NCBI RefSeq assembly: GCF_013520865.1
Contig: NZ_JACDXJ010000001.1
Location: forward strand, 2,037,001-2,101,000
Direction: 5' to 3'
DNA length: 64,000 nucleotides
Source of the DNA: Microvirga mediterraneensis
Lineage (GTDB): Bacteria; Pseudomonadota; Alphaproteobacteria; Rhizobiales; Beijerinckiaceae
Program-made: the position numbers and the translations under genes
Shown here: positions 1 to 64,000 of the stretch, in pieces
Layout of the letters: each line of letters begins with the position of its first letter
Position numbering within the stretch: position 1 is the first letter of the stretch
Notes under the pieces: model-generated
Told to the model about the DNA's origin: nothing
Seen by the model: only the letters and a program-made list of their open reading frames with translations
Databases searched by the model: none

Positions 1-241
1 CGGCCGGATCGACCGCTTTGCCTATCTTCCGTTCGGGGCCGGGCCCCGGGTCTGCATCGGGGCGAGCTTCTCCCTTCAGGAGGCCGTGATCGTCTTGGCG
101 ACCATCGCCCGCTCCGTGCGGCTCGATCTCGTGGAAGGGCACGCGGTCGCGCCCGTGCAGCGGATCACCCTGCGGCCGCAGGGCGGCCTGCCCATGCGCC
201 TGACGCAACGCGCTCCGAAGGGGGCGTTGGCGACGGCGTGA
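1..241 (+). CDS. Cytochrome P450, C-terminal fragment (cut by window edge)
   Basis: The reading frame is open from base 2 and ends at TGA 239-241. It contains the P450 heme-binding signature FGAGPRVCIG, whose Cys is the axial thiolate ligand of the heme, about 18 residues into the fragment. The remaining residues match the usual short C-terminal part of a P450, a heme monooxygenase. Only about 79 residues are inside the window, so the subfamily and substrate cannot be told. The next gene, sspB, points the other way and ends 13 bases further on. Confidence 0.85.
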   Translation, partial: GRIDRFAYLPFGAGPRVCIGASFSLQEAVIVLATIARSVRLDLVEGHAVAPVQRITLRPQGGLPMRLTQRAPKGALATA

Positions 242-254
242 AAGAGGGAAGGGC

Positions 255-869
255 TCAGTTCTTCTTGCGGAACGCGTCGAGGCTGACGACCTCGGCGCTG
301 CCGGCAGCGCCTTCGGCCGCATCGGCCTTGTCGTCCTCCGCCGGCTCCTCCGTCTCGGCCTTGGCCGCCGGAGCCTTCTCGGGAGCGGACTTCCGCTCCG
401 GGACGGGCTGGGGCTTGCGGGGCTGCTTCAGCTCGACGGGTTCCGAGGCGTTGCCGCGGATCGGCTGGGGCGCCGGAGGAGCCTCCTCGTCCGCGTCCTC
501 CTCACCCTCGTCCTGGCTGTCGAACTTCAGGCCGAACTGGACGGAGGGGTCGAAGAAGCCGGTCAATGCATCGAAGGGGATGAGCAGCCGCTCGGGAATC
601 CCCGAGAAGGACAGCCCGACCTCGAAGGTATGCTCGGTGACGTTGAGGTCCCAGAACTGGTGCTGGAGGACGATGGTCATCTCCTGCGGGTATTTTTCGC
701 GCAGGCGGTTCGAGAGGCGAACACCGGGAAAATCCGTCTGGAAGGAGATGTAGAAATGGTGCTCGCCCGGCAGCCCGTCCTTGCAATCGATCAGCACCTT
801 GCGCACGACGCCCTTGAGCGCGTCCTGCACCAGAAGATCGTAACGGATCAGGTCTTTACCACCGGCCAT
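255..869 (-). CDS. sspB: SspB, ClpXP adaptor for ssrA-tagged proteins (alphaproteobacterial type)
   Basis: SspB binds the ssrA degradation tag and tethers the substrate to the ClpX unfoldase. The 204-residue protein has the folded SspB domain at about residues 5-130 (YDLLVQDALKGVVRKVL near the start, then HHFYISFQT and LQHQFWDL). An acidic, Pro/Ala-rich and probably disordered linker follows, then a conserved C-terminal tail ending VVSLDAFRKK, the position of the ClpX-docking peptide in this family. The start has AAGGG upstream. It lies about 20 bases downstream of ssrA on the same strand, so tag RNA and tag reader may share a transcript. That coupling is an inference; the identity is firm. 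Confidence 0.93.
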   Translation of the reverse strand: MAGGKDLIRYDLLVQDALKGVVRKVLIDCKDGLPGEHHFYISFQTDFPGVRLSNRLREKYPQEMTIVLQHQFWDLNVTEHTFEVGLSFSGIPERLLIPFDALTGFFDPSVQFGLKFDSQDEGEEDADEEAPPAPQPIRGNASEPVELKQPRKPQPVPERKSAPEKAPAAKAETEEPAEDDKADAAEGAAGSAEVVSLDAFRKKN

Positions 870-888
870 AAGCGAGCCCTTGCAGAAA

Positions 889-1210
889 CAAAAGTGGAGG
901 CTTCTGTTGCCAGGTGCCTCCGGACCCCGCCTTACGGTGCTACCCGCAAGGGCTTTGATTCGGCTTTAGGGACCGCTTACGCAGCCACTGCAACCGGAGC
1001 ATAGTTGTCGTTGGCAACTATAGATTCGGCCCGATAACGGCGGAACCATGCCGAGCGAAAGTCCACCCTTTACGCCCTCGTCGATCCTATTTCGCCCCCG
1101 CCAAAACCCAAGCGTAGCTTGGGTTTTGGTGGAGGCGCCGGGTACCGCCCCCGGGTCCGATGGGTTTATTCCGATAGCCGTTTATCGCCATAGTCGATCT
1201 TGCGACCGAC
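889..1210 (-). ncRNA. ssrA: tmRNA, circularly permuted two-piece form (alpha-tmRNA)
   Basis: Read on the minus strand, the acceptor piece comes first and ends in GGCGCCTCCACCA (1127-1139), a tRNA-like 3' end with T-arm sequence GGGGGCGGTACCCGG before it. A short hairpin (AAAACCCAAGC/GCTTGGGTTTT, 1103-1127) is the spacer that would be removed. The coding piece starts near 1098 with GGGGGCGAAATAGGATCGAC, as in other tmRNAs. It encodes the tag ANDNYAPVAVAA followed by TAA (tag codons within 976-1018). The coding piece ends in a GGAGGC/GCCTCC hairpin (896-921) followed by a T-rich run. The permuted order is known for alphaproteobacterial tmRNA. Exact processed ends are inferred; the 5' end is set from the candidate promoter. 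Confidence 0.93.
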
Positions 1211-1216
1211 ATGGCC

Positions 1217-1245
1217 AATATAGGTGGCGCGGACGGATTTTGGAA
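1217..1245 (-). promoter_or_regulatory. Candidate promoter of ssrA
   Basis: On the minus strand a -35-like TTCCAA (1240-1245) and a -10-like TATATT (1217-1222) are separated by 17 bases. This places a transcript start near 1210, just before the acceptor piece of tmRNA. The -10 matches the consensus at five of six positions and the -35 at three of six. It is a by-eye call. Confidence 0.4.
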
Positions 1246-1403
1246 GGGCGGAGGCCGTCCGGATTCCCATGAAAAAGGCCCGGCGTCCGTCTTATCGCCC
1301 TGTTCCGATGTGACTTTCGAGCGGTTAACCGATTCACAGGAATGGAGAAGTCGCGACTCGGCTCATCGGGGCGGCTGCCCTATGATGAGGTCAGGAGCAC
1401 CGC

Positions 1404-2198
1404 ATGCAAGCTTATCACGATCTGATCCGCCGCATCATGGATGAGGGCGTCCGCAAGGACGACCGGACGGGGACCGGGACGATCTCCGTCTTCGGTCACC
1501 AGATGCGCTTCGATCTCAGCCAGGGCTTTCCGCTCGTCACCACGAAGAAGCTGCACCTGCGCTCCATCGTCCACGAGCTTCTGTGGTTCCTGAAGGGCGA
1601 CACCAACATCCGCTATCTCAAGGAGAACGGCGTTTCGATCTGGGACGAGTGGGCCGACGAGAACGGCGACCTCGGCCCCGTCTATGGCAAGCAGTGGCGG
1701 TCCTGGGAAAAGCCCGACGGCGGCACCGTGGACCAGATCCGCTGGGTGCTCGACGAGATCCGCCGCAACCCGGACAGCCGCCGCCTGATTGTCTCCGCCT
1801 GGAACCCGGCCGATCTCGACAGGATGGCGCTCGCGCCCTGCCACTGCCTGTTTCAGTTCTACGTGGCCGAAGGGCGGCTCTCCTGCCAGCTCTACCAGCG
1901 CTCGGCGGACGTTTTTCTCGGCGTTCCGTTCAACATCGCGTCCTATGCGCTGCTCACGCACATGATGGCGCAGGCGACCGGGCTGCAGCCGGGCGACTTC
2001 GTCCATTCCTTCGGGGATGCGCACCTCTACCTCAACCACCTGGAGCAGGCGCGCCTTCAGCTGTCGCGCGAGCCGCGCCCGCTGCCGAAGCTGCGGCTCA
2101 ATCCGGCGGTGCGCTCGCTCTTCGATTTCACCTACGACGACATCGCCATCGAAGATTACGATCCGCATCCGGCCATCAAGGCGCCCGTCGCGGTCTGA
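1404..2198 (+). CDS. thyA: Thymidylate synthase ThyA
   Basis: Methylates dUMP to dTMP using methylene-tetrahydrofolate and yields dihydrofolate. The 264-residue length equals that of the E. coli enzyme. The active-site motif PCHCLFQF places the catalytic Cys at residue 146, the same number as in E. coli. Other family blocks are present: [20 protein letters not shown] at the N-terminus, [13 protein letters not shown], and the dUMP-binding [25 protein letters not shown] ribosome site precedes the ATG. The dihydrofolate it makes is recycled by folA about 0.8 kb downstream on the same strand. Confidence 0.97.
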
Positions 2199-2204
2199 CG
2201 CGGG

Positions 2205-2510
2205 ATGAACAGGCGCGAAGCCATCGAAAGTGCCGTCCGCGTTCTGGCCCCGCGCATCCCGCGGCATGAATTCGAGGCGGTGACCGATCATGCCCTCGGC
2301 AGCCGTGGCCTGCACACCGCCTCGCCCGAGACCGCCGCCTGGCTGTCCCTCACGGCGTATATCCGGCACCGGCTGACGGATTACGACGATCTGCTGAATG
2401 ACGGCTACGACATGGAGAGCGCCCGCTTCTTCGTCCTCGACGACATGAATGGGATTCTCGAGGAATGGGGCTCGCCGCGACGGGTCCAGGCCGAAGACGA
2501 GCCTGAATAG
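2205..2510 (+). CDS. Small DUF2293-like protein of unknown function
   Basis: A 101-residue soluble protein. Its central part, TAYIRHRLTDYDDLLNDGYD followed by ESARFFVLDDMNGILEEWG, resembles DUF2293, a short domain of unknown function with a conserved I-R-H-x-x-T-D-Y-D-x-L-L core. It starts 7 bases after thyA and is very probably co-transcribed with it. No signal peptide, membrane segment or catalytic motif is visible. The family assignment is from memory of the motif. Confidence 0.7.
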   Translation: MNRREAIESAVRVLAPRIPRHEFEAVTDHALGSRGLHTASPETAAWLSLTAYIRHRLTDYDDLLNDGYDMESARFFVLDDMNGILEEWGSPRRVQAEDEPE

Positions 2511-2547
2511 GCTCGACAGCAGGGCTTACATCCGACACAAAAGCCGT

Positions 2548-3030
2548 ATGAATCTTGTCATCCGCAAAGCCGAAGAGCGCGACGCTTCGGTGATCTTCAG
2601 CTTCATCCGCGAACTCGCCGAGTACGAGCGGCTGGCCCATGAGGTCGATGCCACCGAGCACGATATCGCCAAGGCGCTTTTCGGCGAGAACCCGCGGGTG
2701 TTCGCGGATATCGCCGAATGGGACGGTGAGCCCGTCGGCTTCGCTCTCTGGTTCTACAACTTCTCGACCTTCCGCGGGCGGCATGGGATCTACCTGGAAG
2801 ACCTTTTCGTCACGCCTGCTTTCCGGTCCAAGGGGATCGGTAAAGCCCTGCTGAGGCACCTCGCCCGCCGCTGCCTCGACGAGGGCCTGACCCGCCTCGA
2901 ATGGTGGGTGCTCGACTGGAACGAACCGGCCCTCGGTGTCTACCGCTCCATCGGCGCCATCCCGATGGACGAATGGACGGTGCAAAGGATGACGGGCGCC
3001 GCTCTGGAACAACTGGCGGAGGAGCCATGA
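2548..3030 (+). CDS. GNAT-family N-acetyltransferase (diamine acetyltransferase-like)
   Basis: A 160-residue GNAT acetyltransferase. The acetyl-CoA binding motif A is visible as LFVTPAFRSKGIGKALL (V-x-x-x-x-R-x-x-G-x-G/A). The early FIRELAEYERL block and the later LEWWVLDWNEPALGVYRSIGA are typical of the spermidine/spermine or thialysine acetyltransferase-like branch. The frame is open further upstream, but the ATG at 2548 begins the conserved MNLVIRKAEERDA and gives the usual family length. Its stop overlaps the folA start (ATGA), indicating translational coupling. The substrate is not known. Confidence 0.85.
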   Translation: MNLVIRKAEERDASVIFSFIRELAEYERLAHEVDATEHDIAKALFGENPRVFADIAEWDGEPVGFALWFYNFSTFRGRHGIYLEDLFVTPAFRSKGIGKALLRHLARRCLDEGLTRLEWWVLDWNEPALGVYRSIGAIPMDEWTVQRMTGAALEQLAEEP

Positions 3031-3539
3031 CCCTACCCCTCATCCTCGTCGTCGCGGTCGCCGAGAACGGCGTCATCGGCCGTGACAACCAGCTGCTTTG
3101 GCGCCTCAAGACCGATCTCGGGCGCTTCCGCAGGCTGACCATGGGCAAGCCGATGATCATGGGTCGCAAGACCTTTCAGTCCATTGGCAAGCCCCTGCCG
3201 GGACGGGAGACGGTCGTGCTGACCCGCGATTCCGGCTTTGCGGCCGAGGGTGTGCACGTGGTCCATACCTGGGACGAGGCGGTCGCCAAGGGGGAGGAGC
3301 TTGCCGGCCGGATAGGAGCCGCTTCCGTTGCCGTCGCAGGCGGGGCGGAAATCTATGCCCTGGCGCTGCCGCATGTCCAAAGCATCTTTATGACGAAGGT
3401 TCAGGTTGCCCCGGAGGGCGATGCGGTCTTTCCTGATTTCGACCGGTCACAGTTTCGTGAGACAAAGCGGGAGGATCATTCCAAAGGGCCCGATGACGAG
3501 CATCCGTTTACCTTTATTGATCTCGAAAGGCGCCCCTGA
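3027..3539 (+). CDS. folA: Dihydrofolate reductase
   Basis: Reduces dihydrofolate to tetrahydrofolate with NADPH. The 170-residue protein has the family blocks in order: VAVAENGVIGRDNQLLWRLK with the substrate-side loop, then PMIMGRKTFQSIGKPLPGR for NADPH, and VAGGAEIYALALP. The acidic active-site residue is the Asp in TDLGRF, just after the LLWRLK segment. The ATG overlaps the previous stop by ATGA. Pairing with thyA in the same gene string makes a compact thymidylate-folate cycle. An identity other than chromosomal FolA is unlikely. Confidence 0.96.
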   Translation: MTLPLILVVAVAENGVIGRDNQLLWRLKTDLGRFRRLTMGKPMIMGRKTFQSIGKPLPGRETVVLTRDSGFAAEGVHVVHTWDEAVAKGEELAGRIGAASVAVAGGAEIYALALPHVQSIFMTKVQVAPEGDAVFPDFDRSQFRETKREDHSKGPDDEHPFTFIDLERRP

Positions 3540-3674
3540 CCTTGTTCACGGTTGACGAAGGCTCGCACAATCCCCAAGTCGCAGGCTTGACAGGCGGAAG
3601 AGACAACACCCACAACCGTCTGATCTCTCTACGGCCGTCCGGGCCGATTATGAAAAAGCGAGGAACGGCGTCTA

Positions 3675-4820
3675 ATGCCTTGGAGTAACCAAAGCGGCGG
3701 CGGTGGCCCCTGGGGTCAGCGTGGCGGATCGGGAGGCGGCAAGAGCCCATGGGGCTCCGGTGGCCCACAGGGCAACGGAAATCCCCCCGACCTTGAAGAT
3801 ATCCTGCGCCGCAGCCAGGATCGCCTGAAGGATTTCATTCCCGGCGGTTCCATGGGAGGCAGAGGGCTCATCATCCTCGTCCTGGGCGTCATTGCCGTCT
3901 GGCTTCTGACCGGCTTCTACACGGTGCGGCCCAACGAGGTCGGCATCAACATGATCTTCGGCAAGTATACCGGGACCGCCGGCGAAGGCCTGCGCTACAA
4001 CCTGCCTTACCCGATCGGCCGGGTGATGAAGCCCAACGTCACCGCTCAGCAACGGGTCGAGGTCGGCTATCGTTCCACGCCGACGGGGCAGGGGCGTGCC
4101 CGCGACGTGCTCGAGGAAAGCCTGATGCTGACCGCCGACGAGAACATCGTCGACATCGATTTCGATGCGGTCTGGCAGATCAATCCCGCCCGTCCGCAGG
4201 ATTACGTCTTCAATCTCCAGAACCCCGAAGGCACCATCAAGTCCGTGGCCGAAAGCGCCATGCGCGAGGTGATCGGCCGCCGCAACATCCAGGCGATCCT
4301 GACGACCGAACAGGCCAGCATCGCCCAGGAAGTGCGCCAGATCATGCAGGAAGCCCTGGACGCCTACGGCGCTGGCGTCCTGATCAACGTGGTCCAGCTC
4401 CAGGCGGCCCAGCCTCCCGCCGATGTCCGCCAGGCCTTCTTCGACGTGAACGCCGCCCAGCAGGATGCGGTCCGCGTCCAGAACGAGGCCGGCGCCTTCG
4501 CCAGCCGCGTCGTTCCGGAAGCCCGAGGCGAGGCGGCCCGCACGGTGCAGCAGGCCGAGGCCTATCGCGAGCAGTCGGTCGCCGACGCGACCGGTCAGGC
4601 GGCCCGCTTCCGCCAGGTCTATGAGGAATACCGCAAGGCTCCGGCCATCAGCCGCGAGCGCATCTTCCTCGAGACGATGGAGCGCGTCTACGGCGGCGTC
4701 GACAAGATCATCGTCGACCAGAACGGCCAGGGTGTCGTGCCCTTCCTGCCACTCACCCAGCAAACCCAGCGCCCGCAGCCGCAGGGCAATGCCGCGAACC
4801 CGCAGGGAGCTACGCGATGA
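3675..4820 (+). CDS. hflK: HflK, FtsH protease modulator (SPFH family)
   Basis: With HflC it forms the large periplasmic-facing membrane complex that surrounds and restrains the FtsH protease. The 381-residue protein has a Gly/Trp/Ser-rich cytosolic N-terminus (residues 1-40), one membrane helix (about 64-80, GLIILVLGVIAVWLLTGFYT), then the SPFH/band 7 domain. An Ala/Glu/Gln-rich coiled-coil segment follows, and a Gln/Pro-rich tail. It starts 135 bases after folA, so it may have its own promoter. It overlaps hflC by 4 bases (ATGA). Confidence 0.95.
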   Translation: MPWSNQSGGGGPWGQRGGSGGGKSPWGSGGPQGNGNPPDLEDILRRSQDRLKDFIPGGSMGGRGLIILVLGVIAVWLLTGFYTVRPNEVGINMIFGKYTGTAGEGLRYNLPYPIGRVMKPNVTAQQRVEVGYRSTPTGQGRARDVLEESLMLTADENIVDIDFDAVWQINPARPQDYVFNLQNPEGTIKSVAESAMREVIGRRNIQAILTTEQASIAQEVRQIMQEALDAYGAGVLINVVQLQAAQPPADVRQAFFDVNAAQQDAVRVQNEAGAFASRVVPEARGEAARTVQQAEAYREQSVADATGQAARFRQVYEEYRKAPAISRERIFLETMERVYGGVDKIIVDQNGQGVVPFLPLTQQTQRPQPQGNAANPQGATR

Positions 4821-5752
4821 ACGGTTCGACTCTTCGCACGGGCCTCCTGATCCTCGTCGGTCTGGTCGCCATCGTGCTCTACAGCTCGGTCTTCATCGTC
4901 CAGCAGACCCAGTATGCCCTGGTGCTGCGCTTCGGTGCCGTCCAATCCGCCATCTCGGAGCCCGGCCTGAAGTTCAAGATGCCGCTGGTCGACACCGTGA
5001 CCTACTTCGAGAAGCGCGTGCTCGACCTCGACCTGCCGGTTCAGACCCTTCTGTCCGCGGACCGGCAGAACCTGGAGGTCGATGCCTTCACCCGCTATCG
5101 GATCATCGATCCGCTGCGCTTCTATCAGGCGGTCGGCAACATCGCGCTGGCCAACCAGCGCCTGCAGAGCTTCACGAACTCGGTCATGCGTAACACGCTG
5201 GCCAGCGCGTCCCGCGATGCCATCGTCCGCACCGAGCGCGCGGATCTGATGAACCGCATCCAGGCCGACGTGAACCGGCAGGCGGCGAGCCTGGGCATCG
5301 AGATGATCGACGTGCGCCTCACCCGCGTCGACCTGCCCGCGGCGAACAGCCAGGCGGTCTACCAGCGCATGCGCACCGAGCGTGAGCGCGAGGCGGCGGA
5401 TCTCCGCGCCAACGGTCAGCAGCAGGCGCAGACCATCCGGGCCAAGGCAGAGCGCGAGGCCACGATCATCCGGGCCGAGGCCAATCAGCGGGCCGAGGAA
5501 CTGCGCGGTCAGGGGGATGCTGACCGGAACCGCATTCTCGCCGAGGCCTTCGGGCAGGATCCGGAATTCTTCGCCTTCTACCGCTCGATGCAGGCTTACG
5601 AATCCGGCCTCAAGGGGGGCGATACCCGCCTCGTGCTGAGCCCGGATTCCGATTTCTTCCGCTATTTCAATGATCCGACGGGTCAAAGAAACCGTGGAAC
5701 GGCTCCCGCCCAACCTGCTCCAGCGCCGGCTCAACCGGCTCCAGCCCAATAA
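4817..5752 (+). CDS. hflC: HflC, FtsH protease modulator (SPFH family)
   Basis: Partner of HflK in the FtsH-holding complex. The 311-residue protein has an N-terminal membrane helix (GLLILVGLVAIVLYSSVFIV), then the SPFH domain beginning QTQYALVLRFG. A long charged coiled coil rich in ERERE, QQQAQ and AEREAT follows. The C-terminal block DPEFFAFYRSMQAYE is characteristic of HflC. The last residues are a Pro/Ala/Gln repeat tail. The start overlaps the hflK stop, and a small DUF2065 gene follows at once, as is common in alphaproteobacteria. Confidence 0.95.
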   Translation: MNGSTLRTGLLILVGLVAIVLYSSVFIVQQTQYALVLRFGAVQSAISEPGLKFKMPLVDTVTYFEKRVLDLDLPVQTLLSADRQNLEVDAFTRYRIIDPLRFYQAVGNIALANQRLQSFTNSVMRNTLASASRDAIVRTERADLMNRIQADVNRQAASLGIEMIDVRLTRVDLPAANSQAVYQRMRTEREREAADLRANGQQQAQTIRAKAEREATIIRAEANQRAEELRGQGDADRNRILAEAFGQDPEFFAFYRSMQAYESGLKGGDTRLVLSPDSDFFRYFNDPTGQRNRGTAPAQPAPAPAQPAPAQ

Positions 5753-5759
5753 GCGCCTG

Positions 5760-5951
5760 ATGTTGGATTTGATTGCAGCCCTCGGCCTCGCTCTCGCGGT
5801 CGAGGGCATTTTGTTTGCCGCCTTCCCGGACGGCATGCGCCGGGCCATGTACGAGGCGGCCCACAGCCCGAGCGATCAGATGAGGATCGTCGGGATCATC
5901 TCCGCGCTGATCGGAGTTGGCGTGATCTGGCTGGTGCGGCACTTCGGCTGA
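5760..5951 (+). CDS. Small DUF2065 membrane protein
   Basis: A 63-residue protein with two predicted membrane helices: LIAALGLALAVEGILFAAF and IVGIISALIGVGVIWLVRHF. It ends with the family's WLVR-type terminus. The frame is open back into hflC (possible start 5670), but the ATG at 5760 lies 7 bases after the hflC stop and gives the normal DUF2065 length. DUF2065 genes commonly sit between hflC and a DegP-type protease gene, as here. The function is unknown; a role with HflKC/FtsH is an inference from position. Confidence 0.8.
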   Translation: MLDLIAALGLALAVEGILFAAFPDGMRRAMYEAAHSPSDQMRIVGIISALIGVGVIWLVRHFG

Positions 5952-6141
5952 CACCGTCTCGTGCGGCCTTCCGGATCCGACCGGACGCTGCTCTCTTCAA
6001 GCCATGGCGGGGCGGCCTGGATCCCAAGAGTGCGATCCACTTTTGGGTCCGATGCTCTCCGCCAAGCTTCCGCCGCAATATCCGCTTGAATGGCGCGGCC
6101 AGATACCAATCTATATGCGTATTCTCCGAGAGAGGTTTTCG

Positions 6142-7662
6142 ATGAACACAGCCACGAATGCGCTGGAGCCTTCCAAGACGGCGCTGCCCCAGCGTCCCCT
6201 GCGCCGCCGGCTGGCCGCGTCCTGCTTCGCGGTCTTCACAATCGTCGCAACAGCCGCCGTGCCGCTGCCGGTCCTGGCCCGTTCCACGCCCGAATCCTTC
6301 GCCGATCTGGCCGCGGAGGTCACACCGGCCGTGGTCAACATTTCGGCCTCGACGACCGTCGAGGCCCGCAACCGAACCCTGCCTCAGCTGCCGCCGGGCA
6401 CTCCGTTCGAGGACCTGTTCGAGGAGTTCTTCAACCGTCGCGGCCAGGGTGGCGGCGGCGGAGATAGCGCGCCTTCGCGGCCGCGCAGCTCGAACTCTCT
6501 CGGCTCCGGTTTCGTGATCGATCCGTCGGGTATCGTAGTGACGAACAACCACGTGATCGGCGACGCCAACGACATCAGCGTGATCTTCCCTGACGGCACG
6601 CGCCTGAAGGCCGAGATCGTCGGCAAGGATTCGAAGGTCGATCTGGCCGTCCTGAAGGTGAAGTCCGACAAGCCGCTCAAGGCGGTGAAGTTCGGCGATT
6701 CCGAGTCCATCCGCCCCGGCGACTGGGTGATGGCCATCGGCAATCCCTTCGGCCTCGGCGGCTCGGTGACGGCCGGTATCGTGTCGGCCCGCGGCCGCAA
6801 TATCGAGTCCGGTCCCTACGACAACTACATCCAGACCGACGCCTCCATCAACAAGGGCAATTCCGGCGGGCCGTTGTTCAACATGAACGGCGAGGTCATC
6901 GGCATCAACACCGCCATCCTGTCGCCCACGGGCGGCTCGGTCGGCATCGGCTTCGCGGTTCCGGCTTCCACGGCCGTCCCGGTCATCGACCAGCTGCGTC
7001 AGTTCGGTGAGACCCGCCGCGGATGGCTCGGCGTGCGCATCCAGAACGTGGATGACGCGACAGCGGAGGCCTTGAACCTCGGCACGGCGCGCGGCGCCCT
7101 GATCGCCGGCATCGACGACAAGGGCCCGGCCAAGCCGGCCGGCCTCGAAGTCGGAGACGTGATCGTTCGATTCGACGGCAAGGAGGTCAAGGATTCCCGC
7201 GACCTGCCGCGTATCGTGGCTTCGTCACCCGTCGGCAAGGCCGTCGACGTGGCCATCGTCCGCAAGGGACAGGAGATGACCAAGCAGGTGACCCTGGGCC
7301 GCCTCGAGGATACCGAGAAGCAGGCCAGCCTGCAGCAGCCTTCGACCGAAACACCGACGGCAACCCGTCAGGCCCTCGGCCTCAACATGTCCGGCATGAC
7401 GGACGAGCTGCGTCGGCGCTTCAGCCTGAAGGACGACTTGAAGGGCGTGGTCATCACCCGGGTGGACCCGAACTCGAACGCCTCCGACAAGCGCATCCAG
7501 GCCGGCGAGGTGATCGTCGAGGTCAACCAGGAGCCGGTGACGAGCCCGGCGGACGTGACCAAGAAGATCGACGATCTCAAGTCGCAGGGCCGCAAGTCCG
7601 CCCTGCTGCTGGTGGCAAACGCCCAGGGCGAGGTGCGCTTCGTCGCCCTCTCGATCGAGTGA
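6142..7662 (+). CDS. degP: Do/DegP-family periplasmic serine protease
   Basis: An envelope protease/chaperone that degrades misfolded periplasmic proteins. The 506-residue protein begins with a signal peptide (RRRLAASCFAVFTIVATAA ending VLARS). The trypsin-like triad is His137 (TNNHVIG), Asp167 (DLAVLKV) and Ser241 (GNSGGPLF). Two PDZ domains follow, at about residues 300-390 and 410-500. A glycine-rich loop precedes the protease core. The ATG at 6142 has GAGAGAGG upstream and is the start that gives a proper signal peptide. A CTTGAA...CTATAT arrangement at 6085-6116 could be a heat-shock promoter, but the spacing is long. Confidence 0.95.
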   Translation: MNTATNALEPSKTALPQRPLRRRLAASCFAVFTIVATAAVPLPVLARSTPESFADLAAEVTPAVVNISASTTVEARNRTLPQLPPGTPFEDLFEEFFNRRGQGGGGGDSAPSRPRSSNSLGSGFVIDPSGIVVTNNHVIGDANDISVIFPDGTRLKAEIVGKDSKVDLAVLKVKSDKPLKAVKFGDSESIRPGDWVMAIGNPFGLGGSVTAGIVSARGRNIESGPYDNYIQTDASINKGNSGGPLFNMNGEVIGINTAILSPTGGSVGIGFAVPASTAVPVIDQLRQFGETRRGWLGVRIQNVDDATAEALNLGTARGALIAGIDDKGPAKPAGLEVGDVIVRFDGKEVKDSRDLPRIVASSPVGKAVDVAIVRKGQEMTKQVTLGRLEDTEKQASLQQPSTETPTATRQALGLNMSGMTDELRRRFSLKDDLKGVVITRVDPNSNASDKRIQAGEVIVEVNQEPVTSPADVTKKIDDLKSQGRKSALLLVANAQGEVRFVALSIE

Positions 7663-7684
7663 GTCACCCATATGGTTGGCGAGA

Positions 7685-7710
7685 GGGCGGTCCTTCGGGC
7701 CGCCCTTTTC
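7685..7710 (+). terminator. Rho-independent terminator after degP
   Basis: GGGCGG-tccttcggg-CCGCCC (7685-7705) is followed by TTTTC. It sits 22 bases after the degP stop and separates degP from acsA. Confidence 0.85.
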
Positions 7711-7838
7711 ATTTCTGCGTAACGTTCGTTATTAAGAACAATACGGTTGACATAAAGACCTGATCTGGAGGATTGAGGACCTGCACCCTCACGAAGCGGG
7801 GTTCCGATGGGGCCTCGCCCCTAAGATCACAGAGCATC

Positions 7839-9794
7839 ATGACCCAGCACGTCTTTCCCATCCCGTCAGCCTTGGCAGCGACAGCCCATGTGGATCGGCA
7901 GACCTATCAGGATCTCTACCAGCGCTCTCTCGACGATCCGGATGGCTTCTGGCGCGAGCAGGCGCAGATCCTCGACTGGGTGAAGCCGTTCACGAGCGTG
8001 AAGAACACCCGGTATTCGCCCGATGCCGTGACCATCGAGTGGTTCGCGGACGGGACCCTGAACGCCTCCTTCAATTGCCTGGACCGTCATGCCCAGGGCC
8101 GGGGCAACGAGGCGGCGATCCTGTGGGAGGGCGACACGCCGGGCGATACGCGCAAGGTCACCTGGAATGACCTTCGACAGCAGGTCATCCGCCTCGCCAA
8201 TGCCCTGAAGAAGCTCGGGGTCAGGAAGGGCGATTTCGTCAGCATCTACCTTCCCGTAGTGCCGGAGGCCATCGCGGCCATGCTGGCCTGCGCCCGGATC
8301 GGCGCGGTGCATTCGGTGGTCTTCAGCGGCTTCTCGGCCGATGCCCTGGCTGGGCGGATCGAGGATTGCCGCTCGCGGGTGCTGATCACGGCCGACGAGG
8401 GGCTTCGGGCGGGCAAGCACGTGCCGCTCAAGAAGAACGTGGATGCCGCGTTGGAGAACCTGCCCTTCGTCGAGCACGTCCTCGTCGTGCGCCGCACGGG
8501 CCGGGACGTTCCCATGAGGGCTGGCCGCGACCGCTGGTACGACGAGGCCCTGGCCGAGGTGCCGGACGAGTGCGCGCCTGTGGCGGTCGGCGCCGAGGAT
8601 CCGCTCTTCGTGCTCTATACGTCGGGCTCGACGGGCAAGCCGAAGGGCATGCTCCACACCACCGGCGGCTACCTCGTCCATGCGGCGGCGAGCTTCCGGG
8701 CAATGTTCGACTACCGCCCAGGCGACATCCACTTCTGCACGGCGGATGTGGGCTGGGTGACGGCGCACACCTACCTGATCTACGGCCCCCTCGCGAACGG
8801 CGCCACCATCGTGCTGTTCGAGGGCGTCCCCACCTGGCCGGATTCCTCGCGCTGGTGGCAGATCGTCGAGACGTACAAGGTCAACATCTTCTACACCGCG
8901 CCGACCGCCATCCGGTCGCTGATGCGCGACGGCGAGGGGCCGGTGCGCCAGCACGATCTCTCGTCCCTGCGCGTCCTGGGCTCCGTGGGCGAGCCTATCA
9001 ACCCGGAGGCCTGGCTCTGGTACCACGAGGTCGTCGGGGGAGGGCGCTGCCCGATCGTCGACACCTATTGGCAGACGGAGACCGGAGCCGTGCTCCTATG
9101 CCCGCTGCCCGGCGCCACGAACCTCAAGCCGGGCTCGGCCACGAAGCCGTTCTTCGGCGTGAGGCCCGCCTTGCTCGGCAGCGACGGGACCTTGGTCGAA
9201 GGCGAGGGAGCGGGCAACCTGTGCTTCGCCGATTCCTGGCCAGGGCAGGCCCGCACCATCCTGGGCGACCGGGAGCGCTTCCTGAACACCTATTTCAGCA
9301 CTTTTCCGGGCTACTACTTCACCGGCGACGGCGCGCGGCGGGATGCGGACGGGGATTACTGGATCACCGGGCGCCTGGACGACGTGATCAACGTGTCGGG
9401 CCACCGGCTCGGCACCGTGGAGGTCGAGTCCGCCCTGGCCTCGCACCCGTCGGTGGCGGAAGCCGCCGTGGTGGGCATGCCGCACGAGATCAAAGGGCAG
9501 GGCATCTTCGCTTTCGTGACGCTGAAAGAGGGCATCGCGGAGAACGACGACCTCCGCCGCGACCTGATCCAGGTCGTGCGCACCCGCATCGGTCCGATCG
9601 CCACGCCGGACCGGATCGAATGGGCGCCGCAACTGCCCAAGAACCGCTCAGGTAAGATTCTTCGCCGCATCCTCACGCGTATCGCCGCCGGCGATTACGA
9701 GAACCACGGCGATACCTCGACGGTCGCCGATCCGGCGGTGGTGGCAGAGATCGTCAGGCGGGTTCAGGAATCGACGAACTCGTCCGCCCTGTAA
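7839..9794 (+). CDS. acsA: Acetyl-CoA synthetase (acetate-CoA ligase, AMP-forming)
   Basis: Activates acetate to acetyl-CoA through acetyl-AMP. The 651-residue length fits the Acs family. The AMP-binding P-loop motif [11 protein letters not shown] is near residue 260, and [20 protein letters not shown] and the hinge region [15 protein letters not shown] follow in order. The C-terminal [11 protein letters not shown] carries Lys606, the conserved lysine acetylated to control Acs in other bacteria. An upstream TTG at 7773 keeps the frame open, but the ATG at 7839 gives the normal N-terminus. The 3' end overlaps serB on the other strand by 31 bases. Confidence 0.96.
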
Positions 9795-10672
9795 CCCTGC
9801 ACGTAGAGCAGCGCCGACAGGTCCGCATGGTCGATGCGGGCGTGGGCGGCCGCCGCGACGGCGGGCTTGGCGTGGAAGGCAACGCCGAGCCCGGCTTCTT
9901 CCAGCATGGCGAGGTCGTTGGCGCCATCGCCCACGGCCATCGTCTCATGCGGTGCCAAACCGAAGCGGGCCCGGAGCTCGACCAGGGTCGCGAGCTTCGC
10001 CTCTCGGCCGAGGATCGGCTCCTCGACTTGGCCTGCGAGTTTCTCGCCGTCCAGGATCAGGTGGTTGGAGCGGTGCTCGTTGAAGCCGATCTTGGCCGCG
10101 ACCGGACCGGTGAACAGGGTGAAGCCGCCCGACACGAGGCAGGCATAGGCGCCGTTGGCGCGCATGGTCCGGACCAGGGCCAGCCCCCCGGGCGTCAGGG
10201 TGATACGCTTCTCGATGATCTCGTCGACCACGTTGACCGGCAGGTTCCGGAGCAGCGCCACGCGCTCGCGCAGGGCGGGCTCGAAGGCGATCTCGCCGCG
10301 CATGGCCCTTTCGGTGATCTCGGAGACCTCCCGTTTCAGGCCCACGTAATCGGCCAGCTCGTCGATGCATTCCTGGCCGATCATGGTGGAATCCATGTCC
10401 GCCAGGAACAGGCGCTTGCGGCGGCTGCCTAAGGGCTGCACGACGATGTCGATGGGCTGGCCGGCCAGAGCCTTGCGCAGAGCCGCCTCGACGGACTTGG
10501 GCTGAGCCGCCCCTGTGACGATCAGATCGGCGGCGATTCCCCTTGCCAGGACGGAGCGTTCCGTCTCATGTCCGAGCGACGTCGCGGCCATGGCCACGAT
10601 CTCGTCCGTGAGAACCGGCCGAGACGGGGCGGCGATGAGGGTCGCGACGAGGGAATTTTGGGAAGACGCCAT
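9764..10672 (-). CDS. serB: Phosphoserine phosphatase SerB
   Basis: Last step of serine synthesis, phosphoserine to serine. The 302-residue protein has an N-terminal region of about 80 residues (ACT-like in many SerB proteins). The HAD core has motif [17 protein letters not shown] (nucleophile Asp), motif II SGGFTLF, and motifs III/IV GREAK...[10 protein letters not shown]. The start codon sits directly against the miaA start region on the other strand, so the two genes are divergent and share a very short control region. Its end overlaps acsA. Confidence 0.95.
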
Positions 10673-10686
10673 TGGGAGACCGGGCT

Positions 10687-11637
10687 GTGAAGGAGTTTGG
10701 GATCGGCGCGGTTCTCATCGCAGGGCCGACCGCATCAGGCAAGTCCGCATTGGGCATCAGACTGGCCCGGGACCTCGACGGTGTCGTGATCAATGCCGAT
10801 TCCATGCAGGTCTACCGGGACCTGCGGGTCATCACGGCCCGTCCCACGCCCGAGGAGGAGGGTGAGGCTCCCCATCGGCTCTACGGCCATGTGGATGCCG
10901 CCGTGAACTTCTCCGTGGGGCGCTATGTGGCCGATGCGGTCGAGATTTTGCGGGAGCTTCAAGGCCGGAAGCTGCCGATCTTCGTGGGCGGGACCGGGCT
11001 CTACTTCAAGGCCCTGACGGAAGGCCTGTCCGACATGCCTTCCGTTCCGGACGAGGTGCGCGAGCAGGTGCGCCGGGACAGCGAAGGACTGGAAACGCCG
11101 GAGCTCCATCGCCTCCTGTCAGAGCGCGATCCCGAAACGGCCCGGACCCTGCGCCCCTCCGACCGCCTGCGGGTTCAGCGGGCGCTCGAGATCTTCGCGG
11201 CGACCGGCCAGCCGCTCGTTTCCTTCCATGGCGTCCGCCAGCCGGGTCCATTGGCCGATGTGCCCGTCATCAAGCTCTTTCTCGCGCCCGACCGGGATGA
11301 GCTGCGCCGGCGGATCGATGCCCGGTTCCTCGCCATGATGGACCGGGGCGCCCTCGACGAGGTGAGGGCCCTTGGCGAGCGGAACCTCGATCCCATGCTC
11401 CCGGCCATGCGGGCCCACGGCGTTCCCGGCCTTCTGGCCTACCTGCGGGGCGAGATCCCGCTCGACGAGGCCATCGTCAAGGGGCAGGGCGACACGCGGC
11501 GTTATGCCAAGCGCCAGTTCACATGGTTTCGCCACCAGTTGCCCGACTGGCAATGGGTCGCGCCGGAACAGGGCTTCGAGGCCGCCATGGAGCGCCTCAA
11601 TGCCCCGGCGCTCCCGTCCACATCTGGTAGAAGGTGA
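10687..11637 (+). CDS. miaA: tRNA dimethylallyltransferase MiaA
   Basis: Adds the isopentenyl group to A37 of tRNAs that read UNN codons. The 316-residue protein has the P-loop [11 protein letters not shown] at the N-terminus, then [11 protein letters not shown] and [10 protein letters not shown] (prenyl acceptor site). Further on are the MiaA blocks [13 protein letters not shown] and [12 protein letters not shown]. The start is uncertain: GTG at 10687 with GGGAG 8 bases before it is preferred, and an in-frame TTG at 10672 is the alternative. The 3' end overlaps the RMD1/DUF155 gene on the opposite strand by 41 bases. Confidence 0.94.
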
Positions 11638-12430
11638 TGAAGATCTCGAACATGATCAGCAGGACGATGATCAGTTCGAGTCGCTGGGACCGTTCTGTGT
11701 CGATGATGTCGGTGAGAGCCTGGGCCGTATCGCCCAGCACCTCGAGCTTGCGGTGGAGGGCCGTGGCCCGCTCCTTCAGCTCATATTCGTCCTCCAGGCG
11801 GGCATAGAGGCGTTCCAGGTCCGGGCGGTCCCAAAGGACGTCCGGTTTCTCCTCCACGGCGACGCCGCCCGACATGCGCTGGCGGACCAGGAGGGCCTGG
11901 CCGACCTGCTTGAGGATTCGGCGGCGATCCCTTGGGCGCCGGCCATTGGCGGCGAGATGCTGCACGGACGGCTCCACCAGCTCGAAGGCTGCAGAGGCCT
12001 CTCGCTCGTCGCGCGCGAGGGTTGCGCTCTTGGACAGGGCATCGGCGATGACGATCAGGCGCTCGGTCGAGAGCTGCTTGATGAAGATCGGCCCCCCCGG
12101 CGGGATCTGGTCGTCCCGGTCCGGCGAGATCTCAATGATCGCCGTCTCCTCCTCGTGCCGGGCGAACTCGCCCCGGATTCGCTGGCGCAGACCGCGGATG
12201 ACCTCGTCCTCTTCGAGCGGGGTGAGCCCCACCAGAACGGCGACGCCGTAACGGAAGAGGGCGACGAATCCGTCCTGGCCGGCCCGGAAGGCGAGGGGTG
12301 TCGTGGACAGCACGTCGCTGCGTTCCAGTCCCGCCACGTCGAGCCGGTCGCCGAGGAGCAGGGCTCGGGCGGTGAGGCGCATGTTCTGCATGGGCGCGCC
12401 TGTGGAGGCGATGGTATCGGTCATGGTCAT
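11597..12430 (-). CDS. RMD1/DUF155-family membrane-anchored protein
   Basis: A 277-residue protein matching the RMD1 (DUF155) family: an N-terminal soluble domain including [18 protein letters not shown] sequence ([14 protein letters not shown]). A helical part ([21 protein letters not shown]) and a C-terminal TM helix follow, inside the typical end [20 protein letters not shown]. Yeast relatives act in mitochondrial or sporulation processes; the bacterial function is unknown. The start is taken at the first of two close ATGs (12430 and 12424). A strong ribosome site is not visible. It converges on miaA with overlapping ends. Confidence 0.85.
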
Positions 12431-12489
12431 ACGACTAAAATAGCAGTTTAAAATAGAAGCTGGGCAGATTTCAGCCAAGTTGATCCTGC

Positions 12490-12518
12490 TTGACCGAGTG
12501 AAATGGATCGTCTAGCGT
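12490..12518 (+). promoter_or_regulatory. Candidate promoter of the ilvB leader
   Basis: TTGACC (12490-12495), a 17-base spacer and TAGCGT (12513-12518) lie about 30 bases before the leader peptide start. The -35 matches five of six positions and the -10 three of six. Read by eye only. Confidence 0.35.
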
Positions 12519-12549
12519 CGACGCAACTTTTGAACCGAGAGCTGCCCCC

Positions 12550-12600
12550 ATGCGCAAGCTTATTCTCGTAGTACGAGCGCCATCGACGGAGCGGGATTGA
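12550..12600 (+). CDS. ilvB leader peptide (attenuator sensor)
   Basis: A short frame, MRKLILVVRAPSTERD then TGA, has Leu-Ile-Leu-Val-Val codons in a row, the three amino acids whose supply the downstream operon controls. It is followed by a stem (12577-12585 with 12616-12624) and an intrinsic terminator (12627-12650), then by ilvB. This is the classic layout of translation-coupled attenuation: shortage of charged Leu/Ile/Val tRNA stalls the ribosome and favours read-through. A ribosome site is only weakly visible (GAGAGCTGCCCCC before ATG). Confidence 0.85.
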   Translation: MRKLILVVRAPSTERD

Positions 12601-12650
12601 TCCCCGCAGGTCCGGCGATGGCGCACAGGCCCCCTCAGGGGCCTTTTTTA
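12577..12650 (+). terminator. ilvB attenuator: pause stem and intrinsic terminator
   Basis: The first stem pairs GCGCCATCG (12577-12585) with CGATGGCGC (12616-12624). The second, AGGCCCC-ctca-GGGGCCT (12627-12633 with 12638-12644), is followed by TTTTTA and is a strong intrinsic terminator. It lies inside the leader, 51 bases before the ilvB ATG, so it must be regulated or ilvB would be silent. The first stem overlaps the end of the leader peptide. Confidence 0.85.
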
Positions 12651-12700
12651 TTGCCCGAATTCCAAGACAGTGATGCAAAAAATTCCGAGGAGCAGTTGAG

Positions 12701-14473
12701 ATGAGCGAGACGATGACCGGAGCCGAAATGGTGATCCGAGCCCTGCAGGACCAGGGAGTTGAGCATATCTTCGGTTATCCCGGCGGCGCGGTGCTTCCCA
12801 TCTACGACGCTCTCTTCCACCAGGATAAGGTCCGTCACGTCCTCGTCCGCCACGAGCAGGGGGCGGTGCATGCGGCCGAAGGCTATGCCCGCTCGTCCGG
12901 CAAGCCGGGCGTGGTGCTGGTGACCTCCGGTCCGGGAGCCACCAATGCAATCACCGGGCTTGCCGACGCGATGATGGATTCGATCCCGCTGGTCTGCATC
13001 ACCGGTCAGGTCCCGACCCATCTCATCGGCTCCGACGCCTTCCAGGAATGCGACACGGTCGGCATCACCCGCCACTGCACCAAGCATAATTACCTGGTCA
13101 AATCCATCGAGGACCTGCCGCGGGTCCTGCATGAGGCCTTCTACGTGGCGCAGAACGGGCGACCTGGCCCGGTGGTGGTCGACCTGCCGAAGGACATCCA
13201 GTTCAAGTCGGGCTCCTATGCGCGCCCTTTGAGCAACCAGCACAAGACCTATCGTCCGACCGTCAAGGGCGACATGGACCACATCCGTGCGGCCGTGGAG
13301 CTGATGGCCAACGCCAAGCGTCCGGTGTTCTACACGGGTGGCGGTGTCATCAATTCGGGGCCTCAGGCCGCGATGCTGCTGCGCGAGCTCGTGCATCTCA
13401 CGGGCTTCCCCATCACCTCGACCCTGATGGGCCTGGGCGCCTATCCGGCCTCAGACCGGCAGTGGCTCGGCATGCTCGGCATGCACGGCACCTACGAGGC
13501 CAATCTCGCGATGCATGAATGCGACGTGATGATCAATCTCGGAGCACGCTTCGACGACCGCATCACGGGCCGCCTCGATGCATTCTCTCCTTTCTCCAAG
13601 CGCATCCACGTGGATATCGATCCGTCCTCGATCAACAAGACCGTGAAGGTGGACATTCCCATCGTGGGTGATTGCGCGCATGTGCTGGAGGACATGCTGC
13701 GCCTGTGGCGGCAGGGCGCTCATCAGCCCGACAAGACGGCGCTCAAGGATTGGTGGAACAAGATCGAAGGCTGGCGTGCCCGTAACTGCCTCGGATTCCG
13801 CAATTCCACCGAGACCATCAAGCCGCAATACGCGATCCAGCGCCTCTATGAGCTGACCAAGGACCGCGAGACCTACATCACCACCGAGGTGGGACAGCAC
13901 CAGATGTGGGCGGCCCAGTACTTCAAGTTCGAGGAGCCGAACCGCTGGATGACCTCTGGCGGCCACGGCACCATGGGCTACGGATTGCCCGCCGCCGTCG
14001 GCGCGCAGCTGGCGCATCCCGATGCGCTCGTGATCGACATCGCCGGCGAAGCCTCGATCCAGATGATGCTGCAGGAGATGTCGACGGCCCTGCAGTACAA
14101 CCTGCCGATCAAGGTCTTCATCCTCAACAACGAGTACATGGGCATGGTGCGTCAGTGGCAGGAGCTGCTGCATGGCGGACGCTACTCGCAGAGCTACTCG
14201 GAATCGCTGCCCGACTTCGTGAAGCTCGCCGAAGCCTATGGCGGCGTCGGCATCCGCTGCGATAAGCCCGGCGATCTCGATGCGAAGATTCTCGAGATGA
14301 TCAACGTGAACCGCCCGGTCGTCTTCGACTGCATCGTCGACAAGACAGAGAACTGCTTCCCGATGATTCCTTCGGGCAAGGCGCATAACGAGATGCTGCT
14401 CAACGATTATCTGGGCGAGACCGGAGCCGATCTCGGGTCCGTGATCGACGAGAAGGGCAAGATGCTGGTGTAA
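12701..14473 (+). CDS. ilvB: Acetolactate synthase, large (catalytic) subunit
   Basis: A ThDP-dependent enzyme for the first common step of Val, Leu and Ile synthesis. The 590-residue protein has the N-terminal ThDP PYR domain (IFGYPGGAVLPIYDAL and the catalytic Glu in RHEQGAVHAAEGYARSSGKP). The central FAD-type domain and the C-terminal PP domain follow (GTMGYGLPAAVGA, then EYMGMVRQWQELL). The start has GAGGAGCAGTTGAG upstream. It is preceded by an attenuator and separated from the regulatory subunit gene ilvN by a GST-like gene. Confidence 0.97.
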   Translation: MSETMTGAEMVIRALQDQGVEHIFGYPGGAVLPIYDALFHQDKVRHVLVRHEQGAVHAAEGYARSSGKPGVVLVTSGPGATNAITGLADAMMDSIPLVCITGQVPTHLIGSDAFQECDTVGITRHCTKHNYLVKSIEDLPRVLHEAFYVAQNGRPGPVVVDLPKDIQFKSGSYARPLSNQHKTYRPTVKGDMDHIRAAVELMANAKRPVFYTGGGVINSGPQAAMLLRELVHLTGFPITSTLMGLGAYPASDRQWLGMLGMHGTYEANLAMHECDVMINLGARFDDRITGRLDAFSPFSKRIHVDIDPSSINKTVKVDIPIVGDCAHVLEDMLRLWRQGAHQPDKTALKDWWNKIEGWRARNCLGFRNSTETIKPQYAIQRLYELTKDRETYITTEVGQHQMWAAQYFKFEEPNRWMTSGGHGTMGYGLPAAVGAQLAHPDALVIDIAGEASIQMMLQEMSTALQYNLPIKVFILNNEYMGMVRQWQELLHGGRYSQSYSESLPDFVKLAEAYGGVGIRCDKPGDLDAKILEMINVNRPVVFDCIVDKTENCFPMIPSGKAHNEMLLNDYLGETGADLGSVIDEKGKMLV

Positions 14474-14479
14474 CGAGAA

Positions 14480-14502
14480 CCCCTCTCCCGTGTGGGGAGG
14501 GG
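14480..14502 (+). repeat. Palindromic hairpin between ilvB and the GST gene
   Basis: CCCCTCTCC (14480-14488) pairs with GGGGAGGGG (14494-14502), with a five-base loop. It starts 6 bases after the ilvB stop. It has no T-run, so it looks more like an mRNA-stabilising or REP-type palindrome than a terminator. Confidence 0.5.
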
Positions 14503-14517
14503 AGAAGGAGACTTGTG

Positions 14518-15198
14518 ATGCCGACCCTCGTCATCGCCAATAAGTGCTACTCGTCCTGGTCGCTGCGTCCCTGGCTGCTGATGAAGCAGTTTGGGATCGC
14601 CTTTGACGAAATCCTCATTCCGCTCGATCTGCCGGACACGAAGGCGAAGGTGCTCAGGCACTCGCCGGCCGGCAAGGTGCCGATCCTGATCGATGGTGAC
14701 GTGACCGTGTGGGAGACCATCGCCATCATGGAATATGTGGGCGAAACCTATCATGTGCCCGTCTGGCCGGCGGACCGGGAGGCGCGTGCCATGGCGCGCT
14801 CGGTCGCTGCTGAAATGCATGCCGGATTTTCCGGCTTGCGCTCCGCGTGCCCGATGAATCTCGGCAAGAAATTTTCCAGGAAGGACAGGAGCGAGGCCGT
14901 GGCCCGCGATGTCACCCGATTCAGCGAGATCGTCCACCAGGCGCGCGAGCGCTTCGGCGCGGGCGGCCCATTCCTCTTCGGCGCGTTCACGGCGGCCGAT
15001 GCCATGTATGCGCCGCTCGCGACGCGTCTCGACACCTATTCCATCGCCCTCGATGCGACGACGCGCGCCTATGTGGATGCGATCCTCGCGCTGCCTGCTT
15101 TCCAGGAATGGCGCGCCGCCGCCATGACCGAAGAGTGGGTCGTCGCAGCCGACGAGGTCGACGAAGAGGAAATCGAAAATTACCGCAAGGCGGCTTGA
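14518..15198 (+). CDS. Glutathione S-transferase family protein
   Basis: A 226-residue GST-like protein. The N-terminal thioredoxin-like part starts TLVIANKCYSSWSLRPWLLM; the Ser pair in SSWSLRP is at the usual catalytic position, and SPAGKVPILIDGD and ETIAIMEYV supply the glutathione-site cis-Pro and SxE-like region. The C-terminal half is an all-helical GST domain. It lies between ilvB and ilvN with gaps of 44 and 29 bases, all on one strand, so co-transcription is likely. Its substrate is unknown and no link to branched-chain synthesis is known to me. Confidence 0.88.
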   Translation: MPTLVIANKCYSSWSLRPWLLMKQFGIAFDEILIPLDLPDTKAKVLRHSPAGKVPILIDGDVTVWETIAIMEYVGETYHVPVWPADREARAMARSVAAEMHAGFSGLRSACPMNLGKKFSRKDRSEAVARDVTRFSEIVHQARERFGAGGPFLFGAFTAADAMYAPLATRLDTYSIALDATTRAYVDAILALPAFQEWRAAAMTEEWVVAADEVDEEEIENYRKAA

Positions 15199-15227
15199 GA
15201 CCACATCAGACTTCGGGAAACCAGACC

Positions 15228-15773
15228 ATGCTCCAGATGAAAACCCATTATCCCGATGCGACCCGCGTCGAGCCGTCGAACCGGCATACGCTCGCCGTCG
15301 TGGTCGACAACGAGCCGGGCGTTCTTGCGCGCATCGCGGGCCTGTTCTCGGGCCGAGGCTACAACATCGAGAGCCTGACCGTCACCGAGACTGAGCACGA
15401 GGCGCACATTTCGCGCATCACCATCGTGACCACGGGCACCGACAGCATCATCCAGCAGATCAAGAGCCAGCTGGAACGCCTCGTGCCCGTACACCGCGTC
15501 GTCGACCTCACGATGACCGGTGAAACGGTCGAGCGCGAGCTCTGCCTGGTGAAGGTCGTGGGCAAGGGCGACCACCGGGTGGAGGCCATGCGCCTCGCGT
15601 CGGCTTTCGGCGCCCGGACGCTCGATGCGACGCTCACCTCGTTCGTCTATGAGCTGACCGGCACGACCGACGAGGTCGAACGCTTCATCAAGCTGATGAC
15701 GGCGGTGGGTCTTGTGGAAGTCTCCCGCACCGGCGTCGCCGCCATGGCGCGGGGCGCACAGGGGATCATGTAA
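15228..15773 (+). CDS. ilvN: Acetolactate synthase, small (regulatory) subunit
   Basis: Regulatory subunit that activates IlvB and carries valine feedback inhibition. The 181-residue protein has the ACT domain at residues 20-95 (HTLAVVVDNEPGVLARIAGL, then FSGRGYNIESLTV) and the C-terminal ALS_ss_C region (ELCLVKV...GARTLD). The length is as usual for IlvN/IlvH proteins. The ATG at 15228 begins the conserved part; longer upstream frame runs through the GST gene in another frame and is not used. It is separated from the DUF924 gene on the opposite strand by 2 bases. Confidence 0.96.
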   Translation: MLQMKTHYPDATRVEPSNRHTLAVVVDNEPGVLARIAGLFSGRGYNIESLTVTETEHEAHISRITIVTTGTDSIIQQIKSQLERLVPVHRVVDLTMTGETVERELCLVKVVGKGDHRVEAMRLASAFGARTLDATLTSFVYELTGTTDEVERFIKLMTAVGLVEVSRTGVAAMARGAQGIM

Positions 15774-15775
15774 GG

Positions 15776-16321
15776 CTAGCCCCGGAAGTCGTTCTCCTGC
15801 AGGAACGCTTCCTCCTCCGGCGTCGACTCTCGGCCAAGGAGGGCATTGCGGTGCGGAAAGCGGCCGAAGCGGGCGACGATGTCGTGATGGTGGCGGGCCC
15901 ACTTGCTGGAATCCTCGCCGAGGGCTTCGTTCAAGGTCACCGAGCGCTCCTGATGCCGCAAGGATTCGGAGTGCATGAAGGGCAGGTAGAAGAACCGGCG
16001 GAACTCCGGCTCCGCCTTGGTGTCGAAACCGCGCTCGATGGCTCGGTCCGCGACCATCAGGGCGACCGGGTCGGTTTTATAGGTTTCGCGGCGGCCCCGG
16101 AACATGTTCCTGGGGAACTGGTCGAGGAGGAGAATGACGGCGAGTGCGCCCTCCGGGGTGAGCTCCCACTCGTTGAGGTCGCCGCGAGCGGCGGCCTCAT
16201 AGGTGAGCAGGAAACGGTCCCGGCAGAGCTGGTCGAAGGCTTCGTCCTTCGAGAACCACTTCTCCGGTCCGGCCTCGCGCCAGAAATCGAGCACTTCGTC
16301 GGGAGTGGCAAGGCGCTGCAT
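15776..16321 (-). CDS. DUF924 family protein
   Basis: A 181-residue soluble helical protein of the DUF924 family. Recognisable blocks are VLDFWREAGPEKWFSKDEAFD near the start, then LLLDQFPRNMFRG, FFYLPFMHSE and the C-terminal RFGRFPHRNALLGRESTPEE. The family resembles TPR-like folds and has no settled function. The gene converges with ilvN, leaving only two bases between them, and diverges from ilvC. Confidence 0.9.
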   Translation of the reverse strand: MQRLATPDEVLDFWREAGPEKWFSKDEAFDQLCRDRFLLTYEAAARGDLNEWELTPEGALAVILLLDQFPRNMFRGRRETYKTDPVALMVADRAIERGFDTKAEPEFRRFFYLPFMHSESLRHQERSVTLNEALGEDSSKWARHHHDIVARFGRFPHRNALLGRESTPEEEAFLQENDFRG

Positions 16322-16364
16322 GCGGTGTCGTCCTTCTCGGCATAAAAGAGTAAAGCCAATCTAG

Positions 16365-17618
<1,254 letters not shown>

Positions 17619-17700
17619 GGCAGTCCAGGCGGCGCGGCCGGTTCGCGCTGCCGAACGAGCCAGCCAAAGGCTGAATTATCAGCTTGGCTTGCCCCGATCG

Positions 17701-17738
17701 GAGCCTCGGAGGAAGATCCCTCCGAGGCTCTTTTGTTT
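17701..17738 (+). terminator. Rho-independent terminator after ilvC
   Basis: GAGCCTCGGAGG pairs with CCTCCGAGGCTC around a short loop (17701-17730), followed by TTTTGTTT. It is a strong intrinsic terminator 82 bases after the ilvC stop. The rest of 17619-18033 shows only this hairpin and, from 17804, the end of the next gene. Confidence 0.9.
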
Positions 17739-17803
17739 CCCCAAATGCCTGGGCGTGCTCGACGCTTCCAGAAATCTCTTGAGACGCGGATGGGCTATTC
17801 GGT

Positions 17804-18034
17804 TCACATGCGGTGCAACGTCATGGCCGCCGCAGCCGCAAGGATACCGAGGGCGATGCCGATCGCTTCGGAGCGTTCCTTCCAGAACCGGTAGATGCCG
17901 TAGGAGCAGAGTAGGGTCATCAGAAGGGCGGCGAGCCCCTGCATCAGATGATTTACCTTTGTCGGGCCCAGCAGGGGCCTCGCTTCCTCCCAGCTTTCCA
18001 GCATCCAGAAGACAGCGAAGACCAGAGACGCCAT
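17804..18034 (-). CDS. Small hypothetical membrane protein
   Basis: A 76-residue frame with three predicted membrane helices: ASLVFAVFWMLESW, LMQGLAALLMTLLCSYGIYRF and AIGIALGILAAAAAMTL. I do not recognise the family. The ATG at 18034 has a GGCAGG right against it; the frame is open to 18151 with a less likely GTG start. The helix pattern supports it being real, but the opposite strand is open too and there is no strong ribosome site. Confidence 0.45.
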   Translation of the reverse strand: MASLVFAVFWMLESWEEARPLLGPTKVNHLMQGLAALLMTLLCSYGIYRFWKERSEAIGIALGILAAAAAMTLHRM

Positions 18035-18161
18035 CCTGCCGACGGAAGGCCACCAGACAGCCGGAAGCCCGGCTGTCAGAGGGCTCGACGCATAATCTTC
18101 GGAAGGAGCGGGATGGAGTTGTTCAAGAGACCCGGAAGAAGAATGGAACACGACTGAATAT

Positions 18162-18195
18162 CCGCAATGTTGTTTCTATTGCACTAACATTGCGG
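18162..18195. repeat. 10-bp perfect inverted repeat
   Basis: CCGCAATGTT (18162-18171) and AACATTGCGG (18186-18195) flank a 14-base T-rich spacer. It lies between two small minus-strand genes, in a locally less GC-rich stretch. It could be an operator, a hairpin or a weak terminator. Confidence 0.5.
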
Positions 18196-18229
18196 CAGGC
18201 AGCTGCCACCTCTGGAAACAAAGGGGAAC

Positions 18230-18255
18230 GGCAGCTCACTGAGGCGTGAGCTGCC
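18230..18255 (-). terminator. Terminator-like hairpin after the 51-residue gene
   Basis: GGCAGCTCAC (18230-18239) pairs with GTGAGCTGCC (18246-18255). On the minus strand it follows the TAA of the small gene by 6 bases and leads into GTTCCCCTTTGTTT. Confidence 0.6.
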
Positions 18256-18261
18256 GGAGCT

Positions 18262-18417
18262 TTACTGCTTGTTGCTCTTCGTATTCTGGGCCTTGTTGTT
18301 GTCCTGCTTGCCGGGATCGGTGCGGTTCTTCATGGTGCCGCCCGAGCCGCGGATGTGGTCACCGGGATGCTTCTTGCTCTCGCCGGAATTGTCGCCACTC
18401 ATCTTGCCTTTGCCCAT
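18262..18417 (-). CDS. Small hydrophilic protein, 51 residues
   Basis: A frame starting MGKGKMSGDNSGES and ending KAQNTKSNKQ, with a textbook GGAGG ribosome site 6 bases before the ATG and a hairpin terminator after the stop. The product is rich in Gly, Lys, Asn, Asp and Ser, has no hydrophobic core, and is probably intrinsically disordered. I recognise no named family. The ribosome site, terminator and lack of other use of this stretch argue that it is a real gene. Its low-complexity, charged make-up resembles small stress-related proteins, which is only a guess. Confidence 0.7.
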   Translation of the reverse strand: MGKGKMSGDNSGESKKHPGDHIRGSGGTMKNRTDPGKQDNNKAQNTKSNKQ

Positions 18418-18481
18418 GGGTAACCTCCTTGGTGATCGAGGTTAATGACCCCTGGGACACCGGGTTCCAGCCTGCGCCTAC

Positions 18482-19003
18482 CTACCACAGCAGGTAATGT
18501 GCAAGCCCCGCGCCCGGCGCGAGGATCACAAAGGCCCAGACGGATGCCGAGGCCAGGTTCGCGGCCTGGAACAGGACCTGCGGCATAAGGAAGATGCCGG
18601 CGATCAAGGCGATGACGGCGCGGATCGGGCCGAAGAACCGGCCCAGGAAAACCGCCCAGGGGCCGAAGCGCTGGAAGAAGGTCTCGCCGCGTTCGACCAG
18701 CTTCGGATGGCGGGACAGAGGCCAGACTTCATAGGCGGTCTCCTTGAAGCGCTGGCCGATGGCATAGGACAGCCAGTTGCCGAGAAAGGCGCCGCAGACT
18801 GCACCCGACCAAGCCATCCAGAACGGGATCTCGGCGGCCGCCAGGACGAAGCCCACGGCGATCAGGATCGTCATGGTGGGCAGCAGCAGGGAGATGAAGG
18901 CAAGGGACTCGGCGAAGGTCATGAGCCCGAGGACGAAGGGTGCATAGCTCTTATGGTTCTGCACGAATTCCAGGATGCTGGTCTTCAGAAACTCGATATC
19001 CAT
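18482..19003 (-). CDS. DedA-family inner-membrane protein
   Basis: A 173-residue DedA/SNARE-associated (VTT) protein. The marks are ESLAFISLLLPTMTILIAVG, then GAVCGAFLGNWLSYAIGQRF, and the signature FFQRFGPWAVFLGRFFGPIRA with its conserved F-x-x-R-x-x-P arginine, followed by further helices. DedA proteins are involved in lipid carrier (undecaprenyl phosphate or phospholipid) movement and membrane homeostasis; the exact substrate here is unknown. It is divergent from pdxY, with a 153-base shared upstream region containing a 12-bp palindrome. Confidence 0.92.
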   Translation of the reverse strand: MDIEFLKTSILEFVQNHKSYAPFVLGLMTFAESLAFISLLLPTMTILIAVGFVLAAAEIPFWMAWSGAVCGAFLGNWLSYAIGQRFKETAYEVWPLSRHPKLVERGETFFQRFGPWAVFLGRFFGPIRAVIALIAGIFLMPQVLFQAANLASASVWAFVILAPGAGLAHYLLW

Positions 19004-19086
19004 GGTGCCGTCGACTGTCCTGACGTGGTTCCGGTGCCAGGGTCAATATGGCTAGTTCCGGCAAGAACCAATGGCATTTGTGATGA

Positions 19087-19098
19087 ATGTGATCACAT
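19087..19098. promoter_or_regulatory. 12-bp perfect palindrome in the dedA-pdxY divergent region
   Basis: ATGTGATCACAT (19087-19098) lies between the divergent starts of dedA and pdxY. It contains the half-site TGTGA and its mirror with no spacer, so it is not a standard CRP/FNR site. It may bind another dimeric regulator. Confidence 0.35.
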
Positions 19099-19156
19099 CA
19101 GGCGATTTGTAGCGAAGCCGCTCTTGCGCTAACGGGAGAGCGAAAGGGCCTGAACC

Positions 19157-20005
19157 ATGAATGTTCTCTCGATTCAATCCCATGTCGCCTATGGCCATGT
19201 GGGGAACGCCTCCGCGGTCTTTCCGATGCAGCGCCTCGGCGTCGAGGTCTGGCCCATTCATACGGTGCAGTTCTCCAACCATACCGGCTACGGTTCCTGG
19301 AAAGGCCGCGTCTTCGACGGACCGGCCATCGAAGACCTCGTGGAAGGCATCGCGGAGCGGGGCGTGCTCGGCCGCTGCGATGGCGTTCTCTCAGGGTATA
19401 TGGGCTCTGCCGATATCGGCAACGCGATCCTCTCGGCGGTGGCGCGGGTGCGCGCGCTCAATCCGGAGGCTCTCTATTGCTGCGATCCCGTCATCGGCGA
19501 CGTGGGCCGAGGCGTGTTCGTGCGGCCGGGTATTCCGGAATTCATGCGCGAGCAGGCCGTGCCCGCCGCCGACATCATCACTCCGAACCAGTTCGAGCTG
19601 GATTATCTGTCCGGCATCGTGACCCAGACCCTCGACGACGTGAAGCAGGCGGTCTCGGCCGTGCAGGCATTGGGACCCAGGGTCATGCTCGTGACCTCGG
19701 TCGAAGCGAAGGAGACGCCCGCCGACAGCGTCGATCTCGTGGCCGGGGAGGGGGGGCGGTTCTGGCGCGTGCGGACGCCGAAGCTCTCCCTGTCCGTGAA
19801 CGGAGCAGGGGATGCCATCGCGGCACTCTTCTTCGTTCATTATGCCCGCTCGCGCTCGGCCCCGATGGCCCTCGCAGCGGCCTCGGCATCCGTCTACGGA
19901 TTGCTCAAGCGCACCGAGGAGGCGGGGTCCCGCGAGATCCTGACCATCGCGGCGCAGGATGAATTCGTCTCACCCTCGCATCTCTTCGACGTTGCAGAGG
20001 TTTGA
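19157..20005 (+). CDS. pdxY: Pyridoxal kinase PdxY
   Basis: Phosphorylates pyridoxal to pyridoxal phosphate in the B6 salvage pathway. The 282-residue protein has the ribokinase-fold blocks of PdxK/Pdx[18 protein letters not shown] at the start, [22 protein letters not shown], then [11 protein letters not shown]. The catalytic region is [14 protein letters not shown] with the GAGD anion-hole motif and catalytic Asp. An AAGGG lies before the ATG. It is followed, 139 bases on, by a phzF-like gene. Confidence 0.94.
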
Positions 20006-20144
20006 GGGCGCCGACCCGGACATGCGGCACGGCTCTACGGGGCAAATACGCACTCGGTTGACAGGATGTCGCCCGACGATGCCTCATCGTGCTGAAGAAT
20101 CGCTATTCTCCTTATCCCAAAGCTCCCGAACAGGTTTGATCCGC

Positions 20145-21050
20145 ATGTCCCGTCGCTTTGTCACCCTCGACGTCTTCACGTCCCAGCGCTTTGCCGGGAA
20201 TCCTCTCGCGGTCGTCCTGGAAGCCGAAGGGTTGGAGACGGCGGACATGCAGCAGATCGCGAAGGAGTTCAATCTCTCCGAGACCGTCTTTGTGCTCCCA
20301 CCTTCCGAGCCGCGCCAGCGCGCCGATATCCGTATCTTCACTCCGGCGCGCGAACTTCCCTTCGCCGGGCATCCGACGGTGGGAACGGCGGTGCTTTTGG
20401 CACTGCTCGACCAGAACGGGCAGTCGGGCGCCGTCGCCTTCGGCCTGAAGGAGCAGGTCGGCATTGTCCCCTGCGCGGTCGAGGTGGAGAACGCGGCGGG
20501 CGGCAAGGCGCGGTTTCGCCTGCCGCGCCTGCCCTTCGTCTGGGGCGAGGGCAAGGAGAGCGCCGATTGCGCCTGGGCGCTCGGCCTCGACCCGACGGAG
20601 ATCGGCTTCGACCAGCATGTCCCGAGCCGTCATTCGGCTGGTGTGGGTTACGATCTCGTTCCGGTCTCGTCCCTGGAGGCGCTGGCCCGCTCCAAGCCGC
20701 ACGTGGAAGCTTTCGATAAAGCCTTTGGCGACAGCGATCATCCGGCGTCATACGTCTATACCCGTGTTCCCGATGCGGAGGGCTTGAGATTCCGCGCCCG
20801 GATGTACGGTCCCGGCATGGGGGTTGCCGAAGACCCTGCGACCGGCTCGGCTGCGGCGGCCTTCGCAGGCGCCCTCATGCAATGCGAGCCCCTGGGCGAC
20901 GGCGAGCACAACATCGTCATCGAGCAGGGCGTCGAGATGGGACGCCCGAGCGAGATCGCCCTTCAGATGGTGATCAAGGGCGGAGCCCTCGTGTCTGCGG
21001 AAATCGGCGGACAGGCCGTGATGGTGAGCCGCGGCGAGATCCTGTCGTGA
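20145..21050 (+). CDS. PhzF-family isomerase/epimerase-like protein
   Basis: A 301-residue PhzF-fold protein, related to the phenazine isomerase and to diaminopimelate epimerase. The N-terminal signature [20 protein letters not shown], the catalytic-Glu region [11 protein letters not shown], the [10 protein letters not shown] loop and the C-terminal [17 protein letters not shown] are all present. The substrate is not predictable from these motifs; no phenazine genes are nearby. The frame is open upstream, but the ATG at 20145 begins the conserved [11 protein letters not shown]. The stop overlaps the next gene's GTG. Confidence 0.92.
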
Positions 21051-21763
21051 ACCGGGAGCCTCGGATCCGGCGCGTCACCCGCGTCGAGGCGTTCTGCCGT
21101 CCGTTCGATTGGGACTGGCCCAAACGGAACCGGGACTTCATCGCCGAAAACTGGAAGCGCCGCACGGCCGGCAAGCCGCAGATGTTCAACGGGCGGGTGC
21201 TGCTGCTCCAGGATGTCCAGTTCGAGCAGGATCTGTGCCGCAACGTCTATTTCGAGGTCGATTACGCCGATTTCCTCGGCTGGATCGACCAGGGCTATCC
21301 TGACCCCGCCATCGCCAACGGTTTCGCCATGGGAGCGCTGCGCGGCTCCGATGGAGCCTTCATCTGCGGGGTCATGGGGAACGGCACGACCAATGCGGGC
21401 CGGGTCTATTTCGCGGCCGGCACGCCGGATCGGACGGACCTGAGACCCGACGGCACGGTCGATCTCGCCACCAGCCTGACACGGGAACTGGCCGAGGAGA
21501 CAGGCCTCTCGGAGGGCGACTACCATGTGGACGACGAGTGGATCATCGTCCAGCGCTGGCCGACCATCGCGCTCCTGCGGATGGTGACGCTGCCGGTGAC
21601 GGCGGAGGAGGGCGCGGCGAAGATCCGCGCCAACATCGCCGCCCAGGACGAGCCGGAATTGCAGGACGTGCGGGTTGTCCGCGGGAAGCAGGATATCGAC
21701 CCGGAACGGATGCCGCTCTTCCTGCAATCCTTCTTCGGCTGGGTTTTCGAGCATCGGACCTGA
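21047..21763 (+). CDS. NUDIX-like hydrolase
   Basis: A 238-residue protein whose middle carries the second half of a NUDIX box, RELAEETGL, after DGTVDLATSLT. In the canonical box (G-x5-E-x7-REUxEExGU) the E eight residues before the Arg is replaced here (Val), so the first half is degenerate. The N-terminal and C-terminal parts show no motif I recognise. The GTG start overlaps the phzF-like stop (GTGA), so the two are translationally coupled. Hydrolysis of a nucleoside-diphosphate compound is possible but not shown. Confidence 0.75.
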   Translation: MNREPRIRRVTRVEAFCRPFDWDWPKRNRDFIAENWKRRTAGKPQMFNGRVLLLQDVQFEQDLCRNVYFEVDYADFLGWIDQGYPDPAIANGFAMGALRGSDGAFICGVMGNGTTNAGRVYFAAGTPDRTDLRPDGTVDLATSLTRELAEETGLSEGDYHVDDEWIIVQRWPTIALLRMVTLPVTAEEGAAKIRANIAAQDEPELQDVRVVRGKQDIDPERMPLFLQSFFGWVFEHRT

Positions 21764-21781
21764 AGAGAGGTCCGACTTTTA
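21754..21781 (+). terminator. Terminator overlapping the NUDIX gene stop codon
   Basis: TCGGACCT (21754-21761) pairs with AGGTCCGA (21768-21775), followed by CTTTT. The TGA stop lies inside the hairpin. Confidence 0.65.
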
Positions 21782-21799
21782 GGGCCTTCGATGCGCTGA

Positions 21800-22123
21800 T
21801 CAGCGATAGCCGTGGCGGGTCTTGGTCGCATGGACGATGCGAACGGCTTCCGCATCACGTCCGCCGGCACAGGCGGCTTCCGCAGGCCCGAGCTCGCGCT
21901 CGACTTGGTTGTAGACCGACTGGTTCACATGCCCCATGGCGAGGTCGTTGCTCATCACGGCGCGGTACCGGTCGATCTCGCCCTTGCATCCCGTTCCTTC
22001 GGGCATGCGGAAGCCGGATGGGGTGGGGCCGGAGCCGGCAGGGGCCGAAGCGGTCTGGTTGCAGGCGGCGAGCGGCAATGCCAGCAAACCCGTCAGGCAC
22101 AGGAAACGGAACGCAGACTTCAT
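21800..22123 (-). CDS. Small secreted lipoprotein, unknown function
   Basis: A 107-residue protein with a lipoprotein signal: positive start MKSAFRF, a hydrophobic stretch, then the lipobox LAAC with Cys at residue 21. After a Ser/Ala/Pro linker comes a short domain with two Cys (GTGCKGEID and EAACAGG) that could form a disulfide, and helical sequence NQSVYNQVERELG. I do not recognise the family. It ends 36 bases from the NUDIX gene, pointing toward it. Confidence 0.8.
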   Translation of the reverse strand: MKSAFRFLCLTGLLALPLAACNQTASAPAGSGPTPSGFRMPEGTGCKGEIDRYRAVMSNDLAMGHVNQSVYNQVERELGPAEAACAGGRDAEAVRIVHATKTRHGYR

Positions 22124-22348
22124 GAGAACACTCCTGGATCGGTCGTAGGGAGGCCAAAGGCCAAGCTTTCTCCGATCTAGGGCGATTTCCGCAGAGACCA
22201 GTCCTTACCTGCCCGAAGTCATAAGCCATACGTTAGTCGAGCATTGTCTTTTCATTTGTTTCAACGGCTTGCCATCATGACGAAGCCCCGTTACAAACAG
22301 GCCGTTGTTCGCGGCTTCACGCCCGCGGCCGAGGAGGATTGGGTAGCG

Positions 22349-22444
22349 ATGATCATCGGCTCCCACAGCGCATGGACGAACGGACCCGCTCCCGCGGCCG
22401 ATCGCGCGCGTCTTCTTGGCCTCCTTCTCCTTAGCTGCCCCTGA
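22349..22444 (+). CDS. Putative leuA leader peptide, leucine-rich
   Basis: A 31-residue frame upstream of leuA ends RLLGLLLLSCP then TGA, that is six Leu codons in seven positions just before the stop. A GAGGAGG ribosome site (22331-22337) lies 11 bases before the ATG at 22349. The stop codon falls in the first arm of a hairpin (CCCCTGAG 22438-22445 with CTCAGGGG 22473-22480). This is the expected layout of a leucine-sensing attenuator for 2-isopropylmalate synthase. The frame is open to 22244 with other starts, so the exact N-terminus is uncertain. Confidence 0.7.
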   Translation: MIIGSHSAWTNGPAPAADRARLLGLLLLSCP

Positions 22445-22480
22445 GGGTCGGCTGGGCGTCGTCGCCTGGGCTCTCAGGGG
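22438..22480 (+). promoter_or_regulatory. Hairpin in the leuA leader
   Basis: CCCCTGAG (22438-22445) pairs with CTCAGGGG (22473-22480), with a GC-rich loop that can itself fold. There is no clear T-run after it, so whether it acts as an attenuator, by translation control or otherwise, cannot be settled by eye. Confidence 0.5.
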
Positions 22481-22542
22481 TTCTGAAACAGCAGGAACAA
22501 CCTTGAGCGCAAAGGCCGCTCCCTCCGAGAAGGACTAAAATC

Positions 22543-24105
22543 ATGACCGCTTCCGTATCCGGCTCCTCCAAGGACCGCGTTCTGATCTTCGACACGACCC
22601 TGCGCGACGGCGAGCAATGCCCCGGCGCCACCATGACCCTGGAGGAGAAGCTCGAGGTTGCGGAACTGCTCGACATCATGGGCGTCGACATCATCGAGGC
22701 GGGCTTCCCCATCGCGTCCAACGGCGATTTCGAGGCCGTTTCCCTGATTGCCAAGCAGGTCAAGCGGGCCACCGTCGCCGGCCTTGCTCGCGCCATCTCG
22801 GCCGACATCGCCCGTGCCGGCGAAGCGGTACGCCACGCGGCGCGGCCTCGCATCCACACGTTCGTATCCACCTCGCCGATCCATTTGGCGCACCAGATGC
22901 GCAAGTCGGAGGAGGAGGTTCTGGAGATCATTACCAAGACGGTGACCCAGGCCAGGAACCTGATCGAGGACATCGAGTGGTCCGCCATGGATGCCACCCG
23001 CACGCCCATCGATTACCTGTGTCGCTGCGTGGAGGCCGCCATCAAGGCGGGAGCCACCACCATCAACCTGCCCGATACGGTGGGGTATGCCACGCCCGAC
23101 GAGTACCGCGCCATGTTCCGGGCCGTCCGGGAGCGCGTGCCGAACGCCGACAAGGCCATCTTCTCGGCCCATTGCCATAACGATCTGGGGCTCGCTGTCG
23201 CCAATTCCCTGGCGGCGCTCGAGGGCGGCGCTCGGCAGATCGAGTGCACCCTCAACGGCATCGGCGAGCGGGCGGGCAACGCGGCCCTGGAAGAGATCGT
23301 CATGGCGATCAAGACCCGCGCCGACGTGTTGCCTTACGAGACCGGCATCGAGGCCACCATGCTGACCCGAGCCTCGAAGCTCGCCTCGGCAGCCACGTCC
23401 TTCCCGGTCCAGTACAACAAGGCCATCGTGGGCCGGAACGCCTTCGCCCACGAGAGCGGCATCCATCAGGACGGCATGCTGAAGAACGCCCAGACCTATG
23501 AGATCATGACGCCCGAGAGCGTGGGCGTCAGCAAGACCTCCCTGGTCATGGGCAAGCATTCCGGCCGCGCGGCTTTCCGCAACAAGCTGGAGGAGCTGGG
23601 CTACAGCCTCTCGGACAACCAGTTCCAAGATGCCTTCGAGCGGTTCAAGGAACTCGCCGACCGCAAGAAGCACGTCTATGACGAGGACATCGAGGCCCTG
23701 GTCGACCAGAACATCGCCACGGCCCATGACCGCATCAAGCTGGTTTCGCTCCATATCGTGGCCGGGACCCGCGGTCCCCAGCGGGCCACCATGCGGCTCC
23801 AGGTCGACGACAAGATCGTCGTCGAGGAGCAGGAAGGCAACGGCCCGGTGGATGCCACCTTCAACGCCATCAAGGCGCTCGTCCCCCACGAGGCGGTGCT
23901 GGAGCTCTATCAGGTCCATGCAGTGACCGAGGGCACGGACGCCCAGGCCGAGGTTTCGGTGCGCCTTTCCGCCGACAACCGCAGCGTCACCTCCCGGGCG
24001 GCCGATCCGGACACCCTGGTCGCCTCGGCCCAGGCCTATCTGGGCGCCCTCAACAAGCTCATGAGCCGCGGCGCGCGCCTGCACGCCCAGCACGCGGCGG
24101 AGTAA
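22543..24105 (+). CDS. leuA: 2-Isopropylmalate synthase
   Basis: First committed step of leucine synthesis, joining acetyl-CoA and 2-ketoisovalerate. The 520-residue protein has the HMGL-like TIM barrel (FDTTLRDGEQCPGATM at the start, metal-binding SAHCHNDLGLAVANSLAA and GGARQIECTLNGIGERAGN). NAFAHESGIHQDGMLK in the linker and the C-terminal LeuA dimer/allosteric domain (about residues 390-510), the site of leucine feedback inhibition, follow. It is preceded by a Leu-rich leader peptide and lies alone before a palindrome and a tRNA gene. Confidence 0.96.
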   Translation: MTASVSGSSKDRVLIFDTTLRDGEQCPGATMTLEEKLEVAELLDIMGVDIIEAGFPIASNGDFEAVSLIAKQVKRATVAGLARAISADIARAGEAVRHAARPRIHTFVSTSPIHLAHQMRKSEEEVLEIITKTVTQARNLIEDIEWSAMDATRTPIDYLCRCVEAAIKAGATTINLPDTVGYATPDEYRAMFRAVRERVPNADKAIFSAHCHNDLGLAVANSLAALEGGARQIECTLNGIGERAGNAALEEIVMAIKTRADVLPYETGIEATMLTRASKLASAATSFPVQYNKAIVGRNAFAHESGIHQDGMLKNAQTYEIMTPESVGVSKTSLVMGKHSGRAAFRNKLEELGYSLSDNQFQDAFERFKELADRKKHVYDEDIEALVDQNIATAHDRIKLVSLHIVAGTRGPQRATMRLQVDDKIVVEEQEGNGPVDATFNAIKALVPHEAVLELYQVHAVTEGTDAQAEVSVRLSADNRSVTSRAADPDTLVASAQAYLGALNKLMSRGARLHAQHAAE

Positions 24106-24122
24106 CATCGCTTCACCCTAAC

Positions 24123-24148
24123 GCATCCCCGGCTCACGCCGGGGATGC
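24123..24148. repeat. Strong palindrome after leuA
   Basis: GCATCCCCGG and CCGGGGATGC flank a short loop (24123-24148), 18 bases after the leuA stop. There is no T-run. It may end transcription weakly or be a REP-type palindrome. The rest of 24149-24652, apart from the tRNA, shows nothing else I can name. Confidence 0.55.
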
Positions 24149-24318
24149 GCAACCGCGCAATCCTTCGACGGCGCGCGGAGCCCAGGACGCCACGGCCGGA
24201 AGCGGAGAAGGTTTCAGGACGGCAGGTTTTGCCGAGGGTTCGACCTGTCGGACGCGGCCCAGCTGTCGCGCAGGCCCGTTACCTTGCGCGCTTTGAATTC
24301 GAATTTTCTTGAAGAGAT

Positions 24319-24394
<76 letters not shown>

Positions 24395-24652
24395 GTCGCC
24401 GAAGCGCTCTTTCGCGGCGCGATGTCCGCTGAAGAGGCCGTGCGTGTAACAAACCGCTTCGCGCCTGTCTAGCCTGTTCGACGAGGTTTTTTGCATCCCG
24501 CCGCAGTTTTTGGCGGGGCGCGGTCGCAGGCGGCCCGCCTGTGACTTTTCGTGCCACTCTCCGGCCCGGAGGAACGGTCAGGCTTTCCGATCATTGACAT
24601 GTGTTGTGTCGAGTGCCGCGCGGAATCGGCGGCAAGCGGGAGGCTGGCCCTC

Positions 24653-26965
24653 ATGAACGATGAGTCGAAGATCCAACCCTATTCCGGTCCCGCAGGTGGA
24701 TGGGGATCTGTCAAATCCGTCGAGAGTATCCTGACGAAGGAAGGAAGGCTCGTCAGCGGCAATGCGATCCTGCTCAAGCAGAACAAGCCTGACGGTTATG
24801 CCTGCGTAAGCTGTGCCTGGGCCAAGCCGGCGAACCCGCATCCTTTCGAGTACTGCGAGAACGGCGCCAAGGCGACGGCATGGGAACTCACCACGAAACG
24901 GGTGACACCCGAGTTCTTTGCCGAGCATCCCGTCTCGGAACTCCGGACCTGGACCGACCACGACCTCGAAGAGGCCGGGCGCCTGACGCATCCCATGCGC
25001 TTCGATGCAGCCTCGGATACCTATGTGCCCGTGAGCTGGGAGGATGCATTCCACGAGATCGGCCGGGAGCTGAAAGGTTTCGATCCGCGAGAGGTGGTGT
25101 TCTACACGTCCGGTCGCGCCTCGCTTGAAACCTCATATATGTGGGCGCTGTTCGCCCGGCTCTATGGCACCAACAACCTGCCGGATTCCTCCAACATGTG
25201 CCACGAGAGCACCTCGGTCGCTCTGCCGAAAAGCATCGGCGTTCCCGTGGGGACCGTGATCCTCGACGATTTCGAGAAGACGGACTGCATCCTGTTCTTC
25301 GGTCAGAACGTCGGCACCAGCAGCCCGCGCATGCTTCATCCGCTCCAGGAGGCATCGAAGCGGGGTGTTCCCATCATCACCTTCAATCCCCTGAAGGAGC
25401 GTGGCCTTGAACGCTTCACCAATCCGCAGGCGCCGACCGAGATGCTGACGGGTTCGGAAACCCGCATCTCGTCGCAATATCATCAGGTGAAGATCGGCGG
25501 CGACATAGCGGCGCTCATGGGAATGGCCAAGGCCCTGATCGAGGCCGACGACCGCGCCCGCGAGGCCGGCGGCAAGCCGGTGCTCGATCATGCCTTCATC
25601 GCCGAGCATACGCACGGGTTCGAAGAGTTTGCCCGGGCGGCCCGGCAGGCATCGTGGACCGAGCTGGAACGGCGCTCCGGCCTGCCGCAGGAGGCGTTTG
25701 AAGCGGCCGCGACCGTCTATTCCCAGGCCAATGCCGCCATGGGCATCTACGGCATGGGGCTGACCCAGCACAAGGCCGGCGTCGAGAACGTGCAGATGCT
25801 TGTCAATCTGCTCCTCCTGCGCGGGAATATCGGCAAGCCGGGCGCCGGTATCTGCCCGGTGCGCGGCCATTCCAACGTGCAGGGGCAGCGCACGGTCGGG
25901 ATCTCGGAGAAGCCCGAGCTTGTGCCCCTCGACAAGCTCAAGGAGCAATACGGCTTCGAACCGCCACGCTGGAAGGGCCTCACGACGGTCGAGACCTGCG
26001 AAGCGATCATCAAGGGCGAAGTGAAGGCCTTCGTCGCGCTCGGCGGAAACTTTGTGCGGGCTGTGCCGGAGACTGCCGCCATGGAGGAGGCTTGGACACG
26101 CCTGCGCCTGTCCGTGCAGATCTCGACCAAACTCAATCGCAATCACCTCATTCCCGGTGAGATCTCCTACATCCTGCCATGCCTCGGACGCATCGAGATC
26201 GACGAGCAGGAAACCGGACCTCAGGCCGTATCCATCGAGGATTCGACCGCTTGCATTCATGGCTCCAAGGGGATTGCCAAGCCGGCAAGTTCCGACCTGC
26301 TCTCGGAGCCGCGCATCGTTGCGGAAATTGCTAAGGCAACCCTGCCGGCAAACGACAAGGTCCCCTGGGACGAGTGGGTAGCCGATTATGCCCTCGTGCG
26401 CGACGCGATCGAGGAAACCTATCCGGAAGACTTCCGTGGTTTCAACGAGCGCATGTGGCAGCCGGGAGGCTTTCACCGTCCCATCGCGGCCCGCGAGAGA
26501 AAATGGAAAACCGAAACGGGCAAGGCGAACTTCACGACCCCCAAGAGCCTGGAAGTGGATCTCGGGATTGCGGAGCAGAATTCCGAGATCCTCAAGCTCA
26601 TGACGTTGCGCTCCAACGATCAGTTCAACACGACGGTTTACGGCTATCATGACAGGTTCAGGGGCGTGCGCGGCACGCGCATGGTCCTCTTCATGAACAG
26701 CAATGACATCGCTCGTTTGAACCTGGCAGAAGGCGATCTCGTGACACTGACGACCGCTGTCGACGACGGTGTGATGCGTCAGGTGCAAGGCTTGCGCGTC
26801 ACATCCTACGACATTCCCGAGGGTTGCTGCGGCGCCTATTATCCGGAATGCAATCCGCTGATCCCCGTCTGGCATCACGCGGATGAAAGTAAGGTGCCGG
26901 CGGCAAAGTCCATTCCGATCCGGATCACCTTGATGCAGCAACAACAGCCGGAGGCGGCGGAATAA
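24653..26965 (+). CDS. FdhF/YdeP-family molybdopterin oxidoreductase
   Basis: A 770-residue member of the YdeP branch of the formate dehydrogenase/nitrate reductase superfamily. It has the YdeP-type N-terminal motif DGYACVSCAWAKP and a likely molybdenum-ligand Cys183 in SNMCHESTSVAL. Later blocks are FFGQNVGTSSPR, RGNIGKPGAGICPVRGHSNVQG and the C-terminal dinucleotide-binding region (LRSNDQFNTTVYGYHDRFRG). No signal peptide is seen, so it is probably cytoplasmic. Its substrate is unknown; E. coli YdeP is tied to acid resistance. It precedes actA by 147 bases on the same strand; a functional link is inference. The ATG at 24653 is preferred over upstream starts because it follows GGGAGG and gives the family length. 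Confidence 0.88.
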   Translation: MNDESKIQPYSGPAGGWGSVKSVESILTKEGRLVSGNAILLKQNKPDGYACVSCAWAKPANPHPFEYCENGAKATAWELTTKRVTPEFFAEHPVSELRTWTDHDLEEAGRLTHPMRFDAASDTYVPVSWEDAFHEIGRELKGFDPREVVFYTSGRASLETSYMWALFARLYGTNNLPDSSNMCHESTSVALPKSIGVPVGTVILDDFEKTDCILFFGQNVGTSSPRMLHPLQEASKRGVPIITFNPLKERGLERFTNPQAPTEMLTGSETRISSQYHQVKIGGDIAALMGMAKALIEADDRAREAGGKPVLDHAFIAEHTHGFEEFARAARQASWTELERRSGLPQEAFEAAATVYSQANAAMGIYGMGLTQHKAGVENVQMLVNLLLLRGNIGKPGAGICPVRGHSNVQGQRTVGISEKPELVPLDKLKEQYGFEPPRWKGLTTVETCEAIIKGEVKAFVALGGNFVRAVPETAAMEEAWTRLRLSVQISTKLNRNHLIPGEISYILPCLGRIEIDEQETGPQAVSIEDSTACIHGSKGIAKPASSDLLSEPRIVAEIAKATLPANDKVPWDEWVADYALVRDAIEETYPEDFRGFNERMWQPGGFHRPIAARERKWKTETGKANFTTPKSLEVDLGIAEQNSEILKLMTLRSNDQFNTTVYGYHDRFRGVRGTRMVLFMNSNDIARLNLAEGDLVTLTTAVDDGVMRQVQGLRVTSYDIPEGCCGAYYPECNPLIPVWHHADESKVPAAKSIPIRITLMQQQQPEAAE

Positions 26966-27112
26966 CTGCCAGTTTCAACCCTGACATTCGTTGCGAACGC
27001 ATCGAGCGTCGGACGCCCTGAGGGAACGAAGCTGCGCTGAACCGATTGTGTCAACAGCGAAGCTTCATCTCAGGCACATTGCCTGACCAGCAAAGGGTGT
27101 GCGGCACAGGCA

Positions 27113-27763
27113 ATGGCGCAGCTCTTCTCACCGGCGGCCACCACTCTGTTTAGGGTAGTGATCGTGCTCCTCGGCCTGGGCGTCGTCGCAGCGGGTGCGA
27201 TCGCCTTTGTCTGGGCGCGCTCAGACAGCACGTGGAATGTGGGCAAGCCCGCGCCGCAGCCAGTCCCGTTCCGGCACGATCTCCACAGCGGATCGCTCGG
27301 CATCGATTGCCGCTACTGCCATTCCACCGTGGAGCGCGCAGCGGATGCGGGCATGCCGTCCGCCCAGACCTGCATGTCGTGCCATTCGCAGGTGTGGGTC
27401 GGCGCAAGCGTGCTGGAACCTGTCCGGTCGAGCTTTCTCCTCGGGCAGCCGATCACGTGGACATCCGTCCATCGCCTGCCCGATTACGCGTATTTCAACC
27501 ACGCCGCTCATGTGACCAAGGGAGTGGCCTGCGAGACCTGCCACGGCCGCGTGGACCAGATGCCGAAGACGGTGAAGACCCAGACCATGTCCATGGGATG
27601 GTGTCTCGATTGCCATCGTGATCCGACACCTCATCTTCGGCCGCGTGAAGCGGTGTTCTCGACGGGATACGAGCCGCACGGCAAGGACCTGCCGGAGGAT
27701 GTGCGGATGTTCTATCAGGAGGCCTCCCGGCGCCTCACCAGCTGCAGCACATGCCACCGGTAG
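27113..27763 (+). CDS. actA: ActA, pentaheme cytochrome c of alternative complex III
   Basis: ACIII is a quinol:electron-acceptor oxidoreductase unrelated to bc1. The 216-residue protein has one N-terminal membrane anchor (TTLFRVVIVLLGLGVVAAGA) and five heme motifs, CRYCH, CMSCH, CETCH, CLDCH and CSTCH, in the periplasmic part. The count and the anchor match ActA of known ACIII. The next five genes are ActB to ActF in the usual order, which fixes the assignment. The CSTCH motif is only three residues from the C-terminus. Confidence 0.95.
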   Translation: MAQLFSPAATTLFRVVIVLLGLGVVAAGAIAFVWARSDSTWNVGKPAPQPVPFRHDLHSGSLGIDCRYCHSTVERAADAGMPSAQTCMSCHSQVWVGASVLEPVRSSFLLGQPITWTSVHRLPDYAYFNHAAHVTKGVACETCHGRVDQMPKTVKTQTMSMGWCLDCHRDPTPHLRPREAVFSTGYEPHGKDLPEDVRMFYQEASRRLTSCSTCHR

Positions 27764-30681
27764 ACGCAATGCGTGAGGAAGCATTACTCGATCTCGAAGC
27801 CGTGAAGGCCCGTCTCGCAAAAGAGGAAGGGCCACGGCTGTGGCGCAGCCTCGAAGAGCTGGCCGATCTGCCGGAGATCCGCCGTTATGTGGAGGCCGAG
27901 TTCCCGGACATCGTGCAGGCCTCCTCCATCGACCGGCGAACCTTGCTCAGGCTCATGGGGGCGTCCTTCGCCCTGGGAGGACTTGCCGCCTGCAACGGCA
28001 GCGGGGCTGAAAAGAACGCCCCGCTTCTGTCGCAGAGCCGCGATATGCCAGGCTATACGCCTGGCGTTCCGGTCACCATCGCCACATCGCTGCCATTGAA
28101 CGGTTACGGCCGGGGCGTCCTGGTGAAGGCCCAGGAGGGGCGGCCGATCAAGATCGAAGGAAACCCGCTGCATCCGGCGAGCCTCGGCGCAACGGACGTG
28201 TTCGCCCAGGCCGAGATCCTTTCCCTTTACGATCCCGATCGCTCCGAAGCCCCTCTGCAGAATGGCTCGCCAAGAAGCTGGGAGGAATTCACGCGCTTCA
28301 TCCGCCCCGTGCGCAACGAGCTCGTCGTCGGTGAGGGGCGGGGCCTGCACATCCTCATGCCGCCGACCTCGTCGCCGACCTTGATCCGGCTGGTGGCGCA
28401 GGTGCGGCAACTCTTTCCCTTGGCGCAATGGCACATGTTCTCGCCCGTCGACGACGACAGCAGGCGAACCGCCGCGACGGCCGCATTCGGGCGGGATCTG
28501 GACCTCGTCTACGATCTGACCCAGGCGGATGTCGTCGTCACCGTGGGCGGCGATCTCTTCGCCGAGGAGGCGGGGCACCTGCGCTACGCAGCCGATTATC
28601 AGGCGCGGCGGAGGATGCAGGATCGGGCGCTGCCTCGTCTCTTCGCCGTCGAGACCAGGCCCAGCCTCGTGGGAGCCCGTGCGGACGAGCGCCTTCCTCT
28701 GCGGCCCCGGGATGTCGAAGCCTTCGTACAGACGCTTGCAGTCGCCCTGGGAGCAGGAACTGCGCCGGTCGGCGCGCCGCATCCCGCCGTGACGAAGCTC
28801 GCGGACGACCTGCGCCGCGCTGGTTCCGGCGGCTTGGTCGTGGCAGGGCGCGAGCAGCCGGCCCGGATTCATAGGCTCGTCCATGCGATCAATGCCCAGA
28901 TCGGCGCCTTCGGAACGACGGTCCGCGCCATCGAGCCGGTCAGGCCGGTGGCAGGCGATATGGGCTCATTGGCCGATCTGGCTCGGGCTATTGAAGCCGG
29001 TGAGGCCTCGCGTCTTCTGGTTCTCGGGGGGAATCCGGTCTACGCCGCGCCTGCCGATATCGATCTGGCGACGCTCGTCAGGCGGGTGCCCCTGGCGCTG
29101 CATCTGGGCCAGCATCGGGACGAGACGGCCATGGTATGCCACTGGCATGTCCCGGAAGCTCATCCTCTCGAGAGCTGGGGCGACCTGCGGGCCTTCGACG
29201 GGACGGTGGGCCTGCGGCAGCCTGCAACGATGCCGCTCAAGCCAGGATTGAGCGCCGAGGAGTTCCTCGGCCTCATGGCGGGGCAGAACCTGGACGGGCG
29301 GGGGCTCGTTCAGGCCACATGGCGGGAGACCTGGGGAGACGGGTTCGAGGAGCGCTGGGCGCGCGCGCTCGAGGACGGCGTGGTCGAGGGTTCGGCGTCG
29401 CCGGCGGTCGCGTTGACCGGGCGGTTCGATGTGACAGCTGAAATGGAAGCTCCTACCACATCGGTTGGCATCGATGTGGTATTCGCTCCCGATCCGTCCG
29501 TCTGGGACGGCTCCTATGCCAACAACGGCTGGCTGCAGGAACTGCCGAGGCCTCTGACGAAGCAGGTCTGGGGCAACGCGGTTCTCATCGGACCGGAGAC
29601 CGCCTCCCTGTTCGGGTTGACGTCGGGGGATGCGGTCGACCTGACGGTCGAGGGGCGGGTGGTCCGCGCGCCGGTCTGGGTCATGCCGGGGCATGCGCCG
29701 GGCTCCGTGACCCTGAGCCTCGGCTATGGCCGCCGGCAGGCCGGCAGGATCGGCAACGGCATCGGGTTCGATGCCTATGCGGTGCGGCCCTCCCACCGGC
29801 CCTGGATCGCTTCGGGCGAGATCAGGAAGGCTGGTGAAAAAATCCCGGTGATCTCGACGCAGCAGCACCATTCGCTCCAGGGCCGCGACATCGTGCGCGT
29901 GGTCGCGTCCGACGAGGAAGCCGTCGAGGCGGCGGCGGAGCAGCCCTCGCTCTATCCGGACTGGTCCTACGAGGGGCATGCCTGGGGCATGGCCATCGAT
30001 CTCGATGCCTGCATCGGCTGCAACGCCTGCGTCATCGCGTGCCAGGCCGAGAACAACATCGCGGTCGTCGGGCCGGAGGAGGTGGCGCGGGGGCGCGAGA
30101 TGCATTGGCTGCGGGTCGATCGCTACCACGCCGGGGACCCGGTCAATCCCGATACGTATTTCCAGCCCGTGCCCTGCATGCATTGCGAGAAGGCGCCCTG
30201 CGAGGTGGTCTGCCCGGTCAATGCGACGGTGCATTCGGCCGAAGGGCTCAACGACATGGTCTACAACCGCTGCATCGGCACCCGGACCTGCTCGAACAAT
30301 TGTCCCTACAAGGTCCGTCGCTTCAACTTCCTCGATTACCAGGGCACGGATTACACCGCCTCGCCCGATGCCATGAATCCGCAGGTGACGGTCCGGGATC
30401 GCGGCGTCATGGAGAAATGCACCTATTGCGTCCAGCGCATCGGCGCGGCTCGGGCGGACGCGCGGATCGAGGACAGGAGCCTGCGCGACGGCGAAATCGC
30501 GACGGCCTGCCAGCAGGCCTGCCCGACGCAGGCCATCGTGTTCGGCGACGTGAACGATCCCGACAGCGCCGTGAGCCGGCTCAAGGGAAGCCCGCGCAAC
30601 TACGCCCTGCTCGGCACGCTGAACACGCGGCCGCGCACGACCTATCTCGCGCGTATCGAACCGTCCTCCGAGAACGGATAG
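27751..30681 (+). CDS. actB: ActB, molybdopterin-oxidoreductase-like/Fe-S subunit of alternative complex III
   Basis: The 976-residue protein joins a molybdopterin oxidoreductase-like region (about 90-730) with a ferredoxin-type region (about 745-950). The latter shows Cys clusters CIGCNACVIAC, CMHCEKAPCEVVCP, CIGTRTCSNNCP and CTYCVQR...CQQACP, consistent with several Fe-S clusters. In studied ACIII the first domain binds no molybdenum. An extended N-terminus (about 60 residues) is followed by DRRTLLRLMG and a lipobox-like LAAC, fitting the extended Tat-type start of this family with a possible lipid anchor. The start is uncertain: ATG 27751 overlaps actA, ATG 27769 just follows its stop. Confidence 0.95.
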   Translation: MPPVDAMREEALLDLEAVKARLAKEEGPRLWRSLEELADLPEIRRYVEAEFPDIVQASSIDRRTLLRLMGASFALGGLAACNGSGAEKNAPLLSQSRDMPGYTPGVPVTIATSLPLNGYGRGVLVKAQEGRPIKIEGNPLHPASLGATDVFAQAEILSLYDPDRSEAPLQNGSPRSWEEFTRFIRPVRNELVVGEGRGLHILMPPTSSPTLIRLVAQVRQLFPLAQWHMFSPVDDDSRRTAATAAFGRDLDLVYDLTQADVVVTVGGDLFAEEAGHLRYAADYQARRRMQDRALPRLFAVETRPSLVGARADERLPLRPRDVEAFVQTLAVALGAGTAPVGAPHPAVTKLADDLRRAGSGGLVVAGREQPARIHRLVHAINAQIGAFGTTVRAIEPVRPVAGDMGSLADLARAIEAGEASRLLVLGGNPVYAAPADIDLATLVRRVPLALHLGQHRDETAMVCHWHVPEAHPLESWGDLRAFDGTVGLRQPATMPLKPGLSAEEFLGLMAGQNLDGRGLVQATWRETWGDGFEERWARALEDGVVEGSASPAVALTGRFDVTAEMEAPTTSVGIDVVFAPDPSVWDGSYANNGWLQELPRPLTKQVWGNAVLIGPETASLFGLTSGDAVDLTVEGRVVRAPVWVMPGHAPGSVTLSLGYGRRQAGRIGNGIGFDAYAVRPSHRPWIASGEIRKAGEKIPVISTQQHHSLQGRDIVRVVASDEEAVEAAAEQPSLYPDWSYEGHAWGMAIDLDACIGCNACVIACQAENNIAVVGPEEVARGREMHWLRVDRYHAGDPVNPDTYFQPVPCMHCEKAPCEVVCPVNATVHSAEGLNDMVYNRCIGTRTCSNNCPYKVRRFNFLDYQGTDYTASPDAMNPQVTVRDRGVMEKCTYCVQRIGAARADARIEDRSLRDGEIATACQQACPTQAIVFGDVNDPDSAVSRLKGSPRNYALLGTLNTRPRTTYLARIEPSSENG

Positions 30682-30685
30682 CCGC

Positions 30686-31999
30686 ATGACCAGCGAGGCC
30701 CAGGCCGTCACGAGAACCGTCGCGGAAGTCCCGCTCGCCCGCCGCTTCGGCGTATTCTGGTGGGGCGCCCTCCTGGCCTCGGGTGCGCTCGTGCTGCTGC
30801 TCGGCTACACCCTGGTTTCGGTCACGCTCGTGGGCGTCGGAGTCTGGGGCATCAACATCCCGTTCGTCTGGGGCTTCGACCTGATCAACTACGCCTGGTG
30901 GATCGGCATCGCCAACGGCGCGAGCCTCTTCGCGGCCATCCTGGTGCTGCGCCGCCACGATCTGCGCACGGCGGTCAATCGATTCGCGGAAGGCGTGGCG
31001 TTCTTCGCCGTCATCTGCGCGGGGATCTTCCCGATCATCCATCTCGGGCGCCCCTGGCTGTTCTACTGGGTGTTTCCGTATCCGGCGACCTTCCAGGTCT
31101 GGCCGCAGTTCCGCAGCACCCTGACCTGGGACTTCTGGGCGATCAGCACCCATGCAATCGTGACCAGCCTGCTCTGGTATGTGGGCCTCATTCCCGACCT
31201 CGCGACCCTGCGCGACCGAGCCCGCAGCAGGACGGTCAAGCGCCTCTACGGCGTCTTCGCACTCGGCTGGCGCGGATCTATCCGCGATTGGGCCTATCAT
31301 CAGCGCGCCTATCGCCTCGTCGCGATCCTGGTGCTGCCCCTCATCCTCATCATGCAGAGCACGGTGGCGTTCGAGTTCGCCGTGACCCTGGTGCCCGACT
31401 GGCACGAGACGCGCCAGCCGCTCCACTTCGTCGCCACGGGCCTCGCACAGGGATTGTCCATCGTGCTCCTGGTCGCCGTGCTGCTGCGCTGGGGCCTACG
31501 CCTGGGACCGTATATCGACGAGGGCGACATCGACCTCCTGGGCAGGCTCGTCCTCGCGAGCGCCCTCGTGTCGGCCTATCTCTATGTGGACGAGATCGTC
31601 GCGGCGCTCCTCGCGGACGGAAACGCCCAGGAGGCCACCTTCAACCGCCTGACGGGCGATTACGCCGGGCTCTACTGGACGGCCATCGTCTACAGCATCC
31701 TGATCCCGCAGCTCCTCTGGTTCAAGGCCGCGCGCCGGAGCACGATCGCGTGCGTCTTCGTCGGTCTCTCCATTGGCGTCGGCATCTGGTTCGACCGCTT
31801 CTCGATCATCGTCGGCGGCCTCCAGACCGATTACCTGCCGTCGATCTGGCGCACCTACAGCCTGACTCTCGCGGAGACGGGGCTGTTCCTGGGAACCATC
31901 GGGCTGTTCGCGGCGCTCCTGCTGCTCTTCGTGCGCTTCCTGCCCGTGGTCTCGATGTTCGAGACCCGCCATGACGAACACGAGGAGAAATCCTCATGA
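30686..31999 (+). CDS. actC: ActC, NrfD/PsrC-like quinol-binding membrane subunit of ACIII
   Basis: A 437-residue integral membrane protein of the NrfD/PsrC family, with about ten predicted helices. Recognisable parts are VWGINIPFVWGFDLINYAWW and IPIIHLGRPWLFYWVF-like sequence (FPIIHLGRPWLFYW), then PQFRSTLTWDFWAISTH. Such subunits bind the quinol and pass electrons to ActB. It starts 4 bases after the actB stop and overlaps actD by ATGA. Its length and flanks fit ActC rather than ActF. Confidence 0.94.
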   Translation: MTSEAQAVTRTVAEVPLARRFGVFWWGALLASGALVLLLGYTLVSVTLVGVGVWGINIPFVWGFDLINYAWWIGIANGASLFAAILVLRRHDLRTAVNRFAEGVAFFAVICAGIFPIIHLGRPWLFYWVFPYPATFQVWPQFRSTLTWDFWAISTHAIVTSLLWYVGLIPDLATLRDRARSRTVKRLYGVFALGWRGSIRDWAYHQRAYRLVAILVLPLILIMQSTVAFEFAVTLVPDWHETRQPLHFVATGLAQGLSIVLLVAVLLRWGLRLGPYIDEGDIDLLGRLVLASALVSAYLYVDEIVAALLADGNAQEATFNRLTGDYAGLYWTAIVYSILIPQLLWFKAARRSTIACVFVGLSIGVGIWFDRFSIIVGGLQTDYLPSIWRTYSLTLAETGLFLGTIGLFAALLLLFVRFLPVVSMFETRHDEHEEKSS

Positions 32000-32532
32000 C
32001 GCGGCGCCCTTACGGCATTATGGCCGAGTTCCGGACACCGGATGCCCTCATCGACGCCGTCAGGGCGACGAGACGCGCGGGCTTCACACGGATCGATGCG
32101 TTCAGTCCCTTTCCGCTCCCGGACCTCGCCGACGAGCTCGGCATCCGCACCAGGATCATCCCGTGGATCGCGTTCGTGGCCGCGCTCATCGGCGCGGGCA
32201 TCCAATACGGTTCGCAATACTGGATGAACGCCGTCGATTATCCCCTGAACGTCGGCGGGCGCCCCCTCGACAGCTGGCCGACCTTCATCCCCTCGACGCT
32301 GATCGTCGCCATCCTCTGGGCCGGGGCAGCGACCCTGCTCGGCCTGCTCGTGATCCTGCGGCTGCCCCGGCTCCATCATCCGGTCTTCTCCGTGCACGGC
32401 TTCGAGCGGGTCACCAACGACCGCTTCTTCCTCTGCGTCCGCAGCGAGGATCCATTGTTCGACCTTGGAGCCACACGGACATTCCTGGAAGGGCTGTCGC
32501 CGCAGGTGGTGCGGGAGGTTCCATGCGACTAG
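31996..32532 (+). CDS. actD: ActD, DUF3341 subunit of ACIII
   Basis: A 178-residue DUF3341 protein with two membrane helices (IIPWIAFVAALIGAGIQYG and FIPSTLIVAILWAGAATLLG). The N-terminal soluble part begins YGIMAEFRTPDALIDAVRAT and FTRIDAFSPFPLPDL. DUF3341 is the usual ActD subunit of ACIII, placed between ActC and ActE. Its own function is structural or unsettled. It overlaps the actC stop by 4 bases and actE by 10. Confidence 0.94.
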   Translation: MTRRPYGIMAEFRTPDALIDAVRATRRAGFTRIDAFSPFPLPDLADELGIRTRIIPWIAFVAALIGAGIQYGSQYWMNAVDYPLNVGGRPLDSWPTFIPSTLIVAILWAGAATLLGLLVILRLPRLHHPVFSVHGFERVTNDRFFLCVRSEDPLFDLGATRTFLEGLSPQVVREVPCD

Positions 32533-33020
32533 CGCTCGCTCTCATCGCGGCCGGGCTTCTTGCTGCCTGCGACAGCGGCACCGAGGAGCGCGATGCCGTA
32601 GCATCAACCCGCACGGTCCAGCGGCCTTATCTCCCCATTCCTCCGGGCGTCGTCCCGCAGGGAGCGGCGGCACGAGAGGCGGCGCTTGCACCGCCCGGAC
32701 CGGAGGTGACACGAGAGCTCCTGGCGCGCGGCGAGGAACGTTTCCGCGCCTTCTGCACCCCGTGTCACGGGGCGGGCGGGCGCGGCGACGGAACGATCGT
32801 CTCACGCGGTTTCCCGCCGCCGCCCTCCTATCACGAGGAGCGGCTGCGCTCCCTTGCGCCTGCGCAGATCGTCCAGGTGATCACTCACGGAAAGGGGCGG
32901 ATGTTCCCTTACGCGGATCGCGTTCCGCCCAAGGAAAGATGGGCCATCGCCCACTATGTGAAGGATCTGCAGGCGCGGGGAACGGGAGCGGCTACCGACC
33001 AGGGGGCGGCAAGGCCATGA
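32523..33020 (+). CDS. actE: ActE, monoheme cytochrome c lipoprotein of ACIII
   Basis: A 165-residue protein with a lipoprotein signal (MRLALALIAAGLLAAC, Cys at residue 16), a linker rich in Pro and Ala, and one cytochrome c domain with heme motif CTPCH. The distal Met is probably in KGRMFPYADRV. Short Pro-rich PPPPSYHEERL precedes the heme loop. It lies between ActD and ActF as in other ACIII clusters. The start overlaps the actD end by 10 bases, and its stop overlaps actF (ATGA). Confidence 0.95.
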   Translation: MRLALALIAAGLLAACDSGTEERDAVASTRTVQRPYLPIPPGVVPQGAAAREAALAPPGPEVTRELLARGEERFRAFCTPCHGAGGRGDGTIVSRGFPPPPSYHEERLRSLAPAQIVQVITHGKGRMFPYADRVPPKERWAIAHYVKDLQARGTGAATDQGAARP

Positions 33021-33967
33021 GCACGATGGAGGTCCTCTACATCGTGTTCGTCGGGCTGACGGGATTGGCGATGGGCTCTCTCGTCGTGCTCATGCTCGGC
33101 CACCTCATGAGCGAGCATTGGCTGGCCCCGGTGCGGAGCGAGATCGAGGCGGCCGCCCTCACGCTGCCGCTGCTTCTCCTTCTCGGAATCCCGCTCGCCT
33201 TCGGGCTCGAACAGGTTTTTCCCTGGGCCGGTGGGTCGGGGGACCTGCCGCCCCTGCGGGCGGCGTTCCTAAGCCCGGCCTTCTATCTGCTGAGAAGCGT
33301 GATCTATCTGGCGGTCTGCGTCGCCTTGGCGTTCTGGCTGATCCGGACCCGTGACGTGCGCCGCGCGAGCGCCATCGGGTTGGCCTGCCTGATCCCCATC
33401 ATGAGCCTGTCGGCCTATGATTGGGTCCTGTCGCGCGAGCCGCATTGGTGGTCGAGCCTGTTCGGATTGGCCTTCGGCCTGAGCGAGGCGCTCGCGGCTC
33501 TCTCCATTGCCATTCTCATAGCCCTGCTCAAGGTCGAACCGGCCTCGCCGGTGCGCATGAAGAGCCTGGAGCGGGCGCTGCTGACCCTGGCGCTGCTCTC
33601 TGTCTGGACATGGTTCGCGCAATTCCTGATCGTCTGGCTCGCCAACCTACCGCAGGGCGCGGAATGGTATGCCAGGCGCTCGGACCCTCAGAGCCTCGCG
33701 CTCGTGGCCGTTTCATATGGCCTGATGCTGGCCGCCATCCTGGTGCTGGTGCCCTCGGGCGTGAGCCGCATCGCCATGATCGTCGGAAGCGCGCTCGCCC
33801 TGCTGCATCACGCAACCCATTTCGTCTGGATCCTCCAACCGCAGGTCGATCCGTCCTGGATCGACCTGGGGCTCATGGCGGGTCTCGTGGGCCTCTGGGG
33901 CGTCGCTTTCACGATCGTGATGAGGTTCCGGCCCACTTACGCGGAAGAGGCCGCGGCGGAGCCTTAA
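33017..33967 (+). CDS. actF: ActF, second NrfD-like membrane subunit of ACIII
   Basis: A 316-residue membrane protein with roughly eight to ten predicted helices, related to ActC but shorter. Marks are the helix GLTGLAMGSLVVLMLGHLMS and, later, CLIPIMSLSAYDWVLSREPH followed by WWSSLFGLAFGLSEALAALS, a pattern seen in ActF proteins (YDW...SREPHWWSS). It ends convergent with the cytochrome c gene on the other strand with a 4-base overlap. It completes a full ABCDEF set. No ActG-like short subunit is visible directly after it. Confidence 0.93.
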   Translation: MSTMEVLYIVFVGLTGLAMGSLVVLMLGHLMSEHWLAPVRSEIEAAALTLPLLLLLGIPLAFGLEQVFPWAGGSGDLPPLRAAFLSPAFYLLRSVIYLAVCVALAFWLIRTRDVRRASAIGLACLIPIMSLSAYDWVLSREPHWWSSLFGLAFGLSEALAALSIAILIALLKVEPASPVRMKSLERALLTLALLSVWTWFAQFLIVWLANLPQGAEWYARRSDPQSLALVAVSYGLMLAAILVLVPSGVSRIAMIVGSALALLHHATHFVWILQPQVDPSWIDLGLMAGLVGLWGVAFTIVMRFRPTYAEEAAAEP

Positions 33968-34509
33968 CTTTTTACGTCGGGATTGGCGGCCTGATGCGGA
34001 ACGATACGGCGCGTGCGGGGCTCCGTCTCCGAAGGCCGAGGCGCCGGTTTCGGGAGATCCGCCGTCGTTTCCCCATGCCCACGGAGCGGGAGCGGCGGAT
34101 CGGGAGGATAAACCGGGTTCTCGCCAGCCCCGAGGGTGTAGAGGTAGCTCGCGACATGGCGGGCTTCGGCTTCCGTCAGGCCCTGCGCCGGCATGCCCGT
34201 TTGCGGCTTGAGCGCCACGGGATCGACCAGCCATGCGATCAGGTTCTGCGGCGTGTTCGGGAGAAAGCCCGCGAGCAGATGCTGCTGCGCATAATCCCTC
34301 AGTTCCGGGCCGACCTTGCCACGGGCGCCTCGCACGCCGCCGATCGTGTGGCAGGTGCCGCAGCCATAGGCCTGGATCAGCGCCCGGCCGCGACCGGGAT
34401 CAGCGCCCACGATGGTCAAAGCGGCCGCATGGTCCTGCTGGTCGCCGCAGGCAGGCAACCCGGCCAGGGCCGGGACAATGGCGATGCGCAAAAGAGCTTT
34501 CCTGATCAT
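33964..34509 (-). CDS. Monoheme cytochrome c lipoprotein, inverted within the ACIII-caa3 cluster
   Basis: A 181-residue protein with a signal ending PACGD (lipobox L-P-A-C), one heme motif CGTCH, TGMPAQ with the probable distal Met, and a Pro-rich C-terminal tail (PPDPPLPL...). It lies opposite to the flanking actF and coxB genes. It diverges from coxB across about 170 bases and converges on actF. It may carry electrons between ACIII and the oxidase. The frame extends upstream to 34605, but the ATG at 34509 starts the signal peptide. It is not a standard ACIII subunit. Confidence 0.88.
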   Translation of the reverse strand: MIRKALLRIAIVPALAGLPACGDQQDHAAALTIVGADPGRGRALIQAYGCGTCHTIGGVRGARGKVGPELRDYAQQHLLAGFLPNTPQNLIAWLVDPVALKPQTGMPAQGLTEAEARHVASYLYTLGAGENPVYPPDPPLPLRGHGETTADLPKPAPRPSETEPRTRRIVPHQAANPDVKS

Positions 34510-34682
34510 GAGTTCCGCTTGAGGAGGTCCGACGAGGCAATCGGCGGGCGCGTGCTCCGTTCCTGCTCGGGCGTCACATGATGAGCCGCTTCGCTCGAAG
34601 GCCACCTGCGGGATGTTTTGCGGGAACCAAGTCTCACGGCCAAGCTTATCCGTTCAATGCATGCAAGACCCATGTAGGGCGG

Positions 34683-35708
34683 ATGGATCTGGAAACGACA
34701 CCGCACGGCCTCCCTTGGCGGCGCACGACAACGTTGCGTGCGGCGGTCCTCGCGTGCGCGCTGTCGCTTGCGGGCTGCAGCGGCGTGCAATCGGCCCTCG
34801 ACCCGGCGGGCGGCGATGCTCTCCGGATCTACTGGCTTACCGTGATCATGACGGTGGGCGGAACGCTGATCTTCCTCCTCGTGACCGGGCTTCTGCTCTA
34901 TGCGATTTTCGCCCCGCCCGAGCGCCGGGCCTGGCTCGGCGGGCGCAGGACCATCGTGGTCGGCGGGCTCGCCTTTCCGATCGTCGTCCTGTCCGGGCTT
35001 CTGCCCTACGGGCTGATCGTCATGCGCGACACGGATGTGCCGATGCCGGGGGCGCTTCAGGTCGAGGTGATCGGCGAGCAATATTGGTGGCGGGTGAGAT
35101 ACCCGGAGGAGGGCGGCAGACCTGAGTTCGCCACGGCCAACGAACTCGTCGTTCCCGTCGGCCAGCCGGTGACGGTGGCGGTGACAGCCGCCGACGTGAT
35201 CCACAGCTTCTGGATCCCGAACCTCGGCGGCAAGATCGACATGATCCCCGGACGCATCAACCGCCTCAACTTCACGGCGGAGCGGCCCGGCATCTATCGT
35301 GGAGTCTGTGCCGAGTTCTGCGGCGACCAACATGCCCGCATGGCCTTCGACGTGGTGGCGTTGGAGCCGGCGGCCTTCGGTGCCTGGAGAGCCGCACAGG
35401 CGAAACCCGCGCGGGAGCCCGACATCCCGTTTCTCACGCGCGGCCGCGAGCTGTTCCGCGCGGCAGGCTGCGGATCCTGCCATGTGGTGCGCGGAACCGA
35501 GGCCCAGGGGGCGTTCGGGCCCGACCTGACCCATGTGGGAAGCCGCCGCACCATCGGGGCAGGGCAGTTTCCCAACAATGTCGGCACGCTCGCCGGCTGG
35601 ATCGCCAACACGCAGCACATCAAGCCGGGCGTGCGGATGCCGTCCTATGGCTCGTTCACGGGTGAGGACCTTCGGGCCTTGGCCTCTTATCTGGAGAGCC
35701 TGAAATGA
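34683..35708 (+). CDS. coxB: Cytochrome c oxidase subunit II with fused cytochrome c domain (caa3 type)
   Basis: A 341-residue subunit II. A lipoprotein-like start (ALSLAGCSG) is followed by two membrane helices. The CuA domain has VIHSFWIPNLGGKID and C-A-E-F-C-G-D-Q-H-A-R-M near residue 210, with the full CuA ligand set. The C-terminal part is a cytochrome c domain with CGSCH at about residue 262 and Met in VRMPSYG, which makes this a caa3 oxidase. The frame is open upstream to 34578, but the ATG at 34683 gives the usual short N-terminus. Its stop overlaps the next gene (ATGA). Confidence 0.95.
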   Translation: MDLETTPHGLPWRRTTTLRAAVLACALSLAGCSGVQSALDPAGGDALRIYWLTVIMTVGGTLIFLLVTGLLLYAIFAPPERRAWLGGRRTIVVGGLAFPIVVLSGLLPYGLIVMRDTDVPMPGALQVEVIGEQYWWRVRYPEEGGRPEFATANELVVPVGQPVTVAVTAADVIHSFWIPNLGGKIDMIPGRINRLNFTAERPGIYRGVCAEFCGDQHARMAFDVVALEPAAFGAWRAAQAKPAREPDIPFLTRGRELFRAAGCGSCHVVRGTEAQGAFGPDLTHVGSRRTIGAGQFPNNVGTLAGWIANTQHIKPGVRMPSYGSFTGEDLRALASYLESLK

Positions 35709-38272
35709 ACGCGCCCGAGCGCTCCGAAGCCTTCCATGAGCGAGAGCCCGATTTCCCCAATCCGCTGCCGCGTCCCGCGGGCGAGCTCGACGCGCTCGAG
35801 AAGGCCTGGAAGGCTCCGCGCGGCCTCAGCTTCATCACGGCCGTGAACAACACCTATGTGGGCTTGTGGTATGTCGGCACGGCGTTCCTGTTCTTCATCC
35901 TGGCGGGCATCCTCTCGCTGATCATGCGGGTGCAGCTGGCGGCGCCGGAGAGCGACTTCGTCGGGCACGATCTCTACAACCAGCTCTTCACCATGCACGG
36001 CACGGTGATGATGTTCCTCTTCGCCGTGCCGGCCGTGGAGGCGGCGAGCGTCTATCTCCTGCCGAACATGCAGGCGGCCCGCGACCTGCCGTTCCCGCGC
36101 CTGTCGGCCTATGCCTTCTGGGCCTATTTCGTCGGCGGCCTCGTGTTCTTCTGCACGATCTTCTTCGGCCTCGCGCCCAATGGCGGCTGGTTCATGTATC
36201 CGCCGCTCACGGGCTCCAAGTACTCGCCCGCCGACAATGCGGATTGGTGGCTTCTCGGCATCGGCTTCATCGAGATCTCGGCCATCGCGGGCGCCATCGA
36301 GATCATCGTCGGCGTGATGAAGACCCGCGCGGTCGGCATGAGCCTCGACAGGATGCCGGTCTATTCCTGGGCCATGCTCGTCTTCGCCGTCATGATCGTC
36401 ATCGGCTTCCCGGCAATCATTCTCGGCACCCTGCTGCTCGAGATGGAGCGCGCCTTCGACTGGCCGTTCTTCATCGCCGAGAGGGGCGGAGATCCGCTGT
36501 TGTGGCAGCACCTGTTCTGGTTCTTCGGCCACCCGGAGGTCTACATCATCTTCCTGCCTGCGACCGGCATGGTGTCGATGATCGTACCCGCCATGGCGCA
36601 GACCCCGCTCATCGGCTACCGCCTTGTCGTGCTCGCCCTTGTGGCCACCGGCTTTCTCTCCTTCGGCCTCTGGGTCCATCACATGTTCGCCACGGGCTTG
36701 CCGAAGATGTCCCTGAGCTTCTTCTCCGCCGCCAGCACGGCGGTGGCGGTGCCGAGCGGCATCCAGGTCTTCGCCTGGATCGCCACAATCGCGTCCGGAC
36801 GCATGAAGCTGACGACGCCGTCGCTCTTCATCATCGGCTTTCTGTTCATCTTCACCCTAGGTGGGCTCACGGGCGTGATGGTCGCCATGGCGCCCTTCGA
36901 CTGGCAGGCGCACGACAGCTATTTCGTGGTGGCGCACCTCCATTACGTGCTCATCGGCGGCATGGTGTTCCCGCTCTTCGCGGCCTTCTATTACTGGGTG
37001 CCCGTGGCGAGCAAACATGCGCTGTCGGAGCGGGTCGGGCGCTGGGTGTTCGGTCTCATGTTCGTCGGCGTCAACGTGACCTTCCTGCCGATGCACGTCA
37101 CCGGCCTCATCGGCATGCCCCGGCGCGTCTACACCTATCCGGTCGGTATGGGGTGGGACGCGCTCAACCTCGTGTCCACCATCGGGGCCTTCATGATCGC
37201 CGCCGGGATCGCGCTCTTCATCGGCGACTTCGCGCGCAGGTTCAGGATCGCGCGGGACGAGAACGCCGGCAACGTGTGGAACGCCGGCACGCTCGAATGG
37301 CTGCCGAACGCCAACTACAACACGCGCAGCATCCCCATCGTGACCAGCCGCGAACCGCTCTGGGATCAGCCCGGGCTGTCGCAGGATGTGCAGGACGGAC
37401 GCTATTATCTGCCCGGAACGGCCACCGGCGGGCGCGAGACGCTCGTGACGAGCCCGTTCGATGCAAGCCCGCAATACATCCTGCAGGTTCCCGGCCCCGG
37501 CTGGCAGCCCCTGCTTGCCGCCGTGTTCACGGCCGCGTTCTTCCTGCTCCTCACCGTCAAGATGGTGCTCCTGTCGGCGATATGCGGCGTGCTCGCGATC
37601 ATCTGCGTGATCTGGTGGCTCTGGGAGACCGATCCGGGTCCTGTCCGTCCGCCCGTCGATATCGGAGGCGGGTTCGTCGTTCCCGTCTATGCGACCGGAT
37701 CCATGAACCATTCCTGGTGGGCGATGATCGTGCTGATGGTCGTGGCCGGCATGGTCTTCACCTGCCTGATCTTTTCCTATCTGTTCCTATGGCTCGTGAA
37801 CCCCGCCGCGTGGCCGCCGCAGGGCACCGCATTGCCTGAAGGGTTCAGCTCCCTCGTCTCGGGCGCTCTCTATATCGTCAGCGCCGTCCTGATCGCCTAT
37901 GCCAGCCGGACGCTGCGGGGCGAGGATCGCCGCAGTCCTCGATCCGTGCCGGTGCTGATCGCCGTGGCGCTGCTGCTCGTCGGCGGAGCCTCCGCGACGG
38001 ATCTCTGGGCGCAATGGCAAACGGGCCTGAGCCCTTCTGCCCATGCCTACGGGGCGGCCGTCTACGCCATCGTGTCCCTGCAGATCTTCTTCGTGCTGAC
38101 GACGCTGATCATGGGCCTCTACACCATCGCCCGCTGGTTCGCCGGCAGGCTCGACAGCGTCCGCCGCACGACCTTCGACAACATGATGCTGTTCTGGTTC
38201 TACACGATCGGCCAGGGTCTGGTCGGGCTCGCGGTCGTCCACGGATTCCCGCGCCTGACGGGAGGCGTCTAG
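35705..38272 (+). CDS. Cytochrome c oxidase subunit I-III fusion
   Basis: An 855-residue fusion. The first about 540 residues are subunit I: heme and CuB motifs WFFGHPEVYI (about 273-282, with the A1-type Glu), WVHHMFATG (CuB His-His), and HDSYFVVAHLHYVLIGG (heme a3 and a His ligands). From about 580 on, after a linker, comes a subunit III-like region of several helices (TGSMNHSWWAMIVLMVVAGM, LVSGALYIVSA, MMLFWFYTIGQGLVG). coxA-coxC fusions of this kind are known in ACIII-linked caa3 oxidases. It follows coxB directly by a 4-base overlap. Confidence 0.95.
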   Translation: MNAPERSEAFHEREPDFPNPLPRPAGELDALEKAWKAPRGLSFITAVNNTYVGLWYVGTAFLFFILAGILSLIMRVQLAAPESDFVGHDLYNQLFTMHGTVMMFLFAVPAVEAASVYLLPNMQAARDLPFPRLSAYAFWAYFVGGLVFFCTIFFGLAPNGGWFMYPPLTGSKYSPADNADWWLLGIGFIEISAIAGAIEIIVGVMKTRAVGMSLDRMPVYSWAMLVFAVMIVIGFPAIILGTLLLEMERAFDWPFFIAERGGDPLLWQHLFWFFGHPEVYIIFLPATGMVSMIVPAMAQTPLIGYRLVVLALVATGFLSFGLWVHHMFATGLPKMSLSFFSAASTAVAVPSGIQVFAWIATIASGRMKLTTPSLFIIGFLFIFTLGGLTGVMVAMAPFDWQAHDSYFVVAHLHYVLIGGMVFPLFAAFYYWVPVASKHALSERVGRWVFGLMFVGVNVTFLPMHVTGLIGMPRRVYTYPVGMGWDALNLVSTIGAFMIAAGIALFIGDFARRFRIARDENAGNVWNAGTLEWLPNANYNTRSIPIVTSREPLWDQPGLSQDVQDGRYYLPGTATGGRETLVTSPFDASPQYILQVPGPGWQPLLAAVFTAAFFLLLTVKMVLLSAICGVLAIICVIWWLWETDPGPVRPPVDIGGGFVVPVYATGSMNHSWWAMIVLMVVAGMVFTCLIFSYLFLWLVNPAAWPPQGTALPEGFSSLVSGALYIVSAVLIAYASRTLRGEDRRSPRSVPVLIAVALLLVGGASATDLWAQWQTGLSPSAHAYGAAVYAIVSLQIFFVLTTLIMGLYTIARWFAGRLDSVRRTTFDNMMLFWFYTIGQGLVGLAVVHGFPRLTGGV

Positions 38273-38273
38273 A

Positions 38274-38630
38274 ATGAGCGGGCGGCGGACGGGACAGGTT
38301 CTCCTGATGCTGGCCGGCCTCATCGCCTGGGCGGTCCAGTTCACGATCATTTATGCCGTGACGTCCACGCTATGTGGCCGCGAATGGGCCGATGCGACGA
38401 TCCTCGGTGTGGGAAGCGTCCACGCCGTTGTCCTGCTCACGACGATCGCGGCCCTTTGCGTCGCGGCCTTGTCGCTGCTCCAGTCACGGCGTGTCCATGG
38501 GAGGCTGGGGGAGACGGCTGCCGCCCCCGACCGCTTCATGAGCCAGGCGGGATCGCTGATCAGCGGCCTCTCGCTCGTCGTCATTCTCTGGCAGGGCATT
38601 CCTGCCTTCATCCTTCCGGCCTGCGCGTGA
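38274..38630 (+). CDS. Small membrane protein of the caa3 cluster
   Basis: A 118-residue protein with three predicted helices (QVLLMLAGLIAWAVQFTIIYAV, ILGVGSVHAVVLLTTIAALCVAALSLL and AGSLISGLSLVVILWQGIPAFIL). I do not recognise the family. It begins one base after the oxidase fusion gene and is very probably in the same operon. A short membrane subunit or an oxidase assembly factor is possible. It ends 25 bases before the DUF421 gene. Confidence 0.72.
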   Translation: MSGRRTGQVLLMLAGLIAWAVQFTIIYAVTSTLCGREWADATILGVGSVHAVVLLTTIAALCVAALSLLQSRRVHGRLGETAAAPDRFMSQAGSLISGLSLVVILWQGIPAFILPACA

Positions 38631-38655
38631 TGCGCTCGGTAAACGAGGTCCAACC

Positions 38656-39183
38656 ATGATCGACTGGCAGGAGATATTCATACCCTCGCACTCGGTCCTG
38701 GAGACCATCGTGCGCGGGACGATGATCTACATCATGCTGTTCCTGATCCTGCGCTTCCTGCTCAAGCGTCAGACCGGCGTGATCGGTGTCGCCGACCTCC
38801 TCGTGATCGTCCTCATCGCCGATGCGTCGCAGAACGCGATGGCGAGCGAGTACAAATCGGTCACCGAGGGGATAGTCCTCGTTCTGACCATCGTGTTCTG
38901 GAATTACGCCATCGACTGGCTCGGCTTCCACTTCCCCGCCTTCCAGCGCATCACCCGACCGCCGCCGCTCCTGCTGATCGAGAACGGCAAGATGCTGCCC
39001 AGGAACATGCGCCAGGAGATGATCACGATCGATGAACTCAAAAGCCAGCTGCGGGAGCAGGGCATCGAGCACTGCTCCGAGGTGAAGCGCGCCTATATCG
39101 AGGGCGACGGGACGATCAGCATCATCCGCAAGGATAAGGACGATGTCGGAGGAAAGACCGAGACCATGAAGGGAGTTGTCTGA
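38656..39183 (+). CDS. DUF421/YetF-family membrane protein
   Basis: A 175-residue protein with three N-terminal helices (TMIYIMLFLILRFLL, LLVIVLIADAS, IVLVLTIVFWNYAIDWL) and a C-terminal soluble domain with the YetF-like core: LLLIENGKMLPRNMRQEMIT and IDELKSQLREQGI. DUF421 proteins have unknown function. It is the last gene of the respiratory string, 25 bases after a small membrane-protein gene, and ends 4 bases before rhaI on the other strand. A link with the oxidase is positional only. Confidence 0.87.
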   Translation: MIDWQEIFIPSHSVLETIVRGTMIYIMLFLILRFLLKRQTGVIGVADLLVIVLIADASQNAMASEYKSVTEGIVLVLTIVFWNYAIDWLGFHFPAFQRITRPPPLLLIENGKMLPRNMRQEMITIDELKSQLREQGIEHCSEVKRAYIEGDGTISIIRKDKDDVGGKTETMKGVV

Positions 39184-39187
39184 AGCG

Positions 39188-40483
39188 TCAGACGATGCCC
39201 CCGCCGCCGCCTGTCACGGCGGGACGCTCCTCGGCGACCATCCGGCGGTAGCCGCTGGCTCGGTAGGACGCGAGCGGGTCGACGGCGCCGCCGTCCCGCA
39301 GCCGCGCCATCGCCAGGATCGGCTCGACGTCGGTGCGGTAGGCGGCCTTCAGGGTTTCGGATGCCATGAGAGCGTCGTTGTCGTCCTGATAGGCTTCGAG
39401 CGCTTTACGGTCCACGAGGAGCGCCTGCGCATAGGCGCGGCGGATCTCGTTGGCGCTGCGGATCAGGCTTTCGATGGGATCGGTCACGTTGTGCGACTGG
39501 TCGATCATATGGGCCGGATGGAAGTTCTCGGCCCGGCGGTGCTCCGCATCCACCAGCTCATTGAAGACGAGGAAAAGACGATGCGGATCGATGGCGCCCG
39601 CATCGAGATCGTCGTCGCCGTATTTCGAATCGTTGAAATGAAAGCCGCCGAGCTTCTTGAACTGGATCAGGCGGGCGACGATCATCTCGATGTTCACGTT
39701 CGGCGCATGGTGGCCGAGATCGACGAGGCAATAGGCCTTGTCGCCGAGTTCCGTGGCGATCAGGTAATTGGTGCCCCAGTCCTGCACGACGGTCGAATAA
39801 AAGGCCGGCTCGTACATCTTGTGCTCGGAGAAGATGCGCCAATCCCCCGGCAGGCGCTTGTAGATCGCCTTCATGGAGTCGAGATACCGCTCGAAGCTCC
39901 GGGTGAAGTTCGTCTGACCGGGGAAGTTGGAACCGTCGCCGATCCACACCGTGAGCGCCTTGGAGCCGATGGCCTCACCGATCTCGATGCATTCGATATT
40001 GTGCTCGACGGCCTGCCGACGCGTCGCGGCATCGGTGTGGCTCAGGGAGCCGAACTTGTAGCTCTTCTCCTGGCCCGGAGCGTCGGAGAAGGTGTTGGAG
40101 TTCATGGCGTCGAACCCGAGCCCCAGCGCGTCGCCATGATGCTTGAGACGCCTCGGGTCGTCGACCTTGTCCCAAGGAATGTGCAGCGAAACTGTCGGCG
40201 TTGCCCGGGTGAGCTGGTGGATCACCGCGCAATCGTCGAGCTTGTCGAAGATGTTGCGCGGCTCGCCGGGGGCGGGAAAGCGCGCGAACCGGGTGCCGCC
40301 CGTGCCGACGCCCCAGGAGGGGACCGCTACGAAGAACTGCCGGACCTTGCCGGTGACGGCCTCGATGTCGATGCCGTCGCGTGCCAGCTTCTCGCCCAAA
40401 GCGTCGTAATCCGCCCTCGCAGCGCTCATGCGCTTCTCGTTGTCGGCGGAGACGATGCCTCCCGCAATCCTCTGTTCGGCCAT
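39188..40483 (-). CDS. rhaI: L-rhamnose isomerase (RhaI type)
   Basis: Isomerises L-rhamnose to L-rhamnulose. The 431-residue protein matches the RhaI branch used in rhizobia (xylose-isomerase-like barrel) rather than E. coli RhaA: VSLHIPWDKVDD, ALTVWIGDGSNFPGQTNF, FSEHKMYEPAFYSTVVQDWG, then CLVDLGHHAPNVNIEMI and GGFHFNDSKYGDDDLDAG. The Glu, Asp and His residues in those blocks are expected to bind two metals. GGAGGAC precedes the ATG at 40483. It is 65 bases downstream of rhaD. Confidence 0.94.
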   Translation of the reverse strand: MAEQRIAGGIVSADNEKRMSAARADYDALGEKLARDGIDIEAVTGKVRQFFVAVPSWGVGTGGTRFARFPAPGEPRNIFDKLDDCAVIHQLTRATPTVSLHIPWDKVDDPRRLKHHGDALGLGFDAMNSNTFSDAPGQEKSYKFGSLSHTDAATRRQAVEHNIECIEIGEAIGSKALTVWIGDGSNFPGQTNFTRSFERYLDSMKAIYKRLPGDWRIFSEHKMYEPAFYSTVVQDWGTNYLIATELGDKAYCLVDLGHHAPNVNIEMIVARLIQFKKLGGFHFNDSKYGDDDLDAGAIDPHRLFLVFNELVDAEHRRAENFHPAHMIDQSHNVTDPIESLIRSANEIRRAYAQALLVDRKALEAYQDDNDALMASETLKAAYRTDVEPILAMARLRDGGAVDPLASYRASGYRRMVAEERPAVTGGGGGIV

Positions 40484-40548
40484 GGCGTCCTCCCTAGAGC
40501 ATTCTTCTGTGAAGTGGATCCGGCTCACCGTCGGAAGTGCGGTAGAGC

Positions 40549-42654
40549 TTATCGCGTGAAAGACGTCGCGTTGCCCGCATCCACATTGATGATGTTGCCG
40601 GTCGACTTCGCGGACAGGTCGGAGGCGAGGAAGTAGATCGCCTCCGCGATGTCTTCCGGAAAGACGTTCAGCTTCAAGAGCGAGCGCTTGCGGTAATGCT
40701 CCTCCAGTTCATCGACGGCGAGCTTGGATGAGGCGGCGCGCTGCTCGCGCCATTCGCCGGTCCAGATCTTAGAGCCGCGCAGCACCGCGTCAGGATTGAC
40801 CGTGTTGACACGGATGCCGGCTTCCGCGCCTTCCAACGCCAGGCAGCGGGCGAGGTGGATTTCCGCCGCCTTGGCGGTGCAATAGGCCGACGCGTTGGGC
40901 GAGGAAGCGAGGCCGTTCTTCGACGACACGAAGACCACGTTGCCGCCGAGCTTCTGGCGTCGGAACAGGCGGAAGGCTTCGCGTGAGACGAGGAAGTAAC
41001 CCGTCGCGAGGATCTCGATATTGCGATTCCACATGGCCAAGTCGGTGTCCTCCACGGGAGCCGAGGAGGCGATGCCTGCATTGGACACGAGGATGTCGAT
41101 GCCACCGAACTCGATGCTGGCCTCGACGAAGGAGGACAGGACGTTCGGCTCGCTCGTCACGTCGAGCATCACGCCGCGCACGACGTCCTGGCCGAAGCGG
41201 TTGGAGAAGTCCTGTATCGTCGCAGCGAGCGATTCCTCGTCGATATCCGCCAGAACCACGCAGGCGCCTTCGCCGACCAGCCGCTCCGCCGTGGCCCGGC
41301 CGATGCCGCCGGCTCCGCCGGTGATGAAGGCCACGCGACCGGCGAGGCTCTTCGGCTTCGGCATGCGCTGGAGCTTGGCTTCCTCGAGCAGCCAGTATTC
41401 GATGTCGAAGGCTTCCTGCTCGGGAAGGCCCTGGTACTCGGACACCGAGGAGGCACCGCGCATCACGTTGATGGCGTTGACGTAGAACTCGCTCGCGATG
41501 CGCGCCGTCGCCTTGTCGCGGGCGAAGGACAACATGCCGACGCCCGGGATCAGAAAGATCACCGGATTGGGATCACGCATCTTCGGGCTGTTCGGATGCT
41601 TCGACTGCTCGTAATAGCGCGTGTAGTCGGCGCGGTAGGCTTCCAATGCCGCATCGAGGCCTGCGAGCATCGCATCGACGTCCGGCGTCTTCGGATCGAA
41701 GTCGAGGACGAGCGGACGGATCTTCGTGCGCAGGAAGTGATCGGGGCAGCTGGTGCCGAGCTGGGCGAGGGGCTTCAGGTCAGCCGAGTTGACGAATTCG
41801 AGCACCGCGTCCTGATCGTCGAAATGTCCGAGCTTGCGCTCTGCCCGGCCGATCCTGCCGCGGATCTCCGGCATCAGGCGCGCGGCAATCCTGCGGCGCT
41901 CGTCCCGCCCGAGGCTCGAGGTCACAGCGCCACCGAAAGCCGCTTTGCCGGCCGTCCGCTCGGCGAACCACTGGATGGCCCGATTGATGATCCGCAGGGT
42001 GAGCGTGTAGCATTCCTTGGCGTCGTCGGCCCAGGTGAAGAGGCCATGGCTTTCGAGCACCACGCCCTTCGCGCCGGGATTGGCCTTGGCGAAGGCTTCG
42101 AGATCGAGACCCAGCTGGAAGCCCGGGCGGCGCCAGGGCAGCCATCCGATCTCGTCGCCGAAGATCTCCCGGGTCAGTTCGCGGGAGTTCTTGGACGCCG
42201 CGATGGCAATGATCGCGTCCGGGTGCATGTGATCCACATGCTTGTAGGGCAGGAAGCCGTGGAGCGGCGTGTCGATGGAGGCCGCGCGCGTGTTGAGGTT
42301 GAAGGTGGCATGGGGCAGGAAGCCGACCATGCGGTCTTCGTCCTCGACGCCCTTGTAGAGGTTCTTCAGCGACCGCAGCTTGTCCATGTAAAGGGTTGCG
42401 AAGCCGTCGAGCTTGATCGTGCCGACATCGCCGCCCGAGCCCTTGACCCAGAGCACCTCGACCGTCTCAGCCGTGAGCGGATCTGTCTCCATCACCTTGG
42501 CCGAGGTATTGCCGCCTCCGTAATTGGTGATGCGCTTGTCGGCGCCTAGCAGATTGGAGCGGTAGAGGAGAAGACCCGGCTCGTCCAAGGTCGCGGCCTT
42601 GGCGTCGTCCCATTGATTATCGAGGAGTCTGACGGCTTGGGTCGCGGTGTCCAC
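40549..42654 (-). CDS. rhaD: RhaD, bifunctional rhamnulose-1-phosphate aldolase / short-chain dehydrogenase
   Basis: A 701-residue fusion. The N-terminal part (about 20-400) is a class II aldolase-like domain (NYGGGNTSAKV near residue 44, with HVDHMHPDAIIAIA for the metal His residues). It cleaves rhamnulose-1-phosphate to DHAP and lactaldehyde. The C-terminal part (about 430-700) is a short-chain dehydrogenase with TGGAGGIGRA, the SNAGIASS strand and the Y-x-x-x-K catalytic pair in YCTAKAA. It probably converts lactaldehyde. This fusion is the form known from rhizobial rhamnose loci. It runs opposite to rhaR. Confidence 0.95.
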   Translation of the reverse strand: MDTATQAVRLLDNQWDDAKAATLDEPGLLLYRSNLLGADKRITNYGGGNTSAKVMETDPLTAETVEVLWVKGSGGDVGTIKLDGFATLYMDKLRSLKNLYKGVEDEDRMVGFLPHATFNLNTRAASIDTPLHGFLPYKHVDHMHPDAIIAIAASKNSRELTREIFGDEIGWLPWRRPGFQLGLDLEAFAKANPGAKGVVLESHGLFTWADDAKECYTLTLRIINRAIQWFAERTAGKAAFGGAVTSSLGRDERRRIAARLMPEIRGRIGRAERKLGHFDDQDAVLEFVNSADLKPLAQLGTSCPDHFLRTKIRPLVLDFDPKTPDVDAMLAGLDAALEAYRADYTRYYEQSKHPNSPKMRDPNPVIFLIPGVGMLSFARDKATARIASEFYVNAINVMRGASSVSEYQGLPEQEAFDIEYWLLEEAKLQRMPKPKSLAGRVAFITGGAGGIGRATAERLVGEGACVVLADIDEESLAATIQDFSNRFGQDVVRGVMLDVTSEPNVLSSFVEASIEFGGIDILVSNAGIASSAPVEDTDLAMWNRNIEILATGYFLVSREAFRLFRRQKLGGNVVFVSSKNGLASSPNASAYCTAKAAEIHLARCLALEGAEAGIRVNTVNPDAVLRGSKIWTGEWREQRAASSKLAVDELEEHYRKRSLLKLNVFPEDIAEAIYFLASDLSAKSTGNIINVDAGNATSFTR

Positions 42655-42693
42655 GGTTTCCTCCTATCCGCTCATGGGACGCAAAGTGCCCCG

Positions 42694-42750
42694 GATTTGA
42701 GCAAAAAGTGGCTGGAGGCATGGGGCTTGTCAACCATATTCGCTCAAATC
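42694..42750. promoter_or_regulatory. Inverted repeat in the rhaD/rhaR divergent region, candidate RhaR operator
   Basis: GATTTGAGC (42694-42702) and GCTCAAATC (42742-42750) are perfect inverted 9-mers whose starts are 48 bases apart, close to the rhaD start. A CGATCAT 7-mer also recurs at 42761 and 42866, nearer rhaR. DeoR-family proteins bind such repeats. The assignment to RhaR is inference. Confidence 0.45.
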
Positions 42751-42897
42751 TGATCAATAACGATCATGATACGAAGGTGGTATGCGGATCTTGATTGACT
42801 GTGACCGGTTCGCTGCGCAGTCTAGGGCGATAACTTGCGTGAGCCTGAAAGGTATTTGATCCTTCCGATCATTGTCGATCGACCTTGTTGAGGAACC

Positions 42898-43710
42898 ATG
42901 CACGAACGTGAAAGGCACCGGATCATCCTGAGCGCCGTCCAGGAGAAGCCGGTTGCGACAGTTCAGGATCTCGTGGAGCTGACCTCCGCGTCGGAGGCCA
43001 CGATCCGCCGCGATATCGCGGCCCTGCACGTCCAGGGGCGCCTGCGCCGGGTTCGCGGCGGGGCGGAGGCTCTCCATCCGGCCCAGATCGGCAGCCTCGC
43101 GGCCAAGCCGTTCCGGGTGTCCGAGGGCGAGAACCTCGCCAAGAAGCGCGCCATCGCCCGCGAGGCCGTCGCTCTTTGCACGGAAGGGGACGCCATCATC
43201 ATCAATGGCGGCACCACGACGTTCCAGATGGTGCACTACCTGACGGCCCGCCGACTGCAGGTGTTCACGAACTCCTTCGCCATCGCCGAGCATCTGGTCA
43301 AGCATTCGAAGAACCAGGTGATGCTGCCGGGCGGGGCGATCTACCGTGACCAGAGCATTATTCTCTCGCCTTTCGAGAACGACGTGACTCGCAATTTCTA
43401 TGCGCGCCGGATGTTCATGGGTGCCCAGGGCGTCGGTGCGCTCGGCGTTATGGAGCAGGATGCCCTGATCATCCAGGCCGAGCAGAAGCTGATCAATCAG
43501 GCCGACGAGCTGGTCCTGATGGTGGATTCCACCAAGTTCCAGCGCCGCTCCAGCCTCATTCTCTGCCCGCTCGAACGGGTCTCGACGCTGATTACCGACG
43601 ACGCCATCCCGGATTCGGCCAGGACCATGATCGAGAACGCCGGAATCAAGCTGATCGTCGCCGGAACGACGGCGGCGGATCGGGCTGAAGAATCCTCATC
43701 GGCGGCCTGA
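42898..43710 (+). CDS. rhaR: RhaR, DeoR-family regulator of rhamnose genes
   Basis: A 270-residue DeoR-family repressor. The N-terminal winged helix is at about 3-60 (RHRIIL-like RHRIILSAVQ, ATIRRDIAALHVQGRLRRVRGGAEAL), followed by a sugar-phosphate binding domain with DAIIINGGTTTFQMVHYL and VTRNFYARRMFMGAQGV. It starts a rhizobial-type operon rhaRSTPQUK, divergent from rhaDI. It probably represses both until a rhamnose-derived metabolite appears. That signal is not defined by the sequence. Confidence 0.95.
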   Translation: MHERERHRIILSAVQEKPVATVQDLVELTSASEATIRRDIAALHVQGRLRRVRGGAEALHPAQIGSLAAKPFRVSEGENLAKKRAIAREAVALCTEGDAIIINGGTTTFQMVHYLTARRLQVFTNSFAIAEHLVKHSKNQVMLPGGAIYRDQSIILSPFENDVTRNFYARRMFMGAQGVGALGVMEQDALIIQAEQKLINQADELVLMVDSTKFQRRSSLILCPLERVSTLITDDAIPDSARTMIENAGIKLIVAGTTAADRAEESSSAA

Positions 43711-43746
43711 GAGCCGGCGAGGGGTGTTTAACAAGGGAGGAAGAAC

Positions 43747-44742
43747 ATGAAGGCATTAGCAAAGCTTGCTCTCGGCACGGCGTTGGGTCTGGCGCTCTTT
43801 GCCGGGTCGGCAAGCGCTCAGAACATCAAGATCGGCCTCGTGGCGAAGTCGCTCGGCAACGGCTTCTTCGAGGCGGCCAACAAGGGCGCCCAGGAAGCCG
43901 CGAAGGAGCTCGGCGGCGTCGAGGTGATCTATACCGGGCCGACCAGCACGACCGCCGAAGGGCAGATCGAGGTCATCAATGCGCTCATCGCCCAGCGCGT
44001 GGATGCGATTGCCATCTCGGCGAACGATCCCGACGCGGTCGTGCCTGCGCTGAAGCGGGCCGCGCAGCGCGGCATCAAGGTGATCTCCTGGGACTCCGCC
44101 GTCGGCAAGGACGGGCGGATCGTGCATCTCAACCCGTCTTCGAACGAGCTGATCGGCAACATGTGCCTCAAGCTCGCGGCGGACCACCTGCCGGACGGCA
44201 AGGGCGATTTCGCGATCCTGTCCGCGACCTCCACCTCGACCAACCAGAACACCTGGATCGCCGAGATGAAGAAGCAGCTGCCGAAATATCCCGGGCTGAA
44301 CCTCGTCACGACCGTCTATGGCGATGACCTGGCCGACAAGAGCTACCGCGAAGCCCAGGGCCTGCTGAAATCGCACCCGAACGTAAAGGTGATCGTCGCT
44401 CCGACGACTGTCGGCGTGCTCGCCGCCTCGCAGGTGGTGAAGGATGCCGGCAAGATCGGGCAGGTCTATGTGACGGGCCTCGGGCTTCCCTCCGAGATGG
44501 CGGGCGCCGTCCATTCCGGCGCGACGAAGGAATTCGCCATCTGGAACCCGATCGATCTCGGTTATTCCGCCACCCAGATCGCCTATCGTCTGGTGAAGGG
44601 TGAAACGGACGGCAAGCCCGGCGCCGAGATCAATGCCGGTCGCATGGGGAAGATCAGGATCGGCGACAACGGCGAGGCCGCCATGGCCGATCCCTTCGTC
44701 TACGACAAGAACAACGTGGACGAATTCGCCAAGATCTTCTGA
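43747..44742 (+). CDS. rhaS: RhaS, rhamnose ABC transporter periplasmic binding protein
   Basis: A 331-residue sugar-binding protein of the RbsB type. The signal peptide (LALGTALGLALFAGSASAQ) is followed by the binding-protein core, NIKIGLVAKSLGNGFFEAAN, then VDAIAISANDPDAVVPAL and KVISWDSAVGKDGR. It recognises L-rhamnose outside the inner membrane. It is 36 bases after rhaR, with GGGAGGAAGAAC before the ATG, a strong ribosome site. A stable hairpin lies between it and rhaT, as often found after highly expressed binding-protein genes. Confidence 0.95.
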   Translation: MKALAKLALGTALGLALFAGSASAQNIKIGLVAKSLGNGFFEAANKGAQEAAKELGGVEVIYTGPTSTTAEGQIEVINALIAQRVDAIAISANDPDAVVPALKRAAQRGIKVISWDSAVGKDGRIVHLNPSSNELIGNMCLKLAADHLPDGKGDFAILSATSTSTNQNTWIAEMKKQLPKYPGLNLVTTVYGDDLADKSYREAQGLLKSHPNVKVIVAPTTVGVLAASQVVKDAGKIGQVYVTGLGLPSEMAGAVHSGATKEFAIWNPIDLGYSATQIAYRLVKGETDGKPGAEINAGRMGKIRIGDNGEAAMADPFVYDKNNVDEFAKIF

Positions 44743-44763
44743 TCGCGGGAGACCATTCGGAGA

Positions 44764-44787
44764 GAGGGCGCGGAGAACCGCGCTCTC
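44764..44787 (+). repeat. mRNA hairpin between rhaS and rhaT
   Basis: GAGGGCGCGG (44764-44773) pairs with CCGCGCTCTC (44778-44787) around a four-base AGAA loop (ten pairs, one G-T). It has no T-run, so it may protect the rhaS mRNA end or partly reduce downstream expression. Confidence 0.6.
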
Positions 44788-44818
44788 CTTGCCCTTATCG
44801 GTACTTGGCAGGATTCCC

Positions 44819-46336
44819 ATGTCCGTGGTTCAAGCGATCACAGAGGCCCCGACTCCGCTTCTGGAGATGCGCGGCATTTCCAAATCGTTCCCCGGTGTCA
44901 TGGCGCTCGATCAGGTGGATGTCGCGCTCCATCCCGGCGCCGTGACAGCGCTGATCGGCGAGAACGGCGCGGGCAAGTCGACGCTCGTCAAGATTCTGAC
45001 CGGCATCTATCGGCCGGACGAGGGCGAGATCATCATCGATGGCGTCGCCGTGCAATTCGCGAACGCCGAGGCTGCGATCCGCAGCGGCATCACGGCGATC
45101 CACCAGGAGACCGTGCTGTTCGATGAACTCTCGGTCGCCGAGAACATCTTTCTCGGCCACGCGCCGAGAACCCGCCTGGGGCTCGTCAACTGGAGCGCCA
45201 TGAACGCGCGCGCGGCGGCCCTGCTCACCTCCATCGATGCGCCGATCAGTCCTTACACGCGCCTGAAGGACCTCTCGATCGCGCACCGGCATCTCGTCGC
45301 CATCGCGCGCGCGCTCTCCGTCGAGGCCCGCGTGGTCATCATGGACGAGCCGACCGCCGCGCTCTCCTACAAGGAGGTGGAGGACCTGTTCCGGATCATC
45401 GAGCGGTTGAAGCGGCAGGGCAAGGCGATCCTCTTCATCAGCCATAAGTTCGAGGAGGTCTACCAGATCGCCGAACATTTCGTGGTGTTCCGCGACGGCC
45501 GTTCCATCGGGATGGGCCTGCTGTCGCAGACCGGACAGGACGAGATCGTCCGGATGATGGTCGGCCGCTCGGTCGATCACGTCTTCCCGAAAGTGGACGT
45601 GGCCATCGGGAATACAGTTCTCAAAGTCTCGGGTTACGCGCATCCGACGGAGTTCGACGGCATCTCCTTCGAGCTGCGGCGCGGCGAGATCCTGGGCCTC
45701 TACGGGCTGGTCGGCGCCGGGCGCTCGGAATTCTGCCAGGCCCTCTTCGGCATCACCTGCCCCAGCGCCGGAACCATCGAACTGGAAGGACGGCGGATCG
45801 ACATTCGCTCTCCGGCGGACGCCATCGCGGCGGGCATCGTCTACGTGCCAGAGGAGCGCGGCCGCCACGGCGCCGTGCTCCAGATGCCGATCTTCCAGAA
45901 CATCTCCCTGGCCACGCTGGATCGGACCACGAGAGCAGGCTTCCTGCGGCAGGCGGAGGAATTCGCCCTGGCGCGGACTTATGCCGAGCGGCTGGACCTG
46001 CGCGCGGCGGCGCTCTCGGTTCCCGTCGCTACCCTGTCGGGCGGGAATCAGCAGAAGGTGGTGATCGGTAAGTGGCTCGCCACGCGGCCGAAGGTCATCA
46101 TCCTGGACGAGCCCACGAAGGGCATCGACATCGGCTCGAAGGCGGCCGTGCACGCCTTCATGAGCGAACTCGCGGGCGAGGGGCTCAGCGTGATCATGGT
46201 CTCGTCCGAGCTGCCCGAGATCCTCGGCATGTCCGACCGCGTCATGGTGATGCGCGAGGGGCGGATAGCGGGATTGTGGGCACGCGACGGTCTCGATGCC
46301 GAGGTGCTCGTGCGGGCCGCGACGGGCAATGCATGA
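44819..46336 (+). CDS. rhaT: RhaT, ATPase of the rhamnose ABC transporter
   Basis: A 505-residue sugar ABC ATPase with two nucleotide domains. The first has Walker A GENGAGKST and Walker B VVIMDEPTAALS. The second has a degenerate Walker A region (GLVGAGRSE) with VATLSGGNQQKVVIGKWL and Walker B VIILDEPTKGIDIG. This one-polypeptide double layout is standard for carbohydrate uptake (CUT2) ATPases. It couples ATP use to transport through RhaP/RhaQ. The ATG at 44819 begins the conserved N-terminus. Note: this RhaT is an ABC ATPase, not the E. coli proton symporter of the same name. Confidence 0.95.
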   Translation: MSVVQAITEAPTPLLEMRGISKSFPGVMALDQVDVALHPGAVTALIGENGAGKSTLVKILTGIYRPDEGEIIIDGVAVQFANAEAAIRSGITAIHQETVLFDELSVAENIFLGHAPRTRLGLVNWSAMNARAAALLTSIDAPISPYTRLKDLSIAHRHLVAIARALSVEARVVIMDEPTAALSYKEVEDLFRIIERLKRQGKAILFISHKFEEVYQIAEHFVVFRDGRSIGMGLLSQTGQDEIVRMMVGRSVDHVFPKVDVAIGNTVLKVSGYAHPTEFDGISFELRRGEILGLYGLVGAGRSEFCQALFGITCPSAGTIELEGRRIDIRSPADAIAAGIVYVPEERGRHGAVLQMPIFQNISLATLDRTTRAGFLRQAEEFALARTYAERLDLRAAALSVPVATLSGGNQQKVVIGKWLATRPKVIILDEPTKGIDIGSKAAVHAFMSELAGEGLSVIMVSSELPEILGMSDRVMVMREGRIAGLWARDGLDAEVLVRAATGNA

Positions 46337-46355
46337 CAGGAAACAGGGATCCCCG

Positions 46356-47375
46356 ATGAGCCAAATCCTGAAATACCGTGAAATCCTGCTGGCGGCGATC
46401 ATCGTCGTGCTGATCGCGGTCTTCTCGTCGCGCGCGCCGGGCTTCGCCTCGCCCGAGAACCTTGCCAATATCTTCAACGATACATCGATCCTGATGATCC
46501 TGGCGCTCGGCCAGATGGCGGTGATCCTCACCAAGTCCATCGACCTGTCGGTGGCCGCGAACCTGTCCTTCACCGGCATGGCCATTGCCATGATGAACGC
46601 GGCCTATCCGCAGATCCCGCTGCCTGTCCTGATCGTCATGGCCATGGGCATCGGCGCGGTCCTCGGCGCCATCAACGGCCTCATGGTCTGGAAGATCGGC
46701 ATTCCGTCCATCGTCGCGACGCTCGGCACGCTCACGATCTATCGCGGCATGGCCTTCGTGCTCTCGGGCGGAGCCTGGGTCAACCAGACCCAGATGACCG
46801 CGACCTTCCTCAACACGCCGCGCATCGTCGTGCTCGGCCTGCCGCTGCTCGGCTGGACGGCGATCCTGGCGATCGCGCTCGTCGCTCTCGTCTTCACGCG
46901 CACTGTCTTCGGCCGCGCCCTCTACGCGTCCGGCGGCAATCCGACGGCGGCGCTCTATGCGGGAATCGATGTGGGGCGCACGCGCTTCTTCGCCTTCGTG
47001 ATGTCGGGCGCGCTCGCGGGCCTCTGCGGCTATCTCTGGGTATCCCGCTATGCGGTCGCCTATGTGGATATCGCAGCCGGCTTCGAGCTCGACACGGTCG
47101 CGGCCTGCGTGATCGGCGGGATCTCGACTCTCGGCGGCATCGGGTCCGTGGGCGGCGCGATCCTCGGAGCCCTGTTCCTCGGCGTGATCAAGAACGCGTT
47201 GCCGGTGATCAACGTCTCGCCGTTCTGGCAGATGGCGATTTCCGGCCTCGTCATCATCGTGGCGGTTCTCTTCAATGCGCGGCAGGAGAAGCGGAAGGGG
47301 CGTCTCATCCTCCGCGACGCCGCGAAGAGCAGGCCGCTCCTGGCCGAGGTTCCGGCCGAAGGAGCCGCCGCATGA
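46356..47375 (+). CDS. rhaP: RhaP, rhamnose ABC transporter permease
   Basis: A 339-residue CUT2-type permease with about ten predicted membrane helices. Typical parts are [20 protein letters not shown] and [10 protein letters not shown], then the [19 protein letters not shown] block and the C-terminal [20 protein letters not shown]. It forms the channel with RhaQ. It starts 19 bases after the rhaT stop and overlaps rhaQ by four bases (ATGA). Its assignment as RhaP and the next as RhaQ follows the order known for this locus. Confidence 0.93.
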
Positions 47376-48418
47376 GCACGCTGGCTTTCGAGAAGCAGCC
47401 GCCGCGCCATATCCCCGACAGGCTCTCGACGCCGGCGGGCCGGATCCTCGGCAGCTGGGAGACCCTGCTCGCGGCTGTCGCCATCGCGATCTTCATCGCG
47501 AACTCGTTCGCGTCGCCGCACTTCCTCGATCCGTGGAACCTGTCGGACGCGACCTACAACTTCACCGAGAAGGCGATGATCGCCTTCGCGATGACGCTCC
47601 TGATCATCTCCGGAGAGATCGATCTTTCCGTCGCGGCCATCATCGCCCTGGCCTCGACCGCCATGGGAGCGGCCGCGCAGGCCGGCTTCCAGACGCCGGC
47701 TCTCGTGGGAGTCGGCCTCGGTGTCGGGCTGCTCTGCGGAGCCTTCAATGGCCTCCTGGTGGCGCGCATCGGGCTTCCGTCCATCGTCGTGACCATCGGC
47801 ACCATGAGCCTGTTTCGCGGCATCGCCCAGAGCGTGCTCGGCGACCAGGCCTATGGCGGCTATCCTGCGAGCTTCGCCTGGTTCGGCCAAGGCTACATGT
47901 CCGACTTTGCCTGGTGGCCGACTCTGCCCGGTTTCGAGGTCGTCACATTCGAGATGGTCGCCTTTGTGGTGCTCGCGCTCATCTTCGGTGTCCTGCTCCA
48001 CCGGACCGCTTTCGGACGGCGGATCTACGCTATCGGCAACAACGCCTTTGCCGCGCAATTCTCCGGCGTCCCGGTTCGGCGCACGAAGTTCATGCTCTTC
48101 CTGCTGACTGGTCTCATGAGCGGCTTCGCGGCCGTGTGCCTCACATCGAGGCTGGGCTCGACCCGTCACACCATCGCGGCGGGATGGGAACTCGAGGTGG
48201 TTACCATGGCGGTGCTCGGCGGCGTGAGCATCCTCGGAGGCTCGGGCACCATCCCGGGCGTGGTGCTGGCCGCCATCGTCATGGGCCTCGTCACCTTCGG
48301 CCTCGGTCTCCTCAACATCCCGGGCATCGTCATGTCGATCTTCATCGGCCTGCTGCTGATCCTCGTGATCGCGCTGCCGATCCTCATCCGCCGAATCCGC
48401 CTAAAGGCCGCCGCATGA
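47372..48418 (+). CDS. rhaQ: RhaQ, rhamnose ABC transporter permease
   Basis: A 348-residue CUT2-type permease, homologous to RhaP. Helices run throughout; typical parts are [40 protein letters not shown] and [20 protein letters not shown]. Together with RhaP it makes the two-permease core of the importer. It overlaps rhaP by 4 bases at its start and rhaU by 4 at its end. A membrane role is clear; which permease is called P or Q is by convention. Confidence 0.93.
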
Positions 48419-48738
48419 CTGGAAAAGAGAAACACGCCTTCAAGATGCAGCTCAACCCAGGCATGGAGGATGAGTACCGCCGCCGCCATGACGAGATCTG
48501 GCCCGAACTCGTGGAGCTTCTGAAGGAGGCCGGAATCGAGGATTACTCGATCCATCTCGACCGGGAAACCGGCATTCTCTTCGGGGTTCTATGGCGGCGC
48601 TCGGATCACCGCATGGCGGATCTGCCGAACCATCCGGTCATGGAGCGCTGGTGGGCTCACATGGCCGACATCATGGCGACGAATCCCGACAATTCGCCGG
48701 TCGACACGCCTCTCGTCACCGTCTTCCATATGGCGTGA
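48415..48738 (+). CDS. rhaU: RhaU/RhaM, L-rhamnose mutarotase
   Basis: Interconverts the alpha and beta forms of L-rhamnose so that the isomerase gets its preferred form. The 107-residue protein is the usual length, with [20 protein letters not shown] at the start, [20 protein letters not shown], and [12 protein letters not shown] near the end. His, Tyr and Trp residues in these blocks are the family's active-site positions. It overlaps rhaQ by 4 bases and precedes rhaK by 4. Confidence 0.94.
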
Positions 48739-48742
48739 GCCC

Positions 48743-50110
48743 ATGAAAGTCGCAGTGCTCGATGTCGGCAAGACCAATGTGAAGGCCGTCATCGTCGATG
48801 CCGAGGGGCGGCGCGAGATCGCCGCCCGCACGCGTCCCAACCGGGTGCTGACCAGCGAGCCCTATCCGCATTTCGACGTGGATGGGATCTTCGCGTTCTT
48901 CCTGCAGTCTTTGAAGGAACTCCACGCCGAACATGGGTTCGACGCCATTTCGATCACGGCCCACGGCGCGAGCGGGGCGCTCCTGGGAGACGGCGGTCTC
49001 GCTCTTCCGGTGATCGATTACGAGTTCCGCTATCCGGCGGAGATCGATGCGGCCTATGACGCCATCAGGCCGGATTTCTCGGAGACCTTCTCGCCGCGTC
49101 TGCCCGGCGGGCTCAATCTCGGGGCGCAACTGCACTATCAGAAAACGGCGTTCTCCGAAGCCTTCAGCAGAGTGCGGACCATCGTGACCTATCCCCAGTA
49201 TTGGGGCTGGCGACTGACGGGAGTGGCGGCGACCGACGTCACGTCCCTCGGCTGTCACACCGATCTCTGGAGGCCGAAGGAGGGGCGCTTTTCCTCCCTC
49301 GTCGACAGGCTCGACATCGCTGGCAGGCTCGCCCCCGTCGGAAGGCCTTCGGACCTCCTGGGCCATGTAACCGGTGAGATCGGCGCGAGGATCGGGCTTG
49401 CACGGCCCGTGCCCGTCTATTGCGGCATTCACGACTCGAACGCTTCGCTCCTGCCTCATCTAGGCCAGCATGAGGCGCCGTTCGCGGTCGTCTCCACGGG
49501 AACATGGGTCGTGATCTTCGCGGTCGGCGGCGACCTCGACCACCTCGATCCGACGCGGGACACTCTCGCCAACGTGGACGCTCTCGGGCGCGCGGTGCCG
49601 TCCGCGCGTTTCATGGGCGGTCGCGAGTTCGAAATATTGACGAAAGGGAGGGGCGAGGCGACGCCCGAGGCGACCCTCCATGTGGTCGAACGGCGCATTC
49701 TCATGACACCGAGCGTCGTGCCCGGATGCGGGCCGTTCCCCGACGCCGTGCATCGTCTCGTCAATGCGTCCGGCAATCTCGATGAAGATGAAATCTATGT
49801 TGCGGCTTCGCTCTACACGGCCCTGATGACGCAGGCCTGTCTCGATCTCACCCGCGCGGCGGGGCCGATCATCGTGGAGGGACCTTTCGCACGCAATGCC
49901 CTCTATGCAGAGGCCTTGGGAAGCGCGACCGGGCGTCAGGTCATTGCCGTTTCCAGTTCCACCGGAACCAGCGTCGGCGCGGCGCTCCTCGCGCTGATAT
50001 CGCCCAATCGAGGATCGCATCGGGAAGGACAGAGAACGTCCTCAACTCGGCTGCCGAGCGACTTTCAGCTTTATCGCGCAGAGTGGAATGCTCATTTGAA
50101 GATGAGTTGA
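48743..50110 (+). CDS. rhaK: RhaK, L-rhamnose/rhamnulose kinase (FGGY family)
   Basis: A 455-residue FGGY-type sugar kinase. The N-terminal phosphate block is VAVLDVGKTNVKAVIVD. Further blocks are SITAHGASGALLGDGG, the long middle part LNLGAQLHYQKTAFSEAF, then CGIHDSNASLLPHL and the C-terminal ATP region ALMTQACLDLTRAAGPIIVE. In rhizobia this kinase is also needed for uptake. It is the last gene of the operon; downstream is a low-GC, gene-poor stretch. Confidence 0.92.
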   Translation: MKVAVLDVGKTNVKAVIVDAEGRREIAARTRPNRVLTSEPYPHFDVDGIFAFFLQSLKELHAEHGFDAISITAHGASGALLGDGGLALPVIDYEFRYPAEIDAAYDAIRPDFSETFSPRLPGGLNLGAQLHYQKTAFSEAFSRVRTIVTYPQYWGWRLTGVAATDVTSLGCHTDLWRPKEGRFSSLVDRLDIAGRLAPVGRPSDLLGHVTGEIGARIGLARPVPVYCGIHDSNASLLPHLGQHEAPFAVVSTGTWVVIFAVGGDLDHLDPTRDTLANVDALGRAVPSARFMGGREFEILTKGRGEATPEATLHVVERRILMTPSVVPGCGPFPDAVHRLVNASGNLDEDEIYVAASLYTALMTQACLDLTRAAGPIIVEGPFARNALYAEALGSATGRQVIAVSSSTGTSVGAALLALISPNRGSHREGQRTSSTRLPSDFQLYRAEWNAHLKMS

Positions 50111-50571
50111 TCGGAGCGACCCGATCTTGCGAAGTATTAAATCGCTATATCGTTTATGGAATGGCAGGTGGTAATACGTTTTTCCATGGATCAATGATCC
50201 TCTATTGCTCTCAGCCTGCCACATTGCAGCCGCACTGCGACGCTTAGCTGGGTTACATTCAGTTGTAGTGTTGTAGAGCAAACAGGTTGCCGATGAAGTT
50301 GGAACGAAAGAACCTATCACTCCCTGTCGAAACGAATACCATCCTGTCGGAGCTTGAGCGGACAATGGTTGCATCGATCGCTCTGATGAAGCGTCTGAGA
50401 CGCGAGAGAAGGCGCTCGGTGCGCGTGCAGCGCACGGCGGAAGAGCAGAGAGCCTGATTGAGGATCATCCGGGTAATCTGCCTTCGATCCCCTCTCGAGG
50501 CTTATGATTGCCGATAGCGTTGAATCATCGGGCTCAAGCGCAGAACGCACGCTTGGCTCGATCCTCTCGTT
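50111..50571. other. Gene-poor, lower-GC stretch after rhaK
   Basis: This 461-base stretch is visibly richer in A and T than the genes around it. It holds one possible small frame (50293-50457) and no convincing RNA gene, terminator or mobile element. Confidence 0.5.
50293..50457 (+). CDS. Possible small basic protein, 54 residues
   Basis: A frame MKLERKNLSLPVETN...ending RTAEEQRA. The second half is rich in Arg (RLRRERRRS). No family, no clear ribosome site, and base use unlike the neighbours. It could be spurious. Confidence 0.3.
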   Translation: MKLERKNLSLPVETNTILSELERTMVASIALMKRLRRERRRSVRVQRTAEEQRA

Positions 50572-51384
50572 TCACCGGCGCTGAGCGACGAAGAAGAGCC
50601 GCGGGAAGCGCAGCAGGACCTTTCCATCGGATTGGACCGGATAGGCTTCCGCGACGACCGCTTCGTAGCGGCGCAGAAAATCGGAGCGCTCCTCCGGCGA
50701 TAGCGGGTCGATATAGGGTTTCAGGCCGGTGCTCTTGAACCATTCGACGATGGAAGCTGCTCCGTCGAGGGGATGAACATAGGTCGTTTGCCAGAGATCG
50801 ACCGAGCATCCTGCCTGCCGCAGCCAGTTGTAGTAATCCTCGAAGGATCCGATCCTCTCCCTTGCCGTGGCCGCGGCGGACAGCGTTTCCGCCCATGGGC
50901 CGTCCTGCGCGACCTGGGCCATGAGGCGGTGCGAAGGCTCGTTCAGGTTGTTCGGCATCTGAACGGCGAGGCATCCGCCATCCGCCAACAAGGAAACGAG
51001 ACGCTTGAGAAGGGCGGAATGGCCTGGAAGCCATTGCAGCACGGCATTGGCGAAGATCAGATCGAAGCGCTCGCTGGTCTGCCACTGCGCGATGTCCGCT
51101 TCCTCGAAGCGCAGACCCGGCAGTCGCGCTTTCGCCTTAGCGAGCATGTCCGGTGACGTGTCGAGGCCGATGATGCGCGCTGCGGGGTAGCGCCGGGCGA
51201 TCAGCTCCGTGCTGTTCCCGGGGCCGCATCCGAGATCGACACAGCTCGCTGGCGTGTCCAGGGGCACCCGCTTGAGCAGGTCGAGGGAAGGCCGCGTGCG
51301 CTCATCCTCGAACTTCAGATATTGTCCCGCATCCCAATCGACCAACGGATCATCTCCCTCGTCTTCGTTGCGCCATGTCGGCAT
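50572..51384 (-). CDS. tam: Trans-aconitate 2-methyltransferase-like SAM methyltransferase
   Basis: A 270-residue SAM-dependent methyltransferase. The SAM site is [20 protein letters not shown], with [19 protein letters not shown] and [16 protein letters not shown] following. The Tam-type C-terminal half has [14 protein letters not shown] and [18 protein letters not shown]. Tam methylates trans-aconitate to remove this inhibitor of the citrate cycle. The frame is open to 51501, but the ATG at 51384 has AGGA just before it and begins the usual N-terminus. Confidence 0.88.
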
Positions 51385-51610
51385 CGGCCATCCTGGAGGA
51401 TTTCCGGCGCCCCGCGAGGAGCGCTGCGACCGCGTGAAAGTGCTTCGGCGGATCGTATGAACCGACAAATCCTTATCGGCGAAAACCGACGCGACAGCCA
51501 TATTGTTTCGGCGTATACTTGCATAGACAGGTTGCGGCTATGCGTGACCCCGGACGATGTGCGCAAGGCCGAGAGCCCGACTGCCAAGGTTCAGCCCTGG
51601 AGGAGCGATT

Positions 51611-52435
51611 ATGGCCAATTTTCATATTGTCGCCGGCGCAAGCGAAGCTCCGGCGCATCCGGTTGTCAGAAAGATCACGCCTGCCGATTTAAAGGAGGCC
51701 CTGGCAAAGGGCTTCGACGATTTCTGGGCCATGCCGTCGCATCTGGTATTCCTGGGATTGATCTATCCCGTCGTCGGCGTCTGTCTGGCCGCGCTCACCT
51801 TCAGCAACAATGCGCTGCCGCTTCTCTATCCCTTGGCTTCGGGCTTCGCGCTGATCGGGCCGATTGCAGGCATCGGTCTCTATGAGATCAGCCGGAGGCG
51901 CGAACTCGGCTTGTCGACTTCCTGGCAGGATGCGTTCACTGTTCTGAAGTCGCCTTCGATCCCGTCGATTCTCGCGCTCGGCGTCCTGCTGCTGGTGATC
52001 TTCCTGACATGGCTGACGACCGCCCGGATGCTTTACCAATCGATTTTCGGCTATGCGGTGCCCGATTCCTATGCGGGGCTGATCAATCAGGTTCTCACGA
52101 CGTCGGAGGGCATGCGGCTGATCGTCTGGGGCAACATCCTCGGCTTCGTCTTCGCCGTGGCGGTGCTGAGCATCAGCGTGATCTCGTTCCCGCTTCTTCT
52201 GGACCGGGATGTGGGGGCGGCCGTTGCCGTCTACACTTCCGTCAAGGCCGTGGCCATGAACCCGCTCACCATGGCCCTGTGGGGCCTTATCGTCGCCGCT
52301 GCCCTCCTCATCGGCTCCATTCCGCTCTTCGTGGGGCTCGCCATCGTGATGCCGGTTCTCGGACACGCGACGTGGCATCTCTATCGCCGGGTCGTGGAGC
52401 CACCTCATCCCGATGATGTGCACCCGGTGAGATAG
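51611..52435 (+). CDS. DUF2189 integral membrane protein
   Basis: A 274-residue protein with six or so predicted helices. Its N-terminal portion, VVRKITPADLKEALAKGFDD followed by FWAMPSHLVFLGLIYPVVG, and ALIGPIAGIGLYEISRRREL are the DUF2189 marks. The family function is unknown. AGGAGCG precedes the ATG at 51611. It converges on the oxidase cluster, with a hairpin in the gap. Confidence 0.86.
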   Translation: MANFHIVAGASEAPAHPVVRKITPADLKEALAKGFDDFWAMPSHLVFLGLIYPVVGVCLAALTFSNNALPLLYPLASGFALIGPIAGIGLYEISRRRELGLSTSWQDAFTVLKSPSIPSILALGVLLLVIFLTWLTTARMLYQSIFGYAVPDSYAGLINQVLTTSEGMRLIVWGNILGFVFAVAVLSISVISFPLLLDRDVGAAVAVYTSVKAVAMNPLTMALWGLIVAAALLIGSIPLFVGLAIVMPVLGHATWHLYRRVVEPPHPDDVHPVR

Positions 52436-52456
52436 GCGCATCTTCAGCAGAATATC

Positions 52457-52485
52457 GAAGGCGGTCCGGCGATCGGGCCGCCTTC
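52457..52485. terminator. Bidirectional terminator-like hairpin between DUF2189 gene and oxidase cluster
   Basis: GAAGGCGG (52457-52464) pairs with CCGCCTTC (52478-52485), in the gap between two converging genes. There is no clear T-run on either side. Confidence 0.5.
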
Positions 52486-52492
52486 TGAGTGC

Positions 52493-52828
52493 TCAGGGTC
52501 CGGGTCCGAAGAAGATCATCCGTGACAGCAATGTGTAATCCGCCTCGAGCGTCATGATCGCGACGAACACGAGCACGGCGCTGATCGGCACCAGAATGGC
52601 ATAGACCAGGGACAGGCGCTCCCAGGCCATATGCATGAAGATCGCCACGATGAGGCCGGCCTTCAGTAGCATGAAGAGGACGATCAGGGCGTATCGGAGG
52701 AGGCCCTGGACCTGGAAGTAATCGACGAAGTAGGAGCAGGCGCTCAGGACGAACAGCCAGGCCCACACAACCAGATAGAGCTTGATCGGGTGTTGTTGCC
52801 CCTGCGCGTGTGCGGTTGCCTGTGCCAT
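52493..52828 (-). CDS. Cytochrome oxidase subunit IV (CtaF/CyoD-like)
   Basis: A 111-residue protein with three membrane helices (LYLVVWAWLFVLSACSYFV, LRYALIVLFMLLKAGLIVAI, LVYAILVPISAVLVFVAIMT). The His-x-His-Met-type segment AIFMHMAWE is like the prokaryotic subunit IV proteins. It is the last gene of a five-gene oxidase operon on the minus strand, 10 bases after the second subunit III. The ATG at 52828 gives the usual length; longer upstream frame runs across subunit III. Confidence 0.82.
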   Translation of the reverse strand: MAQATAHAQGQQHPIKLYLVVWAWLFVLSACSYFVDYFQVQGLLRYALIVLFMLLKAGLIVAIFMHMAWERLSLVYAILVPISAVLVFVAIMTLEADYTLLSRMIFFGPGP

Positions 52829-52838
52829 GGCGCATCCC

Positions 52839-53561
52839 TTACCAGAGATAGAAGAAGGCGAAGATGAAGACCCAGACCAGATCGACGAAGTGCCAGTAGA
52901 GGCCCATGATCTCGACGGATTCGTAACGCCCCTTCCGGCTCGTGAAGAAGCCCCGCCGCTCATGGTCGAAATCGCCGCGCCACACCTTCCGGGCGATGAC
53001 GAGAAGAAAGATCACGCCGAAGGTCACATGGGTGCCGTGAAAGCCGGTGATCATGAAGAAGGACGAGCCGAACTGGGCCGCGCCCCACGGGTTGGCCCAG
53101 GGGCGGACGCCTTCGTGGATCAGCTTGGTCCACTCGAAGGCCTGCATGCCGACGAAGGTGGCGCCGAGGAGCGCCGTCACCAGCATCAGGATGGCCGTCT
53201 TCTTCCGGTCCCGCCGGTAGCCGAAGTTCACCGCCATCGCCATCGTCCCGCTGCTGCTGATCAGGACGAAGGTCATGATGGCGATGAGGATGAGGGGGAG
53301 AGACGTGCCTCCGATGGTCAGCGCGAAGACCTCGCTCGTGTTGGGCCACGGCACGGTCGTGGACATGCGCGCCGTCATGTAGGAGATCAGGAAGCAGCTG
53401 AAGACGAAGGTGTCGCTGAGGAGGAAGATCCACATCATGGCCTTGCCCCAGGACACGTTCCTGAAGGCCTGCCGGTCCGAGGAGAAGTCGCTCGCGATGC
53501 TGCGCAGGCCGGAGGCCTCCGTATAGGTCGCTCGCAAGTCCGTTGCCGCCTGTTCCGCCAT
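52839..53561 (-). CDS. ctaE: Cytochrome c oxidase subunit III
   Basis: A 240-residue subunit III. Typical parts: KAMMWIFLLSDTFVFSCFLI at the first helix, GTSLPLILIAIMTFVLISSS, VGMQAFEWTKLI, the central FFMITGFHGTHVTFGVIFLL and the end GLYWHFVDLVWVFIFAFFYL. The last two blocks are the subunit III signature. It is the second subunit III-like gene of this cluster. The ATG at 53561 lies 14 bases beyond the first one's stop. A longer upstream frame on this strand is a shadow. Confidence 0.93.
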   Translation of the reverse strand: MAEQAATDLRATYTEASGLRSIASDFSSDRQAFRNVSWGKAMMWIFLLSDTFVFSCFLISYMTARMSTTVPWPNTSEVFALTIGGTSLPLILIAIMTFVLISSSGTMAMAVNFGYRRDRKKTAILMLVTALLGATFVGMQAFEWTKLIHEGVRPWANPWGAAQFGSSFFMITGFHGTHVTFGVIFLLVIARKVWRGDFDHERRGFFTSRKGRYESVEIMGLYWHFVDLVWVFIFAFFYLW

Positions 53562-53575
53562 GAGCAGAACTCCTA

Positions 53576-54274
53576 TCACGTCAGCAATTGCCGGCAGATG
53601 TCCACGAAACCGCCCGCCCAGCCTGTCAGAACGCTTAAGAAAACCAGCCATACAAGAAGAAGGAAGTGCCAGTACGTGGCGCAGAGCTCCACGGACAGGC
53701 GCAGCCGTTTCGTTGCATGTTCGCGCCATGCCTTCTCGATGGTCCTGCCCAATGCGGCCAGGCCGCCGAGCAGGTGGAGGCCGTGCAGGCCGGTGAGGAT
53801 ATAGAAAAAGGCATTGGCCGGATTGGCGGCCAGCACATAGCCCTCGTTGCTCAGTTGGCGCCAGGCGAGAAGCTGGCCCGACAGGAAGGCGAGGGCCGAT
53901 ATGCCGCCCGCGAGGAGGCTCGCTCTCAGCTCCGGCATTTCTCCGCGTTCGGCCGCGCGCTTCGCGCCGTGCAGGGCAAGACTGCTCAGGGCGAGCATGG
54001 TCGTGTTGAGCCAGAGAATGCGCGGCAGCGGCAAGGTGCGCCAGTCGGGCAGTTGCATCCGCATCGCATAGGCGCTGATGAACAGCGCGAACAGGGAGCC
54101 GATCACGGCGAGAAGGATGAGGAGGCCGACCCGGTAGGGAGGCGCGGGCGTTTCTTCCGGCAAGACGCCAGCCGTTCCCTGCTCCAGCCAGGGCTTCGAT
54201 GCCAGCCCCTGCCGCGAGAGCCACCAGGCGCCGATGACGGTGAGACCGCTCAGGAACAGGAGGATGCTACCCAT
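53576..54274 (-). CDS. Second cytochrome c oxidase subunit III-like protein
   Basis: A 232-residue protein related to subunit III. The marks are LWLNTTMLALSSLALHGAKR, then FFYILTGLHGLHLLGGLAAL and CATYWHFLLLVWLVFLSVL, in the usual places. It has an N-terminal helix and acidic linker absent in the other one. It overlaps the subunit I gene by 8 bases and precedes ctaE by 14. Clusters with two III-like genes resemble the rhizobial coxMNOP type. What the second copy does is not known to me. Confidence 0.88.
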   Translation of the reverse strand: MGSILLFLSGLTVIGAWWLSRQGLASKPWLEQGTAGVLPEETPAPPYRVGLLILLAVIGSLFALFISAYAMRMQLPDWRTLPLPRILWLNTTMLALSSLALHGAKRAAERGEMPELRASLLAGGISALAFLSGQLLAWRQLSNEGYVLAANPANAFFYILTGLHGLHLLGGLAALGRTIEKAWREHATKRLRLSVELCATYWHFLLLVWLVFLSVLTGWAGGFVDICRQLLT

Positions 54275-56048
54275 GGGATGCCCCCGGGACGATGCGGGTG
54301 ATCCCGGGCTGGTTCTGCGGCAGGAAATCCTGGTCGGCTCCCGGCACGCTGTAATCGTAGGCCCAGCGATAGACCGTCGGAAGGGTCTTGCCCCAATTGC
54401 CGTGCGGCGGCGGCGTTTCCGGCGTCTGCCATTCCAGCGTCGTCGCGCGCCAGGGATTGCCGCCGGACAGCCTGCCGTGGCGCAGGCTCCAGAACAGATT
54501 GAACACGAAGACCAGCTGCGTCGCGCCGACGATCAGGGCCATGATGGTGATGAAGGCGTTCAGCGTGTGGGCCGATGGCGGGACGAAGGACATGTCGCCG
54601 ATGTCGTGGTACCGGCGCGGGATGCCCATCAATCCGAGATAGTGCATCGGGAAGAAGATCGCATAGGCGCCAAGGAACGTGACCCAGAAATGGATCCTTC
54701 CGAGCGTCTCGTTCAGCATGCGCCCGGTCACCTTCGGATACCAATGATAGATCGCCCCGAAGATCACGAGGATCGGGGCCACGCCCATGACCATGTGGAA
54801 ATGGGCCACGACGAACATCGTATCGGACAGGGGAACGTCCACCACCACATTGCCGAGGAACAGGCCCGTGAGGCCGCCGTTCACGAAGGTGACGATGAAC
54901 GCGAGGGCAAACAGCATCGGTAGGGTCAGGTGGATGTTGCCGCGCCAGAGCGTCAGGATCCAGTTGTAGACCTTGATCGCCGTGGGTACGGCGATGATCA
55001 GCGTCGTGGTGGCGAAGAAGAATCCGAAATAGGGATTCATGCCGCTCACATACATGTGGTGCGCCCAGACGACGAAGCTTAAGGCGCCGATGGCGAGCAG
55101 GGCCCAGACCATCATGCGATAGCCGAAGATGTTGCGCCGCGCATGAGTGCTGATCAGGTCCGACACGATGCCGAAGGCGGGCAGGGCGACGATGTAGACC
55201 TCCGGGTGCCCGAAGAACCAGAACAGGTGCTGGAAGAGCAAGGGAGAGCCGCCGCTGCGGTCCAGCGGCTGCCCCATCTCGACGATGGCGGGAACGAAGA
55301 AGCTCGTTCCGAAGACGCGGTCGAAAAGCATCATCACGGCACCGACGAACAGGGCCGGGAAGGCGAGCAATGCCATGAAGCTTGCCGTGAAGATCCCCCA
55401 GACGGTGAGCGGCATGCGCATCAGCGTCATGCCGCGCGCGCGCGCCTGAAGCACCGTCACCACATAATTCAAGCCGCCCATGGTGAAGCCGATGATGAAG
55501 ATCATCAGGGAGGAGAGCATCAGGATGATGCCCCAATCCTGCCCGCCGGGCGTGCCGGACAGGATGGCCTGGGGTGGATAGAGGGTCCAGCCGGCGCCCG
55601 TGGGGCCGCCCGGCGCGAAGAAGCTCGCGAGGAGAACCAGCACGGCGAGGAAATAAACCCAGAAGCTCAGCATGTTGACATAGGGAAAGACCATGTCGCG
55701 CGCGCCGACCATCAGGGGAATGAGGTAATTGCCGAAGCCGCCGAGAAAGAGGGCGGTCAGGACATAGACCACCATCATCATGCCGTGCATGGTGATGAAC
55801 TGGTAATAGGCATTGGCGTCGATGAAGGCGAAGACGCCCGGAAAACCGAGCTGGAGCCGCATCAGCCACGAAAGAACGAGGGCGATCAGCCCGACCGAGA
55901 GGGCGACGAACGCGTACTGGATCGCGATGACCTTTGCATCCTGGCTGAAGACGTATTTCGTCACCCAGCTGTGAGGATGGTAGAGCTCGACATCTTCGAC
56001 GTCGGACGGTCCGACCGCGCCGGCTGGACCAAGTGGGACATCAACCAT
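54267..56048 (-). CDS. ctaD: Cytochrome c oxidase subunit I
   Basis: A 593-residue heme-copper oxidase subunit I. Motifs are in order: FITMHGMMMVVYVLTALFLG (heme a His), WFFGHPEVYIVALPAFG (CuB His/Glu/Tyr region), WAHHMYVSG (CuB His pair) and SDTMFVVAHFHMVMGVAPIL (heme a3 and a ligands). The Glu in HPEVY marks an A1-type proton channel. This protein is separate from the coxA-coxC fusion at 35705, so the cell has two A-type cytochrome oxidases. It is 36 bases after the subunit II gene. Confidence 0.96.
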   Translation of the reverse strand: MVDVPLGPAGAVGPSDVEDVELYHPHSWVTKYVFSQDAKVIAIQYAFVALSVGLIALVLSWLMRLQLGFPGVFAFIDANAYYQFITMHGMMMVVYVLTALFLGGFGNYLIPLMVGARDMVFPYVNMLSFWVYFLAVLVLLASFFAPGGPTGAGWTLYPPQAILSGTPGGQDWGIILMLSSLMIFIIGFTMGGLNYVVTVLQARARGMTLMRMPLTVWGIFTASFMALLAFPALFVGAVMMLFDRVFGTSFFVPAIVEMGQPLDRSGGSPLLFQHLFWFFGHPEVYIVALPAFGIVSDLISTHARRNIFGYRMMVWALLAIGALSFVVWAHHMYVSGMNPYFGFFFATTTLIIAVPTAIKVYNWILTLWRGNIHLTLPMLFALAFIVTFVNGGLTGLFLGNVVVDVPLSDTMFVVAHFHMVMGVAPILVIFGAIYHWYPKVTGRMLNETLGRIHFWVTFLGAYAIFFPMHYLGLMGIPRRYHDIGDMSFVPPSAHTLNAFITIMALIVGATQLVFVFNLFWSLRHGRLSGGNPWRATTLEWQTPETPPPHGNWGKTLPTVYRWAYDYSVPGADQDFLPQNQPGITRIVPGASHG

Positions 56049-56084
56049 CAGGATTCTCTCCCCGGCTGCTTCCTCTATCTCCGT

Positions 56085-56900
56085 TTAATCGGGCACGTCG
56101 CTCGCAGGCGAAAGGTGCGCGAAGCTGCGCGCAGCCTGATGCTGCAACCATGCCTGATAATCGCTCTGCTCCTGGATCACGAGCGTTCCGCGCATCTGCG
56201 GGTGGCCGACGCCGCAGAGTTCCGCGCAGAGAATGTCGAAGCTTCCAGTTCTCGTGGGGGTGAACCAGATATAGGAGACCTGTCCCGGCACGAGATCCAT
56301 CTTGGCGCGCAGCTCCGGCACATAGAAATCGTGGATCACATCGACGGAACGTAGGAGCGCCTTGACGGGCTTGCCGACCGGAAGGTGCAGTTCGCCGCCT
56401 TCGATGACGACGTCATCCTGCGATTTCGGATCGTCCTTGTTGATCCCGAGCGGATTGTCGGGGCTGATCAAGCGGGCGTCGGACGTCGCCAGTTTCCCGT
56501 CAGGTCCCGGCAGCCGGAAGCTCCATTGCCATTGCTGGCCCACAACTTCGATATCGGTCGCATCGTCCGGAACGGTGATGAACTGTCGCCAGACGAATAG
56601 TCCCGGCGTCAGCATGGCGGCGACTCCGACGGCGGTGACGAGGGTCAGCCACCATTCGAGCCTTTTGTTCTCCGGCTCATAATGCGCCTGTCGCCCGGCC
56701 TGATGACGGAAGCGGTAGACGCAATAGGCCATGAAGAGCACGACCGCGACGAAGACCGCTCCGGTGATCCAGAAGGTGATGATGATCGTGTTGTCGATAT
56801 AGCGCCAGTTCGAAGCGATCGGAGTCCACCACCAGGGGCTGACGAGGTGGAAGAGAACCGAGCCGACAGCGACCAGAACCAAGACGAGCGCTACAGCCAT
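56085..56900 (-). CDS. ctaC: Cytochrome c oxidase subunit II
   Basis: A 271-residue subunit II. Two N-terminal helices (LVLVLVAVGSVLFHLVSPWW and IIITFWITGAVFVAVVLFMA) precede the CuA domain. That has VVGQQWQWSFRLPGPDG, VIHDFYVPELRAKMDL and C-A-E-L-C-G-V-G-H-P-Q-M near residue 225, all CuA ligands present. It has no fused cytochrome c domain, unlike CoxB at 34683. It is the first gene of the minus-strand oxidase operon and diverges from tamA over a long empty stretch. Confidence 0.95.
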   Translation of the reverse strand: MAVALVLVLVAVGSVLFHLVSPWWWTPIASNWRYIDNTIIITFWITGAVFVAVVLFMAYCVYRFRHQAGRQAHYEPENKRLEWWLTLVTAVGVAAMLTPGLFVWRQFITVPDDATDIEVVGQQWQWSFRLPGPDGKLATSDARLISPDNPLGINKDDPKSQDDVVIEGGELHLPVGKPVKALLRSVDVIHDFYVPELRAKMDLVPGQVSYIWFTPTRTGSFDILCAELCGVGHPQMRGTLVIQEQSDYQAWLQHQAARSFAHLSPASDVPD

Positions 56901-57515
56901 TCCTGACCCATCCTTGCCGTGAGAGGCCTCGGATTTGAAGCAGAAGGCAATGACTCTTGTACGCCATTACATCGTTTTTGGCTGGTTCACTTGAAGGGAA
57001 GCTTCAACCAAAACACAAAATGCAGGCAATGCCGGCTTGCCACCGGTCGCTCTACATAGGAGCAACTTGGACTGCACCAGTATATGAAGTGAAAAACTAC
57101 ACCCGGTGGCCCGTCAGGTCAATGAGCCTTGGCCATCGGGTCGCCGTTATGCATAGATTAACCCTGCTCCGGTGGAAAGATGGAAAGGTTCTCATTTTCG
57201 CCACATTTGGCGCAGGCGAGAAATCGCCAGTCGAGTTAGGCCCGGATGTTCTCGAAAGTAGCAGGCTTGCTGTCGCGATACGCACAAGATGGCCGTTCCG
57301 CTCACAACCCGATTCCTTCTATTGGCAGTATATTTTCCTCTCCGCATCCTGTGATCTTCGGTCAACTGTCCGTCAAAATCACATGGTCAGGGTTTTGCCG
57401 CTAGGGAAACTGTGGTTAGGTGCCTCTCGACAAACTGAGCCGATCGGGATCCCGGCCGCTGCCGGGCGAGATCGGTGCCATCAGGAACGATGAATCTGTT
57501 TCGGCCAGGGAGACC
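56901..57515. other. Long divergent intergenic region, no gene seen
   Basis: A 615-base stretch between the oxidase operon and tamA, clearly poorer in G and C than its flanks. A plus-strand frame from 56957 to 57493 is open by chance and shows no family motif. The promoters of ctaC and tamA must lie here; I could not place them safely. Confidence 0.5.
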
Positions 57516-59495
57516 ATGCTTCACGTGCGACGGCTGCGTAACAACCGACGGATCGTGTTTCCCGTCGTGGTCGGTGTTCTGTTGAGTGGAATGCCGCTCG
57601 CGCCTGCCGTTGCACTCGATCTCTTCGGATGGCTTCGCGGCGATGGCAATGCGCCGCCGCCTCCGAGCCCGCAGGCCCTGCCGTACTCCCTCGATATCGT
57701 GCTGAGCGGGGACAACAGCGATCTGAAGCAGGTGCTGAAGGACGCTTCGACCCTTCAAAGCCTTCAATCGGACCCGCCGCCCGACGCGGCGGCGCTCGCC
57801 AGCCGCGCCGAGGCCGACTTGCCCCGCCTGATCGATGCCCTCTGGGGCGCTGGCTATTACAATGCCCGGGTCACGATCAACGTGGCCGGCGTCCCGATGG
57901 TCCTGCAGGCGTCCCGCAGGGATGCCGCAACCCGCGCAGCTGCGGGCTATCTCGCGCGCGCGCTCGTGCCCGTTCAGATCGTCGCGGATCCGGGCCCACA
58001 ATTCGCCTTGCGGGATGTTGCGGTCCTCGACGCCAGGACGGGGCGCCCCTTTCCGCCGGGGGAGCTTCCGCCGCGTGTCGTGCAGATCAAGCCCGGAGAC
58101 CCGGCGCGCTCCGCCGACATCGTCGCCGCCGAGGCGCGGATCGTCGATCATTTCCGGTCCCGGTCGCATCCCTTCGCCAAGATCCGGCGGCAGAATCCCG
58201 TGGTCATCCACCCGGCGCAGGCGATGGATGTGAGCCTGAGCGTCGATCCCGGACCTCAGGCGGGCATCGGGGCGATTTCGATTCATGGCGCGGAGAATGT
58301 CGACCCGGCCGTCGTGCGCTCCTTCATCTACACGGAGCCGGGCGATCCCTACTCGCCCGCGGAGCTCGCCTCCATGCGCAAGTCGATCTCCCAGATCGAG
58401 GCGCTGTCTTCCGTTCGCATCCGCGAGGGCGAAGCCCTGGATGCTTACGGCAACCTTCCTCTCTTCGTGGAACTGACCGAGCGCCCGCCGCGCGTCATCG
58501 GAGCCTCGGTGCAATATTCGACGACCGACGGACCGGCGGTGCGGGCCTACTGGGCCCATCGGAACCTGTTCGGCGGTGCCGAGCGGCTGCGGCTCGAGGG
58601 CAGCGTCTTCTATCTCACCGAGGATGGCGGGCAGCCCGATCGGAGCCAGGATTTCTCCTGGGACAATCTCGGCGGGCGATTCCGTGCGAGCTTCCTGAAA
58701 CCCGCTCTCTGGGGAACGCGCAATGACTGGCTGGTCGACGGCCTCGTCGAGCGCGACAGGACGGAAGGCTATACGAGCCGTCTCGCCAATGCGAGCACCG
58801 GCATCCGTCATCGTTTCAGCGAGACCTTCTCGATCCAGGGCGGCATCGAGTACGAGAAGGGGCAGGCGACCGACATTCTCGGACAAATCGACTATACCCT
58901 CGTGGGCCTGCCTGTTTCCCTCAGCTACGACTCGACCGACAATCCTCTCAATCCCACCAAGGGCATGAGGGTGATCGCCTCCGTGGCGCCTTATCCGGAA
59001 TTCCTCGGCTCGTCCGTGCCCATGACGGTCGCGAAGGGAACCGCCTCGGCCTATTTCTCCCTCGACGAGGAGGCCCGCTACATTCTCGCCGGGCGCATCG
59101 GACTCGGCTCCATCGTCGGCGCGGATCTCGATGAAATTCCCGCCAATCGCCGCTTCTACGCGGGCGGCGGCGGTTCGGTGCGCGGCTACCGCTACCGCTC
59201 GCTGAGCCCGACTGTCCTGGGAGACCCGATCGGCGGCCGAAGCCTGCTCGAAGCCTCGCTCGAGGCGCGCATCAAGATCACCAACACCATCGGCATCGTG
59301 CCATTCGTGGATGCGGGAACGGCCTTCGATTCGAGCTTCCCGAACTTCGACGAGACCATCCGCGTCGGTGCGGGCCTGGGCCTGCGCTATTACACCTCCA
59401 TCGGGCCCATCCGCCTGGACGTCGCGATCCCGGTCAATCCGGGACCCGGCGATCCGTCCTACGCTATTTACGTCGGAATTGGGCAGGCCTTCTGA
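57516..59495 (+). CDS. tamA: TamA, Omp85-family outer-membrane assembly protein
   Basis: A 659-residue protein. A signal peptide (VFPVVVGVLLSGMPLAPAVA) is followed by POTRA-type domains up to about residue 300 (including SIHGAENVDPAVVRSFIYTE and GDPYSPAELASM), then an Omp85 beta-barrel. Its RFYAGGGGSVRGYRYRSLSP with the VRGY motif and the end IGPIRLDVAIPVNPGPGDPS are the barrel's marks. With TamB it inserts or transports outer-membrane material. The ATG at 57516 starts the signal. Its stop overlaps the tamB start (TGATG). Confidence 0.93.
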   Translation: MLHVRRLRNNRRIVFPVVVGVLLSGMPLAPAVALDLFGWLRGDGNAPPPPSPQALPYSLDIVLSGDNSDLKQVLKDASTLQSLQSDPPPDAAALASRAEADLPRLIDALWGAGYYNARVTINVAGVPMVLQASRRDAATRAAAGYLARALVPVQIVADPGPQFALRDVAVLDARTGRPFPPGELPPRVVQIKPGDPARSADIVAAEARIVDHFRSRSHPFAKIRRQNPVVIHPAQAMDVSLSVDPGPQAGIGAISIHGAENVDPAVVRSFIYTEPGDPYSPAELASMRKSISQIEALSSVRIREGEALDAYGNLPLFVELTERPPRVIGASVQYSTTDGPAVRAYWAHRNLFGGAERLRLEGSVFYLTEDGGQPDRSQDFSWDNLGGRFRASFLKPALWGTRNDWLVDGLVERDRTEGYTSRLANASTGIRHRFSETFSIQGGIEYEKGQATDILGQIDYTLVGLPVSLSYDSTDNPLNPTKGMRVIASVAPYPEFLGSSVPMTVAKGTASAYFSLDEEARYILAGRIGLGSIVGADLDEIPANRRFYAGGGGSVRGYRYRSLSPTVLGDPIGGRSLLEASLEARIKITNTIGIVPFVDAGTAFDSSFPNFDETIRVGAGLGLRYYTSIGPIRLDVAIPVNPGPGDPSYAIYVGIGQAF

Positions 59496-62400
59496 TGTTA
59501 AAGCCAATCCGCTCCCTCGTCCTCATGTCGATCGTCGTCCTGGCCGTCGCGGCCTTCTGGCTGGCGAGCGACCGCCCGAGCCAGGCCCAGAGCGACCAAG
59601 GCATCCTGGCGAGCCTGATCTCGCGTCTTCTCTCGACTCCGACCACCCGCGTCACCATCGGCAGCATCGAGGGGGCGCTGACATCGGACGCCGTGATCCG
59701 GGACATCCGCATCGCCGACCGGGACGGCGTGTGGCTCAACCTCGATCGCGCCCGGCTGGTCTGGAGCCGTACGGCGCTGCTGCGCGGGCGCCTGCAGGTC
59801 GATGAGCTCACCATCGACAAACTTCGGATTGCGCGCAGGCCGCTGCCTGCCGAGGAAGGTGCTCCGGTCTCCGACGAGCCGATCCTTCCCGAACTGCCGG
59901 TCAAGGTGGTTGTGGACCGGTTCGCCCTGCAGGAACTCGCCCTCGGTCAGCCGGTGCTCGGCACGGAGGCACGCCTTTCCGCGGCGGGCTCCGCTCAATT
60001 GGGCGACCCGTCCGAAGGGCTCGATGTGAACTTCCAGGCGCAGCGCCTCGATGCCCCGGGCAAGCTTTCGATCGATCTCACCTATGTGCCGCAGACGAAA
60101 CGGCTCGCCCTCGACCTCACGCACCAGGAGCCCGCGGGCGGCATCGCGGCCCGGCTGATGGACTTGCCCGGCCTCCCGCCTGTCGACCTGAAGGTCACCG
60201 GCCAGGGACCCATGAGCGACTTCGCCGCGAGGCTCGATTTCACCGCCGGTCCGACCATCGGCGCAGCCGGGACGGCGACTGTCAGGCGCGCCACGGCCGC
60301 CTATGACGTGAACCTGGATCTCGCGGCTCGCATCGAAGGATTGCTGCCTGCGCCGGCCGCACCCGTCTTCAGCGGAACCACCCAGCTCGTCGGGAACGTG
60401 ACCGTCGGCGACGACAGCAGCCTGCGGTTCCAGCCGGTGCGCATCACGTCGAATGTCGCGCGTTTCGACATGACCGGAACCGTCAGCTCCGGCCAGGTGC
60501 TCGATCTCGCCCTCAACGCCCGAGCGCTGCCGACCGACGGAGCGAAAACACGTGCCGGGGCGGCGGAGATCGCCCGGCTCAATTTCGACGGCACGGTGCA
60601 GGGACCGTTGACGGCGCCGCGCATCAATGGCTCGCTCGATGCCGCCGAGATCAGGCTGCCGGAGGGCTCCCTGGACACGTTGACGGCGCGCTTGGCCATG
60701 AACCCGGCAGACGGCGCGACCCCGCCCAGCCAGTTCTCCTTCTCGATCGACGCCAATGCGGCCGGGATCCGGCCCTCCGACCGGGCGCTCGCCCGGGCGA
60801 TCGGACCGACGCTTTCCATCGCCTCGCGAGGTTCCTTCGGTCTCGACGGCATCGCCAATGTGGAGACGGCGCGCATCGAGACGTCCACCGCGCAGGCGAG
60901 CTTCACCGGACGCCTGGGAGGCACCGTTCTCGACGGCACGCTCGATGCCCGCATTCCAGCGCTGGCCTCCTTCTCCGGCCTCGCAGGCCGGCCGCTGCAG
61001 GGGGCAGCGACCCTGACGGCGCAACTGTCGGGCAATCCGCGCCGGTACGACATGGCGGCGGTCATCGATGCCCGCTTGCGGGAACTCTCGACGGGCGCAC
61101 CGGCGGTCGACGGCCTGCTCGGGCGCAGCGTCACGGCGGCGGGCACCTTGCGGCGCATCCCCAACGGCTACGCGTTCGAGAATCTCCGCGTGGACGGCAC
61201 CCATCTCGATGCCCGCATCGATGGACGCGCCACGCAGTTCGCGGCCGATCTCGGCCTCGACATCACCATCAACGAGTTGAGGCGCGTGGATCCGCGCATC
61301 ACCGGAGGCAGGGCGAATGTCACGGCCCGTCTCGGCGGCTCCCTCGAGAAGCCGGACGTGAAGGGCGTGGCGACGCTCACCGATGTGCGCGCCCTCAACC
61401 GCTCCATCCCCCGGCTCGCGATCAATGTCGACGCCAAGGATGTCACAGGCGCGCTCGACGCGGCGCTCACCCTCGACGGACGGGTGGACGGGAAGCCCGC
61501 GACGGGCTCCCTCCATCTTGCAAGGCCCGCTGACGGCGGATGGCTCCTGGATCGGCTCGCCGTCGATATCGGGTCGGTGGCGTTAAAGGGGGCCCTTCGT
61601 CTCGACGCCAACCAGCTGGCGCAGGGCGATATTTCCCTGTCGGGCAGCAATTTCGACGATCTCTCGCCGCTCGTTCTTACCAAGCTCGATGGCGCCCTCG
61701 ATGCCGTCGTCTCGCTGAGCGCCCGCGATGGCGGCCAGGATGCACGGATAACGGCCAAGGGCGCGCGCTTCGCCGCGGCGGATGTTTCCGTGCGCGACTT
61801 CGATGCGAGGCTGACCCTCCAGGATCTCTACCGTCGCCCAATGATCGACGGCACCATCTCCGCCGAGCCGCTGACCGCCGCAGGACAGACCTATCGAGCC
61901 GTGCGTTTCGTGGCCAACGGCACGCCTGCTGCGTCGCAATTCACCGCCTCGGCGGTGGGGCAGGGCTTCAACCTCGATGCGCAGGGACGTGTCGTTCCGG
62001 GCGATGCGACGCGGATCGAGCTTGCCACCTTCACGGCCCGTCGCGGCAATCGCCGCCTGGCCCTCGCGCAGCCCGCAGCCATCACGCTGCAGAATGGCGC
62101 CGTTACCCTGTCCAATCTCGTGATCGCGGCGGACCAGGGGCGCGTCACCGTCAACGGCACCGTCGCCGACAGGCTCGATCTCACCGTCGACGTCCGCAGC
62201 CTGCCGCTTCAGGCGGCCGACATCCTGGTGCCCAATCTCGGTCTCGCCGGCACGGTCAACGGAAACGCCACCATCGGCGGTACGGCGGCTAATCCGACCG
62301 GAAGCTACCGCGTCGCCGTCTCGGGCCTCGCCACAGCGGAAACTCGCCGGGCGGGGCTGCCCGCGCTCAGCATCGAAGCGCAGGGGCGACTGGCCGATCA

Positions 62401-63793
62401 GCGTGCCGGCCTCGACGCGAGGATCGCCATCGGACGCGGCGGCACCTTGCAGGTGGCGGGAAGCGTGCCCCTCAGCCCGGCGGAGGAGCTTGCGCTTCGC
62501 GTATCGGGCCGCACCGATCTCACCATCGCCAACTCGTTCCTGTCCGCATCCGGTCAACGTCTGACAGGTGCTGCCAATCTTGACCTGTCGATTGCCGGCA
62601 CCTTTGCGAACCCGCGTGTCGAAGGCAACGTCACGCTCGCCAACGGCAGCTTCACCGATTCCCTGCAGGGCATCCGGCTCAACGGCATCGCCGGCCGGTT
62701 TGTCGCGCGCGGGCAGGTGCTCACCATCGAGAACCTGAGTGCACAGACCCCGAGCGGCGGCTCCCTTGCGGCTCGCGGACAGGTAACGATCGATCCCGCC
62801 GCCGGACTGCCCGGCGAGATTCGGATTACAGGTAATCGCGCGCAACTCGTCTCCAACGAGACCGTGGACGCGACCGCCGATCTGGACCTGACCCTCTCGG
62901 GCCCGCTCATGAGCAGGCCGCGGGCCGCGGGACGCATCAACATCGTGTCGATGAACGTCTCCGTGCCGGACCGCCTTCCGACCACCTTGAGGCCGCTCCC
63001 CGGGACGAAGCATGTGCGGCCGACCCCGACCGCCGCCGCGCGGCTCGCCCTCGCCCAAAGGCGACAATCCGCCTCCGCGCGGGGCACGCCGTTCCGGGCG
63101 GAGCTCGACCTGACCCTGACGGCGCAGAACCGGATCTTCGTGCGCGGGCGCGGCATCAACGCCGAACTCGGCGGCGACCTGCGGCTTCAGGGCACGACCC
63201 AGGATCCCGTCGCCATCGGCGCCTTCGAGCTCCGACGCGGGCGCTTCGACATCCTGGGCAAGAGGCTCGATTTCGTCCGCGGGCGGCTCGACTTTACCGG
63301 CGATCTCACCCCGTCGCTCGACTTCCTGGCAGAGACGCAGGCAGGAGACGTGACCGCCCGCATCGGCGTCACGGGCCCGGCTTCGAGCCCGGAATTCACG
63401 TTCAGCTCCAGCCCGGATCTGCCTCAGGACGAGGTTCTCTCGCGCATCCTGTTCCAGCGGCCGTCCGGCGGCCTCTCGGCCGGGCAGGCGCTTCAGCTGG
63501 CGCAGGCCGTAGCGCAGCTCTCCGGCGGCTCCGGCAACGACGCCTTCGAGCAGCTGCGCCGATCGCTCGGCGTCGACAGCCTCGACATCACGGTCGGCGC
63601 CGACGGCGGGCCAGGCGTGGGCGTTTCGCGCTACATCAGCGACAATGTGCGGGTGGGCGTGAAGGCCGGCGCCCAGCCGGAGGAGAGCGGCGTGACCGTC
63701 GATATCGACCTGACCCGGCGCCTTAAGGCTCAGGGCGAGATCAACGCCGAGGGCGGAAGCTCCGTGGGGTTGGGCTTCGAGCTGGAATACTGA
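59495..63793 (+). CDS. tamB: TamB, inner-membrane-anchored AsmA-like transport protein
   Basis: A 1432-residue protein. One N-terminal anchor (LVLMSIVVLAVAAFWLASD) is followed by a very long beta-rich, repetitive body. The C-terminal DUF490/TamB domain (about 1100-1432) ends in RLKAQGEINAEGGSSVGLGF with a closing aromatic (EY). TamB bridges inner and outer membranes with TamA; relatives carry phospholipid. It overlaps the tamA stop by one base and is its expected partner. The size is in the family's normal range. Confidence 0.94.
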   Translation: MLKPIRSLVLMSIVVLAVAAFWLASDRPSQAQSDQGILASLISRLLSTPTTRVTIGSIEGALTSDAVIRDIRIADRDGVWLNLDRARLVWSRTALLRGRLQVDELTIDKLRIARRPLPAEEGAPVSDEPILPELPVKVVVDRFALQELALGQPVLGTEARLSAAGSAQLGDPSEGLDVNFQAQRLDAPGKLSIDLTYVPQTKRLALDLTHQEPAGGIAARLMDLPGLPPVDLKVTGQGPMSDFAARLDFTAGPTIGAAGTATVRRATAAYDVNLDLAARIEGLLPAPAAPVFSGTTQLVGNVTVGDDSSLRFQPVRITSNVARFDMTGTVSSGQVLDLALNARALPTDGAKTRAGAAEIARLNFDGTVQGPLTAPRINGSLDAAEIRLPEGSLDTLTARLAMNPADGATPPSQFSFSIDANAAGIRPSDRALARAIGPTLSIASRGSFGLDGIANVETARIETSTAQASFTGRLGGTVLDGTLDARIPALASFSGLAGRPLQGAATLTAQLSGNPRRYDMAAVIDARLRELSTGAPAVDGLLGRSVTAAGTLRRIPNGYAFENLRVDGTHLDARIDGRATQFAADLGLDITINELRRVDPRITGGRANVTARLGGSLEKPDVKGVATLTDVRALNRSIPRLAINVDAKDVTGALDAALTLDGRVDGKPATGSLHLARPADGGWLLDRLAVDIGSVALKGALRLDANQLAQGDISLSGSNFDDLSPLVLTKLDGALDAVVSLSARDGGQDARITAKGARFAAADVSVRDFDARLTLQDLYRRPMIDGTISAEPLTAAGQTYRAVRFVANGTPAASQFTASAVGQGFNLDAQGRVVPGDATRIELATFTARRGNRRLALAQPAAITLQNGAVTLSNLVIAADQGRVTVNGTVADRLDLTVDVRSLPLQAADILVPNLGLAGTVNGNATIGGTAANPTGSYRVAVSGLATAETRRAGLPALSIEAQGRLADQRAGLDARIAIGRGGTLQVAGSVPLSPAEELALRVSGRTDLTIANSFLSASGQRLTGAANLDLSIAGTFANPRVEGNVTLANGSFTDSLQGIRLNGIAGRFVARGQVLTIENLSAQTPSGGSLAARGQVTIDPAAGLPGEIRITGNRAQLVSNETVDATADLDLTLSGPLMSRPRAAGRINIVSMNVSVPDRLPTTLRPLPGTKHVRPTPTAAARLALAQRRQSASARGTPFRAELDLTLTAQNRIFVRGRGINAELGGDLRLQGTTQDPVAIGAFELRRGRFDILGKRLDFVRGRLDFTGDLTPSLDFLAETQAGDVTARIGVTGPASSPEFTFSSSPDLPQDEVLSRILFQRPSGGLSAGQALQLAQAVAQLSGGSGNDAFEQLRRSLGVDSLDITVGADGGPGVGVSRYISDNVRVGVKAGAQPEESGVTVDIDLTRRLKAQGEINAEGGSSVGLGFELEY

Positions 63794-63812
63794 GAGCCAT
63801 AATGTTCTTTTT

Positions 63813-64000
63813 CTACAAGTAGCTGGTCAAGGCAATACCGCTCAAGAGCGTCACCTCCCGCTTCGCCATGGAGCGCATCAAGTCCACCACGGCCTTCGTG
63901 CTGCGGTCGTGAGGGTTCCCAGCCCAGCCATGACGGTGGAGAACGGCGTGGAGCACCATGCCGGCTAAATGCACGACTGCTGATCCGAGGTTTAGATCTG
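63813..64000 (-). CDS. Possible C-terminal part of an unknown gene, cut by window edge
   Basis: A frame open from the window edge to TAG at 63813-63815, reading ...GMVLHAVLHRHGWAGNPHD and then MRSMAKREVTLLSGIALTSY. I do not recognise it. The 63 or so residues have no clear domain; it could be the end of a longer gene or a chance frame. It converges with tamB. Confidence 0.35.
   Translation of the reverse strand, partial: DLNLGSAVVHLAGMVLHAVLHRHGWAGNPHDRSTKAVVDLMRSMAKREVTLLSGIALTSYL

Follow-up and report, generated by a model that had tools for sequence, protein, structure and literature searches.

Introduction

An alternative complex III (ACIII) that adjoins an oxidase is already known in alphaproteobacteria, in the locus described as 'COX operon type a-I', whose oxidase belongs to the A2 class. 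ACIII has been solved from Rhodothermus marinus, Roseiflexus, Chloroflexus and Flavobacterium (entries 6f0k, 6lod, 8k9e and 6btm). A proposed mechanism by which quinol oxidation is coupled to proton movement assigns roles to Glu122 of ActD, Ser245 of ActC and Tyr284 of ActF, positions for which that work gives a conservation of 98–100% (PMC5928083); this set belongs to the model and is not a defining feature of ACIII. A 2026 paper, which draws on ACIII structures and other work, states that experiments have so far not confirmed that such complexes pump protons (PMC13059093). Among the literature matches listed, no title or abstract opening described an alphaproteobacterial ACIII paired with an A1 caa3 oxidase.

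Results

The DNA analyzed here is a stretch of 64,000 nucleotides from Microvirga mediterraneensis (the window), in which a sequence-only reading had described a complete ACIII and caa3 module with additional genes at positions 24653–39183. All of the listed genes are present and open, and the completeness of the module is borne out by gene content and by matches to solved ACIII chains. The reported 4-base overlaps were confirmed for ActC/ActD, ActE/ActF, oxidase subunits II/I-III and the convergent ActF/cytochrome c pair, but other junctions differ, with a 4-base gap between ActB and ActC and a 147-base gap between YdeP and ActA.

The ACIII genes all lie on the plus strand. actA (27113–27763) encodes a pentaheme cytochrome c subunit with five CXXCH motifs (8k9e_A, 2e-58; 6f0k_A, 1e-54), and actB (27751–30681) a fused molybdopterin-enzyme-like and Fe-S subunit that matches four solved ActB chains (8k9e_B, 939 bits; 6lod_B, 858; 6f0k_B, 800; 6btm_B, 441), carries 15 Cys beyond residue 740 and gave no molybdopterin-domain match above the Pfam cut-off. 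They are followed by actC (30686–31999), a predicted NrfD-like quinol-oxidizing membrane subunit (PF03916; NrfD profile match, 65 bits; 6f0k_C, 7e-94), actD (31996–32532; PF11821, 180 bits), and actE (32523–33020), a monoheme cytochrome c (PF13442, one CXXCH) that by eye is an apparent lipoprotein (LLAACDS). The last, actF (33017–33967), encodes a second NrfD-like subunit that had no Pfam match, yet matched ActF chains of solved ACIII (6lod_F, 1e-20; 6f0k_F, 1e-19). As ActA–D and ActF each match chains of 8k9e, 6lod, 6f0k and 6btm, the assignment to ACIII is not a matter of chance, and a multiheme ActA, an Fe-S ActB, an ActC with a quinol site, ActD, ActE and ActF are all present.

His119 and Asp149 of ActC align with the R. 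marinus quinol-site residues His139 and Asp169. Of the quinol-site positions, R. marinus Trp82 (W62 here), Pro136 (P116), His139 (H119), Leu166 (L146), Asp169 (D149) and Val250 are kept in all 36 loci of this ACIII lineage; the R. marinus residues Ile86, Phe89 and Asp253 are represented by Leu, Tyr and Glu. In contrast to the solved ACIII, two of the residues proposed for inter-subunit coupling are replaced in this lineage: the ActD Glu122 position holds Ile in 36/36 loci (Ile103 in the window) and the ActC Ser245 position holds Ile, Val or Met in 36/36. The equivalent of ActF Tyr284 is probably Trp197, at a point where the alignment shifts by two.

Downstream of actF, a monoheme cytochrome c gene (33964–34509, minus strand; PF00034, one CXXCH; earlier start possible at 34605) encodes another apparent lipoprotein, again as judged by eye. 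The oxidase itself consists of subunit II (34683–35708, plus strand; TIGR02866, 169 bits; PF00034, CXXCH; earlier start possible at 34578), with CuA and a fused heme c, and a fused subunit I-III of 855 residues (35705–38272, plus strand; PF00115, 466 bits), which aligns with 2yev_A over 43–832. Its motif FGHPEVY, as opposed to YSHPAVY of the A2 class, places it in class A1, and the D-channel Glu (HPEVY), the CuA site and the heme c of subunit II are those of an A1 caa3 oxidase. No SCO gene was found in the block, where all genes are assigned and the interval between ActF and subunit II holds the cytochrome c alone; SCO is not universal in type a-I operons either, being matched in 20/50 loci of the family.

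An exact-motif census was made over 182 fetched ACIII loci, 36 of this lineage and 146 others; further ActB relatives, at 57–59%, are named as Geminicoccaceae and Hyphomicrobiaceae MAGs. Within the lineage, the A1 motif was present in 34 of the 36 loci and no motif in two; elsewhere, the A2 motif was present in 115/146 and neither in 31/146, with A1 alone in 0/146. In a COX1 tree of 88 rows from a chosen subset, the 61 sequences linked to other ACIII, drawn from Proteobacteria and further phyla, formed one group (SH-aLRT 100), and the 19 of this lineage formed their own (99), beside the free-standing caa3 oxidases of Bosea, Rhizobium and Sinorhizobium. Subunit I is 62–64% identical to three free-standing caa3 oxidases and 33–37% to 16 plasmid-borne, ACIII-linked ones.

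The sequence-only reading had suggested that four non-standard genes may be new accessory parts; over the 32 Microvirga loci of this lineage, these genes fall into different categories. The cytochrome c is constant (32/32, always inverted), and the 118-residue membrane protein (38274–38630, plus strand), with three hydrophobic helices, is found directly 3′ of subunit I-III here and close behind it in 31/32 loci (3–33 positions between the matches); subunits II and I-III are likewise each present in 31/32. A probable homolog follows subunit I-III in the free-standing cassettes of Rhizobium Q54 (31%) and Bosea (29%), and for this reason the protein is probably the usual companion of the fused subunit, with a probable role as a small oxidase subunit or an assembly partner; it had no COX4 match in Pfam or NCBIfam, and its fold is a generic three-helix bundle. 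YdeP (16/32) and the DUF421/YetF-domain membrane protein (38656–39183, plus strand; PF04239, 65 bits; 14/32) are optional neighbors.

YdeP (24653–26965, plus strand) is a molybdopterin oxidoreductase of the FdhF/YdeP family (motif NMCHE, Cys183), scoring 1030 bits against TIGR01701 (cut-off 582) and 826 bits, below the cut-off of 1473, against the equivalog NF007406; it is probably a soluble formate dehydrogenase-like enzyme. DNA comparison showed that fdhD and ctaG are both missing at the places usual in relatives, in the window strain and in three relatives. The fdhD site (26966–26995), compared with loci L136, L148, L129 and L140, spans 28 bp here and ~785 bp in L136, and is empty also in L130, L134 and L138; the ctaG site (34577–34606) spans 28 bp and ~880 bp, respectively. 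Among the 32 Microvirga loci, ctaG is present in 21, and fdhD adjoins YdeP in 10 of the 16 that bear YdeP, being missing in L121, L130, L134, L138, L142 and the window.

Discussion

Taken together, these results make it likely that the block encodes a quinol-to-oxygen branch that by-passes bc1, built as a hybrid of ACIII and an A1 caa3 oxidase that is old and largely vertical in Microvirga, with the cytochrome c as a constant part and YdeP(-FdhD) and DUF421 loosely attached. Quinol, presumably ubiquinol, would be oxidized at ActC, and electrons would then pass from the Fe-S clusters of ActB through the hemes of ActA/ActE to subunit II, with its heme c and CuA, perhaps by direct contact between ACIII and oxidase, with oxygen reduced by the A1-class enzyme. 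Subunit I falls together with caa3 cassettes of the free-standing rhizobial kind, in which a homolog of the 118-residue protein is probable, and the block is therefore a combination of ACIII and such a cassette. As to the order of events, the ACIII lineage of Microvirga and related alphaproteobacteria would have gained a cassette of the free-standing type (subunit II, fused I-III, the small membrane protein and usually CtaG) as its neighbor, the other ACIII loci examined having an A2 oxidase.

It would be easy to read the block as a recent import of a foreign chain, and the sequence-only reading had proposed one respiratory module co-transferred as a unit. Rhizobiales plasmids do carry ACIII modules, three of those looked at being typed as conjugative, and in Microvirga the genes on either side of the block mostly change from one locus to another. 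Our trees, which are quick LG+G4 or GTR trees with SH-aLRT support and no bootstrap, correct this impression. The 21 rows of the ActB lineage form a single branch (SH-aLRT 100), in which Microvirga is joined by two further genera of the family. Over 21 genomes, the ActB DNA tree shares 8/18 splits with the tree of the leuA region (0–1 in 20 shuffles), about as many as it shares with its own operon neighbors (9–10), although the subunit I-III tree shares only 6/18 with leuA. Because ActB largely follows leuA within Microvirga, where it behaves as a long-resident alphaproteobacterial gene, recent co-transfer is unsupported. Within the genus, this is the outcome that the sequence-only reading had named as refuting its transfer idea. 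ActD is present in 35 of 48 Microvirga genomes, and in the window strain the block has leuA next to it on the main contig, a site common to its subclade. One genome (G015) has an ActB that disagrees with leuA. In the ActB tree, the rows of the two other genera are interspersed with those of Microvirga, a hint that some exchange between genera may have occurred. Recent transfer of the whole module into this strain, already largely refuted, is thus very improbable; the block is apparently a long-resident hybrid, and an older transfer is possible.

Two further explanations concern the partners of the complex. The A1 oxidase might be a mere neighbor, with ACIII feeding soluble cytochrome c and other oxidases. 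Locus L131 retains ACIII and the inverted cytochrome c with no oxidase motif nearby, L218 has ACIII alone, and L219 has the cassette in opposite orientation, the inverted cytochrome c being found in neither L218 nor L219; the pairing is therefore not obligatory. The genome also encodes a bc1-type cytochrome b, five more COX1 homologs and three bd oxidases, so that other partners are possible. However, the A1 oxidase adjoins ACIII in 34/36 loci even though the surroundings change in Microvirga, and we regard a mere neighbor as unlikely. It is also tempting to join YdeP-FdhD and the ACIII-caa3 module into one formate-to-oxygen chain, with YdeP as a true functional part, as YdeP lies upstream of the block in half of the Microvirga loci and is separately linked to other ACIII lineages, on a Bradyrhizobium japonicum conjugative plasmid, there together with fdhD, and in the family loci L259 and L242. 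Deletion work in P. putida supports a role for FdhF/YdeP proteins in formate oxidation (PMC10308882). Yet YdeP is missing from the other half of the loci, and among 21 Microvirga genomes with a YdeP of at least 81% identity (from a sample of 45), six carry it at another site, and one of these six (G042) has no ACIII at all. Beyond this lineage it is close by in only 3 of 146 fetched ACIII loci, a count that leaves out a 25% match in L253 and includes the L242 copy, which is in two pieces. With fdhD missing beside YdeP in 6/16 loci and no quinone-reducing partner for YdeP seen, a single formate chain appears quite unlikely.

The hybrid of ACIII and A1 oxidase, our preferred reading, matters because ACIII of Proteobacteria and other phyla are linked to one group of A2 oxidases in the loci examined; a lineage with a partner of another class indicates that ACIII and oxidase can be paired anew, and may serve as a natural comparison for the ACIII surfaces that dock the oxidase, and for pairing and coupling. 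Residues that underpin a pumping model are missing in this lineage. Perhaps, then, it is a re-wired quinol oxidase, in which the swap from A2 to A1 partner, with ubiquinol as presumed donor, was accompanied by loss of the coupling link, ACIII acting as an uncoupled or differently coupled feeder while the A1 oxidase pumps; we hold this extended proposal to be rather unlikely.

Comparison with known systems

The block shares with the solved ACIII the subunits ActA–F, an Fe-S ActB and the quinol-site His and Asp of ActC, and with R. marinus in particular a five-heme ActA, but its ActF is shorter (316 residues versus 411–464). Its YdeP belongs to the same family as the P. putida FdhF/YdeP-FdhD pair (PP_0256–0257), of which fdhD is missing in the window.

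The type a-I operon, seen on plasmids of Mesorhizobium, Rhizobium, Nitrobacter, Martelella, Bradyrhizobium, Methylobacterium and Paraburkholderia, is alike in placing oxidase genes after actA–F and in a subunit II with CuA and heme c (61 of 63 found). It differs in having an A2 subunit I with I and III separate, whereas here an A1 subunit I is fused to III and the cytochrome c (plus ctaG in relatives) is inverted between ACIII and the oxidase. The free-standing caa3 cassette of Bosea and Rhizobium Q54 consists of CtaG, cytochrome c, subunit II, subunit I-III and the small protein, with an exchanger gene between subunits II and I-III in Q54. Its cytochrome c has three CXXCH, in contrast to the monoheme one of the window, and the two gave no clear BLASTP match (E 0.07, 0.2). 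Its subunit I-III is 63–64% and its subunit II 46–49% identical to those of the window, its CtaG is homologous to that of the window's relatives, and the cassette that stands free in those organisms adjoins ACIII here.

The ACIII-caa3 block and its cellular setting

The block (window 24653-39183) was read from sequence as YdeP, actA-F of alternative complex III (ACIII), an inverted monoheme cytochrome c, caa3 subunit II, a fused subunit I-III, a 118-residue protein and a DUF421 gene, and this content proved correct for each gene. It lies on the main contig of a Microvirga-type genome, and its ActB is 91% identical to the nearest named ActB, from Microvirga lotononidis. Five of the six Act subunits (ActA-D and ActF) were compared with solved ACIII structures and matched their chains, with ActB scoring 939 bits against 8k9e, 858 against 6lod, 800 against 6f0k and 441 against 6btm. 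Subunit II bears CuA and heme c, and subunits I and III form one protein. The same genome encodes one bc1-type cytochrome b, five more COX1 homologues (three CtaD-type, one CyoB and one CcoN) and three bd subunit I proteins; ACIII-caa3 is therefore one respiratory branch among several. Ubiquinol is the presumed donor to ACIII here.

Distribution and gene content of the lineage

ActD (PF11821) was detected in 35 of 48 genomes of the genus, at 36 places, all taken with 17-20 kb each; genome G034 has an additional ActB fragment at a contig edge. Thirty-two of these loci are of the window's lineage (type 1; ActB identity 58-100%); the remaining four, at 44-47%, come from other lineages and have canonical oxidase genes. 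These four (L120, L122, L152 and L154) are ACIII modules of two further lineages, and genome G018 holds both a type-1 and an other-lineage ACIII. Within the family, 397 genomes were searched, with ActB fragments set aside; this added four type-1 loci (L216-L219) from two further genera and 50 more ACIII loci. Database ActB sequences at 57-59% from MAGs labelled Geminicoccaceae and Hyphomicrobiaceae suggest that the lineage may extend beyond this sample.

Of the flanking genes first suggested as possible new accessory parts, the inverted cytochrome c is found, like actA, C, D, E and F, in 32/32 type-1 Microvirga loci, YdeP in 16/32 and DUF421 in 14/32. Subunit II, subunit I-III and the 118-residue protein each occur in 31 (the exception being L131), ctaG in 21 and fdhD in 11, with L144 covered for only 1.8 kb upstream of actA. 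The score of the window YdeP clears the cut-off of the FdhF/YdeP subfamily and falls short of that of the E. coli YdeP equivalog; in P. putida, deletion work lends support to the idea that family members take part in formate oxidation (PMC10308882). In the family sample, this YdeP is present at 81% identity or more in 21/45 Microvirga genomes, beside ActB in 15 and elsewhere in six, including G042, which lacks ACIII. It lies near 3/146 other ACIII loci (a B. japonicum plasmid, L259 and, in two pieces, L242) and was not seen in 76 scan-derived ACIII loci or the four other-lineage Microvirga loci. We read YdeP-ACIII as a neighbourhood that recurs yet is optional. On two Methylobacterium radiotolerans plasmids, a YetF-domain gene follows a different ACIII module on the opposite strand (L168:20479-20961 and L185:20479-20961).

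Compared with locus L136, the window retains 28 bp in place of ~785 bp at the fdhD site (26966-26995) and 28 bp in place of ~880 bp at the ctaG site (34577-34606). Both genes are likewise missing from L130, L134 and L138, YdeP lacks an adjoining fdhD in L121 and L142, and ctaG is absent from L121, L131, L133, L135, L144, L151 and L153, the last having one ctaG downstream; such losses therefore recur. Elsewhere the window genome encodes a further FdhD (44% identity) and two more CtaG (34-35%), which may supply these functions.

An A1 oxidase beside ACIII

Subunit I of the block carries FGHPEVY, the A1 motif, whereas 16 plasmid ACIII loci carry YSHPAVY, the A2 motif, in which class Tyr replaces the D-channel Glu (PMC3084760). 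An exact-motif census of 182 loci (type 1, 32 + 4; others, 4 + 50 + 16 + 76) returned A1 in 34/36 type-1 loci and neither motif in two. Among the 146 others, which contain near-duplicates (two Azospirillum brasilense and two M. radiotolerans plasmids) and 76 loci from the best 80 among the scan matches listed, A2 occurs in 115, counting L152 with its separate A1 COX1, A1 alone in none, and no motif in 31, including contigs that end before the oxidase.

A COX1 tree of 88 rows was drawn from 97 selected loci, 10 of them contributing none (quick LG+G4, no bootstrap, with a long-branch warning on the genome's other oxidases). In it, 61 COX1 linked to other ACIII fall into a single group (100), and the 19 type-1 COX1 make up a separate group (99), beside caa3 oxidases of the free-standing kind from Bosea (96), Rhizobium and Sinorhizobium. 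In L131 and L218 type-1 ACIII has no adjoining oxidase, and in L219 the cassette is inverted; these are possible intermediates of an oxidase swap, or losses.

According to one proposal (PMC5928083), Ser245(C), Glu122(D) and Tyr284(F) (R. marinus numbering) connect the oxidation of quinol with the movement of protons. In all 36 type-1 loci the first is Ile, Val or Met and the second Ile; elsewhere Ser is kept in 75/84 other proteobacterial and 56/56 other-phyla loci, and Glu in 57/83 and 48/51. Seven of 14 residues of the ActC cytoplasmic half-channel differ in type 1, and six of nine in the quinol pocket are kept. Type-1 ACIII might have lost this link with the change from A2 to A1, leaving an uncoupled or differently coupled feeder while the A1 oxidase pumps. 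We consider this unlikely: 33/98 near-invariant ActC columns are replaced in type 1, and Ser and Glu are both absent from eight proteobacterial loci outside type 1 as well, which counts against a strong form of the reading.

Inheritance or import

Type-1 ActB forms a single branch (100, 21 rows). Within it, Microvirga L153 groups with the four rows that come from two further genera (92) and L131 falls outside, hinting at possible exchange between genera. In the 21 of 32 genomes for which both ACIII and the leuA region were available, 8 of the 18 splits of the leuA-region DNA tree recur in the ActB tree, 9 in that of ActC and 6 in that of subunit I-III. ActB agrees with ActC in 10 splits and with I-III in 9, and in 20 shuffles the number was 0 or 1. 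The co-transfer that was first proposed is, as a recent event in this strain, not supported by this sharing. G015 is the one clear ActB-leuA conflict, its ActB and leuA region (L137, L282) being placed in different subclades, and is a candidate for exchange within the genus.

The neighbours of the block are not alike in most loci. Among 30 of 48 leuA loci, window included, tRNA-Lys is on the same strand as leuA in 15, inverted in eight and not nearby in seven, and YdeP is next in 7/8 of the inverted cases. Just ahead of the block, ~185 bp with tRNA-Lys(CTT) (window 24303-24490) are inverted relative to 15/30 Microvirga leuA loci. Because of the shared splits, the differing neighbours and the tRNA-Lys pattern, the block seems to have moved along with chromosomal rearrangements and been passed down vertically rather than freshly imported.

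Comparison with known systems

The window ActA has five heme sites, like R. marinus and unlike six-heme F. johnsoniae (PMC8552683). A second oxidase operon (window 52493-56900, minus strand), with subunit II, an A1-motif subunit I, a pair of subunit III-like genes and COX4_pro, resembles type a-III with its doubled COX3 (PMC6431628).

Two annotated free-standing cassettes (Bosea and Rhizobium Q54, the latter with an exchanger gene interposed) contain CtaG, cytochrome c, subunit II, subunit I-III and a small protein probably homologous to the 118-residue protein, at 31% identity in Rhizobium Q54 and 29% in Bosea. CtaG of the Microvirga relatives is homologous to the cassette CtaG (30%). With three heme sites, the cassette cytochrome c gave no clear match to the monoheme protein of the block, which is closer to the caa3 subunit II heme domain (36-38%).

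In four Rhizobiales plasmid loci (L167, L175, L177 and L181), genes for PQQ, GMC/gluconate or sorbosone dehydrogenases lie close to ACIII, which suggests islands for sugar oxidation. Ten annotated plasmid loci share the order actA-F, small gene, SCO and separate subunits II, I, III and IV, with SCO missing from both M. radiotolerans records; family loci vary, with the oxidase upstream or inverted in some and SCO matched in 20/50. Type a-I oxidases, which accompany ACIII, are given as A2 (PMC6431628); such plasmid loci pair ACIII with an A2 enzyme of separate subunits II, I, III and IV, whereas the block pairs it with an A1 enzyme in which I and III are fused.
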